A stretch of DNA of 64,000 nucleotides from Paramacrobiotus metropolitanus (Eukaryota > Tardigrada > Eutardigrada > Parachela > Macrobiotidae): NCBI RefSeq assembly GCF_019649055.1, contig NW_026570273.1, positions 62,001-126,000 on the forward strand. Reading direction: 5' to 3'. The notes under the pieces were generated by a model that saw only the letters and a program-made list of their open reading frames with translations, did no database searches and was not told the DNA's origin. A program made the position numbers and the translations under genes. Position 1 is the first letter of the stretch. Each line of letters opens with the position of its first letter. Positions 1 to 64,000 of the stretch are shown in pieces.

Positions 1-1641
1 AACATCTACTTTGCGTTAATAATTGCCGTTAAGGCGCTATCCATGGTTGGTGCTCTTCGATCGGGTTACTATGCCTTATCGAACTGGTTCACTTTTCAAG
101 TCATGCAAATGCTGGACGTGACGGAGAGTTTTGACCAAATACTGTCGATGATTCTAGCTTGCTGGTCTGGACAACAGATCATGCAGCAAATAAGAGTACT
201 TGATGGAATTTTTTGCGTTTTAGCAGTAAAACACCGGTTAAATGTCGTTTATCCCGTTATGGCGTTGCTCGTACTGATCGTTGTGATGAAACACTCCTTC
301 TGGCTGTACGCAATACAGACTGATCTTTCATTATCGCGGCATATCAAAGATTTTCAGATGCACTATACGTTCATGCAATCGCATCACATGGTTGAATGGA
401 TGTACCGGATATACTACGTTTTTGACCGAATATTTTACGTGGGGCGCGATTTTCTGCTGGGTTTTCTGATAACCATCATCTTGCTGACCAGTCATGGTGT
501 GCGTACCACAGCGTTCAGTCTGGATGCTCGATTGGAGAAAAAGAGAGAGGTCGTTGTTGCTGAGTATTCCCAGCTTGTACAGATTATGTCGGTTATCCAC
601 AATTTGGATGAACGCTTGTCGCTGATCGTCGGCCTCCAATGTTACGGAGCTTTAGCCATGACCATTCTCTTCACCTTCGAGTGCAGCCAGAATGCTGTGA
701 TCAATGGCATTGCCACGTTTTGTACCGTGATCATTGTCTGTGCGTATTCATGCGAACAGGTGACTTTTTTAAACAATTTTGTTTTTTCTGTAATCTACCT
801 TTTAAAATTTCTAGCCATTGAAATACTGCACCACAAGCAAGCTACGAAGCAGCATTTAATAATCACCAACGTTGGCAGTTGAATAACAGCAAATGTCGGA
901 ATGCTTATTATAGTATATACCGTATATCGAATACGTGATCGTAGGGACCGCAAACTGCTGCAGCTAAGCGCAAGAAGACGACATATTTCAATGCCACTTT
1001 TTTTTCGCATTAGTACCGATTTTAACGACATTAACAGCATGATTATGACAGGGTCAGAAACTGTCAAAAGTAGCCAAGGTTTGTCTGCGCATTGGAGAAA
1101 AGAAGTTGCAGACTGATGAATGGAGTTACATGTACCACAGGGGCGAACGATGCGATCGGGGTTATTTTACGGTCGCGGGAGTGACAATCACCCGAGAAAG
1201 CGTCATGCAGGTGCAAACTGGTCTCCCATATACTGTCACAATGTTCAAATGTCATCGAATTTAGTTTATTCCTACATGCAAATTGAAAAGACTACTGAAG
1301 TTTCTCTCGTGTATATCAACAATCTGCATTTTACTACGATATATGACTGGGAAAACCAAGATAAATTTTAGCAGCTGACAGTATTACGGCAAAATAATCC
1401 ATGTACCGGCTGGTGTTACTCAAGTCCCCGCTTAAGCGGGACAACGTCCGCTGATCCCGACTTTGATTTTTACAGGTTCGCGCCGCTTTAGTAAGCACTT
1501 TGTTGGTTTTCGCGGAATTGGCTCGCGCCGCTACTAGCACAGAAGCTGGCAGCAGCGCCATTAATGTCACCCAGGTAACAAAACATGAGTAACAAAAACG
1601 ACATAGAATAATCGGTTGATTGTGTGGATTACAGAAAATCT
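1..1641 (+). CDS. Gustatory-receptor-like 7TM protein, 5' end outside window
   Basis: A chemosensory-type seven-transmembrane receptor of the insect gustatory receptor kind. The reading frame is already open at base 1, so the first exon is cut by the window edge. My exon model is 1-759, 1052-1210, 1476-1574 and 1633-1641. All junctions are GT-AG and phase 0 (CAG|GTGACT, ACAG|GGTCAG, CAG|GTGCAA, TACAG|GTTCGC, CAG|GTAACA, TACAG|AAAATC). Exon 1 carries several hydrophobic helices and VEWMYRIYYVFDRIFYVGR. Exon 2 carries GERCDRGYFTVAGVTITRE. Exon 3 is the last helix (TLLVFAELARA). The last exon adds only two codons and TGA, and an AATAAA follows at 1695-1700. The paralogue at 13319-14783 has the same first three exons and conserved positions. 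The family call rests on topology and paralogue comparison, not on a database search. Confidence 0.7.
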
Positions 1642-1694
1642 GAGTGCGAAAAATCCCGGGCGGATCTCTGGTCCTTCTGGAAAACATTGTTTCA

Positions 1695-1700
1695 AATAAA
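1695..1700 (+). promoter_or_regulatory. Poly(A) signal of the first receptor gene
   Basis: AATAAA lies 54 bases after the predicted TGA at 1639-1641. This is a usual distance and supports the short fourth exon. Confidence 0.4.
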
Positions 1701-2779
1701 TTTTTGCGTTCTTGCTTCTTATCTCTTTTCACTCATAGATTTACAACATGCAGTACTGACGGATAAATTGTATAAATTTTAAGCACCCTCCAAATTTAAT
1801 AGCTTTAACCAATACTGAACTTCAGCAGTGATAAAAATAAGCATTTATAGAAGATGTTGGCAACGTAGCCCAACTAGTTCGCCATCAACAGCATCTGGTC
1901 TGAAACGATACGAAACGTTTGAAACGGTTTCAGGATACGAAACAAAACTGAAAAATTCAACTCAGTTCAAATAAGGAATTCCCACTCAACTTTCATTCTA
2001 GACGCGCATTACCATTATGCATAGTACAAATGCTGAACTGCACTGACTGTAGTCAAGCCACAACTGCTTTCAGGATATTTTTTTCCACAAATACCTACTC
2101 GATCAATTTGCTGAATTTCCCAGAGGCCGAAGGATTCTTCCTGATGCGTTTCTTCATAATGATCATGATTGTTCATGATGCGTTTACTCTATGAAACCTT
2201 AATTCCATGGATACGTAATGATAACGGAAACGTTCTCGATTTTGTCGTCACTGTCCCGGGCATCGTACGCAGTTAATAGGCCACAAAACATTACTGTTGT
2301 ATTAGCGTTTGCTTACTGTTGAATAAGTACTGTTCTCTATCCTGCTGTTTGCTGAGTAACTCAACACTGTTGACCCTATACCCACAGATTTGAATGTACT
2401 GGCCGGCAAACCGTTTATGCGAGAAACATCCGGTTACTGAGATACTGCAAGTATTATGGGCTATTCTCCCTGATTATTTGTGCGAGACCATCCATTCATA
2501 TGCAATTGGCTATATCATGATTATCATTTGTGAGTAGCAGTGAAATTCCTGATTGTTTGGAAGTAGTGGTATACATAGCGCCTTTTAGATGACGTCCTGA
2601 TCACGTTGTATGTTAACTTCCTGATCGCTGCTTTTGCTGATAGATGATCGCGCCAGCATCTCAATGCTCTTGTCCCATTTCCAGTGCTAGCGCTCGTTAT
2701 AACTGGTCTTGTTGTCTTAGATATGGCACACTTCGAACACAACAATTTTTTATGACCGCACTTCCAGGTCGTAGTCCAA
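1701..2779. other. Intergenic, nothing recognised
   Basis: No exon-like reading frame, RNA gene or clear repeat was seen here. Open frames are short and overlap on both strands. Confidence 0.4.
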
Positions 2780-4026
2780 TAGCCACCGTAGTAACCTGTA
2801 CACTTCATATTCTGTTTGTCGACTTCCGAAAATCTTAGTACTCACTCTTAGTCGGGGTAGTAACCTGTAGTTTTTTGGAGTCTCGGTAGTTTTCGGTAGC
2901 CTCGGTAGTTTGTGTAGTTTTCGATAGTCACCAGTACTCTCGGGAAGCGTGTGCAGTTTCCTGTAATAACCCTAGTTCGTGCAGCCTGCGTAGTCGCCTC
3001 TAGTTTTGTAGTTTCTGTGGCTCCCAGTAGTGTCAATAGTCTTTGAAGCATACGTAGGCGCAAAACTACCGAGACTACAGCAGACTACGCAAACTACCTA
3101 GACTACAGGAAACTACAGAAAACTACGCATACTACCGAGACTACAGGAAACTACAGAAAACTACGCAAACTACCGAGACTACAGCAAAATACGCAAACTA
3201 CCGGGACTACCGAAGACTACGCAAACTACGGAGACTGCAGGTAACTACAGAAAACTACGCAAACTGCCGAGACTACAGGGAAGAACTACGCAAACTACCG
3301 AGACTACAGGAAAGAACTACGCAAACTACCGAGACTACAGGAAAGAACTACGCAAACTACCGAAACTACAGGAAACTACAGAAAACTACGCAAACTACCG
3401 AGACTACAGGAAACTACAGAAAACTACGCAAACTACCGAGACTACAGGAAAGAACTACGCAAACTACCGAGACTACTTCGCTTACTGCCTTATATGGGCT
3501 CCCCTTGCACTACTCTCCCTTATCTGGGCTCCCGGCTAGTGAGCAATACCCATCAAATTATTTATCAGGATTTATAGCAGAACCCTTTTCTACTTCTTTC
3601 AACCAGTTTACAAGTGGGCACACCAAAGAATTCCGAAATTTCACATCTGAATTATATTTATATAATTATCTATATATATTTTAATTATATCTTATTATCT
3701 ATATATAATAATTTTAATTATATCTTAATTAAATTAAAATACACTCGATGCTACAAAAGTACTGGCGAAATAAGTATTTTAAATAAATCTAAATTTTCAT
3801 TCAGTCATAACACTGATAACAGCTGCAAAACTGTGAGTAATAACGTAACCGCCGATATAGAGGGTTGCTCATATTGGCCGGGAGCCCAGATAAGGGAGAG
3901 TAATATAAGGGGAGCCCATATAAGGCAGTAAGCGAAGTACTGAAAACTACGCAAACTACCGAGACTACGAGTTACTACAGGCAACCGCACAAAATAATGA
4001 AAATGCAGGTAACTACGGGCATGGCG
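2780..4026. repeat. Foldback-like minisatellite element with GTAGT / ACTAC arms
   Basis: The left part (about 2850-3060) is built of repeats in the sense GTAGTTT..TCGGTAG. The right part (3064-3475 and 3938-4020) has the opposite sense, for example ACTACGCAAACTACCGAG repeated with a period near 37 bases. The two arms are therefore inverted relative to each other. The outermost ends also match in inverted orientation: CCGTAGTAACCTG near 2787 and CAGGTAACTACGG near 4018. I found no convincing target duplication, so the ends are approximate. A MITE has inserted into the right arm. The architecture is like the elements at 21924, 23756 and 25693, but no A-rich core is present. Confidence 0.55.
3476..3937. 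mobile_element. MITE with about 70-bp terminal inverted repeats and TA duplication
   Basis: The left end begins CTTCGCTTACTGCCTTATAT and the right end is its reverse complement (about 70 bases, a few mismatches). The element is flanked by TA at 3474-3475 and 3938-3939, inside the ACTAC minisatellite, so host sequence continues on both sides. The interior is AT-rich (about 3650-3780) and has no transposase frame. A TA duplication with long inverted ends fits a non-autonomous Tc1/mariner-type element; the superfamily is inference. Confidence 0.75.
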
Positions 4027-4298
4027 GAAAAATTTTGCCATTGGTTAAACAGCATTTGCGAATACATAGGCTACAACGGATAGGTGCACTACATCGTCTA
4101 AGGATGGCCGTAAAAAAATGTCGTGTTCGAAGTGCGCCATTGGTGTAAACGGGAATTAAAAACAAATTTTAAATGGGAGGGACGAAACCGCGACAGCTCG
4201 ACTGCAGCGCATTTTGGTCTACTCTAATTTTAAACTCCTTGTAATATAATATGACTGCTGAAATCTTGGAATCCTCAATTGCAAATAGTGTCGTATAG

Positions 4299-4526
4299 AT
4301 GAGTAATCATATGTTAAATTTATTGACTAGTACTTCTGTTGCTGTTGCAACTGTTGCTGCAAGCGAAGAATCGTTCGCAAGTTGGACTGCCAAACTGTGG
4401 AACGAACTGGACTTGGATGCATCAGCTTATCGCTCTGCGCTGACCTTTCAGAAAGCCCTCGACGAAGTTCAGTGGAAAGACGTTCAATGGATCAGAGATA
4501 ATTTTTCAAAAGAGTTTTTTTCGTGA
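4299..4526 (+). CDS. Small hypothetical reading frame or terminal exon
   Basis: A 75-codon frame with a soluble, coding-like composition (FASWTAKLWNELDLDASAYR, then FQKALDEVQWKDVQWIRDNF) ending in TGA. The sequence just before the ATG reads GTATAG, so it could be a final exon. An AATAAA follows at about 4679. The W-T...L-D-x-S spacing is faintly like exon C of the F-box family, but too weakly to claim relation. No family is recognised. Confidence 0.3.
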   Translation: MSNHMLNLLTSTSVAVATVAASEESFASWTAKLWNELDLDASAYRSALTFQKALDEVQWKDVQWIRDNFSKEFFS

Positions 4527-5514
4527 CTTAATACAGATTTTGTCGTAGCTTGATATGCACAATGTTTTACTTGTACTTTTGCGTACCGGTTAATATTGTT
4601 TTCAGCGTTATTGTTGGTGTTTTTACTTGAATTGTCTATAGGTCTTGATTAGGAGCAATTCCTTGTACCTGTAGGAGCAATAAACCCTTCACGGGAATTT
4701 TTTTAAATGAACGGCCCCGTTTGGCGTGAATGGGGTGAACCTGTATGATACAGAGTACCACGGGGAACCATGGACTTGCCTCCAGACAAGCTGCTTGATT
4801 ATGCCTTTGTAGCTGGCTGTTGTAACTTGTAAAGGTTGTGGCGGTCAGAGGGACCTCGTTTCCTGTATGCCATCCACGGTGTAGAATTTGTACTGCTCAA
4901 AGCTGATTAAAAGAAAAAATGATTGATTTTTAGGGAATTCAACGAAAATTTTGTGGAAAAAATACGGTACAGCAAGGAACAAGTGTTGTTTTAAAAAAAC
5001 GATGGTATTTTCGTCAGAAACTGTACAAAACTTGTAGAAAAAGCCCTGATGTTTGTAAATACATGATGTTCAGTAAAACAAATCGCAGTTTAGAATCCCC
5101 ATGAAAAAGCATAATTTCGCACCCATGTTTTTGTACAAGCAGAATAATATTATTATGAAAAATGACATCATGCAGCGGCAACACTACGAGACTCAGAGAG
5201 TGTTACATGCTTGATTGTCTGTTTGAAAGTGTCCATTCAAGGTTGATCTCAACCGTTCAGACACATTACGAAACGCTTTTCAAATTGTGGAGAATAATGA
5301 AAACCTATTAGTGCTTCCTGTTGACGGAACTTTAGAAGCCGGCGAAGATAAAGCCGGTAACATTTGCCGATATTAATAAGTACTACCCTAGCACACTAGC
5401 AAAAAAAATCCATGGAACAATCCCGATTAGACAGCTTCAAGGAGTGCCAGAAGGGTACAAATGTGTCACCAAATCTTTTATGTGAAAAAAACTCAATGCA
5501 GTAAATAGGTGCGA
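4527..5514. other. Intergenic, nothing recognised
   Basis: AT-rich sequence with no convincing exon, RNA gene or repeat. Confidence 0.35.
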
Positions 5515-5665
5515 ACTGCCAAAAGTGGAGCGAAGGTGGTGGCAATAGCCAAAAGGTGGTGTCAGAAATCATTCTGAAAAGGCGGTGCGAATAGCCAAAA
5601 GGTGGTGAAAGGTCGTGAGAATAGCCAAAACATGGTGCGGGGTGGTGGGAATAGCCACACCCTTT
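5515..5665. repeat. GGTGGTG...AATAGCCAAAA repeat
   Basis: A short motif of the form AATAGCCAAAAGGTGGTG occurs about four times here. The same motif forms the two inverted arms of the element at 43370-44155, so this is probably a solo arm of that dispersed family. Confidence 0.5.
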
Positions 5666-5720
5666 TTTAAAAAGTCGAATTGATGATTCATGTCCCTAAA
5701 TGCCGTCAAAGGCAGCCTTT

Positions 5721-8700
5721 CTAATCTTGACCCCCGGAATGCCGCTCGTACATAAGGCGCTGCAGCGCGTTCTGCGTCAGCTTGGTCAACGTGGACACAT
5801 CCAGACAGCGCAATTCATCGGCAGTCCAGCTGGTTCCGCGGTAGCGAATACCTTCTCGCCCATCGCCATTTTGGAAGTCGCGCAGGACCTGCGCAACGGG
5901 ACCATGTGACCATATGTCATAATAACATATGACATAAAAGCATTTCTGTTACTCTTAGCAGTTCGTAGACCCCAGGGACATCTCCGTCTGGGGGAATAAA
6001 TTTCAACTCACCTTCTGGATACGGTTACGGTCTCGTACATTCTCTTGCAATACCGTTTCCTGTATCCATGCAGTAAGACTGGCCGGATCGGTACACAGTG
6101 TCGGAAAGGCTGCCTCCAGCGTCCGCCACAAATCAGAGCACAAATCGGACGAATCCAAATTCCATAAGCCGTAAGAAAGTCGCTCTGCCCTGGTGTACCC
6201 AAAATGCCCACTGATAGGAGAAACCATACAGTTCTTCCAAATCACGGTAGCAACTGTCGATGTAACATCAGCACCGGTATCGGCGATCATGCGTATTTCC
6301 TGATTAAAGCATTTGGCCATCGTCCAAACACATTGGACAAATATCACCGTCAGTCTCCGTCCCGGCGCCTGCACTTTCCTAACAGCGTGGATGAATCGCA
6401 GGCAGTGTACAAAGTCTGTGAAACGATCTTTCTGAAAAGCGTTCCTTATTATGATGCGTTCGGTGGTGATGGTGAGACGTTTCCATATACTGCTGGCAAC
6501 CACGATAGGAACACGCGTTGTGGGGAATGTCACTCGAATTTCTTTGGAGTACTGGTCCTGAGTGAGCACACAATTCCACAGCATGCTGACGCGGCGACAG
6601 TTTGCAATATTAACGCTGTCCAGAAAGTGGAACACTTCGCTCATTATTTCCACTGGTAGTGTTAACACACATACAAATGGATCGCTCGACTCCTGCACCT
6701 TTACTTCAGAATTCGGTGTTTCCGCCGGTAAAACCCACCGAGATCCGGAAAATGTCCAACCTGCTTCCATGAGCTTCACCATAGCGCCCCAGGATTTTTT
6801 TTAGTAGGCTTTCCTATTGTGAAATACAAAAAAATATTTGGAAAGTCACCTGTGCAATAATATTTTACATCACGTAGTTTAAACACATACAGTCTGCAAA
6901 TTACTATCAATCCCGAACAAAAATAAAAATGAGCGAAGAACGATGTCACAGCAATCGCGTGCGTTGGCTTCGGCTCAAGGGTTTAGTTTCTGTTGTGTAC
7001 CTCGTACAATCAAGTTATTTTAACAGCACCTTTTACGGTACATAATATTTTCTAACAAGAACCCTTTTGTCGAACTGGAACTGCGTAAAATAAATGTGAG
7101 AAGTACAGTACCATACAGACCGCTTTCTGGTGTTTTTATGGACAAGGAGCAGGGAAAACAAGGAAACAGACACTGGCTTTTGCCGTTTAGCGTGTTAAAA
7201 GAATGGGTATATTACGAGAAAAATTTCATAACACAATTCTCGTGATTTTTGAATAAAGACTTTCTCTAATGAGCAAATGTTTGTACAGTACATTGCATGA
7301 CTGGGGACTGTTTAAAGCTCACAAGCAGTGACACCTCGTCAGGATATTTCTACAAATACGCGGCACATACCTTTGGCATTGATAGAAAAAAACCAGTTCT
7401 ACGTGGCAGTATTTTTAGATTAGGGTAACTGCAACCATTTTTTTTATAACAGCGATACAAACTTGGTATTGCAAAACGTTCCGTGACGTGTCCGACCGCA
7501 CATCGAGGAGGCCGCCCATCGCGAGTCAGAGAAACCGACCTTCGCCAACGCTGATCGTGGACATGCCGCATCGCATGCTTATCAGCTTGGCACATAATAT
7601 CCGGATTCAGTACGAGCAGGTGTATGTTTAGAACTTCAGTTGTATTTCCTGATCAACGAGTATCTTTTCCCAGCATAGTTTTCGTTTTTGGTTCTAGGAA
7701 CCGGCAAAATAACTCTTTGATAATTTTTCAATTCAAATTACACGTAACAATCATAGAAATTCGTCAGCACTCCATGTAAATCCAAAACCAGTATAAATAC
7801 TTAAATTTTTTTTTAATCGCTGACGTAACTACGGTGAAGGCGCGATAGCTTTCAAGTTTCTCCGATGCGTCGACGGGCGGCATCTCTGATTTACGGGAGC
7901 ACACATCACGCCGTCACGGGACGTTTTGCAGTACCCAGTTTGCATGGTTATCATAAAAAAGTGGTTACAATTACCCCATTGTAAAAATACTACAACGAAG
8001 CGCTGAGTTTTCTCTGTACAATGGTATGTGTCACTTTTTAGGAATAAGAAACCTTGTTGCACGCATACCAAACGATAGAAAAAGAATTGCGATTTATGTA
8101 TAAGTGAGTGCATGCTTCAGCTCTGTCTGGGGCCCTGGGCTACGTAAAAAATTTTGTCCTATTTGAGTTTTACAGGTTTGTTTATGTTCGAGTGGTTGCA
8201 GATTATAGACAAAACTGCAGGCAAAACTCTGAAGAGAAAGGGAATGTGCACAAGCTAGCGCCTGTGTTTATCTACTGATTTCGTAATCTGCAGCGCCTGC
8301 GTGAGGGAAAATCTTACATATCATTGAGTACTCACCACACGATCACCGCTCAGTATGATACCTCTCCGCAGTTCTAAACACTTTACTGTCTTGCCGACGA
8401 GGCAAACTGGAAGAATTTCGAGAGCATCCAACTGGCATTTCCAGATATTCCATAGCGGATCCGGCAGCGGTTCATCATCTGTGTACGACCGCGATAACGT
8501 TTATGATTTAACCACAAAATAAGAAAGTCGAACGGCGCGCTGCTTTAAAGTCTTCTTGGACGGCACAATCCGGACCATCGGACGGCGAAACCAGTCCTGG
8601 ACGATCCCAGAGCCGCACTGCACTTCCATACAAACCCACTCTCCGCCGAACATGCCGGGAGCAAGGAATTTGGCGGGGTACCAAGTCCAGGGTAGATCTG

Positions 8701-9010
8701 CCGACGTCCGTGTTAGGACCTGGAGTTGTTCGTACAGTCTTGCTGGCGATGACCGTTCCATTATCTTGATTGTCTCATAGTAAGGTGACCAACTATTAAC
8801 AGGATTGCAACAATGATAGATATTGTATTTGGAATGATGGTGTATAAACAGTGCTCGTTTCCCGGGACAATCGAAATCCAAAATGTAACCCTTATCCGTG
8901 ATGTTGACAACGTGAGCAAGCTGCATTTGACCATCTTCGGCCAGATCCTGTACGTCCACCGCATTCCATTTAGTCAGTGTATCTGGAAATGGTATCTGGA
9001 ATAAACGCAT
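5721..9010 (-). pseudogene. Tudor-like/F-box family, copy 1 (two disruptions)
   Basis: Three exons read on the minus strand. Exon B is 9010-8336 (ATG at 9008-9010, donor GTGAGT). Exon A is 6813-6012 (acceptor AATAG, donor AAG|GTGAGT). Exon C is 5888-5721 (acceptor GCGCAG, stop TAG). Exon B keeps the Tudor-like signatures (TRTSADLPWTWYPAKF, then a VEVQ-like strand as MEVQCGSG). Exon A holds the F-box (LPVEIMSEVFHFLDSV..NCRRVSMLWN). Exon C has TSWTADELRCLDVSTLTKLT. There are two defects. An in-frame TAA at 8501-8503 lies in exon B, although the frame stays conserved up to the donor. There is also one extra base at the start of exon A: 802 nt instead of a multiple of three, near an A8 run at about 6796-6803. 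Closest to copy 2. It may be a recent pseudogene, or the A-run indel may be a sequencing error. Confidence 0.6.
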
Positions 9011-9578
9011 GGTGAACAGTGCACCGGCAAGGTGAAAGTGTTGTTCGTGTGCTGTTAGCGCTGTTTAGTATTTACTGAGTGCAAAATAATACTTTGTAAG
9101 TTGAAATCGTTTCGAACTGTCGGGGGAATTACAGATAAAACCTAATCATAATGGCACGAAGCTAAGAAAAATGCGCGCCCGGGATATACGTTGAACACCG
9201 ATTGAAAGAGTTTCATGCTAGTGATGCTTGTCCGCATGTTAAACATTTCCATTATTGTAATTTGCTGTCTTGTGAACCAATTTTCGTTTAAGAACACCAT
9301 GGTTTAATTTGATTAATAGAACACGAAAATACGTCGCGACAGTTTTGACCATTCTAGTGTGCCGCAATGACCGTAGCAGGATGTCATATACTTAAATGGG
9401 ATGCGCCTTTATAGTCAGTTTATTTGTGTTGGGGAAAAGTGGGACAGACCCATTCATCTGCCATTCTTCCTAAGATGAAACAGCTCTGATCGTTTGAATC
9501 GGTCTAGCAGACAGCGATGTCTGCTCGCTAGCCACACTTAGACACTTTTATCACGGATCTCAATAACGTCGTGATGAA
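9011..9578. other. Intergenic, upstream of copy 1
   Basis: This should hold the copy 1 promoter. I see no recognisable element or exon. Confidence 0.3.
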
Positions 9579-9586
9579 ACTTTATG

Positions 9587-9967
9587 GGGTAGTTCTAATA
9601 AGTGGACATGGACGGACGGGGTGGACGGACGGCAGGCCAGGACAGACACTGGACGGCCTGGCACCTGCCTGGACACTGGACGTGTGCGGACACGTGTGTC
9701 TGCACAATAACATTTGTAAATTTCTGAACACTTCCGACCCGTTTCGGTATTTTAAAGCTCGTAGCGCGTTGAAATAACTGAGTACTTTTTTATTACTGTG
9801 CTAAAAACAATATCGTTTTAAAACTAGTGGTACTATCTATTGAGCTTGCGGTTTGCTCAATTTTCTTATTACAAGCACTAGACGCATCAAGTATAAAAAT
9901 ATCCGTGATTCGTAATTCTTTACATAAACAATCCGTACTCGGCCATGTTCACTTATTAGAACTACCC
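9587..9967. mobile_element. 381-bp MITE with 8-bp target duplication
   Basis: The left end GGGTAGTTCTAATAAGTG and the right end, its reverse complement, form a terminal inverted repeat of about 26 bases with few mismatches. The element is flanked by ACTTTATG at 9579-9586 and again at 9968-9975, a perfect 8-bp duplication. The interior contains GGACGG-rich sequence and no transposase. The 8-bp duplication fits the hAT or a related superfamily; assignment is inference. Confidence 0.8.
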
Positions 9968-10170
9968 ACTTTATGGCCACACATGAGTCATGACTGAATA
10001 AGGATTTTCTGTACAAAATAAACAGTTGCGCTTACGTAACCACATTTTCGGTTTCGGATCTCTAGGGCAGCAATGTAGTGCAGCCATAAACATTTCAAGT
10101 GTACTCGTATTGAAAGGCGCTTACACTACAGTGTGAGGAGATTTGTATCCTAAAGGATGCTTGCCGCACT

Positions 10171-10250
10171 GCCTCAGGAGTGCAGTGGTTAATCGTTCGG
10201 CTACAGACGCAGCTGTCGAGGGTCTGATTCCCGCCTATGGCGCGTATTTT
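10171..10250 (+). ncRNA. tRNA-like sequence (tRNA-derived, class uncertain)
   Basis: Contains an A-box-like GTGCAGTGGTTAA and a B-box-like GGTCTGATTCC, then an imperfect acceptor match (GCCTCAGG with CCTATGGC, 6 of 8 pairs) and TTTT at 10247-10250. The stem pairing is too poor for a functional tRNA. It is probably a tRNA-derived SINE head, and shares GTGCAGTGGT with the sequence at 18377. Confidence 0.35.
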
Positions 10251-11275
10251 ATAAACAAGTCTCTTTCCACACAAACTGCCCTTCTTGCAGTATGTTATCA
10301 ACAAGAAACGATAGCTAATATTTTTTTGCTATGCTGGGGCAACTCCGTGCTTTTTCACCATGGCCAACTCCAGTTCTGTAAGGTTAACAAAAAAAAACAA
10401 ACTGCGTATACCAGTTTATAAGTTACGAGTTATCGGTGGGTACGATGTTTGCAGTTTTATGTTTGTTATCGTGCAACTGCAGACACTTGTTGTTTTCACA
10501 TTAACATGGGTTGAGTTTAGAATTCTATAGTAGCGCGGCAAAGGTTTTGTCTTCTTTCCGGTAAACTTGTGCGTTGGTGACTCTGTCTTTTGCGATGACA
10601 CAAGACCAGTTACGGCACTTTGTCAAATATCGTGCATGGCTGGCGGATAATGCCGCGAAGTAATTGCATAAAATGCCGCTCAATATCGTGTAAACGAATT
10701 TCTCGGATTGCAAGTAAACGAAAATCATTAAAAATGTAAGTTCTTCGTTTGTGATCATGTAGTATAGATGTTCTTCATATAAATTTCTTTGATAATTTTT
10801 TTGGTTATCCCGAAGTTAGAAATGTTCAAAGCTTATCTCTATTTTCATATTTTCTGCTGGGTTTACGTTGTGGATGAACATGGTGCTTATTTACCGCGCC
10901 TAATTTAACCGTATGTATTGCCGTAACAACACACTCCAGGTGCGTGACGACAGCAAGTAAAGGGATTCCTTGCCAAATCGAACATAAATCGAAACACTAG
11001 GATGTTCAGCACGACTGCACGAGCATAAAGAATTACCATTTAGCATAAATACCTCCTACACCCGCAGTTTCTTATTACTTTGGTTCGCGGTGATGCAAAT
11101 TACCATGCTTCCTCACTTCCTCACTTATAGTTATGTTAGTGCCACATTTCAAGTGCAAAGTTGAAATCATCGAACTTATTTCCTTCGCACAGTTCGCAGC
11201 TTTCTTTGCATAGCACAGTGCAAAAAACTTTGAGCAAAGAAAAAGTTTAAGAAAAACGTTCTAAAACATGCGCCA
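10251..11275. other. Intergenic, nothing recognised
   Basis: Short unrelated frames only; no repeat or RNA signal seen. Confidence 0.3.
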
Positions 11276-11750
11276 TCATAAATGATTGAAAATTGCTACG
11301 CGCCCCACGTAAAATATTCGATCAAAAAAGTAATATGCGCGGTACATACACTTAACAATGTCATGTGACTGCGTAATGAGATAGTGAGATAGAAAATCAC
11401 TGATACGCTGCAGTACTGAAAGGTCAGCCTGTATTGCGTACAACCGGTAGGAGTGTTTCATCACAACGATCAGTACGAGCAACGCCATAGCAGAAAACAC
11501 GGCATTTAACCGTAGTTTCACTGCAAACTTGCCGAATATTCGGTCAAGTGCACTAATTAGCTGAATAATGTGTTGACTAGACCGGCATGCTAGGATCATC
11601 GACATTACTTGGGCAAAACTCTCTGCCACGTCCAGCAGTCACATGACTTAGGAAAGTAAACCAGTTCGGCAATTCATAATAACCCTACTGGAGAGCACCG
11701 ACCATGGATAGCGCCTGAATGCCGACTATTACGGCAAAGTAAATCTTCAT
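11276..11750 (-). pseudogene. Gustatory-receptor-like pseudogene fragment
   Basis: The minus strand matches exon 1 of the receptor at 1-1641 closely, including the start of that exon (ATTTACTTTGCCGTAATAGT against ATCTACTTTGCGTTAATAAT). It has a TAG where the intact gene has a sense codon (SGYY region), then a frameshift near 11640, then an open stretch (AESFAQVMSMILACRSSQHI). Homology ends abruptly after FFDRIFYVGR, so the rest of exon 1 and all later exons are missing. It is clearly non-functional. Confidence 0.7.
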
Positions 11751-13318
11751 TAATTAGCGCAAGTCCAAGAGCATTGTCCATGTGTCAAGTTTCTTCGCTG
11801 GAGCGAAAACGTAGCCGCAAATACGCAGAAGCGCCACCTAGGTCGTGCTCTCGTTCCAGATTACCCCACGCTTCTGATACGGTTTGTCAGGCCCCACCGG
11901 ATCCTTGATTGCCGGAACCATGTTTTTCTGGTAGACCTTAAATTCTACAGGATAATAGTATTTCCTCGTCCGATCGGGAACTGTTGTACAGATTAAATCG
12001 TTCAGGACCGTTGCAGCGTTTAATATCTCCTTACAGCCTGAGAACGACTACAAAGATGATTGGATAGCCATGTGTTTGTAGTGTAGTAGTACTGATCAGC
12101 TTTTGATTCGCGGATTACATATTTAGGCAGAGCCAGCTGCTATTCCACCTCTGTCAGCTACCGGCTATCATTTTCTACCCGTCAAACGTCTTGGTTAGAC
12201 GTTTTGGTTAGACACTATGGTTGCATGTTTATTCTGGTGCAACATGTTTTTGTTACTATGTGAAATCATGTGACCAGTACCACCAAGCAGCTGGCTTATA
12301 ACTACTGAGGTGCTACTAAATAAAGCTAAATAAGTGCTATTTAATTAGGAAAAGCTTCCCTAAAGTAAAATGTGTAGTAAACAGTAAACAGTTATAACAC
12401 TGGTTACCCGTAGAACTGAATAATAACATTTTTTTTACTGATTTATTAGTGACTGCGTGGTGCGTACATTCATCAATATATACTCTAATACTCGTAAAGG
12501 TTTTCTACCATGGCGCTAATGAGACGGTAAATTAATAACATTATACGGTGGGGAAGCAAACCGACTCTGCAAACCGACTCTCTGTATTTTTAGTATCAAG
12601 AAGCATTCTGGAATCTATCTGAATATGTTTCGAGTGAGGAAAATCGATTTTGACTCAAATATGTTCACACAAATGAAACATAGTAGTCTATGCAAGCGGA
12701 ACATGGCGCATACAGTGTGATCTTTGTACAACGAGCGGCTGTGAAGCAGTTGCTTTTTATCCTAAGATACCTAAGAAAACGGTATTAACATAACTGTGTT
12801 CGGCTTCCATGGCCCCACCATGTTAATTTGTGGGCACTAGGAACGTATTTCAGTAATAATCAATTTTCTTCACTTGAAACGTGAAATATATTTTAGTATG
12901 CTTCGTAAACCTACAAATATATTATAATTATTAGGACGCTTTCCTTCCCCACCTGATAATGTGATTTAACCAATCAGAGGTCATATTTCCAAGGTATTCA
13001 TAAATCCTAATATAAACATCCGGAACTACCTGTACAGCGTTTACGAAAACAGCATCAGTTTGATCAAAGAACGCATTTTTTTTCAGAAAACCCTCCTTGT
13101 CGACCAATTCGTTAAAGCCGTTTTTTTAGAACAAGGCTTCTTAGATACAGTCAGTCAGCGTTATACTTATAGACATGGTAGACTGGACAACATTCGCATG
13201 AAACCGCATGCATACCTCATATGCAAGGCATCTCACCGAACGAATACTAATGAACCGAATATCGAACGAGTTCATTTTCGTGGCGGTGGCATGCAGCCCT
13301 TTCTAATCACCATTTCCA
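11751..13318. other. Intergenic, nothing recognised
   Basis: No exon, RNA gene or transposon ends could be supported. The plus-strand open frame near 13060-13365 overlaps the last exon of the next gene and has no family signature. Confidence 0.3.
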
Positions 13319-14783
13319 CTAACAAGCAGGACTACCATGGGTGCTGTTGTTTGTGCAGTTGTTAGCTTCCACGTTAGCGCTTGCGCGGGCCAGTTCCGCA
13401 AAGACCAACAGAGTGCTCAGCAAAGCGGCACAAGCCTAGGAAATTTAAACCACCATAAAAGCGCATTTAAAGTACAGAATTTGTAAATTCTTGACTTTAA
13501 ATGTATAACTTAAAAATTCGTGACATATTCACAGAAATACCAGTTTCTCAGAAACAGAAACTGTTTCTGTCCCCTCGACAAATATGAGCAAGGGAAGCGC
13601 ACCACACCTGTATGGCGTTTTCTCGGGTGATGATCACGCCGGCTAAAGTAAAACAACACGCCCTACAACGCTTGCTATGATAGTACGCGGCATCCCATTC
13701 AACGCCTTTCCATTTTCTTTCCCCAATAGATAGACAAATATCAATAATCCCCGACAATTCTTGACACTGCAACAAAGAATATTTGCAAAACATGCTGGTT
13801 GACGAAACTGTCGGTAGATTTCTTACTTGATCGTTCGAGTACATGCAGGCAGTGATCAGGGTACCAAAGCAGACGATGTACGCGACCAGTGCGAGGATAC
13901 TGCCCGACGAAGGCTGTTGCCCCGCCGTGGACTGACTACAGTCGAAGGTGAAGACGATTGTGCCGGCCAAAGCACCGTAACACAAGATTCCAACGATCAG
14001 TGACAAACATTTATCTAAATCACGGATAATCTTCATCAAGTGCACGGATTTTGAGTGCTCATCAACAGCAACATAACCATATTGCTTTATTAGCTCATCC
14101 AGACTAAGTGCTGTCGCTCGGACGCAATCACCGGCCAGTAACATAACGGTTACGATGAAACCGACAAGAAATTCGCGTCCCACGATAAGCACACGACTGA
14201 AAAGGGTGTATATGCGGTACACCCATTCAACAAGGTCACGCGACTGGTTGGGCAAATAACGTTTGTGAAAAACATCAATATTCTCCGCTATCAGAAGGCT
14301 AAACTGTTCCATGTAAAGCCGGTACGCGTCTTTCACTGCAAAGATCAAAACAAAAAGCACCACACCGATTGTAATAACGTACGATCTCCTCCTAGCGATA
14401 GAAGTGTAGTAAATTTCATCGAGCGTGTTGATCAGCTGCATGATTTTCCTGCTGGACAACCACACTAGGATGATAGACAGAATGTCAACAACAGCTTCGG
14501 ATGCGTTGAGCAGTTGCATGATACGAAACGTTAACCAATTGGATAGGGTAAGATAGTCCGACAAAAGGCCGTCAATCAGGTAAACGGCACTAACGACGAG
14601 AAGCAGCAAGAAGTATATGCAAGACGTATACTTGCGCATGAGTATTGTGCATCGATGATCTTTTTCAGAGTACGAAAACACAAAGCCGCATAGTTGCAGA
14701 ACTGTTACCCAGGCTACGGTCAGCTTCCAAATCAAACTATGTGGCGGCTGTTTAACACCGGCAAGTTTCGATTTCCCGGCCAT
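13319..14783 (-). CDS. Gustatory-receptor-like 7TM protein
   Basis: Exons on the minus strand are 14783-13827, 13766-13608 and 13435-13319. The first intron is only 60 nt (CAA|GTAAGAAA to TTGCAG|TGT), carries no stop and is a multiple of three, so unspliced RNA also reads through. Exon 1 starts MAGKSKLAGVKQ and shows successive hydrophobic helices plus DLVEWVYRIYTLFSRVL. Exon 2 has GERKWKGVEWDAAYYHSKRC and FTLAGVIITRENAIQ. Exon 3 (ALLSTLLVFAELARASANVE) is the last helix, ending at TAG. The first-exon start codon is the first ATG and precedes the first helix directly. This is the most complete receptor in the window and the model for the others. It probably sits in the membrane of chemosensory cells as a ligand-gated channel subunit, by family analogy. 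Confidence 0.72.
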
Positions 14784-15087
14784 ATCGGATGGAGTGGGCT
14801 TAATTTGGTTTTAATTAGCGGTAGCTTACCCCTCTCGGCCGAAAATGTGATATCCCAATTAAGACGGTAATTGCTTCGTGTGGCACAAAAAAATTACTTG
14901 ATAGTTGGTAAACTAATGCTGTACGGGGTGCCGACAATTTTGCGCGCAGGAAGAAAAAATGAGATAACGCCTTTACGAAACTTGCAACGACAAATTGCAG
15001 ATATACGAAGTATATAGACAATATCTGTGCTGAATTTCGGAAGGCGGTGGAGTGTCAGCCTATCACTCATAGTCTATAGATACCCCC

Positions 15088-15149
15088 GCGAGGAGCGACG
15101 CAGACAAGGTTGTTTTACGGCTGCGGGTGAGATAATCACCCGAGAGAGG
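15088..15149 (+). pseudogene. Isolated receptor exon 2 relic
   Basis: The plus strand matches the middle of exon 2 of the receptor at 1-1641 (GGTTGTTTTACGGCTGCGGG against GGTTATTTTACGGTCGCGGG, followed by ATAATCACCCGAGAGAGG). It runs into TAG at once, and no neighbouring exon 1 or 3 is present on this strand. It is a decayed fragment, opposite in strand to the intact gene next to it. Confidence 0.5.
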
Positions 15150-16014
15150 TCATAGACGTAGCAGCAGATCCCAAACTGTGTTAAAGCTGCAAAAGCCTAA
15201 GCGGTGTATTTTTTCACATCACTCGTGTCGATATTGACAAGTCGATCCAGATGTCGATCCTGCGGAGAAGTAATTGGTAACTTCATATTAGCTATTTGTT
15301 ATGTCAATCGATTGGTTTTTGTTGGTGATGCCTTTGTCGATTGGTGTGGAATGCGATTGCGCATGTACAGCAGACTATAGCCCGATACCGAGCACGACAT
15401 GCATGCAATTTCTGCGGGATGACCCGCGCACTGTAATCCTTATTGCGGGTTTGCGGTGAAAGTAAGATTTTCTTCTGGCAATCCATATGAACAGCATGCA
15501 CGGTATGCTGGGTGCAGTAGGCGATGTTCAGCAGGTAAGTTATCGAAGAGGTGAATGAGTTTAAGTTGGGCGAATGGACTGACAGACTATTAATTTTGTA
15601 GGAGAAAGGGCGACTGAATTAACCTCAACAATTATGGCAAGGTTCGCGCATGATAAGAAGCGGAAACGTATGGACGTTCTAATGCTCTTTTCAGAAGCAA
15701 CTACTACTACGTACCCACATAACTGCCAAAAAACTTCCCGACTATTCTCAATGAAATCAAACGAACACGTTTCGGCAATTTCTAATGTGATGGGGAATTC
15801 TAATTTTATTTTATTCTCGTACTTTATGTATACGTACTGTATTTTTCTCGTACTGTATTTTTTTATTCTAATTTTATTTTATTCTCGAATTTTATTCTCG
15901 TACTTTATTTTCCTGATGAAGGTGATTATGGTGATCGTCGTATGCAAAAGTAAAGTAGCATAATGCATTTTCTTGGATGTCGCATCGTTTGCTAGAGTGG
16001 GCCGGTGATCTGTA
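15150..16014. other. Intergenic with AT-rich simple sequence
   Basis: 15800-15920 is a low-complexity run of TTTTATTTTATTCTCGTAC-like repeats. Nothing else recognised. Confidence 0.35.
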
Positions 16015-16124
16015 TATGTCTGTCTGATACACAGTACCAGCGGACGACACATACTTTTCTCCACTTCCCGACAGGCTGCCTGATAATGCTTTTATCGAGC
16101 TGCAGGGGCTTTGGGAGGTAAATC

Positions 16125-17913
16125 GGATGAATTCGGATGAATTCAAAATGCAAAAGCCATAGGAAAGCGGCTCCTCCTTTGAGAAATACAGGTACGAAGC
16201 GATAGGAGAAATCATACAGTTCTTCCAAATCACAGTGGCAATTGTCGATGCAACATCGGCGCATGCGTCGGCAACGTTGCGTATTTCCGGGTTGAAACAG
16301 TTTTCCATCTTCCAGATACATTTATCAAATATCACTATCAACTTCCGTCGCGACGCCCGTGCTTCCCGGATAGCATGGATGAATTGCAGACAGTCTATAA
16401 AGTCAACAAAGTGACCTTTTTGAAAAGCGTTTCTGATACATCTCACAATAATTGTTTAAAAATTTCCTACAGATATGTTTCCTAATATTTGTAGTTCGTG
16501 AGCACATGGACATACAATACAAGCAGCTTGAAAATTAGCGACGTTATTGAATTTCTGAAATTTAATAATTTTGCTGCGATGGTCACCGCAAGCGCGCTGT
16601 AGATCGTACGATGCTCGGCATGTGGAAGGATCTACGAGACGTGCAGTGCCCGGAAAAACGATACTGCGGCATAAAATGCAATTACTTAATACTGCAATTT
16701 AATAGTAAAAGTATGTGTACTCTGTCTCATTTAATTCATGTTAAACCACGCCCAAGTGACCTTTGCAGATGAAACTGTTTTTTTATCATACCACGGTAGT
16801 CTATTACCTTTTTACAGAAAACGAAATTTTTTTTTGGAGGCGGAAATAGTGCCATGGTAAGACGAACCTAAGGGAGCTGGATAAATTGCAACAATATAAA
16901 ACAAAAAATTTATCACAAAACTCGGATAAATAATTCTGTCATGTTTCCGAAGCGAAAATGCCGAAATAGGACTGTTTTTCAGGTGCGAAATTTGAAACTT
17001 ATAGTGTAAACTGTGCACTACGCTATGCACTGAACAATAGTGGTAGTTCGGTCACTCGTTCACCAAACGGACTCTGTATACTGGACAGAGTGGTAGTTCG
17101 GTGATCGGTTCACCTAGTGGAATCTATTTACCAGACAGTAATGGTAGTTCGGTTTGCCGCAGAAACTGCTAGAAGCCTCCCGCGCATGTCCGAGGGAAAT
17201 GTCTAAAACGTCATTGAATAATCAGTACTACTCACCACATAATCTCCGGTTAACGTGCTATCCTTTAGTCGTTGAATGCACATCACTGCCTTTCCGACGA
17301 GACGCACTGGAAGAACTTCCCATCCATCCAACCTCCTTTTCCAAATATTCCACAGCATATCCGGCAGCGGTTCATAATTTGTGTACGAACGCGTAAACGT
17401 GTACGATACAGCCACGAAATAAGAAGAAAGAACGACGCGCCGCTTTAAGGTCTCCTTGGACGGCACAATCCGGACCACCCGTCTCGGAAACCAGTCCTGG
17501 AAGATAAGGGAACCGCACTGCACTTCGATAAATACCCACTCTGCGCCCAGTGCGCCGAACACACCGGGAGCAAGAAATTTGGCAGGATACCATGTCCATG
17601 GTTGATCCGCCGAAGTACGTGTCAAGACCTGGAGTTGTTCTTCTTTGACAGGATCCGCTGGCGACGAATGCTCCACCCTCTTAATTCGCTCATATTTAAA
17701 TGACCAACTCATAACTGGATTCCGGCAATGAAAGATATTTTCGTTTGCATGGTTGTCGATAAAGAGTGCCCGTTTCCCGGGGCAGTCGAAATCCAGAAAA
17801 CAACCATTATCCGTGATGTTGACGACCTGTGCATACTGCAGTTGACCATCTTCTGCTAGCACATCCACCGCGTTCCACTCAGTCACTGCAGAGTGTATCT
17901 GGAATACACGCAT
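16125..17913 (-). pseudogene. Tudor-like/F-box family, copy 2 (F-box and tail lost)
   Basis: Exon B (17913-17236, donor GTG|GTGAGT) is fully open and starts MRVFQIH, matching copy 1. It carries VVNITDNGCFLDFDCPGKRA and TRTSADQPWTWYPAKF. Exon A survives only as 16446-16125 (RNAFQKGHFVDFIDCLQFIH to EEPLSYGFCILNSSE). Its 5' part with the F-box is gone, and downstream of LNSSE the sequence no longer matches. No exon C was found. An upstream in-frame ATG at 17940 exists, but homology to copy 1 favours 17913. The gene is a partial pseudogene, although the Tudor-like exon could still be expressed. Confidence 0.6.
17039..17155. repeat. Short tandem repeat, TGGTAGTTCGGT units
   Basis: Two units of about 50 bases begin TGGTAGTTCGGTSAYCGGTTCACC-like at about 17041 and 17091, and a third partial unit starts at about 17142. 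It lies in the copy 2 intron between the exon A remnant and exon B. Confidence 0.5.
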
Positions 17914-18376
17914 CGCGAATTCGCGATAATCCACCGGCAATGCAATACGTGTTGTTCGTGTATTGATGTTATAATGGTATTTACTTAGGGAAAGCCAAAA
18001 GTGTTTGGAATTTTCAATAATTACTTCTTATGGAAAACTCCGTCATGATATTGGCAAAACTCCAAGTAATGAGAAATGCTCTTACAGGATCTACGCTGAT
18101 ATCCGATTGTATGAGTTTCATGCTCGCAGCCCATGTCCGCATGTTCAACAGTTCCTTTGTTCTCCTGTGAACCAGATTTCGTTCGAGAGCATACGCAATA
18201 CTTACTCTGACATGTTTTAATGAACAACCTATAAGCACGAAAATACTTGCTCGACAGTTTCTTCTTGTGTTCTGCGATGACCGCAGCAGGATGTCACCTA
18301 TTTTAGCGGTTCTTAGTGTGATGAGAGAAGCGGCTCACGTACGGCGACAAAATCTTTCGAAGGATTTCAACGTATT

Positions 18377-18453
18377 GCGCCGTGGTGCAGTGGTGCTGCC
18401 TACGCGGATCTAACGACGTAGCCGGGGTTCGATTCCCCCATCGGTGCATTTTT
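18377..18453 (+). ncRNA. tRNA-like sequence with perfect B box and T5 terminator
   Basis: 72 nt with a good A box (TGGTGCAGTGG), a consensus B box (GGTTCGATTCC) and a near-complete acceptor pair (GCGCCGT with TCGGTGC), followed directly by TTTTT. The anticodon arm (CTACG/CGTAG) would have a 12-nt loop, so it is not a canonical tRNA. A tRNA-derived SINE head or a decayed tRNA gene is likely. RNA polymerase III promoter elements appear intact. Confidence 0.45.
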
Positions 18454-18954
18454 CAGCCGTTTCTCGGTTTCCCTCGGATGGCGCCCTGCTTGAGATCAGC
18501 ATCCGTTATCAAAGTTTGTAGTTAAAGATGACTCGTCCAGTACTGGCTCCGTAACACTGACCTTAGACATCGATTATTACCTCAGCACAGCTCCCAAGTT
18601 TATGATACTTCATTACTGAGCAGTTGATAAGGCAATTATTATTACTTAAGTATTAATAACAATTCGGCGAATAATAACAGTAATAATAAAAACAATACTA
18701 ATTCGCCTGATAATAATAATTAATTCGGACAACCCATTCAGATGGGCCTGTAAGGTAAGAATTTACTGAACGAAGCAATATGGTATTAAATAAAGCAATA
18801 AATTATTTAAAACAGCGATGCTGCACTGTAGTAGTCAGTAAATCAGATCACCTATGTAAAATAAGAATTAAGCCCTTGATGTACACAGTCATATACGTAA
18901 TCTAGGTACTATGCCATGCAGCACAAATATCAGACCAGTACATGTGATATGTCT
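18454..18954. other. Intergenic, AT-rich
   Basis: 18640-18730 is rich in AATAATAA-type simple sequence. No gene seen. Confidence 0.3.
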
Positions 18955-19130
18955 ATGGCTCCATTGTGGAATTGCTGGCAGGAGGAGCTTAGCCGCAGTA
19001 ACATTGTGCCGGTCCGCATGCTGAACGAGACGCTGTACTACATACAGATCGACCAACTAACGTCCCCTGGCGTAGCTTCTCCTGATATGCTGGTAAGCTC
19101 GACAGAAGACTTATTATTGAACTTGTGCGG
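18955..19130 (+). pseudogene. Detached 3' end of an exon B copy
   Basis: The plus strand encodes PLWNCWQEELSRSNIVPVR and ends SPDM at the same splice donor as copy 3 (CTG|GTAAGCTCGACAGAA). The match continues a few bases into the intron. Everything 5' of PLWN is missing and no exon A follows. It is a transposed or duplicated piece of a copy 3/4-type gene, and the only piece of the family on the plus strand. Confidence 0.7.
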
Positions 19131-20290
19131 GGAAGTCAACACCCTGTCACCCAGGACGTTACTGACCCTGTTTAGTATCAGTGATTCCCTTAAACCAGTG
19201 TGGATTTTGGAACCAGTGAAACTTGTGGAACCATTGGAACTCCAGAGGAACCGCCTTCTTACCCTAAACGGGTTAATCTATGCTCAAATATCGCAGCTGC
19301 AGCGGTTGCTTCGTTATCGCGTTATTGGATGTTTTTTCCTATGCATCATTCGTGATTACTCATGGGTTGTTGCCGTATTGTACGGTTAACGTTCGATAAG
19401 TCGCCATAGATGAATTGTTGTATGTTGTATGCCATACAACAAAATTAATGATCCATCTATACAAATAAAGCTAAACCCGCCCGGAAGTAGGCTTAAATGT
19501 ATGGCTCACAACGTGTCCGAGTGAACTGGGGTGCGGCACCCAACCACCTCGCATGTAAGCATAAAAATAGTCGATCTAGATGCCAGTTGATCTCCAAATT
19601 TCGCAAGACTTGTCTTTCGTTTGCCTCTTTACGGAATTTCCCAGTCACATAATGAATATAATGAAAAAAATTACATTTTTGTTTTTATATCTAGCAAGTG
19701 GCCTTTAATTTTGCGGATGAAGAAAGTCATATAATATGGCTGTTTTGGTTTCGTGGACTACGAGAAACCAAAGCAGCTAGACATATGTAGTTACGGCCCG
19801 TGAAAAAGTTTTCGTCGAATTAATAATTATTATATTTTTCCGTTTTTTTCTGAAAACATTCTGCTTTCAGTCTGGTAAAAGGGCAGTGGAACGGGGTTTC
19901 CTGTCTTTTGCATCGGTATGTACGAGTAGGTGCTTATTTGTCCCGCCTCTTTTGTTTCATGTTCCTGTACAAGCGGTTCAGTATTTATAGCGATGTACCG
20001 TATTTCCTGCGGTATCTTCAATCGTTGGGTTAATAATATTTTTAGCTCTATTAGCCGGTTTCGTTGTGCGTTATATCTCTTTCTTCAGATATGTGGGTCA
20101 GGATCTGTTGAGAATTAAACGACAAACGAATGGTTGACATCTTTAGATCGACTAGCAATCGGATGAGCAGCTTGCATATATGCATGCAAAGAGGCGGAAT
20201 TAATTGCGTTCGTGTAAGGTCCTGATGTGTATATATATTATATAAGTTCATGCATTTTTGGCGCCGCCTTTCCTTAGTTGTATGGCATAC
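19131..20290. other. Intergenic, nothing recognised
   Basis: No supported feature. An open frame to 19380 is only the continuation of the exon B relic. Confidence 0.3.
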
Positions 20291-20326
20291 ATGTAACAAC
20301 GCCCAATAACATTTTTTGAATATTTT

Positions 20327-21440
20327 GTGAAAATGAGTTTCCCCCGTTCTCTGTATGACTTAAATGGTTCAAATGTTGTTTGGACAAAATTCATACCTCA
20401 GTTTAAAACGTTGGTTAGCTTTGTGGAAATCCTGAATGAGAAAGTGGAGCAGCTGACGGCCCTCAACAAGACCCTAACAGAGCAGTTGGCTCAGCACGTC
20501 GATGTGTCGTCTTCTTCTGTAGCTCATCACTCCCCTGATGCACCTCCGTCCCTGGTTAATGTGGAATCGATTGGTAAAACTGTGGAGGAGCTCTGTGAAA
20601 GAGTGTTTCTGGTTGAGTGTGCAGTTGGTCACCAGTGGAATGGGATGAATGATTACATGAAGGAAGACCCTGATTATGTGAAAACTGTGGTCGAACATTT
20701 TGGAGTGACAAACTATTCGGAAGACATTCCTGGCTTGAAACAGGCGGGTAAAGTCTGGAGCCCAAAGAGGATTGCCCTGCGAAATTCGGAAGAGGACAGC
20801 TTGCCCAGTCACAATCGAAGAACCCTACCACATCCACGAACCATCCTACACTGGGGATGAAATCACAGTCTTACGCTTCAGTTATCAAGAAGGCACCGAA
20901 GGGTTTGCGTGGCACGCGTACTGGAACGAGTGAGGGACCCTCGAGAGAACTGACAGAAGCACCACAAGCCAAGCACCAGCCTCATGCGGACTTTTGTGTG
21001 AGAGGTATACCACGGGTCGAGGATTCGAAGTTTGACAGTGTTAAGGACTATAATGCGTTCATTGTCAAACAGCTGGAAGATGTAGGGATTCCTACAAGAT
21101 TTGTGAGTGTGTAGTAGTACTGTGTACGTTCCTGCTCGTGGAGATAGACGATCTTCCACGTTTGCCCGCATTGGTACGTTTAAAGACATGGCGAAAAAAT
21201 TTTGGAACCTGAGATTTGGCCAGCAAATGTGTTTGTAAGGGAGTGGGTATACTGAGTTGTGGTGTTTAAATACGCTGCAGTATTCTTGTTTAAAAAGCTG
21301 CTGTATTATTGTTTAAAGCTTGATCTGAAATACTGTGTATTCTGGAGAATTGTTGTTGTTGTGAGTGTCTGCTGCCCCGAATTGGGATTTTTCCCTGAAT
21401 GTGTGCGGACGTTAAACCATTAAACTTAAACGCAAAAGGT
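20327..21440 (+). mobile_element. Non-LTR retrotransposon remnant (ORF1-like, plus 3' end)
   Basis: A frame from 20327 starts MKMSFPRSLYDLNGSNVVW, followed by a heptad-rich stretch (VEILNEKVEQLTALNKTLTE) typical of coiled coils in ORF1 proteins. The frame changes near 20790 and continues as SQSYASVIKKAPKGL and FCVRGIPRVEDSKFDSVKDY to 21114. Past that the frame is broken again. No reverse transcriptase follows. The 3' part (about 21350-21430, CCTGAATGTGTGCGGACGTT then AAACCATTAAAC) matches 30265-30300, so it looks like the shared 3' tail of one LINE family. A 5'-intact, internally deleted copy is one reading; a chimeric decayed copy is another. Confidence 0.45.
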
Positions 21441-21914
21441 CTAACACATTTAATGCAGCATTTGTATGTCAAGAGTGAGTCATACTCAGTTAATGACAGT
21501 CGTAGTGAAAAGCTTTCACTGAAAGCCAACGTAAGGCGTAAACAATAATACGTTATCGCATGGGAGTTAGGAACTTGGGACACTGCACGAGACCAAGCGG
21601 GCTATACGTACGTACAGCATAGTGCGCCGGTGATTGTCCTCGGATAATATCCAGCTTTATTACTACCCGTAGTATTTCTACTTTTCCAGCACTTCATTTT
21701 TAAGCTGAGTTTATTCGTTGAGCAGACAAACCTTTGAAGTACTCACAAGCTGGTAGTGTTTAAGCAGTGAGAGTTATGATCACAATGAAAATAGATATAT
21801 TCCAGGGAATTTTTTTCTTTCAGCAAGGTGACAGTACGGCATAACAGGATCACAAATCTTTACCGCATCCCTACCTGAACCAATACATCAACACCGTCGA
21901 TGCTGTCTGAGTAA
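21441..21914. other. Intergenic, nothing recognised
   Basis: No supported feature. Confidence 0.3.
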
Positions 21915-21923
21915 TACGTCACC

Positions 21924-22634
21924 GGCACCGCGACATTTCGCCGCCGACAACTGGTCGCAGGACTTTTGGTCGCAGACATTTCACCGCCAGGTCATCTCGC
22001 CACGCGACGTTTCATCGCAGGACCTTTCGTCGGGAGGACTTCTCGCCGCGAGACCTTCCGTCGCATGGCCGTTTCGACGCAAGGAAATTTTGCCGCAAGG
22101 ATATCTCGACAAAGCGACATTTACCTTATCAGATAAACGATTTACTGAGCTAAGCCTAGATGTAAGAGCCAAAAAAATTAAAAATAAAAGCATAACTAAA
22201 GAACAACCTGAGAAATCTAAGAAACCTAAGAAATCCGAGAAACTTAAAAAACCTAAGAAACCTTAGAAACCTAAGAAAATTTAAGAAGACATACGAAAAC
22301 CTGTGAAAGTCTTAGAAAGACTAAGAAATCCTAAGAATAAAACCTAAGAAAAACTAAGAACAGGCCTAAAAAAACTGAAAAAACTAGTGAGAGTAAAGCG
22401 CGGTGAATTATTTTGCGACGACCTGTCGCATCGTTCGAAAAGTCCCAAGACTAATTGTCCGCGACCAGACATCTTGCGTCGAAATGTCGCAAAGGTAAGA
22501 TGTCTCAAAGCATACTGTCCCAAACCGAAGTGTCCCAGTGTCCGAATGTGCGGCGGCAAAATGTCTTCGCGGCGAAAAGTCGCGCGTCGAGTTTGAGTGC
22601 GGCGAAATGTCACACTCCCAATTGTCCGGGTGCG
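21924..22634. mobile_element. Foldback element FB1 with 9-bp target duplication
   Basis: The left arm (about 21924-22125) is a run of variants of GGACATTTCGCCGC / GACTTTTGGTCGCAG. The right arm (about 22395-22634) has the same kind of motif in inverse sense (GCGGCGAAATGTC, GTCCCAGTGTCCGAATG). The core at about 22200-22380 is an A-rich run of CCTAAGAAA variants. The element is bounded by TACGTCACC at 21915-21923 and 22635-22643. The ends are GGCACC on the left and GGGTGCG on the right. It has no transposase frame; the open frames across it are by-products of the repeats. It lies 3' of copy 3. Confidence 0.7.
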
Positions 22635-22643
22635 TACGTCACC

Positions 22644-23430
22644 GCAGGTTATGTATTAAGAGTTAAGGTGACGTTATCTTTCGGCGTTTGCGGTGGCATG
22701 TGTACCGCCACTGCCTGCCACAATACAATAATAATCAAGAAAAAAGAGAAAACATTTCTACAAAAGAGTACCTTAGCCAACATTTTTGCACCCGGCATAG
22801 TGGCGCAAAACCAAATAAAATCGTCTCCTTTTTTATTATTAGTGAATTGTATTTGCCTAATTGTTTAGCCAAATTCTATGCGCTGAGAAATTACGGTTGT
22901 TAGGTGTTTCAGTCCAGTAAGATATGAAAACAAGCTCCTACCGGCTTCCGAGAACCTCCAGTCCTCCAGTAACCGGTTCCAACAAATGACGTAAATAAAA
23001 CGCAATGTCAGGCCTGTGTTAGATATTTAACTATCCGAATGTTTCACAAGAAAATGATCGCCAGAAGTATCAAAGTGTCCATCATTCTCCGAACAAGATG
23101 CAAGGTTATTATTAAGAGCGAAATGTTGGGTCGTCCGGCGCCATTACGGGGATTAACTCGCCGCAAAAGACCTCTTAATCTTCTTTTACGGTGAAGAGCC
23201 AAATTCGATTTTCGAACAATATTGCCACCATACACTGTTTATTACTAACAATTGCGTAACATAACAATTAAGTACTAAAACACACAATTCATCCCCTTAA
23301 GAAATTTCTTTCCGTTGTTCAGAAAATAATAAGGAACATTGTACGGATCACTGCGCTACCTTTACGATCCCGGCACTAATGTTAGAAGATAGTTTCCCGC
23401 TGTAATGAATTGGCAGCCTCTATAGAAGCA
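22644..23430. other. Intergenic, 3' flank of copy 3
   Basis: No gene recognised. 23044-23235 resembles 31900-32180 near copy 4 (GCCAAATTCGATTTTCGAAC is shared), so this is part of the duplicated 3' flank of copies 3 and 4. Confidence 0.4.
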
Positions 23431-26400
23431 TTACTTTCGGTCTCCTCTAGCCTTTTTTTCGAGCTTTTCAAGCAACCACGTGCTCTTGTTCCAGACCAGC
23501 TCCGCGCATTGACTTTCTACCATCAAGTTATTCAGAGCAGTCATCGTCAGTATGGTCAGCGTCGACACGTCCAGGTCGACCACTGGATATACAGTCCAGC
23601 TGAACTGTAATTTCACTTGATGCTCTGGAATTCGTGGATCCGAGCACTGCAAGGCGCTTAAGATCTGCAAAAATAGATCTGAGTGTCTGTAATAAAAATG
23701 CGCGCTTGACAATGGACTGAGTGTCCTTACGAAAAACATGCACAGTATTTCAAAAGGCGCATCGACAATTTTCTGACAGCTCTCTTCAATGCTGGCAGAC
23801 AATTTCCTGACGACTTTTTGCTGTCCTACGAAAATGTTTAACCGAAAATTTGCTGAAACGACAACTCGATGATCGACAAGTTACTAAAATTTAATTACAG
23901 TCTGCTCAACTCCGACATTTTGCTGACGACAATCTGTTGACTAAACGAAACATAAAAAAGCACAAGAATACGTTGCCAAACGTAAGAAACATAAGCTAAA
24001 AATATAATAACATTGTCAAACGTAAGATTAAAAAAGCAAGCATATAAAAACGCAAGGAAACATAAAGAAGCATAAGATAACGTAGGAAAACATGATAAAA
24101 TAACACAACAACCAGTATAAGAATCAACCTGAACCCAGAAACCAGACCGATAAGCAAGCTATCGGTCAACAAAATAGTTTCAGCGAAACGTCGGGCAGCA
24201 AAATTGTCAAAAAGCGATTTGTCGGTCAGTATTCTGTCGATCAGTGGATCCAAGGTTGTGTAAGTTAACAATATACATACCGGTCAGCAAATTGTCGGAA
24301 AGCAAAACGTAGGTCAACAAATTCACGTGTTACCATTTCAAAATCCCACATTCACATGCGCGTAATCGCACCACAAATAGGTAAATGGACAGACTTCGAT
24401 ATAAGTTTCAAGCAGAGGTCGCGCGTTAGTATTACCTTTGTGATACGAATAGTGTTACTGGTGGAACACCTATCCGCAGCACTCGCTATCTCACGGAGCC
24501 ACACATCTAGAATGTATGGATCGAGTGTCGAAGCCGCTAAGCCGGTTTCCAGAATGCTCCACAAATCACACAGCAGATTGGACGATTTCATATCAAGCAC
24601 ACCAGAGAAGCGTTTTTCATTCAGACTATATGGATATAATTTTTCAAATACACAGTTTCTCCAGATGACAAGGTCGATCACATCAGCAGCAGCAGAGCAA
24701 GCGTCCCTGATATTCGCAACCTCCTCGCCAAAGGTCGTTACACTATTCCACACGAACGTTTCGATAATCACCACCAAATTTTTTCCGGGCTCTTGTGGCA
24801 GGTTTTTCTTTAGACCACGGATCCATCGTAGACAGTCTGGCAAAGTGGTGTGAGATGCATTCCCAATGACAATGCGTTCCGTCGTTTCCGTCATGTATTT
24901 GCACAGACATCGGCCGACCATCAACGCTGCCTTATTTATTGCCAGCTTGGGGCCACGGTCAGCAAATGATACCCGAATTTCTTTGGGGTATTCGTCTTGA
25001 ATTATTAACGAATTCCACAAAGGACACACACGGCGGTACTGAACGCGGGGGACAGTGTCCAAAAACTGGAAGACTTGTTCGAGAATTTTTAACGGCAGCA
25101 TTTGGAAATTGGCAGAATCTTGTCCTATCGCGAGATCTTGGAAAACTTCATCCATAGCCTCCGTTAGTGGCAGCCAATGCGTGCCCAGAAACGTTAACCC
25201 ATCAGAAAGACGCCTTTTTAAACCGTCTCTAGCATTTTTCAAGCTCCGTACCTACAATGAAAGCTTATAAAAGGTATAATTTCAATGAAACTGGAGCCGA
25301 TTAATCTCAGAAACTTTGCGAACTGTGCTCAATTTACTTACATTCAACGGTTGTGCGGTCTAGACTCAATGTTTTACTCGAACGTTTGTATGGATTTCAA
25401 AATGGCCAAAAGGTTTTGTGATCCTATCTTTCTATTTGTTGTTTGATGCTATAAAAGTTGTAATTTTTAAGTTTTATTTCTTGAAATTCTGAAATCGTGT
25501 TTTTTAAGTCGATTTTTTATTCGTCGATAAGAAAATAATGTTTTTAAATTTGGTGTTCGAAAACTGTTGTTTCAGTGTGGTGTTTTTAATTTTGTTGTTT
25601 TCTGACTTGCGACGTACAAGATAGGGGAATCAGTAGCGCATTATATGCTTGCCCTGTGCTGACTGCTATAATCATCCGCCCAGATTTTCCCAGGCCCGCG
25701 CTCAAGCTCTGACTCTGACTCAGACTCTGACCGCTCAAACTCTGACTCTGACTACTCCAAGTCTGACTCTGACTGTCCAAACTCTGACTCTGACTGAATA
25801 ACCTAAGAATAACTTAAGAAACCTAAGAAAACCTAAGAAACCTAAAAAACCTAAGAAACCTAAGAAACCTAAGAAACCTAAGAAACCTAAGAAACCTAAG
25901 AAACCTAAGAAACCCAAGAAACCTAAGAAACCTAAGAAACCTAAGAAACCTAAGAAACCTATTAAGAAACCTAAGAAACCTTCAGAGTCAGAGTCAGACT
26001 TTGAGCGGTCAGAGTCAGAGTTTGAGTAGTCAGAGTCAGAGTTTGAGTGGTCAGAATCAGAGTCAGAGTCAGAGTTGGAGTCTAGGCCATTTTCCCATTA
26101 GTGATGCACTTATCGTCTGTGCTGTCATAATTAACACTTTAGTGGAGTCACTGGTACAATACAGGGTCAGTCACGCCCGGTTGACAGGCGACTGACCCCC
26201 ATCCCCCCCCCGCCCATATTTCAATAATATCTTTTCTGTCGAGCTTACCAGGAAATCAGGAGAAACGACGCCAGGGGACTGTAGTTGGTCTATCTGTATA
26301 TAGTACAGCGTGTCGTTGAGGAGGCGGACAGGCACAATGTTACTGCGGCTAAGCTCCTCCTGCCAGCAATTCCACAATGGAGCATTAGCTGGATTATCGG

Positions 26401-26926
26401 GAGCCGGCGCACGGTGTCCCAACATTGAACAGTGTCCTGCAGACAACTGCCCGGGTAAGATGCGGCGTTCGTCCAATTCGTATGATTCTGGTATGATACG
26501 TAACAACTGTGCCGGAATAACCTCGCGAAAGATTGTCGAGCCATGCTGCACCTCGATGGCGATGTAGCGATTGCAGAACAAGCCGGGAAGAAGCAATTTT
26601 ACCGAGTACCATCTCCACGGTTCATTGGCAGACGGGCGCCCTACCACTTCGAATTGGGGATGACCAAGTGTATCCAGTCTTCTTACAACTGCGTCGAGGT
26701 CGAAACATGTCTCATATGATCCTCCCGTCGACGTCAAACAGTCGAAGACTGTTCGGCCCGTTCCATACTCCAAAATTTCCCAGTGCTGTTGAGGGCCACC
26801 AAAGTCGATTATTAGACCGTTATTCCTGGTATCCATGACGTTTCCGTGCGCGAGTATACCATTGGATGACTGTACGTCCACGCTGTTTCCTCCGTACACT
26901 CCGGAAGTTTTAAAGAAAAAGCGCAT
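23431..26926 (-). CDS. Tudor-like/F-box family, copy 3 (intact)
   Basis: Exon B is 26926-26249 (226 codons), exon A 25251-24436 (272 codons) and exon C 23664-23431 (77 codons and stop). Every exon length is a multiple of three and the junctions are phase 0 (CTG|GTAAGC; TGTAG|GTACGG; AAG|GTAATA; TTGCAG|ATCTTA). The protein would be about 575 residues. Exon B starts MRFFFKTSGVYGGNSVDV and has VMDTRNNGLIIDFGG and PWRWYSVKLLLPGLF..IAIEVQHGSTIFRE. This spacing resembles the two Agenet/Tudor repeats of FMRP (motif resemblance only). PLWNCWQEELSRSNIVPVR follows. Exon A has the F-box LPLKILEQVFQFLDTV..YRRVCPLWNSLI near residue 275 and an alpha-rich region. Exon C has FSWTVYPVVDLDVSTLTILT. The F-box predicts binding to SKP1 in an SCF ubiquitin ligase. 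Foldback elements sit in both introns. The start was chosen because MRFFFKT is conserved in copy 4. Confidence 0.72.
23756..24334. mobile_element. Foldback element FB2 in the A-C intron of copy 3
   Basis: The left arm is variants of GACAATTTTCTGAC. The right arm is the inverse (GGTCAGCAAATTGTCGG, GGTCAACAAAAT). The core at about 23950-24120 is A-rich (AACGTAAGAAACATAAG repeats). It is flanked by ATTTCAAAA at 23747-23755 and 24335-24343. The same intron in copy 4 has ATTTCAAAA once (32708-32716) and no element, which defines the insertion exactly. No protein-coding capacity. Confidence 0.8.
25693..26088. mobile_element. Foldback element FB3 in the B-A intron of copy 3
   Basis: The ends GGCCCGCGCTCAAGCTCTGA and, inverted, GGCCTAGACTCCAACTCTGA form a clear terminal repeat. 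Both arms (25693-25796 and 25981-26088) are three to four units of a 21-bp motif (TTTGAGYRGTCAGAGTCAG plus two bases) in opposite senses. The core (about 25797-25980) is about 18 copies of CCTAAGAAA. It is flanked by ATTTTCCCA at 25684-25692 and 26089-26097. The copy 4 intron has no element here; its site is near 34608-34616. Confidence 0.8.
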
Positions 26927-28080
26927 TTTCAATCGTCGATAAAAAAATTTCGACTCTTGGTGAAAGAATAGGTAAGTAGTAAGTAAAAGTAAATACCAAA
27001 TAAGATACCAAATAATTAGCAATTACAGTATTTCTATACGGCCGCAGGGCTCACTTATTTCGGTTCTGATAATTATTAAAAGAGACGGTGTTTGCAGAAT
27101 ATTTTCAGAGATAAAATTAGATAAAACGGGCCCATGGTCGATCTTGATAGGCACTGAACAGTGGAGCACTTGCAGGCTTCAGCTTACCGAAGCAGGCGTG
27201 CTGCGACTGAACTGCCGTGGCTCGTAAAAGCAGGCGAGGCAGGTTATTGCGTCCATGCGGTGGAAAAAAGGACAAAGGCGTATGCACATTGTGCAGTAAT
27301 GTATGTTAGCGCATTTCCTTGAATCAGACTCAACGAAGACGGGCGCAGGAGATGCATTACCACCCTGTGCTGGTCAGTATTAAACTGCGTGGTCTGAAAG
27401 GCCTATGCTGTCCGTAACACCAAGAATACTCGGTGATAAGAGGGCAGGGAGATCAGTCAAAGCTTAGCTTTTCCGGGAATAGTGTTTTCGCTGTCCACTT
27501 GTCAAGAATTCTCTCAGTCTGATCATTCTGTGTTTGTTCTTGCTCTGTCTGAGTGAGCCCCTTCATGTGTAAATCGGGCGCTTGCGATTGCTCCTTGTCT
27601 TATTCGATGATGATTTCCAGATTTCGGTCTATCAGATGCAACGCTACAACCTCCATTGCATTTTGTGAAAGTGCATTACCACACGATTACCACACTCAAC
27701 CTTTACTGAGTTTCGTTTGCTGTTTTGCAGCAAAAAACTGCTATTAAGATTTAGGGGGGATGAAAGTTTTGTTAACAAAATTTCAGACAGATGCAACGGA
27801 AGAAAACATTCAGCAAAAGACAGCTTCCTCTTATCTGCTCACACAAAATCATTTTTCGTATTTAAAAAAAAATTATTAAATAGAGGTAAGTATGGTAGCA
27901 CCTAAGCGTAAGTAGAAGACGATAACAAGGGATTGGTGATGGACACTGATGGCCTACGTGAACGGCGGCCGAGATGAACAGAGACGGAACGTGAACGACG
28001 AAAGTGGCTGGTAGAAGCCATATGGCCATAAGCACAAGTGAACTTCCGGCAACCGGAAACTTTGAATGTCAATGGATTAA
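26927..28080. repeat. Upstream segment shared with copy 4
   Basis: Segments match the region upstream of copy 4 in order: CAGTGGAGCACTT at about 27163 and 35758; GAGGGCAGGGAGATCAGTC at about 27440 against AAGGCAGGGAGATTAGTC at about 36803; and an AACTTCCGGCAACCGGAAAC block at about 28039 against 37382. The gene and its 5' flank were therefore duplicated together. The segment likely contains the promoter, but no motif could be assigned. Confidence 0.55.
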
Positions 28081-30000
28081 TTCAGTTACCAAGACCTTCG
28101 TGCCTTTGTCCAAAAATATGATTTTGTGGGCATACCGCTTACGTACCTAAGAGGAAGTTATCTAATTCAGCGTGTCCCTCGGACCGTAAGATAAAAAAAC
28201 TAGTGATAATTTGTGGCGGAAATCATTACATCTCCAGTAGCGCAAGCCCTTGTGCGAGACTCTTCGAATTATACTGAGTGAAAAGACGACTGACTTTACG
28301 GTTAGCCGTGGGAAATTACCAATCCGTAGTTGACTTGACCCCTAATAAACCGTGAATGGGTGCGCTACCTCACCTTTGTTGTCATCCTACTCATCTTTTA
28401 CATCCTACTCATCTGTCTGCTAAAACTGATACTGGTGAACGACTGTACGTATCTTTAGAAACCTCGCATGCAGTTCCCGCTGGCACGGTGCTAACACTAG
28501 TAAAAGGTTAGTTTTAGAATTTACTTGACGAAGAACGGAAATGGAATTTAAGTTTATGAAAATGAAATTTGTTAAGTTTATTGAAGTATACATTACAAGA
28601 GAAAAATTTGAACAATAACAGTTAAACATAAAAAACTAGTCCAGTAAATCACGAGAACTTTTCGGGCAGCGTTAAAAATAAATAACGATGGTAACATAGG
28701 CAGTGAAACACCGTGCAAAAGCAGCTTGTAAATGGCTGTAATTACAAAAATGACCCAAAAAGGGACGAGTACTACAGCTCGCAACTCGCAAGCGATTTCT
28801 GCCCGTCTCAGACACTGACAGACAGAGCGAGAACACCAACAGAATGATATACCAATATAATACTGTAATTGTCGAGTCCACTTGACACCATTTCGTAAGA
28901 AAAAAGACGGCGAAATTCTTTAAATATGCTGAGTCGCTGACAGAGAGCATGCATGACTCATAGGGAAAGCGCTTACTTGCCTGACCTCTCTGATGATCTG
29001 AATCATCTGATCCCTTTATTTGGTAGTATCTGTACTTCATTGTGAGCGCTCTGATATCACCGGAATCCAAAGCTATGATATCATAGCTCACCGAAGACAC
29101 ATAGCGGGGCTACCTGGTATATGCAAAATACTGCAGGTCTTCATTGCTTCATGTTCGCTACGAAGTATAAAAGTACCGGTAACTTTAGCATTAATACTAC
29201 AGTTGACAGGTATGATGTCACCGCTCGCTGTCGTACTGACCGCATTTCATCAATCGCGGTCCAAAGGCAATGGGAGTAGTACACAAAAAGACCGACGCCA
29301 CTTACAGTATGATGTGGAATGGCACCCTTTTCAAAAATCGTATTTTAAAGCCTCACAATACCGTATTTTATCAATTTAATACTAAACAGTGTTATTATTT
29401 TTTCGTAAGCGTTTTGGATGGGGTCGATCGGTGTGTCTGGATTCTACAATATGGCGGTAGGATTCCGCTGAGAGATATCGAATGTTTAGCAGTGCTAATG
29501 ATACGTTGTTGGCATTATCCATTCTTTGCTTCTTGAAGAAAAGTTCATAAGGCGTTCTCCTAATTTATCGAGTTTTTTTGCGGTGCAAACTGTAGCTTGG
29601 TTTTTTTAACGTTGGCAGCTCAAGAATTTAGTAGTGCGCAGAAGTTTGTTTGTTCGTTTGCAGTTGTCATTTAATGTTTATCGCGGATAATAACAATAAA
29701 TAGCACCGTTATATGTACTGGATGTATTTTCATATTAAACTGATGATGCCCCACTTTTTACAGTTAAACATTATTAATTAATGCATACTGTACCGATCCT
29801 AACAACTTGTAGTTTAAACTCTGTAGTGCAACAGTTGTACCACAGAGTTGGTGTACAGGTAAATAGCGTTTACCTATATTGTTTTCATAGACCTTTTTTA
29901 TATTGTTTTTGCACAGCAATAATCATTCCTTTTATATCCGGACGTTTTTGTGTGGTAAATTACCATAGAACCACTGGTGAGCATGGTTTTCATCTGTCGC
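28081..30000. other. Intergenic, nothing recognised
   Basis: Several short frames on both strands; none resembles a family in this window or one I know. Confidence 0.3.
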
Positions 30001-30199
30001 TCTAAAACATGGTTCGAGTGTCGACCGTCAATATTGGAAGTCCTTTCCATACATCACAAATTGTGGCGCTTTTCATGCGGCCAAAGTCAGTAAAGCAGCT
30101 GTCCTCGATGTTAATGGCCTTTCCATGCTGAATTGTGCCAAAGTGGGTGTACTGAGTCTTATTTTTTGAATCTGCTGATGTCCTAAATCGTTCTTGTTG

Positions 30200-30310
30200 A
30201 ATTTTACTCATATTGTACATGTTTTGTTATTGTAAGTCGTCTGCCTCGAATTAGTCCTTCCCCTGAATGTGTGCCGACGTTAAACCATTAAACATCAAAC
30301 ATCAGATTGT
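30200..30310 (+). repeat. LINE-like 3' tail fragment
   Basis: TCCCCTGAATGTGTGCCGAC followed by GTTAAACCATTAAACATC matches the 3' part of the element at 20327-21440. This supports a common dispersed family. Confidence 0.5.
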
Positions 30311-30413
30311 ATGTCCAGTGTCCGCACTGTTCTATCCGCAGACTCCGGTCTCCGGATGTAATAATGACAAAGCGCATTACCAATCAATACATACTTTGCA
30401 GTCTGCAGTACCG

Positions 30414-30560
30414 TAATGATAATAATAATAGGATATATATATATATATAGGATATATAATATGTAATTATATAATTATCTGTACATATATATGTACAGAT
30501 AATTATATAATTACATATTATATATCCTATATATATATATATCCTATTATTATCATTATT
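30414..30560. repeat. AT-rich large palindrome
   Basis: Arms of about 55 bases pair without a break around a centre at 30488/30489 (GTACATATATATGTAC). Beyond a 2-base length difference in the AT run they continue into TAATGATAATAATAATAGG and its inverse. It would extrude as a cruciform. Confidence 0.85.
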
Positions 30561-30592
30561 ATCATTATTATTATCATTATTATTATTATTGC

Positions 30593-30660
30593 TTTATTTA
30601 CGCAATTGATAAAAACTACGCAGATATATCTGCGTAGTTTTTATCAATTGCGTAAATAAA
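30593..30660. repeat. Perfect 68-bp palindrome without spacer
   Basis: Every base from 30593 to 30660 pairs around 30626/30627. The arms read TTTATTTACGCAATTGATAA then AAACTACGCAGATA. There is no mismatch and no loop. It may be a real cruciform, a foldback transposon with no core, or an artefact of library or assembly. Confidence 0.85.
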
Positions 30661-31210
30661 ATTTTGCCACCGGAGACGACTTTTGCTGTTGGGAGTCAGT
30701 GCAACTGTTTCAACTTTTTCGATAGGGAAACAAATAAGCATGAATCCAGCATTATACGAGTACGTCACGAGAGTTTCCGGTGTGGAAAAACATGTTCGCT
30801 ATTCATGAGTTATTCAGGGTTGAGGAATATTTTCAAACCGAGATCTGCTGTCTTAGTCTACGGTACATATAATTATACTGACATGCACGATCCGAGGTAC
30901 CTCACTTAATTTATGGTAAAATAAAAGCTTCATCAAACAGAACGGAGGAATGTTGTAAAGAGAACTACCATTGCGCAGCATGCCGAACAGTCCGGTTTTT
31001 ATTGTCCGTGCATTTAGATGATGTCGACAAATCTAGGGATTATATCATTATTCTCTTTTTACAACGGAGAATCATATTGTAAATGACATTCTTCAAAACT
31101 ACAAAAGTTCTGGATATATTGCAGGTGGATCTATCTGTATACAACGTATTTAAAAATGAGCCATTTCATTCTGTCCGTTTTTACCCCTGGATTTCGCCGG
31201 GAAATCGGAA

Positions 31211-31284
31211 AATGTAGGGAGATTCGGAACCACATCATTCATACATATATATATGAATGATGTGGTTCTGAATCTCCCTACATT
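31211..31284. repeat. Hairpin with 32-bp arms
   Basis: AATGTAGGGAGATTCGGAAC then CACATCATTCAT is followed, after about 10 AT bases, by its reverse complement with one mismatch. It lies about 550 bases from the two palindromes above. Confidence 0.8.
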
Positions 31285-32399
31285 CGTATATATGTATACG
31301 AATATGTGTTTGTATATACGAATATGTCGTATATATGTATACGAGTATGTGTTTCCATACATTTTTAGCCTAATCTCGGCAGCGTTGTGCATGCGCAAAT
31401 GAAGGGTACATTGGTACAGTAATCGAGAGAATTGGACTGTGCAGTACGTTACACATTTTGCATCATCCAGCAGGTGTATCCTTGCAATTGACAAACAAAC
31501 TACACCGACATGCGCTTAAGACGTTTCCGCAGGATGAAATGCATTCACAAAATACAGTTACACAACGCCGGATATAACTACCGTACAACCAGTACAGTAC
31601 TGGTGTGTGTACTGTTAAGGCAAAAAGCGGCACACCTGCTTCCAGTGGTACGTTGCGACGAGGAAGAGCCATGCTTCTGCAAGATGCTTTTATGGCCCGT
31701 ATGCTTCAAAGGCAGCTGTGTGTAACGCTTTTAGATTTGTTGAAGTTCAGAACAAACAGGCTATATACGGTAAAAGAAAAAAAATCTTTTAAAGATTTCT
31801 GATGCGCAGTGTGTGTGTGTATGGCACCTGTAAACGAACTGTTTCCAAAATGTTAAATATGTGTAATTCCCAAACAACGGTCTGTGGTCTGGATCGATTG
31901 TTGCACTGACATTGTATGCAGGTATTATCAGAAGCGAAATCCTGGATCGCCGCAGTAACAACAGCGAACTAATGGATTTGCAGAAAAATCTGTAGAAAAT
32001 CTGGATCCAGAACCAAAAATTTAAACTAAAAAATATATTAAAATATATTATGCGGAGCTTTGGGATTTTCGGATGCAAAAATTTAATGTGTTTGAACACT
32101 GTAGTGACTGTACAGATACATTTGGAAATATGCCGATTCATTACGGGTTAAGCGCCAAATTCGATTTTCGAACAGTACGGCCATTGTGCGATAAACGTTT
32201 CTTAACTACAATCATGTAGCAGTAGCACCGCAAACAAATATTGAACCGCAAAATTCACCCCGCTAAGAATTCGTTGACCTTCGTCAAAAAAATAGCAGAA
32301 AACATTGTACAGATCACTACGCGGGATTTATGATTCAAGCAACAATCAGTTTAAGATAATTTCCCGTTTAGAAATTAACTGACAGCCTCTATAGAAGCG
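31285..32399. other. Intergenic, 3' flank of copy 4
   Basis: Imperfect CGTATATATGTATACGA repeats to about 31350. A part near 31900-32200 resembles the 3' flank of copy 3. No gene. Confidence 0.3.
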
Positions 32400-35300
32400 T
32401 TACTTCTGGCATCCCCTGGCCTTTTCGAGTCTCCATGTGCTCTTGTCCCAGATCAGCTCCGTGCGTTGACTTTCTATCATCAAGTTATTCAGAGCGTTCA
32501 TCGTCAGTAGGGTCAGCGTCGACACGTCCAGGTCGACCACTGGATATTCAGTCCAGCTGACTTGCGTTTTCAGTTGATGCTCGGAAATTCGTGGATCGCA
32601 GCACTGCAGGCCGTCTAAGATCTGCAAAAACAGATTACAGTTTTTGTAACAAAAATACGCGCTTGACAATGGACTGGATGTCCACCTTTAAGAAAAACTT
32701 GCACAGTATTTCAAAATGTCGAATTCGTTCCCAAGCCTAACCGCACCCCAAATAACTGGCAGATTCTCCACAATTTTTCAAAAACAGCTAGCGTAAAATA
32801 ATGTTATTCGTACCTTTTTGATGCGCTTATTGATGGACCAGTTAAGCGTAGCGCTCGCTACCTCCCGGAGCCACACATTTAGGACGTATGGATCGAGTGC
32901 CGAATCCGCTAAACCGGCTTCCAACATGCTCCACAAATCACACAGTAGACTGGGCGATTTCAAATTAAGCACACCGGAGAAACTTTTTTCATTAAAATTA
33001 TATGGGTACCATGCTGTAAACGCGCCCTTTCTCCAAATGAGGAGGTCGATCGCATCAGCAGCAGCAGAGCAGGCGTCCCTGATATTCGCAACCTCCTCGG
33101 CGAAGGTCGTCACACTGTCCCACACGAACGTTTTGATAAACACCACGAAATTTTTTCCCGACCTTTGTGGCAACTTTTTCTTTAAAGCGCGGATCCATCG
33201 TATAATGTCTGGTAAACTATTGTGAGAAGCATTAGCAATGACAATGCGTTCCGTCATCTCCGTCAAGTATTTGCACAGACATCGACCGACCATTAACGCT
33301 GCCTTATGTACTGCCATTTTCGGTACACGGACAGCAAACGATACACGAATTTCTATGGAGTCTTCGTCCGGCTTGATTAAAGAATTCCACAATGGACACA
33401 CCCGGCGGTACTGCACGTGAGGGACGGTGTCCAAGAACTGGAGGACCTGTTCCAGAATGTTAAGGGGCAGCAGCTGAAAAGCGGCAGAATCTTGTTCTGT
33501 CGCATTTTGGAAGGCTTCGTCGATAGCATCTGTCAGCGGCAGCCAATGCGTTCCGAAAAACGTCAACCCATCTGAAAGGCGCTTTTTCAAATTGTCCCTT
33601 GCATTTGTCAAACTCCGTACCTACAACAAAAGTTTAAAATGCTTGATAGTATATCGTTTTCAGTACTTGGTACTTGGATGGTAAAGGTATATACTCAAAT
33701 ACTTTGATAGTATCGTACTTAGACAGATGTATCATTTTTATCATTTTGCGCAAAAAAAAGCGTTTCTCTGTTCGATGTCAGCATTAAGTCTACGAACATT
33801 TATTTATGGTTATTGTAGGTGTCCTTTTTGCACGTCGCTTATTTGTATGTGGCACTTCTCCATGCTCCCGGAAGCCTTATTTAACACTCACAAATTTATG
33901 AAACATGAAATTAACAGTTAGTTTTCTCTAGCTCTAGCTGACGTGGAGTTTTTTGTAACTTTATTAGATTTTAACCTCTTTTTAAGTGAACCAGGAAATC
34001 AGGTTACAATTCCCATCCCTTCAGGTGGGCGAGCGAATGGCAACCACCTCAGTGCCTCTGCGTGATTTGGCTTCAGTTGAAAAATTTCTTTGAAGCACTC
34101 ACCTTTTTCGAAATTATTGTGCTAAACAGAAAGCAACTGCTATCTATTTTAAATAAAAAGAAATAATAATGCTGGCAGTTTTCGAAGACAATTTATACTA
34201 AGTATAAAGGACCGAAGCACACGCTAGCGTGGTTTTAATAACAACTTAAGCAGCCTACGTGGCTGAGAACGAGCCATAAAGAATTCCGTTGATGGAGTTG
34301 AAGTTCAATACGACTAGACTAAACTAGAGCTCAAAACCAAGAAAAACCAATTCTAATTTTCGGATGTATACGTGTAATCAACTAATTATTACAATGTAAC
34401 AGACTGCGGGTGGCAGTCCTCTCCGAAAAATGATGCAGGACTAGTAAGGTCCTAAGGCGTCGTTCAGATATTACGCAAGGCTTAGGTGGTGGATCGGGCT
34501 GGCGCTGCCCATAGGCAAAATAAAAGAATTTTGTTGAGTTTTCGCATTGGTCGCGACTCGCGACGTACAACGCAGAGCTTTCTTGACTGCCCCAGTCATC
34601 CGCCCCGATTTTTCCGGCCTGGTTGCACCTAGCGTCTATGCACTATGCAGTCGTTTGATTACACTCAGAACACTCCACTCGGATGACTGTTACATTAAAG
34701 GGTCAGTCACGTCTGTAACCAACCAAAAGGTCCGCCGGGCGTTTTGCTCGGTTACACACGTCAGTGTATAATGGGATGTTGACTTGCCCTTCCCTATTCC
34801 AGTAATACGGCTTAAGTTGAGCTCACCAGGAAATCAGGAGTAGCACTAGCAACGTCAATGGACCGTTGAACTACGTGTACATAATCCAACTGCGTCTCGT
34901 TGAGTACACGGACAGGCACAATGTCACTGTGGCTAAGTTCTTCCTGCCAGCAGTTCCACAATGGAGCCATAACTGGATTATTGTGCGCAGGCGCGCGCTG
35001 TCCCAGCATTAAACAACTTCCAGCAGAAAAATGCCCGCGTTGAACGCGGCGTTTGTTCAGTTCGTAGGATGAGGGTACGACACGTAGCAACTGTGCTGGA
35101 ATAACCTCATGTAAGGTTGCCGAACCATGCTGCACCTCGACGGCGACGTAGCGATTGCAGAACAAGCCGGGAAGCAGCAAATTTACAGAGTACCATCTCC
35201 ACGGTTCATTGACAGACGGGCGCCCCACAACTTGAAATTTTGAACCCAATATATTCAGTCTTTCCACAACGGCGTCGAGGTCGGTCGCTGTCTCGTGTAA

Positions 35301-35507
35301 TTCTCCTGTTGATGTCATACAATGGAATACCATTCGGTTTGTTCCATATTCCAGAAACTCCAACTGCTGTTCACGGCCGCCAAAGTCGATAATTAGACCG
35401 TTGGTCTTAGTATCAATGACGTTTCCGTGTTCTAGTGTACCATCGAATGACATTACATCCACGCCGTTGCCTCCGTACACTCCGGATGTTTTAAAGAAAA
35501 AGCGCAT
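32400..35507 (-). CDS. Tudor-like/F-box family, copy 4 (intact)
   Basis: Exon B is 35507-34827 (227 codons), exon A 33620-32814 (269 codons) and exon C 32621-32400 (73 codons and stop). All junctions are phase 0 (CTG|GTGAGC; TTGTAG|GTACGG; AAG|GTACGA; TTTGCAG|ATCTTA), giving about 569 residues. Exon B: MRFFFKTSGVYGGNGVDVMS, VIDTKTNGLIIDFGG, PWRWYSVNLLLPGLF, VAVEVQHGSATLHE. Exon A: LPLNILEQVLQFLDTV..YRRVCPLWNSLI, then WLREVASATLNW at its end. Exon C: QVSWTEYPVVDLDVSTLTLL. It is the closest relative of copy 3 and the tandem unit spans about 8.4-9.3 kb. It lacks the two foldback insertions in copy 3 introns. Role as for copy 3 by inference: SCF substrate adaptor with an Agenet/Tudor-like recognition module. 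Confidence 0.74.
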
Positions 35508-37500
35508 TTTCAACCGTTGAGAATAGAATTCGGCTCTCGGTAAAAAGAATAGCTGTAAATTATTAATTTACGTACTGCATAGTAAAACACCAAATGATTA
35601 ATACTGTTTACTTGACTCATTGGCTGTACAGGAAAATAATTAAGGTACAGTTTTCGGCTACTCATTCAGAATGTTTGCAAAATGGGTTCTTGTAGAATAT
35701 TGTAGGATAAAAATAGATTAAATACACGACTCACGCTCGCTGTTAAACGGCGCTGCACAGTGGAGCACTTTTGGGCTTCGGCTACCGGAGGCGAAGAAGG
35801 CGTGCAATAACAGTCGTCTTCGCTCATTGATACAACCGTAGTCTAGCTGAACAGAGACAGAGAGAGGTCGGTCCAGCCGCGCATATGTTAAAGCCTTCGC
35901 CGATGCGATGACTGTGCAAACAAACCGTTCTATTGTCTTGGGACCCCTTGAGTCATAAACCAAGGGATCCCTTGGAATCGGCAATTGTCATTCGTCGTTG
36001 GTTGGCCAATGACAAACGGTAAATGCAGTTCCAATATCGTTTTGGAAACACCAACCAAGCACATTTCCAATGAAGCAGTGGTTGTGGAATGACTTCGTCA
36101 CTTTTTATATGCTGTATACGGCATAAGCCATAATACTACCATTTCAGTAGTGATTGCAAAGGTGCTATCTGTAGAGTTTTGTACAGGTTTTCTTTATGTG
36201 TAATGCTGTATACTGTATTTCAATACTTAATCTTTTTAATTGAATAGTATTACGCACGTACTTTCCTGAAACGACTTCCACCCATAAATTTGAATGTTTA
36301 TAACGCAGCGCAGTTTTAATGTTTTGGTTTTAATAAATATTTAATAATGCTATATTATAGAAATGATAACTTACTTTAACGAGTGCGAATGTGTGCGTTG
36401 TTGTCATACGTAGTTAACAACTGCTAAATGTAAATGGAATGTGAGCCAACTGGAATACGTACGTGAAGCCTGTATTAGCCCTCCCTCTATATAGTTCTGA
36501 GGTGGGGCTTGTGCTCTTACAGCGCATCAGGCGAAGCTTCCCTATACAGTGAGAAGACCTGCTATGTAATACAGAGCAGGCAGGTTCAGCTAGACTACGA
36601 TACAACTGAGGCCGGTTACTGCATCCATATGGTGGAAAAGACAGGACAGCAAAGGACAGGACAGATAAAAGGTGGACAGCAAAGTATGCCCCAGAGACCA
36701 CAGAGACGGGCAAGGGAGAGTAGGAGTCACACTGGCTGGTCAGAAACGGCTAAGACTGATAGGCCTGCGATGTCCTTAGTAACAATCGTACCAAATGAGA
36801 AGAAGGCAGGGAGATTAGTCGAAGCGGAGCATGTCTGAGTATATGCTTTCTGTCTTCTTCCTTGTTAAGAATTCTGTCCGTTTCCTTATTCTGTTGTTAG
36901 CGAAACCGTAGTCTAGCTGAACCTGCCTGCTCTGTACTCTACCTCTCTGTCTGTCTGTCTGTTCAGCTAGACTACGGCGAAACAACCAAATTAAATTACC
37001 GCACTTTGTTAAAAGGAAGCTAGGTATATCTGTGATTTTGCACCCTAAACTTTATTGAGTTTCCTTTGCTGCTCTGCAACAAAACACCGTTATTACTTAC
37101 AATTCAGACGGAAAATCACCCATAAGGCCATAACCCATTCTTTTTTGAAAGTTTTGTAAACAAAACGGAAGCAAAATCAAGATAAAATACCGCTTGCTCT
37201 TATTTGCTCACCCAGAAGCCTTTTTGGTATCTAAATACTATAATATAAAAAAAAGGATTACAGTAGCTCAAGAGTAATGAAAAGACGTGATGAGTAACAG
37301 CTGAAGTGAACGGCAGCCAAAATCAGTACAATCGGAATGTAAATGTCGCCGGTAGCCGCCATACGGCTATGCACTCGAGCCAACTTCCGGCGACCGGAAA
37401 CCTTACATGTATATGTGCATGCGTAACTTCTGTTCGTTCGATAGCATCGTACAGCGAAGTAACATGGCCTCTCCGTCAGCATATGATCGAATTGTGAGTC
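35508..37500. repeat. Upstream segment of copy 4, shared with copy 3, with inverted repeats
   Basis: Homologous to 26927-28080 but longer. A block of about 30 bases (TACAGAGCAGGCAGGTTCAG then CTAGACTACG) at 36571-36600 recurs inverted at 36907-36936, and GTAGTCTAGCTGAAC also occurs at about 35840 and, inverted, at 36960. A (CTGT)n run lies at about 36945. The extra length relative to copy 3 probably comes from this insertion. Confidence 0.5.
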
Positions 37501-38002
37501 TCACTGATCACCGAATGTGAATTTCGTTATGTCATGACCCGCAAAGCACGTCAAAATCGCCTTTACTCATGAGGTGTTCTTAAGGAAAGGGGCCTGGTAC
37601 ATGGTACCAAATTCGAGTGCATGCACGAAAACTTGCACACTCGCGCACTCCCAAACACTTTCTTGCTTTATTTTCGGACATTCTGTAGTCAGATGATTCG
37701 TATACATAGCGTGAAAACCGATTGTGCACGCAACATCCGGATCGGAAGATATGGCTACAAGAAAATCTCAAAAGGTTTAATTTACTGCATTCAGGTGTAC
37801 CAAAATTCTCATTATTAACCAATCTTCTTTAAATTTTGCATGAAAACGCACATATGCTTGAAGATCGTTCGTACGCAAAATCAAAGTTGCATTTTTTAAA
37901 ATTTCAAATTATTTCTTGAAGTTTAAAATTCATTTCAAAATTTGAAAAATTTTCTAAAAACGTGGTTTGGTGTAGAACGATCTTCACGTTTATGTGCGTT
38001 TT

Positions 38003-38616
38003 CAGTGAAACTTCTCTATAACATACACCCTCCGTTCCAGGCTTTCTGAATGTTACAGAGAGGTATGTTATATAGGAGCACTGCCGCCAGGGGAACTGCC
38101 CTCAAGAGCTCAGGTGCGTAGCCTCCGAGGGTTTTACTTTACCAAAAGATTCTCAAGGGCTCAGGTGCGTAGCCTCCGAGGGTTTTACTTTACCAAAAGA
38201 TTCTCAAGGGCTTAGGTGCGTAGCCTCCGAGGGTTTTACTTTACCAAAAGGTTAACAAAATACCAGAGTGTGGATATTATTCGGTCTGAATGTTGGTTCT
38301 GCTGCCCTTTTGTATGCCTGGAGTTGGAAAATCCGGTACTGAACGGATTACAAATAGAAGCCGGAACTTGGTTTTAAAGTCACCGAAATGGTTTTTTTTA
38401 CCAGCGGAGCCAACTGTATATTATGCTGGGGTTGAATAAGCTGGTAAAACTGTTACCGGTTCCATAAAAGGTGTATGTTATAGCTGTAAATGGGTGAATG
38501 TTATACAGAGAACTGCCCCTGTGTTATAGTCTACTGGACGGTTTGGTTCCCAGCCTCGTGTATGCAGTGAAGGGGTGAATGTTATAGGAAAGTGAATGTT
38601 AAGAGGAGTTTCACTG
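38003..38616. mobile_element. CAGTGAAAC-ended element nested in the complex
   Basis: The left end CAGTGAAACTTCTCTATAAC is matched by the inverse of the right end (CAGTGAAACTCCTCTTAACA). Subterminal GTGAATGTTATAG-type repeats are present. No clear target duplication was found, so exact limits are uncertain. It contains the 51-bp tandem repeat. Confidence 0.55.
38101..38253. repeat. Three tandem 51-bp units
   Basis: Units at 38101-38151, 38152-38202 and 38203-38253, each starting CTCAAGRGCTYAGGTGCGTA, differ at only two or three bases. The near identity indicates recent expansion. Confidence 0.9.
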
Positions 38617-38879
38617 CATGTGCAAAATTTGAAGTAGACAATAGTCCATAATGAGACTTATGGTACACATATGAATGCGTTTAAACATTTTGGAATTTTC
38701 TTCAGTCATAACTTCCGGTCGGGTGTTGCGCGCACAAACGGTTTTCACGCTTTGAAAACTGATGTTCCTCGACCAAAAAATTCAGTTCAGGAAACTTACT
38801 TTTCGCAGAATTTTAGGGACCATAGATCCAGCACTACGCCACCGTGCCAAATTGGCACGTATGGAAACTAGTACGCCAA

Positions 38880-41800
38880 TGGGCACAGTCCAGTTTTACT
38901 TCAGTAACAATTCTCAGAAAAATGATACAGGAGCCAGGTGTGGCTTGAATAAAAAAGCCTTGAAGAGGCAGGCTATTTAAGTGATCAGCAATCAGATCGG
39001 TGGTCAACAAGAGGGAAAACTGTTTTATCTCGGACTCGTACCATTCCAAAAGTTCGACTAAATATTTTTCGCTGTGTTTCTAGTATTCCCGCGTATTCCA
39101 CCGGTATTCTTTCATGTTCCGCCTGTATTCCGGCTCGCCCGTTCCGCATCCATTAAGTGTCTTTCTGCAGAGGGCCTTGTATCCTGCATAGTTCACGGGT
39201 ATTCTGACTGTGCAGGCTAAGACAAATTAAGAAAAACTAAAATACCTGAGGATTACGCGGGATGCAAGCAAGACGGTGCAATACACACTTTTGAAGGGTA
39301 CGTTATACTGTACGCCAGTATGTATTTATAGCGGCATGAACATACAGACTGCAGTAGTCTTATTGCCCCGTTGCTCTGGGCTGTTACGGAATCATGGCTG
39401 AATTCCATCTGTTGCTTTTGGGTCTTTTACTGAGCGCACGGTTAGGAAGCAAAGGCCAGCCTCTTTATAATCCCGACGAACAACTGATAAAATAGGTCTT
39501 AATCTTACCCTACTGGCTGCAGTATACACTGACAAGCGCCAGTAATATAACGCAGGCGGTGTACTCCTCGGCAGAAAATAAGCACCAGGATTGGCTGCAG
39601 AAATAAGCACCACCCGTTTACTGACCGGAAGTTTTTGTACGCAGTACTCATGGCACATTTGCGAGAATTTTAATTTTTCTATCCTTGCCACGCATTCCCT
39701 AAAAGTGCTGCGCATTCAAGTAAGGGCCTCGTGTTACGTGTGCAGGTGACAGAAATACTGTAACATAGTCGCACAGTAATGCACCGCCACTGGCCAAAAG
39801 TAGCCCTACCCTAATTACAAAACGTAGGTACCCTACGGCCACCTCGTGACTGTTTTGCTGCACTTATCCTAGCCAATAACCGTGTTGCGATGACTCTCAA
39901 ACCGTCACATATCACCGATGCTTATCATCGCAAGTGCTATAAAAATGGCAAGCGGTCTGAATCAGACCCGCTCTTGTGTGATAACCGTTCGCTGTTTAGC
40001 TCTGCATCCCTGCCCAATTCGCCTTTTTGAACCGATAGGTCCTGATCACCTGGTCACCTCTCTACTTCCTATCAAAAGACACAGGAGAGGGCAGAGTTGG
40101 TCAGACTGGTCAAAATGCATATGGTCTAAGTTGCCACATGAATGGGACAGTCTATTTTCCTTTCTTTTACTACCTTTTCTGTATGTGATGGTGCTGGTTA
40201 TATGTGATTTCGTTTCGCAAGGATCTGGTAAAAAGAAGGCCAGAGATGCTTTTTCATATCACGCGGCAGCGGTTGCGATGTAACGGTCGTTCTGTGATAT
40301 GTAACTTTTAAAGATCGCCGCAACACGGTTAATATATGCTTCACAGCACCGATTCGCCATACTTCCAATAAGTGTTTCACATCAAGAAGTGCAACAGTTA
40401 ACAAACACCTTTTACAACAACAAATTATGTGTTGTAAACTTCCCAAGGCAGGGCGAAATTTGTAGTACCCTTTTTTCGATTGAAAGTTTTTAAGTATCGA
40501 CAGAAAAATATTTGGTAGATTTTTTATGCAGCACGCTAACAGCAACAGATCCCAAATCATATAACTACCGCTGTCTTCCTCCTTCTCCTTATTTGTATCG
40601 ACATATGATGCAAAACAATGCTGGACTTTTGCGATCCAACCATTACGAGAACTTCCTCGTGGCCCTTTTTCGATGTAGACCAGCCATGAGACCATATATT
40701 TCGAAAGAAGTGTAAGTCTGTGCCTGTTTACGGCCTGCTCCACTGTAATAAGTTACTATACCAACAGATTTGCAGGTTAACGGGTATCTAAAACTCAATA
40801 CTGAAAGTGATCACCGTATGTGTCATTTCACCAAATCACGGAGCAGGCTTCACTTTTGTGAAGTTTAGACGATTTGTAATGCACTTTGATATTTACATAA
40901 AGAGAATGATCGTCATTTTAGCAGGCATTTAGTTGCAAGCCAGCTACGTATCACTCCTTAACAATTTATTTTGCTGTGCAGTACTCGATTGCTAGTACTC
41001 GCAATATTATTGATGTTGCAGTAAATGCACGCCAAATGTGTCGTCCAGTTTTTGATTAGTTTTATGAGAAGTGCTGGTGTAGTTGAGAATGCAATTATTA
41101 ACCTCGAAAGTCTACATGTGAAAAAATGGACGTCCAAGGAAAAGGACGGAATGCTGAAAGAAAGGCTACCACGTCCAGACAACGAACGGCCTTATTGTCC
41201 ATTTCAGATGCAGTGGACGGCACGTTCAGAGCGTCTTGAATACGAAAAGGCTTCGAGCGCCTGGATTTGGTGGGAGAATCATGGGATGCAGAAGGCGTAA
41301 GTACTCGTACGAAAACTGGAAAGGATCAGAGAGCGGAGAGATGCGTTACATCATTATTCCACGGCTCACATCAGAGTCCTTGTGCGCATCTCTGCCGTCC
41401 ATCCATGGATGCAGCACTCAGCGTGGTTTGCCGTTAGAGAGTTATGCCGCAAGAGTTATGTCTGCATTATACAATGCAGTGCGATGGTCTTCCAAAATTT
41501 AATGTGGTACACTTATTGGTCCAGTAGGTCAAAAAGGAACAAAAACGGACAGCAAAGTGAGAAAAACGGCCAGGAATGGCTCCCACTTTTACAACTTCTG
41601 GTTTACCTTCCCAACGTTACCCGAGGGCCGAGATGATAAGCCATAATCCGGAATTACAGCAATCACGCCGGTACACTATTAGTCTTAAGTTTCCTGGGCG
41701 CATGATTCCGTTTTTCGGTTTGTAACGATAAAATCTTTATATTTTATTAGTACAAGTACACGTTGCTTAACAATTTTATTCGGTCGTAGTTGTAATAATT

Positions 41801-42043
41801 CTTACGACATAGTAACAGTACTTATATTTACTCATAGACAATGTAAAGCCCACCACAAGTCCGCTATCAATATAAATAGTTTGCCCATGAACTTGTTTAG
41901 CAACATTTACGCTTCCAAATTCAATGTAATGTACAATGACTATTTGTCGAACACAACATATAATTAACACTCCTAAACGAAGCGCCGCAACTCAATTTGA
42001 TGGAGATTCAGTATGACTTCAGTTTCTTCGCCCATGCTCCGCT
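38880..42043. other. Intergenic, no supported gene
   Basis: The longest frames here (minus strand 40198-40743, 181 codons; plus strand 39918-40283, 121 codons) have no recognisable motif, no paralogue in the window and no clear splice partners, and they partly overlap each other. I list none as a gene. Confidence 0.35.
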
Positions 42044-44889
42044 TCAAAACCGTTGACCGCGCTTGGTTTCGATCATGAGCCGATTGAGTGTGATAACTGT
42101 CAAGTTGTTAAGACTGAAAACGTCTACACAGCTCAGCTCTTCTAGGGTCCAATACAACTTCTGCTCCTTGTTCCAAGATTGCAACTTCACTAAAGTCTGC
42201 AAAAAAGCACAGCTGAAGAAGGGTAACACAAAAATAGCACACACACTCATTGGGAATTCAACAACAGTTATATTAAACTTCGCGAAAAAGCCGATAACCT
42301 TGTTTGGCGTTTGACGGAATTGTAAGCAGGAGGACGAAAGAACTTAGTATAAGTTATAACGTTTCCTTACCTTCATGATATGTAGGCATCTGGATTTGTG
42401 ATCTTGGCGTTGAACTTGAACAGATTCCCGGATCCACTGATTCAGGACCGCTAGATCGAATGATAGTGCCGGTAAATTTGCCTCCAACAGATCGCGAATC
42501 TCGCTACTCCGAATTTCCGGATTCAAATCCAGCACACCGTGGAAGGGCAATCGGTCCTCCCAGATGAATGGGAAAGACGGTGAAAATTTGCAGCTCTTCC
42601 AAATTATACGTCCGATCGCCGAGGAAGCATTGATACCAGCCCCGCGGATCTTTGCTATCTCCCAGTTGAAATCCCGTGACATATTCCAGACGAATCGATT
42701 GAATATAACCACCAGCTTGTGTCCCGGTGTCTGCGACAGCGCGTCCCAAACAGCGCTGACGAAGCGCAAACAATCGCCGACAGCGGTCTCCTTGTCATGC
42801 TCGTACGCATTGGTTATAACAATGTGCTGTGTCGTCACGGTGACACTTCCACAGTGCTGTACCAACAGCGATAACTGTCTGCTTTATAGATGGCATCGCT
42901 CCATAAAAGGCAAAGGAAACCTTAACTTCCTGCGAGAATTTCTTCTGGTTGAGTATCACATCCCATAGCGTGCACACACGGCGGCTTTGAGCACGCTCCA
43001 CGCTGTCTAGGAACTCGAAAACGCCTTCAAGGATTTCTATTGGTAATAGCCCCAAAGATTCATTATCAGATGTTTCAGTCGGCTCTTTTCCGGTCTCCAT
43101 ATCATCCACTATATCTGCTTCGGCCTCGTCTTCCGGTAGAACTCGATACCACTGTTACTCGCAAAATGTCCAGCCGCTAGACAGCCGCCTCTCGGTATCC
43201 AAATTGGCCTCATGCAGAAGTTTTGCCTGACATTACAACGCATGATTACTAGCGAATGATCCACTCAAGTTGATAGTGTGCACATTTGTGTCGGTTTTAT
43301 AATTATATAAAATATTTTATATACATAAATATTTACATTTAAAAATGTTTTATTTATATACAAAAATTTACGCTTTATTAGTACCTATTCTCACTACATT
43401 GCCACCACTTTTGGCTATTGTCCACACCTCGTCCACATTTTGATTATTCGCAGCACGCTTTCAAAATAATTTCTGCACCACCCTTTTGGTACTCCCTTAT
43501 TGGCTATTCCCACCTTGTTCTTATTCTGTACTTGAATTTGCAATGGAAATCTTTCACAGACTTTACTAAAACTATTGAAAAGTGATATGTAACATTAAAG
43601 GTGAACGACCTTTAAACGCCGATAGTGCTAAACTGCTAGTACGTACTGCATCTGGTGTTTTGCACTATGCAGCAGCACGGCTGAAACTTTCGAGCAAAAC
43701 TGCGTGTTGCACTGTTATCGGAAGAAATTAATGTTATCGGCAGTCCTCCATGGCGATCAATCGGTTCAGTTGTACTAGAGAAATGTGGTCACTCCTCACT
43801 CGCACCTGGTCTTCCCTTCCGTCAGGATTTCTGAACTTACGGAGCGAATGCAAACATTTTTATCGAAATATTCTTCCGATCTGCGAAATGGCACCGCTGC
43901 GATTCTTTTGCGGCCGAAAGCTACGAAATGGCACCGCCTTGCGCGGCCGCAATAAACATCTGATAATGCAATAAATGCAAAAAAAAGGTTGGGAAAACAC
44001 AGAACAGGTGTGCGAAGGCGGCGACACTAGTCAAAAGGTGGTGTTAGAATTCATTTCAAAATTTCAAAAAACCACTGAAAGGTGGTGAGAGTAGCCACAA
44101 AATGGTGCGATGTGTGGCTACAGCCAAACCCTTTTCTAAAGTGCGTTAATAAAGAGCATCTATCCACGCATTCGGCCTGCCCCATTCCAGTCCATTACAT
44201 ACAATGCAACTTATTACTCAGTTACTCACCACGCTTTGCTTTATTCCTCCATGGGCCGATTTCCTGATATATAACATCGCATCACTGAGCAGGCGAACTG
44301 GCAGTATATCCCAAAGCAATAATTTCTCCTGAAACACGTTCCAAGCAGCAGCCGAATCAATGACCTCACAGTTCTCCGGCAACGCGCAGCATTGCACAGA
44401 AAAGCAACCCACAGGAACACTTCGCTCCTGCATGTCGGGCGGTGCCGGCATAACACGGACTGAATGGATTGGGAAGGACTGCTGGTAGACCATCGATTCA
44501 CAGAGCACCTCTACGAAGACATAGCTATCCCGGAAGAGATCACGCACGGCAAATTTCGCTGGGTACCACGTCCACGGCTTATCGGCAGAGGTCCGGGCAA
44601 GGATTTGAAGAGGAGCCGTGGAACGGATACGAAGTATCTTTTTGAGTTCTCTAACAGTCTCCAGATCGGCTTCGGAGTCTGTCTCCAAGGATTCCCCTGT
44701 TGAACTCCGGCATTCGAACACCCTGTCGCACTCCACAAACTCTGTACGCCTCCCGCAGCAGTCGAAGTCGATAATGAGACCGTTGTCCACGACGTCGATG
44801 ACCTTTCCATGCTGTAGATGGCCGCCGGGTCCCAATACATCCACGCTGCTCCAACTGTAAACTCCCCCGGTCTTGAAGAGTAAAGGCAT
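42044..44889 (-). pseudogene. Tudor-like/F-box family, copy 5 (exon A broken)
   Basis: Exon B is 44889-44230 (220 codons, open; MPLLFKTGGVYSWSSVDV, DVVDNGLIIDFDCCGRR, TSADKPWTWYPAKF; donor GTG|GTGAGT). Exon A is 43226-42371 (GTCAG|GCAAAA to AAG|GTAAGG). Exon C is 42196-42044 (KLYWTLEELSCVDVFSLNNL). Exon A has an in-frame TAA in its first part, right after SSGWTFCE. It also has a frame change near 42840, where two bases are missing relative to copy 6 after ALWKC; exon length is 856, not a multiple of three. The F-box (LPIEILEGVFEFLDSV..SRRVCTLWD) itself is intact between the two lesions. All splice sites are preserved, so inactivation looks recent. Closest to copy 6. Confidence 0.6.
43370..44155. 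mobile_element. Inverted-repeat element in the copy 5 intron
   Basis: 43385-43520 carries CACCACTTTTGGCTATTG-type motifs. 44020-44140 carries the same motif inverted (CAAAAGGTGGTG, GGTGGTGAGAGTAGCC). The outer ends GCTTTATTAGTAC and GTGCGTTAATAAAGAGC are also roughly inverse. The motif recurs at 5515-5665. No target duplication was established. Confidence 0.5.
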
Positions 44890-44895
44890 TTTCAC

Positions 44896-46767
44896 ACACA
44901 GAAGCTCTTCTCGGAAAACAATCCGAAAACAATCATAAAATCTTCAAGATCCAGCAGAGAAACGACATCAAAATGAATAAGATATCAGTAGCGTGCGACA
45001 GCAGTTGTAATACACCATCAAACACCGTATGTTTCAAGACTTTCAAATACGTGCAAATGGCTGCCGTAAATGAACCATAACTGTCTGTTTCTGGTTAAAT
45101 GCCAGGCAGGCTGTGTTGGATTGTAAAAAGTAAACTTGTAAAAAAGCACAGCTACGAAGTTGCTCTGGCAAGCACACGGATTCGATGAAAGGACGAGTAC
45201 ACTACTTTCAGGATGTTCGCTACCTCTAAATCAGAAAGCTGTACAAAAAAAGCTGTACAACTCATCAAAAATGTACAAGCCAGATCCACAACTGATTGCG
45301 TAAAGATACAGGTGGTGCAATATTGGCGCTTAAAGTGATAACCACTGCATTACACATACAGCGTAAACCACGAACCTGTATTTTCGCTGTACCTTTACGC
45401 AACCCATTATGAACCTAGCTTATACAGAATCGAATCGTATTCGTATCTACTATAGATTTATTTGTAACGAGTGTAATCCGTCCTTGTACTCTAACCGGAT
45501 ACTGGGCGAGCATGTGTGGCGACAATTAGGCAAAAGGCACTCTGAAACTGCCGATGACGCTGTGTACTCCGCAACACTGGAAATTGCACCATCACGTTGT
45601 CATAAAACGAGTGCTTAGACGGATGAAAAGCGAGAAAGATTCAAGATTCACGCGTACTTGCGCGCATTGTAATTCTATACTGCAGCAAAAACATGTTTTG
45701 CTTGCAGTCTAACTGAGTCTATGTACTACTGAAGAACGATACATCTGGTTGTACGAAAATTATTCTCCTTAATACTTAATGCTGCATCGTTGATCTCGCT
45801 TGATCTAGTTGTTCGTTTTTAAAACCGCGAGCTGACTCCATGAAATCAGTAACATGTTGATCGAAGCAACGCACGTCTGCTGAAACCAAAATAAGCTAAT
45901 GCGAACAAAACTACGAAATTACCCGTTTTTTCGCTGATGCTAATTATGAATTTTGGATCGAGAGAGGTGGTACCGGCATACCGCAATATAATTTGTTAGT
46001 CACTCTACTCGCAATATTTCACTCTTTTAAAGTTACCACAGGAGATGCCAGGGAAATACAAAGTCTGCAGAGGCTAGACAATTCGCTACTTCAGCTCAAC
46101 TCAAAATTTTTTATATGCAACCCAGAAAATAGTCGTGTACAAAGCGTGCCCTATCTAATTTGGGTACGAGGAGAAGCCCTAATCCATCTCCGCAGTAAGC
46201 GCGTGTATTATTCTACCGTAAAGACCTCATTCCTACCCATTCAGTTTCATGGATGGAATCTAGAAATTTGAGGAGATTCATGAAAACAAAATCCAACTTT
46301 TTTTGTACAGAGTATATCGCACAGTTTTGCACAAAACCTGTTTCAAAAATTTCGCTTGAATTTTGTTGTATCACACAAGAAACAGAAAAATTTGGGATGT
46401 TAGCAATAAATCAGCAACATACGCAGGAGTGGCCGGATATCCCGTCATGCATGACTCATGCTACTGCAACGGAAGCAGGTCAACAACAACCAAAGCGCGA
46501 TCGGTATCTTTTGCTTGTTATTGCGTTGAATTTTCTGACAGGTCGTTGTATTTGCTGTCCCCATTAACTATTAACGCAAAACACAAGCTTTAACACCAAC
46601 GTTTCTAAACCAAACATTTGTGCAACATGTGTACGAGTACAAACGTTCTTCGATGACAAAAGTATAGTCTAATTTCCAGTTGAGCGTTTCTTTGTGTTAC
46701 CGCAGTTGAGAACTTAAAGACTCGGCGTTGGGCAAATTACAACGGTTGCACACCTTTATTAAGCACC
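44896..46767. other. Intergenic, nothing recognised
   Basis: Short plus-strand frames at 45409-45618 and 45993-46271 have no recognisable family and no clear splice context. Confidence 0.3.
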
Positions 46768-48618
46768 ATGACCGCCTCGATTGGAATATGTATTAGTCTT
46801 ATCAAAACGCTTTTGCTTATCTACTGGATTGCCACTGTTGGAAGCAGTTCCGGTCAAACATGTGTGAAATCTTATTCGGATTTTACTTGTGTATGCAATT
46901 CGACCAAATACATTGAGTTTTCCCGTTCATTCGATGTTGATAAAATACCCAATGACGTCAGAGAATTGCTGTTTGAATTTCAGCAAACGGACCATGATGC
47001 ACCACACACAGACTCAAGTGCTCCTGCGTATTGCTATATACTGGGAGATGACCACAAGAGTATTCCATTCAGGAACTACTTAACCAAATTAGTGCTACTG
47101 GGATTCACTGGCACAGGCAGTGAAAGACCGCCCTTTAAGCATTTCCTGAAATACTTGCAACACACAATCACGGATCTTTCAATTAATTACTGCAGGATTG
47201 GCTAGCTTGATTCTGATTTCCTTTGGCCCTTCAAGAAACTGCGCCAGCTCGATTTGTCGCATAACGATATTTATGATATTTCTCTGGATACGTTCCAGCA
47301 AATGGAAACAATACAAGGCAAATTGTATCTAAACCTACAAGGAAACGCTTTACTGGACCTCGATTTCCAGGTGTTCAAACCACTCCGACAACGCACAGTA
47401 TGATTTTAGTGTTGCTACATTTGTTTGTCAACTTTTATTAAATTTAAAAGTTTAAAGGTTGCCTGTTTGCAGCATCGGCTAAATCTCGCATGGCAAATCC
47501 CTCCAATGCGTATGCTGCATGCGAGCAGCAGCAGCTTTGAATTTACCGCCCTGGAAGTCCTTACCATGGAAGGCAACGATATCACTGGGATGCCAGCTGA
47601 ATTCGCACAGTCGATGCCCAGACTTCGAGATCTAACATCTAAGCCCAGACTTATCAATAAAAAATAAACCAATCTAACAATTATACCAATAATTAAAAAG
47701 AAAAAGTGAAGTTATTAACAAACAAATCGGTTTAACTTTACGAATCAACGCAGTCATCTTAGTTGGTTTCCTGAAATTACAGGCCCGAAATGTGTAAAAC
47801 CGGATCCGTTGGATATCCGGTGCGAGAAGGGATCCATCTCGTTATCAAACCCTTATTTGGAGCAAACAGACGCTTTACTGATCCGTTTCACAAGCGACAC
47901 CACACTGCGATGCAGCCACGTTTTTCACGACCTTTACCACAAAATATTGGAGCTGGTGAACGTTTCGCAACCGCAACCGGGCTCGTCCGCTGCAGTAACG
48001 CTGTACTGCCGCGACAATCTGGCCGCCGAGTGGGGTCCTAATCCCGAAATGACCAATCCGCTAAAGGTCATTGTTGACAAGGATCTCACGCCACCCTGCC
48101 ACAACGTCCGTATGACCTTTTTGCAGTTTGTCCGCAATGATATCCTGACCGAGGAAGCCACCAGCGTGACACCGCCAGTATCCAGCCCGATAATCCCTGT
48201 TAAGACCTGGATCAGGAGCCACTTAACTTGTCCGCTTGGTGCCCCCTTATTTACGAGTATCAACTGCACAAAAGGAAAAGTGGTGCTGTCGCAGAGACAG
48301 TTAAACCAAACCAGATCAACCATCCTTCGTATCCGAGGCGATTCGTCATTTCGTTGCCGAGAATTCGTTATCACTAGTCACAAATACTTAACTGAAGTTG
48401 AAGGGTCCGTGGTACAGGATGAAGCAAGGTATAGTAATGCTCAAAAGGCTGTTGTTGGTGTTTGCCAACGCGGAAGAACTGTAATATCCGAAGCGAATCC
48501 AGAAAACTTGGCCAAACTGCATTTAACGTATTATTCCGCGCCGAATGATCCTTGCCAGAAAAAGTACCGAGCTTTTCTTAACCACATACAACAACTGAAA
48601 CCCAATGAGTTCGGCTAA
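46768..48618 (+). CDS. Secreted leucine-rich-repeat protein, possibly disrupted
   Basis: Exon 1 is 46768-47397, exon 2 begins at 47473 and exon 3 is about 47781-48618. The start gives a signal peptide (SLIKTLLLIYWIATV). Leucine-rich repeats follow: LRQLDLSHNDIYDISLDTF, then LYLNLQGNALLDLDF, then ALEVLTMEGNDITGMPAEFA. Exon 3 encodes a cysteine-containing C-terminal domain (CVKPDPLDIRCEKG..) with no transmembrane segment, ending NEFG. The exon 1-2 intron is ACA|GTATGA to TTGCAG|CAT, phase 0. There are two problems. An in-frame TAG at 47203-47205 interrupts an otherwise continuous repeat frame, and no GT donor is visible at the end of exon 2 before the stop at 47665. It is therefore a pseudogene in this haplotype, or my exon model is incomplete. 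A copia element begins 3 nt after the stop. Confidence 0.55.
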
Positions 48619-48621
48619 AAC

Positions 48622-48838
48622 TGATACAATTAAGGTGGTTTTGGTAGTTTGCTTTAATGAAGAGTAATTCAAGTGTCGTTAACATTGTAATTGTAGCATC
48701 CTATATACTCAGTAAAACAGTCAGATTGACTAAACTTCTGAGTAACAACTTCGCCTTTAAGGCCGGTGTATGACAAAGGGGCTGGGTGCCAACATGAGTA
48801 ACAGACATTAGTAACGGTTACACTCATTTATTCTAACA
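48622..48838 (-). repeat. 3' LTR of the copia element
   Basis: Identical over 217 bases to 52850-53066. In element sense it starts TGTTAGAATAAATGAGTG and ends TTGTATCA. Confidence 0.95.
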
Positions 48839-51520
48839 CCCCCCTTCACCCAGTCCGCGGTCATTCAGTCCATGCATCCCGATCAGTCCGGTGATGAACT
48901 TGACCTTGATCCCTCCAAGCGCCTTCGTTAGCATGTCCGCTGGATTTTGATCCGTGGGAATGTAGCTCACTTCGATGGTCCCGGCCTGTGCCTCCTGGCG
49001 GATCCGGTGGTAGCGAATTCCGACATGCTTCGATCGCTTATGGAATTCCGGATTCTTTGACAACGCAATCGCTCCTTGGTTGTCCACGTACATCTCAGTG
49101 GCTTTTGTTATGTCCACTCCGAGTGCACCTACAAACGGTCTACACCATTCGTTCTGTTTTACCGCCTCGGCCAGTGACATGTATTCAGCTTCCGTTGCGG
49201 AGAATGCTGTCACTTTCTGCAGCTGGGAACTCCAGGCAACAGGTCCGCCTCCCAGGGTGAATACATATCCGGAAGTTGACTTCCGCTCATCCGGATCACC
49301 TCCCCAATCCGAGTCACAGTATCCGGTCAACTCCATACTTGCTGTGCCAAACGTCAAAGCCATAGTTAATGTGCCTTTCAAATAGCGCATTACCCGTTTA
49401 ACAGCTGTCCAGTGGTTGAATCCCGGTTTCTTCCCAAACGACGCCAGGCGGTTCACTGCGTAAGTGATATCTGGTCGTGATATGGAAGAGATGTAGATGA
49501 GGCAGCCAATCGCTTCCATGTATGGACAGTCATATGGCTCTTCTCCATCCTCAGATTTCATCAGCTTGACATTCGGATCCAGAGGAGACGTATAGGTTTT
49601 ACTCTCCTGTAGTCCAAATCGTTGCAGCATGCGATTGATGTATCCCTGCTGGTTGATGCTGATGGTGCCGATCTTCCTGTTCCGACCGATCTCCATGCCC
49701 ACATAACAGTCTGGCTCATGAACCGTCAGTTCGAAATCTTCTTTCAGTTTCTTCAGGAAATCATCCACCACTTTTCGCGTCGCACCACATACCAGCCCAT
49801 CATCAACATACAGACACAGTACCATGTACTCTTTACTCGTACCTTTCTTCACATAGACGCATGGATCTTCACTGCATGCAACAAATCCATGTCCAGTGAG
49901 TACTGCGTTCACTCGCTCGTTCCACAATCTTGGACTTTGCTTCAAGCCATATATTGAACGCTTCAACCGGCATACACGTCCACTACCGTCGTCGTACGTT
50001 GCCGGCTGGTCCATATATATGACTTTATCCAAGTCACCATTCAGAAATGCAGTCTTTACGTCAAACTGTACCATTTCCAGGTTGCGTGCAGCAGCCACCG
50101 CTAACACACAGCGCACCGATTCGTGTCGTACGACGGGGGCAAAGGTTTCGCCATAGTCAATGCCTTGCGCTTGTGAGTAGCCGCATGCCACAAGCCGCGC
50201 TTTCCGCTTATCCAGCTCGCCATCTGGAAGCAGTTTCGATTTGAAAACCCACTTACACTTCACAGTGCGCCGGTCTGCTGGTAGCTGTTCCAAAGTCCAA
50301 GTGCCCGTTTTATACAGCGCTTCAATTTCAGCATCCATTGCTTGCTTCCACAGGTGCCCGTCTGCTCTCGACAGCGCATCCTGGACATCAACTGGATCTG
50401 CGGCCGTGGCCATTGCGCTCAACGCAGCTCCCTTGGCTCTGGTTTCCATGGGATGCGGAAGAGGCGGATCCTTCACCAGATTCTTCGATCCCGGTGGTCG
50501 CCCTGGCCGTCGCTTCTCAACTGCTGCCTTTTCTACAGCAGTCTCGCTTCCCGGCTCATCCTCCGCATCTTCCCACTCTTCGTCATCATCCCGCTCGTTC
50601 TCATCCCCCCTTGAGGCAGGATACCGTAGAGCAACTTCGGGAATCTCGTCGCCACCATCTGCGACAACCACATCTCCAACCCGCTCCACCTTTTTCGTTT
50701 CCCGGTTGAACACCCGGAACACTTTCGTGGTATCCCAATCGTAACCTACAAACAGCGTTTTTACCGACTTGGGATCCAGCTTCCGTCTCTGATCCTCCGG
50801 AACTTTCACGTAGGCAGTTGATCCGAATACCCTCAGGTGGTCAACTGTTGGCTTCCGGCGGTGCCACAATTCATACGGAGTAATTTCCAGCTTTCCCCGA
50901 TTTGGCACAATGTTCCGTAGGTAGGCAGCGGTTGAGATGGCTTCATTCCACAGAAGATTTTTCTCACTTTTTGTGATGTCCGCATCGTAGAGCAGCGTTC
51001 GCGCACTGTCACAGAGCGTGCGGTTTTCCCGTTCTGCCATGCCGTTTGCTTGCTTCACGTACGCCGGACTTCTTTCGTGCTTTATCCCTCTGTTCTGAAA
51101 CAGCGTTTCAACCTCCTGGTTGATGTATTCAGTCCCGTTGTCCGTGCGAATCGACAACACCTTTCTACCAGTTTCCCTTTCTGCTGTGATAATTAACTCT
51201 TTGAATGCATTACCCACAGAGTGCTTACTTGGTAGTGTTCGAACCATTCTGTATCCGCTGCTTTCATCTTTGAACGTCAAGAGATATCGATGTCCTTCCC
51301 AGGAGTCTGCGCCCATATGACACACATCACTATAGAACCTCTCACCTGGTAGACATTTCCTTCCAGCACTGCTGTCATGGGTGTTAGCCGTTTGCTTTCC
51401 CATATGACACGCTTCACAGTCACCGCGCTCGAGGTCACCACCTCCAGGCCGTCCACCACCTTGTTGCGGACCATGGAGTCGACCAATGCGTCGCTGACGT
51501 GTCCAAGTCGTTGGTGCCAA
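48833..51520 (-). CDS. pol: Copia integrase, reverse transcriptase and RNase H
   Basis: An 895-codon frame that overlaps the gag frame by 244 bases in the -1 phase. The cysteine pair CEACHMGK that completes the integrase zinc finger begins this frame's useful part. The integrase triad is in YSDVCHMG, IRTDNGTEY and MAERENRT. Reverse transcriptase follows with LYVDDGLVC near residue 570, then RNase H (GYCDSDWGGD, FSATEAEYMSL, EMYVDNQGAI, MLTKALGG). All catalytic signatures appear intact. The first few dozen residues before CEAC are not native, so the join must come from a frameshift or from a missing base in this copy. Confidence 0.92.
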   Translation of the reverse strand: MAPTTWTRQRRIGRLHGPQQGGGRPGGGDLERGDCEACHMGKQTANTHDSSAGRKCLPGERFYSDVCHMGADSWEGHRYLLTFKDESSGYRMVRTLPSKHSVGNAFKELIITAERETGRKVLSIRTDNGTEYINQEVETLFQNRGIKHERSPAYVKQANGMAERENRTLCDSARTLLYDADITKSEKNLLWNEAISTAAYLRNIVPNRGKLEITPYELWHRRKPTVDHLRVFGSTAYVKVPEDQRRKLDPKSVKTLFVGYDWDTTKVFRVFNRETKKVERVGDVVVADGGDEIPEVALRYPASRGDENERDDDEEWEDAEDEPGSETAVEKAAVEKRRPGRPPGSKNLVKDPPLPHPMETRAKGAALSAMATAADPVDVQDALSRADGHLWKQAMDAEIEALYKTGTWTLEQLPADRRTVKCKWVFKSKLLPDGELDKRKARLVACGYSQAQGIDYGETFAPVVRHESVRCVLAVAAARNLEMVQFDVKTAFLNGDLDKVIYMDQPATYDDGSGRVCRLKRSIYGLKQSPRLWNERVNAVLTGHGFVACSEDPCVYVKKGTSKEYMVLCLYVDDGLVCGATRKVVDDFLKKLKEDFELTVHEPDCYVGMEIGRNRKIGTISINQQGYINRMLQRFGLQESKTYTSPLDPNVKLMKSEDGEEPYDCPYMEAIGCLIYISSISRPDITYAVNRLASFGKKPGFNHWTAVKRVMRYLKGTLTMALTFGTASMELTGYCDSDWGGDPDERKSTSGYVFTLGGGPVAWSSQLQKVTAFSATEAEYMSLAEAVKQNEWCRPFVGALGVDITKATEMYVDNQGAIALSKNPEFHKRSKHVGIRYHRIRQEAQAGTIEVSYIPTDQNPADMLTKALGGIKVKFITGLIGMHGLNDRGLGEGGC
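48839..48847 (-). other. Polypurine tract
   Basis: GAAGGGGGG on the minus strand directly precedes the 3' LTR, as expected for plus-strand DNA priming. The pol frame reads through it and stops inside the LTR at 48833. Confidence 0.85.
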
Positions 51521-52782
51521 ATTCCTACGGGCTGCGCCTTCAGCGCACCTCCACTTGGCGGCACCACACGTATGAAAGGTCGGTACGTTGCACCGTCACC
51601 TCGCACTCCACCCAGGAACGGCTTGCCATCTCTGCTGATTGTCATCTTGCCTTCAGCGTGGGAAAATGCGAATCCTTCTCGCTCCAAGGTCACCGTGGAC
51701 AGCAGCGTAGTGTCACATGCATCGGGTGCATAGAAGACATTCTTCCAATCCACTTCCCGCCACTGTTTCCCATCGACGGACACTTCAACGTCAATCGTGC
51801 CAATATGGGTGGCCTTGATGCTCTGATTGTTGCCAACCACGAACGATTTGGGAACATCTAGCTTAACTAGAGTTTTAAACCAGTTGCATTCATTCGTGAT
51901 ATGGTCACTTGCCCCACTATCGGCGATGATCACATCCTCACTTCCAGTCGCATGCATGGCTGATACCATCATGGATTCCTTTTTGTAACCGTGACCGGAC
52001 TTGTCCTGTCGCCTGTTGGTGACTGTTTCCCCTTTTGGCTTCGACCAGCAATCGGCCTCCTTATGGCCCGCTTTGCCGCAGTTGTGGCAGCTTACGGTGA
52101 ATTTCTTCTTCGCTCCAGTTGGTAGTCGCTTACCTTTTGCGTACAGCGACTCACCAGCTGGACTGGACTTGCTTCCTTCTCCCTGTCCCTTCATCATCTT
52201 TTCCGCTAGGAGCAACTTCTCCCGGAACTTGGACATCTCAGGATTAGGACCGGCCATCATGTTCCACGACGACACAAATGAGGCGTACTGTTTGGGCAAG
52301 CTGGCCAGCGTCTTACCGATCAACCAGGTGTCGGTAACCTTTTCCGGCTTCCCGCACGCGTCTATCTTCGCCGCTAGAACATACAATGATGCCATGAACG
52401 AATTTGCGTCGTCTACCTCCTTCCACTTGACTTCGAAAAATTCGGTCATCGCCGACATCAAGTCGTTGTCAGTCTTCGGCTCTTTCAGCTCCTGGATCCT
52501 CTTCAGAATCTCAGCGGACGTCTTGCAGTCCCGACACTGACTGAAGGTGGTATCATCCACGGTAGCACGCAAAATGCTTCTGGCTTTTCTATCGGCAGCT
52601 ATCCACTTCAGGTGGTGCTCATGCGCCGCTTTATCCGTTGCCGAATCTAGGGGCATCGTCAGTGTCCCATTCACAACAGACCACAAGGACTCACCAGTCA
52701 ACACATCCTCCACCTGTACCCGCCACCGCGAGTAATTGGAGTCGTTCAACTCGGTGACCTTAATACTCTTCAACTGCGCCAT
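51277..52782 (-). CDS. gag: Copia gag, protease and start of integrase
   Basis: Starts at the ATG giving MAQLKSIKVTELNDSNYSRW, typical of copia-type gag. A CCHC zinc knuckle (CHNCGKAGHKEADC) lies near residue 230 of the product and an aspartic protease site (IADSGASDHIT) near 290. The pre-integrase histidine pair (WHQRLGH) lies near 425. The frame then runs on out of phase with the next frame and stops at 51277. Particles assemble in the cytoplasm from gag. A longer frame upstream lacks an ATG. Confidence 0.9.
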   Translation of the reverse strand: MAQLKSIKVTELNDSNYSRWRVQVEDVLTGESLWSVVNGTLTMPLDSATDKAAHEHHLKWIAADRKARSILRATVDDTTFSQCRDCKTSAEILKRIQELKEPKTDNDLMSAMTEFFEVKWKEVDDANSFMASLYVLAAKIDACGKPEKVTDTWLIGKTLASLPKQYASFVSSWNMMAGPNPEMSKFREKLLLAEKMMKGQGEGSKSSPAGESLYAKGKRLPTGAKKKFTVSCHNCGKAGHKEADCWSKPKGETVTNRRQDKSGHGYKKESMMVSAMHATGSEDVIIADSGASDHITNECNWFKTLVKLDVPKSFVVGNNQSIKATHIGTIDVEVSVDGKQWREVDWKNVFYAPDACDTTLLSTVTLEREGFAFSHAEGKMTISRDGKPFLGGVRGDGATYRPFIRVVPPSGGALKAQPVGIWHQRLGHVSDALVDSMVRNKVVDGLEVVTSSAVTVKRVIWESKRLTPMTAVLEGNVYQVRGSIVMCVIWAQTPGKDIDIS

Positions 52783-52832
52783 TGTAGTATCCACACAACA
52801 ATGATAAAACAAACTAAACACTGCTTAGAGAC

Positions 52833-52849
52833 AAGCAGGTCTCATAATC
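52833..52849 (-). other. Primer binding site matching elongator tRNA-Met anticodon region
   Basis: The base after the 5' LTR starts GATTATGAGACCTGCTT in element sense. Its complement contains GTCTCATAATC, which I recognise as the anticodon stem-loop of eukaryotic elongator tRNA-Met (CAT anticodon). Priming from an internal, half-tRNA site is known for Drosophila copia, which uses initiator tRNA-Met. The use of the elongator tRNA is my inference from the match. Confidence 0.65.
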
Positions 52850-53066
52850 TGATACAATTAAGGTGGTTTTGGTAGTTTGCTTTAATGAAGAGTAATTCAA
52901 GTGTCGTTAACATTGTAATTGTAGCATCCTATATACTCAGTAAAACAGTCAGATTGACTAAACTTCTGAGTAACAACTTCGCCTTTAAGGCCGGTGTATG
53001 ACAAAGGGGCTGGGTGCCAACATGAGTAACAGACATTAGTAACGGTTACACTCATTTATTCTAACA
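52850..53066 (-). repeat. 5' LTR of the copia element
   Basis: Should hold the element promoter and transcription start. The primer site follows directly at 52849 and below. Confidence 0.95.
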
Positions 53067-53076
53067 AAAACAGCAG

Positions 53077-53082
53077 AATAAA
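53077..53082 (+). promoter_or_regulatory. Displaced poly(A) signal of the LRR gene
   Basis: AATAAA lies 11 bases after the right boundary of the copia element. Without the insertion it would lie about 15 bases after the LRR stop codon, so it is probably that gene's original polyadenylation signal, now 4.4 kb away. Confidence 0.5.
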
Positions 53083-53518
53083 CATTTTTTCAACTTTGCA
53101 AAGTGTGTGTGTAAGAACCATTTTACGTTGCTGGCGTCATCCCCTGGATTTCGCTGACACCGCAATCCGTTGCTCTGCGATTTTACTGTACATTTTAAAT
53201 CTCGGTCAGACTGCCATGAGAGCTTTAGGCCATCGATTCTGTTCACTGTTCCTGTCGAAGTATGAACCAATAAATTTCCTGGGTGAAGCCACACCTCGTT
53301 TCCTGGTTACCCCGCTCAATAAACGCTCAATATCAAAATATTTTCAGGAAAACTGCTTAACAGCCAGGCATCAAGCAGTTTTCTTTAAATACAGTAGCAT
53401 AGTACCATTTTGTATGCCCGAATTTTCGACACACCTTTTTGATTTGTTGTTTGCATAAAAATAATATAGAAAAATGCTCTGTGCAGGGTGGGATTAATTA
53501 CTACTGCATCAAATTATA

Positions 53519-53715
53519 TAGGGAGAAAAAGTAAACGCGTTTCACCGTTCCCCTGTATTGCTGCCGTCACCCGCCTGGAGTGTGACGTTACGGCAATACA
53601 TATGGCTAAATCTGGCGCGGTACATAAGCGCCATGTTCAGGCACAACGTCACACTCCAATCGGATGACGGCAGCAAATACAGGGGAACGGTGGAACAAGT
53701 TACTTTTTCCCCCTA
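53519..53715. mobile_element. 197-bp MITE with long terminal inverted repeats
   Basis: TAGGGAGAAAAAGTAA at the left end and its inverse at the right. The pairing extends about 75 bases, including CACCGTTCCCCTGTATTGCT and GCCGTCA...GAGTGTGACGTT. TA flanks both ends (53517-53518, 53716-53717). The loop is about 50 bases. A foldback-type Tc1/mariner-like MITE is the simplest reading. Confidence 0.75.
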
Positions 53716-54552
53716 TAGTATTGCCGTGATCATGTCTGCGCTTTCGTGTAAGAAAACAGCAAAGATGTTACTGTAGATAACAGAATCCTGAAATTCTTCC
53801 ATTGTTTACACTATTGCGCGGACAGAAGCGGTCATTTAGCAACTAGTACGTATATACATGTATAATCTCTTACTATCCTTAAGCTTGAGAAAAAATAATA
53901 TCTTTTGGCGAAGAAGTTTACCCTATTTCGAAAACAGTGTCAGTTGTACCCAAAACAGTACTTCTCGTGTCTTCACCTAGCGCAAGATGAAAACGTATTG
54001 CATATTATTATTTTATGTGCAGGACGCCGTCGTCTGCCTGTAATTGTTTTCTGCGAAGGTGTCCTCCGTTTTATTTTGATCGCCACTTTAACCTGCACTT
54101 GCAGTATGGTTGTAGCCCGGGCCAAAACGTTCCTTAATCACTTGAGTTAGTGGGTGTGTGCCGGTGGATGATTATTTACAGCAGCAGAATCTAACCTTTA
54201 GGAAGAATGCTCCGTAGTCATAGTACCAAACAAAGGCTACGCTGTCCAAGAGGTTTCCATTCACTGTCGGGTTTAGAGAGCAAATTACGGAAAGGCGGCA
54301 AGGAAATGCAGATAGGTCAAATCTGAAAATAAATACAGGGCCTAACTGACCACGAGCACTCCAAACATGAGTGACGTGGATTCTTGGCAAATGTGTCGTC
54401 ACAATGTTGTACCTCTTTGACTGTGAGCTTCTACAGTACATAAAGCTGATGTGTAGAAACTAGAAACATTTCTAATCACAGCGAAGTCAGCAGGCTGTAA
54501 GCGTTGTGAACATTTACATAAACGACCGGATTGCACGAAAGCCATCGACAGA

Positions 54553-55690
54553 ATGGCCGCTCTGCATATTAAGCAGGGTTTTATCTGGAAGGTCACTACC
54601 ATTTGGGTGGCGTTACTGCAGATGTGCGGTTACCTTCCTATCATGGTGAACAAACGTTCGCTATGGTCAGTTTTCCTGCGCTGTGTAATGTACATTTATA
54701 TAGCGCTTATTTTATCCGCTAATTGTTATATACTGTACGATGATTGGGCGTATTACGACGAACTGCCACAGTCATCCAACTGGTTCACCGCGATCTTAAT
54801 CCAGATGATGGACGCGTCAGAGCGGATTGCCGATCTGTTATGTATGCTCTTCATGTGGTCCTGCAACCAACGCTTTTTGGAACTGATTGGTAACTTGGAC
54901 CGAATGCACGGCTCAGTGCTGACGCAAAAAGAAATTCGTATCAGCATTGCCGGAACAGTAGTCTATATCGCTTCCGCGGTGTTTAAAAACGCTTATTGGT
55001 TTATCGTGGAGCAATGGAATCCACAAGATTACACGGACGAAAGGAAAATCGCTGTTATTCTCAATATTCCGATCCCTAACATTGTAGTGGAATGGTCTGC
55101 TCGTGTTATTTTTACCGTTTTCGGTATTACCTTGCACGTATTACCTTGCACGGTATTACCTTTCGGAACGGGGAAAGCTTCAAGTCAAAATATTGCACCC
55201 TCACCGCAGTAGAAGCAACTTACGTCAATGCCAAATCTAATTTTTCACGTGAAGTATCATTTTCATCATCTCAGTTGTCGGGAAAATTTCCCGCACTACT
55301 GCTCTCCGTCTCCACAAACGGGGAAAGCTTCAAGTCAAAATATTGTACCCTCACCGCAGTAGAAGCATTTTTACGTCAGTGCCAAATCTAATTTTTCACG
55401 TGAAGTATCATTTTCATCATCTCAGTTGTCGGGAAAATTTCCCGCACTACTGCTCTCCGTCTCCACAAACAGCTGTTCCACAACGAGTTTGTAACTTTGG
55501 AAGAGCATATTTGTCAATCAAAGTTAACTAGCGTCGTCGGAGAACTGGACAAGTGCTTGCGCTTGGTTACCGGTGTCCGCTGCTATATGGGACAAACCGA
55601 CCCCATTTGGCCCTTTCCTCGGATGTAATACTCATAAATGAAGCAATACTCGCGTTTCGAATGTTGGCATCGTGCACGTTTTTTAACTTT
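54553..55690 (+). pseudogene. Gustatory-receptor-like gene broken by a tandem duplication
   Basis: The frame opens at MAALHIKQGFIWKVTTIW and follows the receptor at 13319-14783 through VVEWSARVIFTVFGITLHV. It then meets two 150-bp tandem units (55171-55320, 55321-55470) and loses frame. Receptor sequence resumes in other frames: RTTALRLHKQLFHNEFVTLE at about 55448-55507, GELDKCLRLVTGVRCYMG to about 55590, and NEAILAFRMLASCTFFNFII from about 55640. The parts are in the right order, so the gene is whole but disrupted by the duplication and by frame changes. No exon 2 or 3 was found downstream. Confidence 0.65.
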
Positions 55691-56115
55691 ATAATTTCTA
55701 GATTCTGTGACCAGTCTGTCGGTTTGTGTTGTGCAATGCACTCGTGTTACATACCTCTTCCCTTTTCTAATTTTATGCGGTCGGATGTCGCATGCTTGTG
55801 TTTATGCCGGTCCTTTCTCATAGTCGGAACGTTTTCCCAAGTTGATTTTGTTGATACTGTCTCTGTAAGCATGGCTCTGGAATGTTTTAAATGCTGTGTA
55901 CCTGTACTGACTGCAAGGCGTAACCGTACTGTGTTGCGACACAATTTCAAGTGTCCTGTTCTAGTTCCAATGGAAGAACATATCCTTCTTCTTGCAGAGC
56001 CAGCGATTACTAAGTGTTACGGAACGGGGAAGCTTCAAGTCAAAATATTGTACCCTCACCGCAGTAGAAGCATTTTTACGTCAGTGCCAAATCTAATTTT
56101 TCACGTGAAGTATTT
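55165..56115 (+). repeat. 150-bp duplication with a third partial copy
   Basis: Units 55171-55320 and 55321-55470 are nearly identical (AAGCTTCAAGTCAAAATATT ... TTTTTCACGTGAAGTATCAT). A third piece of about 93 bases recurs at 56021-56113 and stops after CACGTGAAGTA. All are in the same orientation. Confidence 0.9.
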
Positions 56116-56119
56116 TTGG

Positions 56120-56607
56120 ATCACAGCGGAAATCTACCGACGTTAAATCTATCGCAGCGGAAAGAAGTTCCTACGGTCGGTTGCGAATCGACCGCATGGT
56201 CAGCAAAATCCATGAATAAAATATCAAATGTGTTCGAAATTCTCAGCTTTAAATATCATTCAGTTAAAACAGATCAGGAAACATTTTAATTAGAAAAGTG
56301 CTGTACAAAAACAAACTACGACGTACGGCTGGTTAGCGGCAAAACACAAACTAAACTAGTGAGCGGTACTCGCGATAAACATCAGAAAGATACCGAGTCA
56401 AATGCGCACTGTTAAGAACAGAATAATGTTAAAAAAGCAAAGCAACATTTCGCTCCAGGAAAACTTAGGCAGGCCATGAGAATACCTAATAACTGCTTTA
56501 AAATGCAAAGAATGGGTAATTACTATTTTCTAGTAATCGAAAAATACAAGTATCAATAGTACCGCTAAAGTCAACGAAAACGCGATAGCTTAGTGCATTT
56601 AGTTAAG
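56120..56607. other. Intergenic, nothing recognised
   Basis: No supported feature. Confidence 0.3.
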
Positions 56608-59600
56608 TCATTGCATTTTCAACTTTTTCCTCTGGCTGTACTCCGCTGCACGCTCCTCACCGCGCTTGGTTTCGATCATTAGCCGATTCAGCGCAATAAC
56701 AGTTAATTTGTTGAGCTGGGACACATCCAGACTGCTCAGTTCATCTTGTGTCCAAAAGAACTGCCGCTGCTCGTTCCCAGATTGTAAATCCAGCAAAATC
56801 AACAAGAGCGGGGTTACCGTAACGGACAAACATCTAGGGCAATCAACGCTCTCGTTTGTAAAAATAAAAAGGAAAACTAGTCAACCTATCGTCTGACAGA
56901 ATTGTCGAGATTGTAGAAAAACGTAGTGGGAATTTTAACGCTGACTCACGCACCTCTATAATATGCAAACATTTGGATTCGTGATCCTCATGCTGAGCTG
57001 ATTCCCGTATCCACTCTTTCAGGGCCGCCAGATTGACTGGCACAGCCGGTAAATTTTCCTCCAGCAGATCGCGTAACCCCTTTCGCTGATTGTCTGGTTT
57101 CAAACCAAGGACGCCAGAGAACGGTATTCGGTCTTCCCACATATATGGGAAGGGTGGTGAAAATTTACAGTCCCTCCAGATGATCCGATCAATCGCAAAA
57201 GCAGCATTGACACAAGGCTCGGCGATATTCGATATCTCCCACCCGAAATCCCGCGCCATATTCCAGACGAACCGATCGACCACCACCAGCAGCTTGTGTC
57301 CCGCCGTGTGCGGCAACGAGTCCCAGATGGCGCGGATGAAACGCAAGCAGTCTCCCAGCGCGATTTCATCGTCGCATTGGTAGGCGTTGGCTATGGTGAT
57401 CTGTTGGGTCGCCGCGGTAAAGCATTTCCAGAGAGTTGCGCCAATCACGGCCGGTGTCTGCTTGGCAGTTGGCCTTGCTCCACAAACCGCATAAGATACC
57501 CAAATATCCCGCGAAGCTCTCTTCTGACTGAGTGCCTCATTCCAGAGCGAGCATACACGTCGGTATAGTACGCGGTCGACGCTGTCCAGAAATTCGAAAA
57601 CGCCTTCGAGAATCTCCACGGGTAACGTATCCAGGGATTCTTGATCAGTCGGATCTTGTTCTGTCTCCACATCCTCCAGCTCTTCGTCGGAGTAGTCATC
57701 CGGTGGAAACCAACTTAGGCCGAAGAACGTCCAGCCTTCAGAAAGGCGCCGTTTGATATCCAATTCCGCGTCTTGTAATAAATGCACCTAATATTGGAAG
57801 GCTGAAATGAATCTTTATGACATGGCTAATTTGATCCTCATAAAAAAATTATGCGCTTAACCCACCAAAGTCAGCTACCTGAAGGAGTGCGAATAGCGAT
57901 TTGAAAATTGGTGTTTCGTAACGAAATAATTTGATTAAGGAAAATTAATTTTTTGGGAATTTTCGTGACCATAGGTCAAGCACGGCGATAGCCTGCCAAA
58001 CTGACAGGGATGGGCATCCTGTCATTTGGCAGGTAACACGGCGAAATTTCTAGAAAATTACAGAAAGATGGCACTGCGGAGAACAACCACTTAAACGAAA
58101 GGTTTAGAAAATTCCTACAGTTCTCAAACTTTAGAATGGTCATCAAGATGACCAGTGGTCAGCAATACCAAAAAATGTTAATAAATGCATTTCTGAGCGG
58201 CAACTTGTTAAAAAAGATACGATGTGCACTTTGCTTAAATAAAGAAACGTACAAAATTATCCTGAGTCAGACAAGAGCGGCAATTTGCATCGTTTCCAGT
58301 GAATGTACGGTGTTTGTCTCCGAAGCCCGTGCTTAACTGCGTGTTAAGAACAGTGTTGCCCCCCTTCGGTGTTCCCGCTTCCGTTTATTCGTGGACTTTT
58401 TGTGGACTTATCAGTGCGTAAATGGTACACTACTAACACTCTAAGCAGCCTACAGTCTGTATAAGCAGTCTTTGAGCCGAACACCCAAGCGACAACCCGC
58501 ACAGTACTACCATGGCAAAATATACACTACGTGATAGCAATGAAATTCTCTCTCTGTACTCTTTCAACCTGCAACCGATGTACGCTTCAATCCTTAACGA
58601 AGTAGGTAAACATCGCTGCCCTCCGTCCGTTTCACTGTGTGCAACTGTGAACGGCCGATGCGCAGCACTAGCGCTGACCAGGGAAGTTTTGACGTAGCGG
58701 CAATGGGCATCGAGCAGTCGCGCAGGTGCACGCGGCTGGCTGAGCATATGTGCAGAAACGGACGGAAGACAGCTTTGTTTGCTCTTCCAATTACGACTGG
58801 CGGTCATCATTTTCAGGCGGTTGATTAAACAGCGCTGCTACCACGTAGTGTAGTGTTATGCCTTGGTACTACCAACAGTGTGCGGTTTACGGCGCACTGG
58901 TACTTTATAATTTATTTCCACCTGGTCATTTCCGCTAGAGCTCGGCAACTCTCTAAGGTGACACAGCGGCTGAACGCAGCAACCATATGCAATTTGTGAG
59001 AAGCTGTATAACTACGTTTTACATAAATCACGTTCACAATAATTCAAATGGTACCGTTCCGCCATATGCCGGACAGGCCCGGACTAGATATAATAAGTAT
59101 ATCATTGTTTTCAGAATGTACATTAGGGATAAGTCTCCAAAATTTCGTTGCCGAAATACGAAAACACTTATCTCTCAGTAATTAACGTTCGTTTTTACAG
59201 TTTACACTTTATTATTGTATAATTGTACAAGTTTTATCATACAAAAAAGTGAATTTTCCAGCATTTTTTTGATTTGCTGACCACTGGTCATCTGAATGAC
59301 CATCAGAACACTAAAGTTGGAACTACTCTTTTTTCTTGATTTATTGAATCTAAGCTTGGTTTTTCATTATGTTTCTAAGATTTGATATGGAATTTATGAG
59401 ATTTATTGTTAAAGTTGCACCATGCCCATCCCTGTCAAACGTGGCAGGAAATTTTCGAATGACCATCTTTGTCCACTGTCCAGCTATTTTTTGGGCCATG
59501 CAATGCTTTTGCAATGTGTGCCACAGGGTGGGTTTCAGTGAATTATATGTGAATTATCGGGTGCTGGGGAGGCCGTATGTACAGCCAAGACCTCCGCGAA

Positions 59601-61496
59601 CCCCAAAGGTGTCATTTTGGTATTCTTTGGTCACTTGCTGTGTGGCCACAAAAATGTTGAATTCGATGGCCAAATTTTAAAATGACCAGAAACATTCCTA
59701 CTCTAGAATAGAATCACTAATAACGAGTTTACTGCATTGTGGGCCGCTACAGGAATTAAGTCCGCCACCCTGCCATTTGACAGGGATGGTCGGGAACGGG
59801 TTAACGCTTAATTTATGCCCTTTAAATTTTCGTGGCCCGTATACTTTCCGGCAGAGCTTCCCGGAGGCCCAACAGAATGGCGGTCTGTTTTGCTACGGTG
59901 CGCTGGGCACGTCCAGTGTTTGATTGGGACTATGTAAGTTTTATTTAATTTGTCAACACTTTCAAGTTTTAAACCTCATGAAATCAACACGAATGGGTTT
60001 CGAAAATTAGTTTCTTATCGACACACAAGGAACTTATCGGATTCCAAACTGGATATGCAAGAGCAATGTTTTACCTACATTTCCAGTGGAAACAATATTT
60101 TTCGCTGCAGCTTGTTCTGCAGCAAAAAACTGCGACTAAACCACTAAACAAAATAAAAAAAAGGACATTTATTCCGGAAAGTCACACATTTCGCGGACTG
60201 AATTACGAGTACCTTTGCAGTTTATACATCACGTCAACGATCTTTTCTTTGGCTATTAAAACAGAATCCCTGCTCTAAATAAGCAACTGAAAAAAATGTA
60301 GTAATTATTACGGGAAAGAAATGTCCCGAGAATTCGGATTTTGCGAGCTGGGCCTGAATTAATACTGACATGTTTGCGTTTGGCATCCATGTAACCAGCA
60401 CAGTTAGTTTTGAAAAAATGTCCTATTGTTTCTAAAAGCTTATAAAATTGTTTATCGATCTAGCACAAACAATTTACGATGCGACCAGAAATTCTCGAGA
60501 TACAAGCTAGACGAAACCACCGTTTTTTGGACCATCTGTTACAGTAACTGTAATGCTAAGCAAATCTGAAACAACACTTCAACGATAATAAAAAAATAAG
60601 ACAAAATGGAGAAAAAGCCAAAATAATGACAAGAAATGAGAATTTTTTGCGCAGATGGTTTCAATTTTATTTTAAGAAGAAAATGGTAAAATTCATGGAA
60701 ATAAGCTATTTGGATTTGCAAACTGCGGCAGAACCGAGTGCAGTACAGATTCAGATAAATTAGTGGAAACGAGAATTTTTTTTCAAGTGTAAATAATTGG
60801 CTTCTTCAGTTCTCCACTCACCCAACCATCCTGCTTTAGGATTCCGTAATCCGACTTCGTCAAATATAGCAGCGCATCACCAAGCAGACAGACTGGAAAC
60901 ACATGCCATGACGGTGATTTCTCCTGTAGAACACTCAGTAAAGCAGTTGTTGCGGGATCTTCGTTGGCGTTCCAGTATTCCTCCGGCAACGCGAAGGATC
61001 GCAAAGAAAACTGACCTGCCCGAATACATCGCTCCTGCAAGTTCCCTGGTGACGGCACGGTGCGGACTGGATGGACCTGAAGGAACTCCTGGAAGACCGT
61101 CGAACCACACTGCACCGTAATGCCCACGTAGCTGTCATGGAAGAGATGGCGAACGGCGAATTTCGCTGGGTACCACGTCCATGGTTCGTCGTGAGAGGTT
61201 CGCGCTAACACTTGGATCTGGGATGTACCACGCTTGCGTAATAACTTTTTCAGCTCCTCAATAGTATCCAAATCAGCTTCGACGTCCCTCTCGTAGGTTT
61301 CACCCGCTGAATTAAGGCATTCGAAAACCTTGTCGTACTCTATAAGCTGCGAACGCCGTCCACGGCAGCCGAAATCCACAATGAGCCCGTTATCCACAAC
61401 ATTGATGATTTTGCCATGCTGCAGGAGACCAGCGGGTCCCTGGACGTCCACGCTGTTCCATTCATAAACTCCCGAGGTCTTGAAGAGTAAAGGCAT
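56608..61496 (-). CDS. Tudor-like/F-box family, copy 6
   Basis: Exon B is 61496-60822 (225 codons; MPLLFKTSGVYEWNSVDV, NVVDNGLIVDFGCRGRR, TSHDEPWTWYPAKF, VGITVQCGSTVFQE; donor TGG|GTGAGT). Exon A is 57787-56954 (278 codons; ATTAG|GTGCAT to GAG|GTGCGT), with KRRLSEGWTFFG, the F-box LPVEILEGVFEFLDSV..YRRVCSLWNEAL and an acidic stretch before it. Exon C is expected at 56799-56608 (LQSGNEQRQFFWTQDELSSL, then VIALNRLMIETKRG, then a basic end). All three exons are open. The intron before exon C does not end in AG where homology says it should (reads TTGTTG|ATTTTG), so splicing here is doubtful. The B-A intron is about 3 kb and hosts an inverted-repeat element. Proposed role as in copy 3. Confidence 0.65.
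57992..59794. mobile_element. Inverted-repeat element in the copy 6 intron
   Basis: An arm of about 52 bases (AACTTTAGAATGGTCATCAA then GATGACCAGTGGTCAGCAA) at 58125-58178 is inverted at 59262-59313. A hairpin motif CCTGCCAAACTGACAGG with its inverse lies at 57992-58033. Related halves lie at 59434-59452 and 59773-59794. The exact ends and any target duplication are not resolved. No transposase was seen between the arms; a 61-codon frame at 58512-58697 has no recognised family. Confidence 0.5.
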
Positions 61497-63527
61497 TTTA
61501 CACCGCAGAAAATTTCCCACAAAACCAGCTAAATCAACCAAAGACTATGAGTACTTTTATTTCGCTCTACTGGCCTGCACTCAGCAAATTATAGCATCAG
61601 CCACATTCACGAGCTAGCAAACAGAATTAATTCTATTCAGTCAAATGGTTTTTGAAGATTATAAAGCCAGCCAAGCCAAGGCAAACCATTTGAAGTTTGA
61701 ACACTAGGTTGTAAATTTGGTTGGCAAATGACAGCCGAATACGAGACTTCTCTGCCGCAGTGTCAATGTGCGTTCGATTGCAGCAGGCAAAGTTTAGAAG
61801 AGTGTTGCTAGTTGCTACGCAACTTGAGTCGGCACTCACCGTAATTCGATGAAATTCAGATGGCTTTCAGGATGCGCTGTTGAGTGTTGACCGCCAAAAC
61901 TGTCTTTTCGTTTTCTTGCACATGCTTTGTGCGTATGATTATGATTACGCTGGTCTTTGTTTATAGCCAGATACAAGTCGAACATGGAAGGCCACGATCA
62001 GACCTCGCTCAGGAAAGTTTTTACGCCAAAAAGGTGGTATCCAGATTCAGCGTCGAAATACAGTTTCAGTTCTAGTTTCAGTTTCAGTTTCAGTTCGGTA
62101 CATTTTGCGACATGGTAGAGAAGGAGAAAGTGTACTTTGCCTTTCAGTTAGCTGAACGGAAATGCAAAATTAATGAAGAATTTGTATTAACTGAACTCTT
62201 GCTTTACATTGTTCAATACGCAATGATCACCATTTAAATTCCCATAATGCGAAAACAAAACGATGGGATACTAATCATAGAATTGCTATTTATTATGTCA
62301 CTTTGCTGTACTTTCTTGCAACAGAGCAGCCGAGTAAACAGCTACGACAGTAAAACCATACCGGATGTACATGCGAAACCCGTTAGCAGATTAAATTCTA
62401 TATACTTGAACCGACAGAACCTAAATAATTAATTACATCATCATTATTACATATATATGTTCATCAATACGTGTAGCAATGTACAAGCCGAGTGATTACT
62501 TTCTTGCGTAGAGGTGTAGGCTGCAGATTGGCGCTTAAGTAGAAAGCAGCCACCCACTACAACTATCGCGCAGTTAATGTTTATGAATTAATATGAATGA
62601 ATTATTACTTTACAAAAAAGTTCATTTAATAAATTCTTCGATTTTACGATAAATATGTTTATACGATGTAAATATTTGACTTGCACGTATCGCGAAAACA
62701 ACGTGACCGGCCGTGATTTGGAGTTTGGCGTAACACATAATTCTGTTCCTTTACAGAAGAAATAATCGCACGGTATACATACAATTGATACAAATGATAA
62801 AATGCAACGATAATCGGAAACTTCAGGCATACAGATACAGTGGAGAACGTACTGTACTTTAAATTTTTAAGTTTTTACTAGGCAGTCTGATATCTTTCAA
62901 TTCAGAGTTAAAGGGCCGTCATACTTGATGCCCGCAGTGGAATTCCTCAGTTTTTCCTGTTACTAGCTGATCCTGAAATTCTGACAGTGCAACAGTGGCT
63001 GCAGGCTGTACTTGCAGGACGTCTTGGTTGCATGTCGGTAAACCGGAAAAGCCAAAGCAGCTGGTTTGCCGGTGTGGTCAGAAACCATTAAATCACCTCA
63101 TAGACGGCCATAACTCTGGACCGTGCAGCGTATTTGTAACGTAACCACGGCATCCAATTATTTTACGGTACTGGTATACTGAGTCACAAGAAAAGTTACT
63201 TTCCTAACTTTTTTAATATCGGTGTTCTCTTACGTCAGTGGTGTCTTTTAAAAACAACAGCTACGACGCAAGTTTAATAATCATTTATTTTTTTACGTCA
63301 GTTGTGCGCTAGCATCTTTTTCATGGCCAGTTCGTACTGGTTATTTTTCTATGACTGTTATTTTTTAAACAAAAGTTATTTTTCTATGACTGTTTTCGCA
63401 AATCTTGTAAACACCAATTAGTAATGAAACTTCACTGCTCCATGGTTGATCAAGCAGGCTCTTACTCTTAGATGCTGGAATCCTATTTGGAAGGAAGTAA
63501 GCACCTTAGCTGATTTCTTCCCGGTGG
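61497..63527. other. Intergenic, upstream of copy 6
   Basis: A short TTTCAG repeat at about 62064-62098 and nothing else recognisable. It should contain the copy 6 promoter. Confidence 0.3.
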
Positions 63528-63693
63528 TCAGCGGATCTGTAATGCCAATTAACATTGCATATCCTGTGCTTAAAAATGATTATTACATACAAACCTGGGT
63601 TGTATTGATCGCGCCTAAATCCAGTTCTGCGTTTTTCGAGCTCCGAGCCAACTCCGCGAAAACTAATAATGCGCTGACCAAAGCTGCCCAAGC
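63528..63693 (-). CDS. Last two exons of a gustatory-receptor-like gene, rest outside window
   Basis: Exon 3 is 63693-63595 (ACAG|GCTTGG to CAG|GTTTGT), encoding AALVSALLVFAELARS and ending INTTQ. The last exon, 63536-63528 (TTACAG|ATCCGC then TGA), adds two codons. This matches the exon 3-4 structure of the gene at 1-1641 (ending INVTQ plus two codons). Earlier exons must lie beyond base 64000. The intact splice sites suggest a live gene. Confidence 0.6.
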
Positions 63694-63955
63694 CTGTTGT
63701 AATCAATAGAGGTTAATTCGTTCAGGTATTTTGCATTACTTCACGTGAAAGTAAAAGTCGTAGTAGTAAAAGTCACGTATACAGTACTTTCGGTAGCGCT
63801 TCTGTTTACAATGAATTCTCTGTAGAAGTAGCCGAATAAAATTGTTCTGTTATGACTATGTTAAAGTTCGGCTACATAGCACTCGCTACAAACACCGTGA
63901 ACTAAAAAACCTGCTGCAGGTCAATAGGACGTCCCAACTTTAAGCGGCTGTTAAA

Positions 63956-64000
63956 GGTAGTGGCCCGGTACATGGTACCAAATTCGTGTACATTCACGAA
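63956..64000. repeat. Edge of a dispersed repeat
   Basis: CCGGTACATGGTACCAAATT followed by CGTGTACATTCACGAA matches 37588-37630 closely. A second member of the 37585 element family probably continues outside the window. Confidence 0.5.

Follow-up and report, generated by a model that had tools for sequence, protein, structure and literature searches.

Three short elements lying close together in this tardigrade DNA, each with inverted arms of tandem units, raise the question of what holds arms, ends and enzyme together in diverse foldback transposons, which is here open to direct study. We analyzed the window, a 64,000-nucleotide stretch of a Paramacrobiotus metropolitanus contig, together with the 169.8-Mb genome, in which all three elements (E1, E2 and E3) proved to be repeat families.

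Foldback elements of the window and their genomic copies

Direct reading of the sequence confirmed the structures given in the preliminary description: three foldback elements of 711, 579 and 396 bp, in each of which inverted arms built from short tandem units surround an A-rich core of CCTAAGAAA type, the left end starts with GGC and a perfect 9-bp duplication flanks the whole. E1 (positions 21924-22634, + strand) is a non-autonomous foldback element flanked by TACGTCACC at 21915-21923 and 22635-22643. Its left end, GGCACCGCGACATTTCGCC, opens with GGCACC, its right end reads CGCACCCGGACAATTGGG when reverse-complemented, and its arms of diverged GACATTTCGCCGC-type units enclose a CCTAAGAAA-type core at 22205-22337 (+ strand). 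E2 (23756-24334, + strand), likewise non-autonomous, lies between copies of ATTTCAAAA at 23747-23755 and 24335-24343; its ends are GGCGCATCGACAATTT (hexamer GGCGCA) and, reverse-complemented, GGTAACACG, and its A-rich core, of CGTAAGAAACATAAG type, occupies 23973-24051 (+ strand). E3 (25693-26088, + strand), also non-autonomous and built on a 21-bp arm unit, is flanked by ATTTTCCCA at 25684-25692 and 26089-26097, the latter boundary being that used in the duplication count. Its ends are GGCCCGCGCTCAAGCTC (hexamer GGCCCG) and, reverse-complemented, GGCCTAGACTCC, and its core at 25800-25981 (+ strand) comprises 19.6 units of the 9-bp CCTAAGAAA. The duplications, to which no strand is assigned, were read directly from the sequence. 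Tandem Repeats Finder (TRF) and an inverted-repeat finder recovered cores and arms, with an arm signal that was clear in E3 and weak in E1 and E2 because the arm units of the latter two are diverged. A scan of the window found no clean 9-bp duplication at its other inverted repeats.

Near-complete copies elsewhere in the genome matched the boundaries of E1 (spanning ~24-735 of the query) and E3 to within a few bases. The 20-base end of E1 occurred at 153 genome sites with at most 1 mismatch and the 22-base end of E3 at 259, while reversed-pattern controls gave 0 for both. Exact 9-bp duplications flanked 6 of 20 E1 copies (the 20 highest-ranking besides the one in the window, representing at most 19 insertions since L004 and L009 have common flanks) and 15 of 20 E3 copies (drawn from the top 21, with an early-ending copy left out), compared to 0/380 mispaired flanks at ≤1 mismatch. 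No duplication of 8-10 bp was present at 10 of the 20 E1 copies. For E2-type elements, duplications were found at the window copy, L041, L042 and L055/L056; a strict test on 18 E2-type loci was negative at 16 and positive only at L055 and L056, which have one duplication in common and are therefore probably one insertion. The near-identical rows L102 and L103 are to be discounted. Uninterrupted paralogous empty sites were recovered for 5 of 27 insertions tested, namely 4 of E3 (L022, L029, L035 and L036) and one of the autonomous element L041. Thus, insertion with 9-bp duplication was observed, and empty sites are available both for E3 and for an autonomous element of E2 type.

The notion that the three apparent elements are chance juxtapositions, with common satellite DNA scattered through the genome posing as arms and cores, could draw on the 1,402 genome matches to the core triplet and on the core arrays that lack nearby arms (6 of 20), yet it retains practically no probability in the face of fixed ends, duplications absent from the controls, and empty sites. 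The empty sites refute it for E3 and for the E2-type element that is autonomous, its refutation for E1 resting on the duplications.

In E3 we looked for sequence exchange between the paired arms of an inserted copy and saw no sign of it: left and right arms within a copy were 84% alike, while left arms of different copies were 96% alike, and the arms were therefore fixed before amplification.

Transposase-coding relatives of E2 and, probably, of E1

The preliminary description had suggested looking for a full-length MULE-like transposase with GGC ends, and such elements exist. L041 (3,090 bp) and L042 (3,027 bp) are transposase-coding elements with ends GGCGCACCGACA / GGTAGCACGACA and target duplications TGTCACAAT and GAGCTCGCT, respectively. 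A Pfam scan of two coding pieces of L042 matched FLYWCH at E 2.6e-9 and the MULE domain at E 1.5e-6 and, in those pieces, no PHD finger. The ends and both arms of these elements are similar to those of E2, not identical, with the E2 arms aligning to the arms of L041/L042 at 74% and 70% identity. L055 and L056 keep the outer parts of an L041/L042-type element at 96% and 91% and are missing ~2.0 kb of its interior.

Arrays of 15-16-bp units were present at 19 related FLYWCH-MULE transposase loci. When these 19 loci were aligned, all except L041/L042 had 33-46% identity to the L042 protein; DGTF was found in 17/19 rows, as was DFEQ. The loci fall into subfamilies, each with its own arm units, and the arm unit tracks the transposase tree. 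By our own count, 6 of the 19 (L041, L042, L080, L088, L089 and L096) have clear end duplications.

An inward motif, ACAWTTYKSC, occurs in the E1 and E2 arms at 7, 8, 5 and 6 sites compared to shuffled means of 1.35-1.83, counts that were reached by 0, 0, 1 and 1 of 200 shuffles. The same motif occurs in the autonomous transposase elements; the enrichment is descriptive, since the motif was chosen after the arms had been seen and since, among the autonomous elements, several have only a weak form of it in the right arm. In the E3 arms it was found 0 and 0 times and in E4, the sister family of E3 described below, 0, 2, 0 and 0 times, not above shuffles. The claim that each element has its own arm motif therefore held for E3, which alone of the three has arms of another kind, and failed for E1 and E2, which contain a common motif also found in autonomous elements.

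Judged from sequence, the arm motif and ends of E1 are best explained by membership in the FLYWCH-MULE lineage. Because L041/L042 are FLYWCH-MULEs with E2-like ends and arms, 19 related loci carry arrays, and the arm motif is common to them, we interpret E1 and E2 as putative non-autonomous foldback MULEs of Phantom/Tm1-like kind, the likeness to Phantom being one of description. No autonomous copy with exact E1 ends was seen among the first 100 of 153 E1 end sites, of which a few long candidates were examined. One of these, the long E1 copy L082, was rejected because its insert ORF was read by eye as gag-like CCHC, not transposase. A MULE near an E1 copy at L068 was likewise rejected as a partner, since it has its own inverted repeat.

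The proposal that one enzyme mobilizes the whole family was not supported by these comparisons. A single transposase acting in trans on all three families, reading only the GGC ends and core and ignoring the arms, would account for the GGC left ends, the core and the core polarity common to E1-E3; we nevertheless consider it very unlikely, as each transposase subfamily is associated with its own arm unit, the aligned transposases differ as widely as noted above, and L041/L042 wholly lack the CCTAAGAAA unit. The data agree better with several related enzymes forming a clade.

E3, its sister family E4 and the A-rich core

E4 has one outer end and the core in common with E3, and its arm units have changed in concert. 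When E3 and E4 arms were aligned in register past their common 17-base end, 10 of the 12 pairs agreed at 27-30 of 43 bases, while the two comparisons with the L105 right arm gave only 12-13/43; this alignment is a weak measure of homology because the shuffles were mononucleotide and both sides are tandem repeats. An arm swap between E3 and E4 was dropped as an explanation, the arms being related in register by alignment. The concerted change behind a kept outer end and core fits repeat turnover, by which the arms had been proposed to evolve.

The loci examined, which for E3 were a few long candidates among the first 100 of 259 end sites, yielded no transposase lying between E3 or E4 ends. This would be expected if the enzyme that moves E3 and E4 did not belong to the FLYWCH-MULE lineage and were instead of another MULE group or, for example, of Merlin (IS1595) type, with their likeness to E1 and E2 reflecting convergence and a common satellite. 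The absence of ACAWTTYKSC enrichment from their arms also favors that possibility, as do the presence of other MULE groups in the genome and 10 genome matches to the Merlin-type DDE domain PF12762; Merlin elements make 8-9-bp target duplications. Against it, the tests applied to the 3 of 10 Merlin loci fetched revealed neither inverted repeats nor duplications, no Merlin site lay within 5 kb of E3 or E4 ends among those listed (100 of 259 E3 and 100 of 140 E4 ends, by eye), and E3 resembles E1 and E2 in its GG ends, in the 9-bp length of its duplication, and in both the core and the polarity of that core. On balance we regard a non-FLYWCH enzyme for E3 and E4 as unlikely, and we infer that a MULE enzyme moves E3, as it would E1.

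Two candidate partners were set aside. The long E4 copy L117 (2.23 kb between facing ends) has five ORFs without a Pfam match above the cut-off; a search with 1,621 bases of its interior showed that roughly the first 280 recur at other sites, whereas the remainder matched itself alone (40/54 candidates scored), and its flanks agree at 6/9 positions by eye. At L081, E3 is complete and the neighboring MULE has its own inverted repeat, so their nearness looks coincidental.

The preliminary description also predicted cores bounded by inverted satellite arms. Among 20 core arrays outside assigned E1 and E3 copies (the first 20 listed, two of which proved to be E3), 11 were bounded by arms at both edges and 2 at a single edge, 1 lay in a transposase gene, and for 6 no arms were found within ~550 bp. 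A core adjoining a MULE arm at L094 was read as part of a neighboring element. In two transposase genes, L085 and L098, a core array fills an intron; on the coding strand of this one transposase subfamily it reads TTTCTTAGG, resembling repeated 3' splice sites. The absence of any CCTAAGAAA unit from L041/L042 indicates that these elements can move without the core.

Where the core came from is the point on which an alternative fares best. It may have arisen outside transposons, with several families and the transposase intron each acquiring it in separate events, as could be suggested by a clear core array in only 2 of 13 introns read, by the lack of any unique flanking sequence found in common between cores, and by the occurrence of both core orientations in E4. 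Independent capture should, however, give both polarities relative to the GGC end, and polarity was the same in E1, E2, E3, the E2-type loci, L115 and, by inference, L109, a small number of six cases restricted to elements whose unequal ends can be distinguished. We view independent capture as a credible minority reading. Also tentative is a fuller scenario of a swarm of foldback MULE families, in which arm satellites turn over with the FLYWCH finger and many families draw on one core, a "splice-acceptor satellite" of repeated TTTCTTAGG that grew in a transposase intron and passed to non-autonomous families.

Proposed mechanism and comparison with known foldback transposons

Taken together, we think it likely that E1, E2 and E3 are non-autonomous foldback transposons moved by MULE-superfamily enzymes, with FLYWCH-MULEs acting on E1 and E2, arm turnover separating E3 and E4, and a core satellite common to the families. 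Cut-and-paste transposases of the Mutator-like (MULE) superfamily would cut and then join GG...CC-type ends, with staggered 9-bp insertion followed by fill-in; any copy may be active. The tandem arm units are probably repeated sites bound by the FLYWCH finger, and related transposases go with related arm units, so that arm and enzyme drift together. In E3 and E4 the outer end and core would have been kept while unit after unit changed alike, as repeat turnover predicts, and the core could have been inherited by families from a transposase gene with an intron array or exchanged by recombination. Since a single genome holds many subfamilies along with the transposases, arm units and empty sites that belong to them, co-evolution of finger and binding site is testable by sequence and binding assays; the concerted arm-unit change between E3 and E4 and the inner satellite common to families are also directly testable.

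Drosophila FB and FB-NOF elements have foldback arms of short tandem units and 9-bp duplications, a likeness to E1-E3 that is one of description, not sequence. Tetris of Drosophila virilis is similarly non-autonomous, with tandem repeats in its foldback arms, 8-10-bp duplications, outer ends in common with another element and no autonomous partner found (PMC4079207); its arm units are ~220 bp, unlike the short units here. The transposase DNA-binding domain of Galileo, a P-superfamily foldback element of Drosophila, has multiple sites in the tandem repeats of its long inverted repeats (PMC3688188), the model proposed here for the arms, although Galileo employs a THAP domain and the autonomous elements here a MULE transposase with FLYWCH. 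Rehavkus transposase carries a PHD finger (PMC6446971), whereas the two scanned pieces of L042 gave FLYWCH and MULE domains and no PHD.

The Phantom clade of MULEs, in the portion of the source covered, includes members whose transposase has a FLYWCH finger, with duplications of 8-10 bp in the cases that state them, inverted repeats 18-613 bp long and a minisatellite noted in aphid members (PMC6446971). The FLYWCH-MULE transposase, duplications and inverted repeats are matched here by description; in contrast, that portion describes no core common to differently armed families. The closest parallel is Tm1, a Mutator/Foldback family of root-knot nematodes, for which the sections consulted report composite inverted repeats of 13-15-bp tandem units, short unequal terminal motifs, 8-10-bp (mostly 9-bp) duplications at 45/53 elements, a purine-rich motif at the inner arm end, and non-autonomous forms beside a FLYWCH+MULE transposase element of ~2.6 kb (PMC3169594). 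Each of these features, from the composite arms, unequal ends and 9-bp duplications to the FLYWCH+MULE partner and purine-rich inner motif, has its match here, and the kind of element is thus already known; what is new is a variant with several arm types around one core. Whereas Tm1 as there described is one family with one arm unit, the present genome holds several families with different arm units and one core satellite, a unit-wide change of the E3/E4 arms behind a fixed end, and a core within a transposase intron.

Three foldback families and their insertion sites

Three inverted-repeat elements, E1 (21924-22634), E2 (23756-24334) and E3 (25693-26088), are packed into 4.2 kb of the window, and each was read from the sequence as lying between perfect 9-bp repeats. 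TRF and inverted-repeat searches of the window recovered the cores and the E3 arms well, while recovery of the E1 and E2 arms was weak because their units have diverged. The preliminary description of three such elements was borne out in the particulars checked, namely boundaries, perfect 9-bp repeats, cores and arms. A search of the genome (169,799,020 bases in 533 contigs) gave at least 62 matches to the E1 region (best 40 of 873 candidates scored), at least 125 to E3 (best 40 of 1,114) and at least 54, more diverged, to E2 (best 40 of 161). The ends of near-complete E1 copies coincided, to a few bases, with the boundaries read in the window. The E1 end (20 bases, ≤1 mismatch) occurred 153 times and the E3 end (22 bases) 259 times, compared to 0 for the reversed-pattern control in each case. 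E1, E2 and E3 are each families with further copies in the genome. One E1 copy (L082, G000:C14:1575000-1577900) is broken by an insert bearing a gag-like CCHC ORF.

We measured duplications in 20 E1 and 20 E3 copies, using mispaired flanks as a control (380 pairings per family). An exact 9-bp repeat lay exactly at the ends of 6 of the 20 E1 and 15 of the 20 E3 copies, rising to 7 and 17, respectively, with ≤1 mismatch allowed, compared to 0/380 for either control. When the test was relaxed to repeats of 8-10 bp lying no more than one base from the ends, the counts were 10/20 for E1 (control 0/380) and 15/20 for E3 (control 1/380); thus, half of the E1 copies lacked a duplication even by this relaxed test. 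Identity to the window copy was 76-85% among the E1 copies taken and 87-97% among the E3 copies, so the poorer retention in E1 would fit its greater age. The E1-E3 families insert with 9-bp duplications.

Joined 50-base flanks of 27 insertions, among them the three window copies and six E1 copies, were sought in the genome. Uninterrupted flanks (~100 bases at 97-100% identity) were found elsewhere for four E3 copies (L022, L029, L035 and L036) and for the autonomous E2-type element L041; these empty sites for 5 of 27 insertions come from the best 40 of 870 candidates, a scope too narrow to count against such sites for the other 22, which include the three window copies and all six E1 copies. 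E1-E3 are real transposons. The E3 copy L029 (G000:C492) sits inside a repeat that, in uninterrupted form, had matches at 29 further sites.

Transposases and matched arm units

The MULE domain PF10551 had 39 genome matches. Two fell in elements with arms 74% and 70% like those of E2, L041 (3,090 bp, duplication TGTCACAAT) and L042 (3,027 bp, duplication GAGCTCGCT), which end in GGCGCACCGACA and GGTAGCACGACA, compared to GGCGCATCGACA and GGTAACACG for E2. The L042 protein combines a FLYWCH finger with the MULE domain. Loci L055 and L056 match the outer parts of an L041/L042-type element at 96% and 91% and are missing ~2.0 kb of its middle, as would a deletion derivative. These two share one duplication and probably represent one insertion; a strict duplication test found none at the other 16 of 18 E2-type loci.

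A protein search gave 50 matches. Of 38 fetched loci searched with the L042 protein, 19 matched and were aligned, those other than L041 and L042 being 33-46% identical to it. In these FLYWCH-MULE loci TRF detected tandem arrays built of 15-16-bp units, and by our own count 6 of the 19 had clear end duplications. The transposase tree, in which 6 of 15 inner branches were well supported, contains groups bearing the arm units CATTTCGCCAACC (L088-L091, L093, L094 and L096), CATTTTGGCCACC (L078, L080 and L087) and CGACAATTTGCTGAC (L041/L042). Judged from this tree, related transposases carry related arm units, suggesting a group of kindred enzymes, each with arms to match. The word GACATTTCGCC occurs once per strand in E1 and recurs in the L088 group; the form reported earlier for the E1 arms, which begins with one more G, is absent from the window copy.

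The E1 arms held 7 and 8 sites for the inward motif ACAWTTYKSC (≤2 mismatches), and the E2 arms 5 and 6, compared to shuffled means of 1.35-1.83. This enrichment is descriptive, since the motif was picked after viewing the arms and is poorly represented in a number of right arms (that of L088, for instance, had 2 compared to a shuffled mean of 1.07). Galileo, in the part of its account drawn on here, provides a precedent for transposase binding sites within tandem arm repeats (PMC3688188).

An exact 9-bp repeat also bracketed the MULE domain, beside matching inverted ends, at 7 of 22 MULE loci examined. Six of the seven had no match to the L042 protein; therefore, 9-bp duplications are general in this genome, and alone do not point to the FLYWCH lineage. 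The inverted ends of these six (L061, L062, L063, L069, L072 and L075) are not obvious satellites.

Excerpts of the published account credit the Tm1 elements of root-knot nematodes with nearly the same architecture, including tandem units of 13-15 bp, end motifs that differ between the two sides, duplications of 9 bp and a FLYWCH-MULE element (PMC3169594); Phantom elements form the wider clade, as far as the excerpted source goes (PMC6446971). That E1 and E2 are foldback MULEs, near Tm1 in kind, is well supported.

The common core and turnover of the arms

The core unit CCTAAGAAA, taken three times in tandem, had 1,402 genome matches (control 0). We sampled the first 20 listed arrays outside the E1 and E3 assignments. 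The preliminary description had proposed looking for A-rich cores bounded by inverted arms, and 11 of the 20 were armed on both sides (L097, L099, L101-L105, L108, L109, L111 and L115); 6 had nothing recognisable within ~550 bp, two were armed on one side (L106 and L114), and L098 belonged to a transposase gene. In an automatic test, inverted repeats of ≥55 bases spanned the middle of 10/20 core arrays, compared to 3/58 window tiles, one of them E3. Arms around the sampled cores were of E3, E4 (described below) and E2 type, or built of a 16-bp GGCC-containing unit or a 20-bp unit. L041 and L042 contain no CCTAAGAAA unit. When elements are oriented so that the GGC end comes first, the CCTAAGAAA-like strand is the plus strand in E1, E2, E3, the E2-type loci, L115 and, by inference, L109; E4 is the exception, its core occurring in both orientations.

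At L085 and L098 the array sits between two coding pieces of a FLYWCH-MULE transposase, reads TTTCTTAGG on the coding strand and takes up the greater part of the intron as far as the second piece. In our reading, TTTCTTAG|G resembles a 3' splice site. Thirteen introns were read; these two held clear arrays, and that of L079 a degenerate, T-rich one. At L102 and L103, E2-type arms are accompanied by a core with a FLYWCH remnant beside it. L041, L042, L080 and L088, oriented likewise with the GGC end first, encode their transposase on the minus strand. The core may have arisen in the intron or may have entered it.

E4, met among the core arrays (L101, L105, L111, L117 and L118), is a sister family of E3. 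Its elements carry the E3 left end GGCCCGYGCTCAARCTC, or a one-base variant, on both sides, whereas the E3 right end is GGCCTAGACTCC. Three have 9-bp duplications (CAGTGCCTT, CAATTTGCG and ATAGCTAAC), and L101 and L117 have imperfect ones. A genome search with the E4 end plus the first arm bases gave 140 hits, compared to 0 for the control. L117 (G000:C88:156850-159250) shows no core array; most of its interior had no match elsewhere in the genome (best 40 of 54 candidates scored) and may be host DNA captured in the manner of a Pack-MULE.

Beyond this common end, the arms of E3 and E4 align in register and differ by one change that recurs from unit to unit (CTCTGACT for E3, CTTGGACT for E4). 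They agreed at 27-30 of 43 bases in 10 of 12 comparisons, and at 12-13 in the two involving the L105 right arm. Such concerted change is what repeat turnover would predict, and provides the clearest support for the earlier suggestion that the arms evolve in this way. Copy-by-copy homogenisation after insertion was not seen, arms within one element being no more alike than arms between copies (0.842 compared to 0.841 for E3; 0.613 compared to 0.611 for E1). ACAWTTYKSC counts were 0 and 0 in E3 arms and 0, 2, 0 and 0 in E4 arms. Among the loci examined, none had a transposase between E3 or E4 ends. New here are the many arm types with a common core in one genome, the concerted E3/E4 arm change and the intronic core copy; a core satellite common to foldback families and a transposase intron was undescribed in the titles and opening lines of the open-licence literature searched.

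Other features of the window

Repeated F-box protein ORFs lie at 24352-25242, 32778-33611 and 56843-57787 (F-box found in both of the two scanned), each within a few kb of a member of a second repeated ORF family (26171-27022, 34812-35513 and 60783-61541, also 44218-44895) that had no Pfam match in the two ORFs scanned; one of these ORF pairs flanks E3. An inverted satellite structure of AAACTACCGAGACTACAGG units (2849-3476 and 3877-3939) had no clean 9-bp duplication. Neither did inverted repeats with 40-61-bp arms at 58136-59303, 7384-8015 and 37700-38759, which are possible other DNA transposons. Copia-type retrotransposon ORFs occupy 48833-52821 on the minus strand, the larger with reverse transcriptase and integrase domains. 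At 55167-55470, TRF found a 151-bp unit present twice in tandem, with 96% matching between copies.
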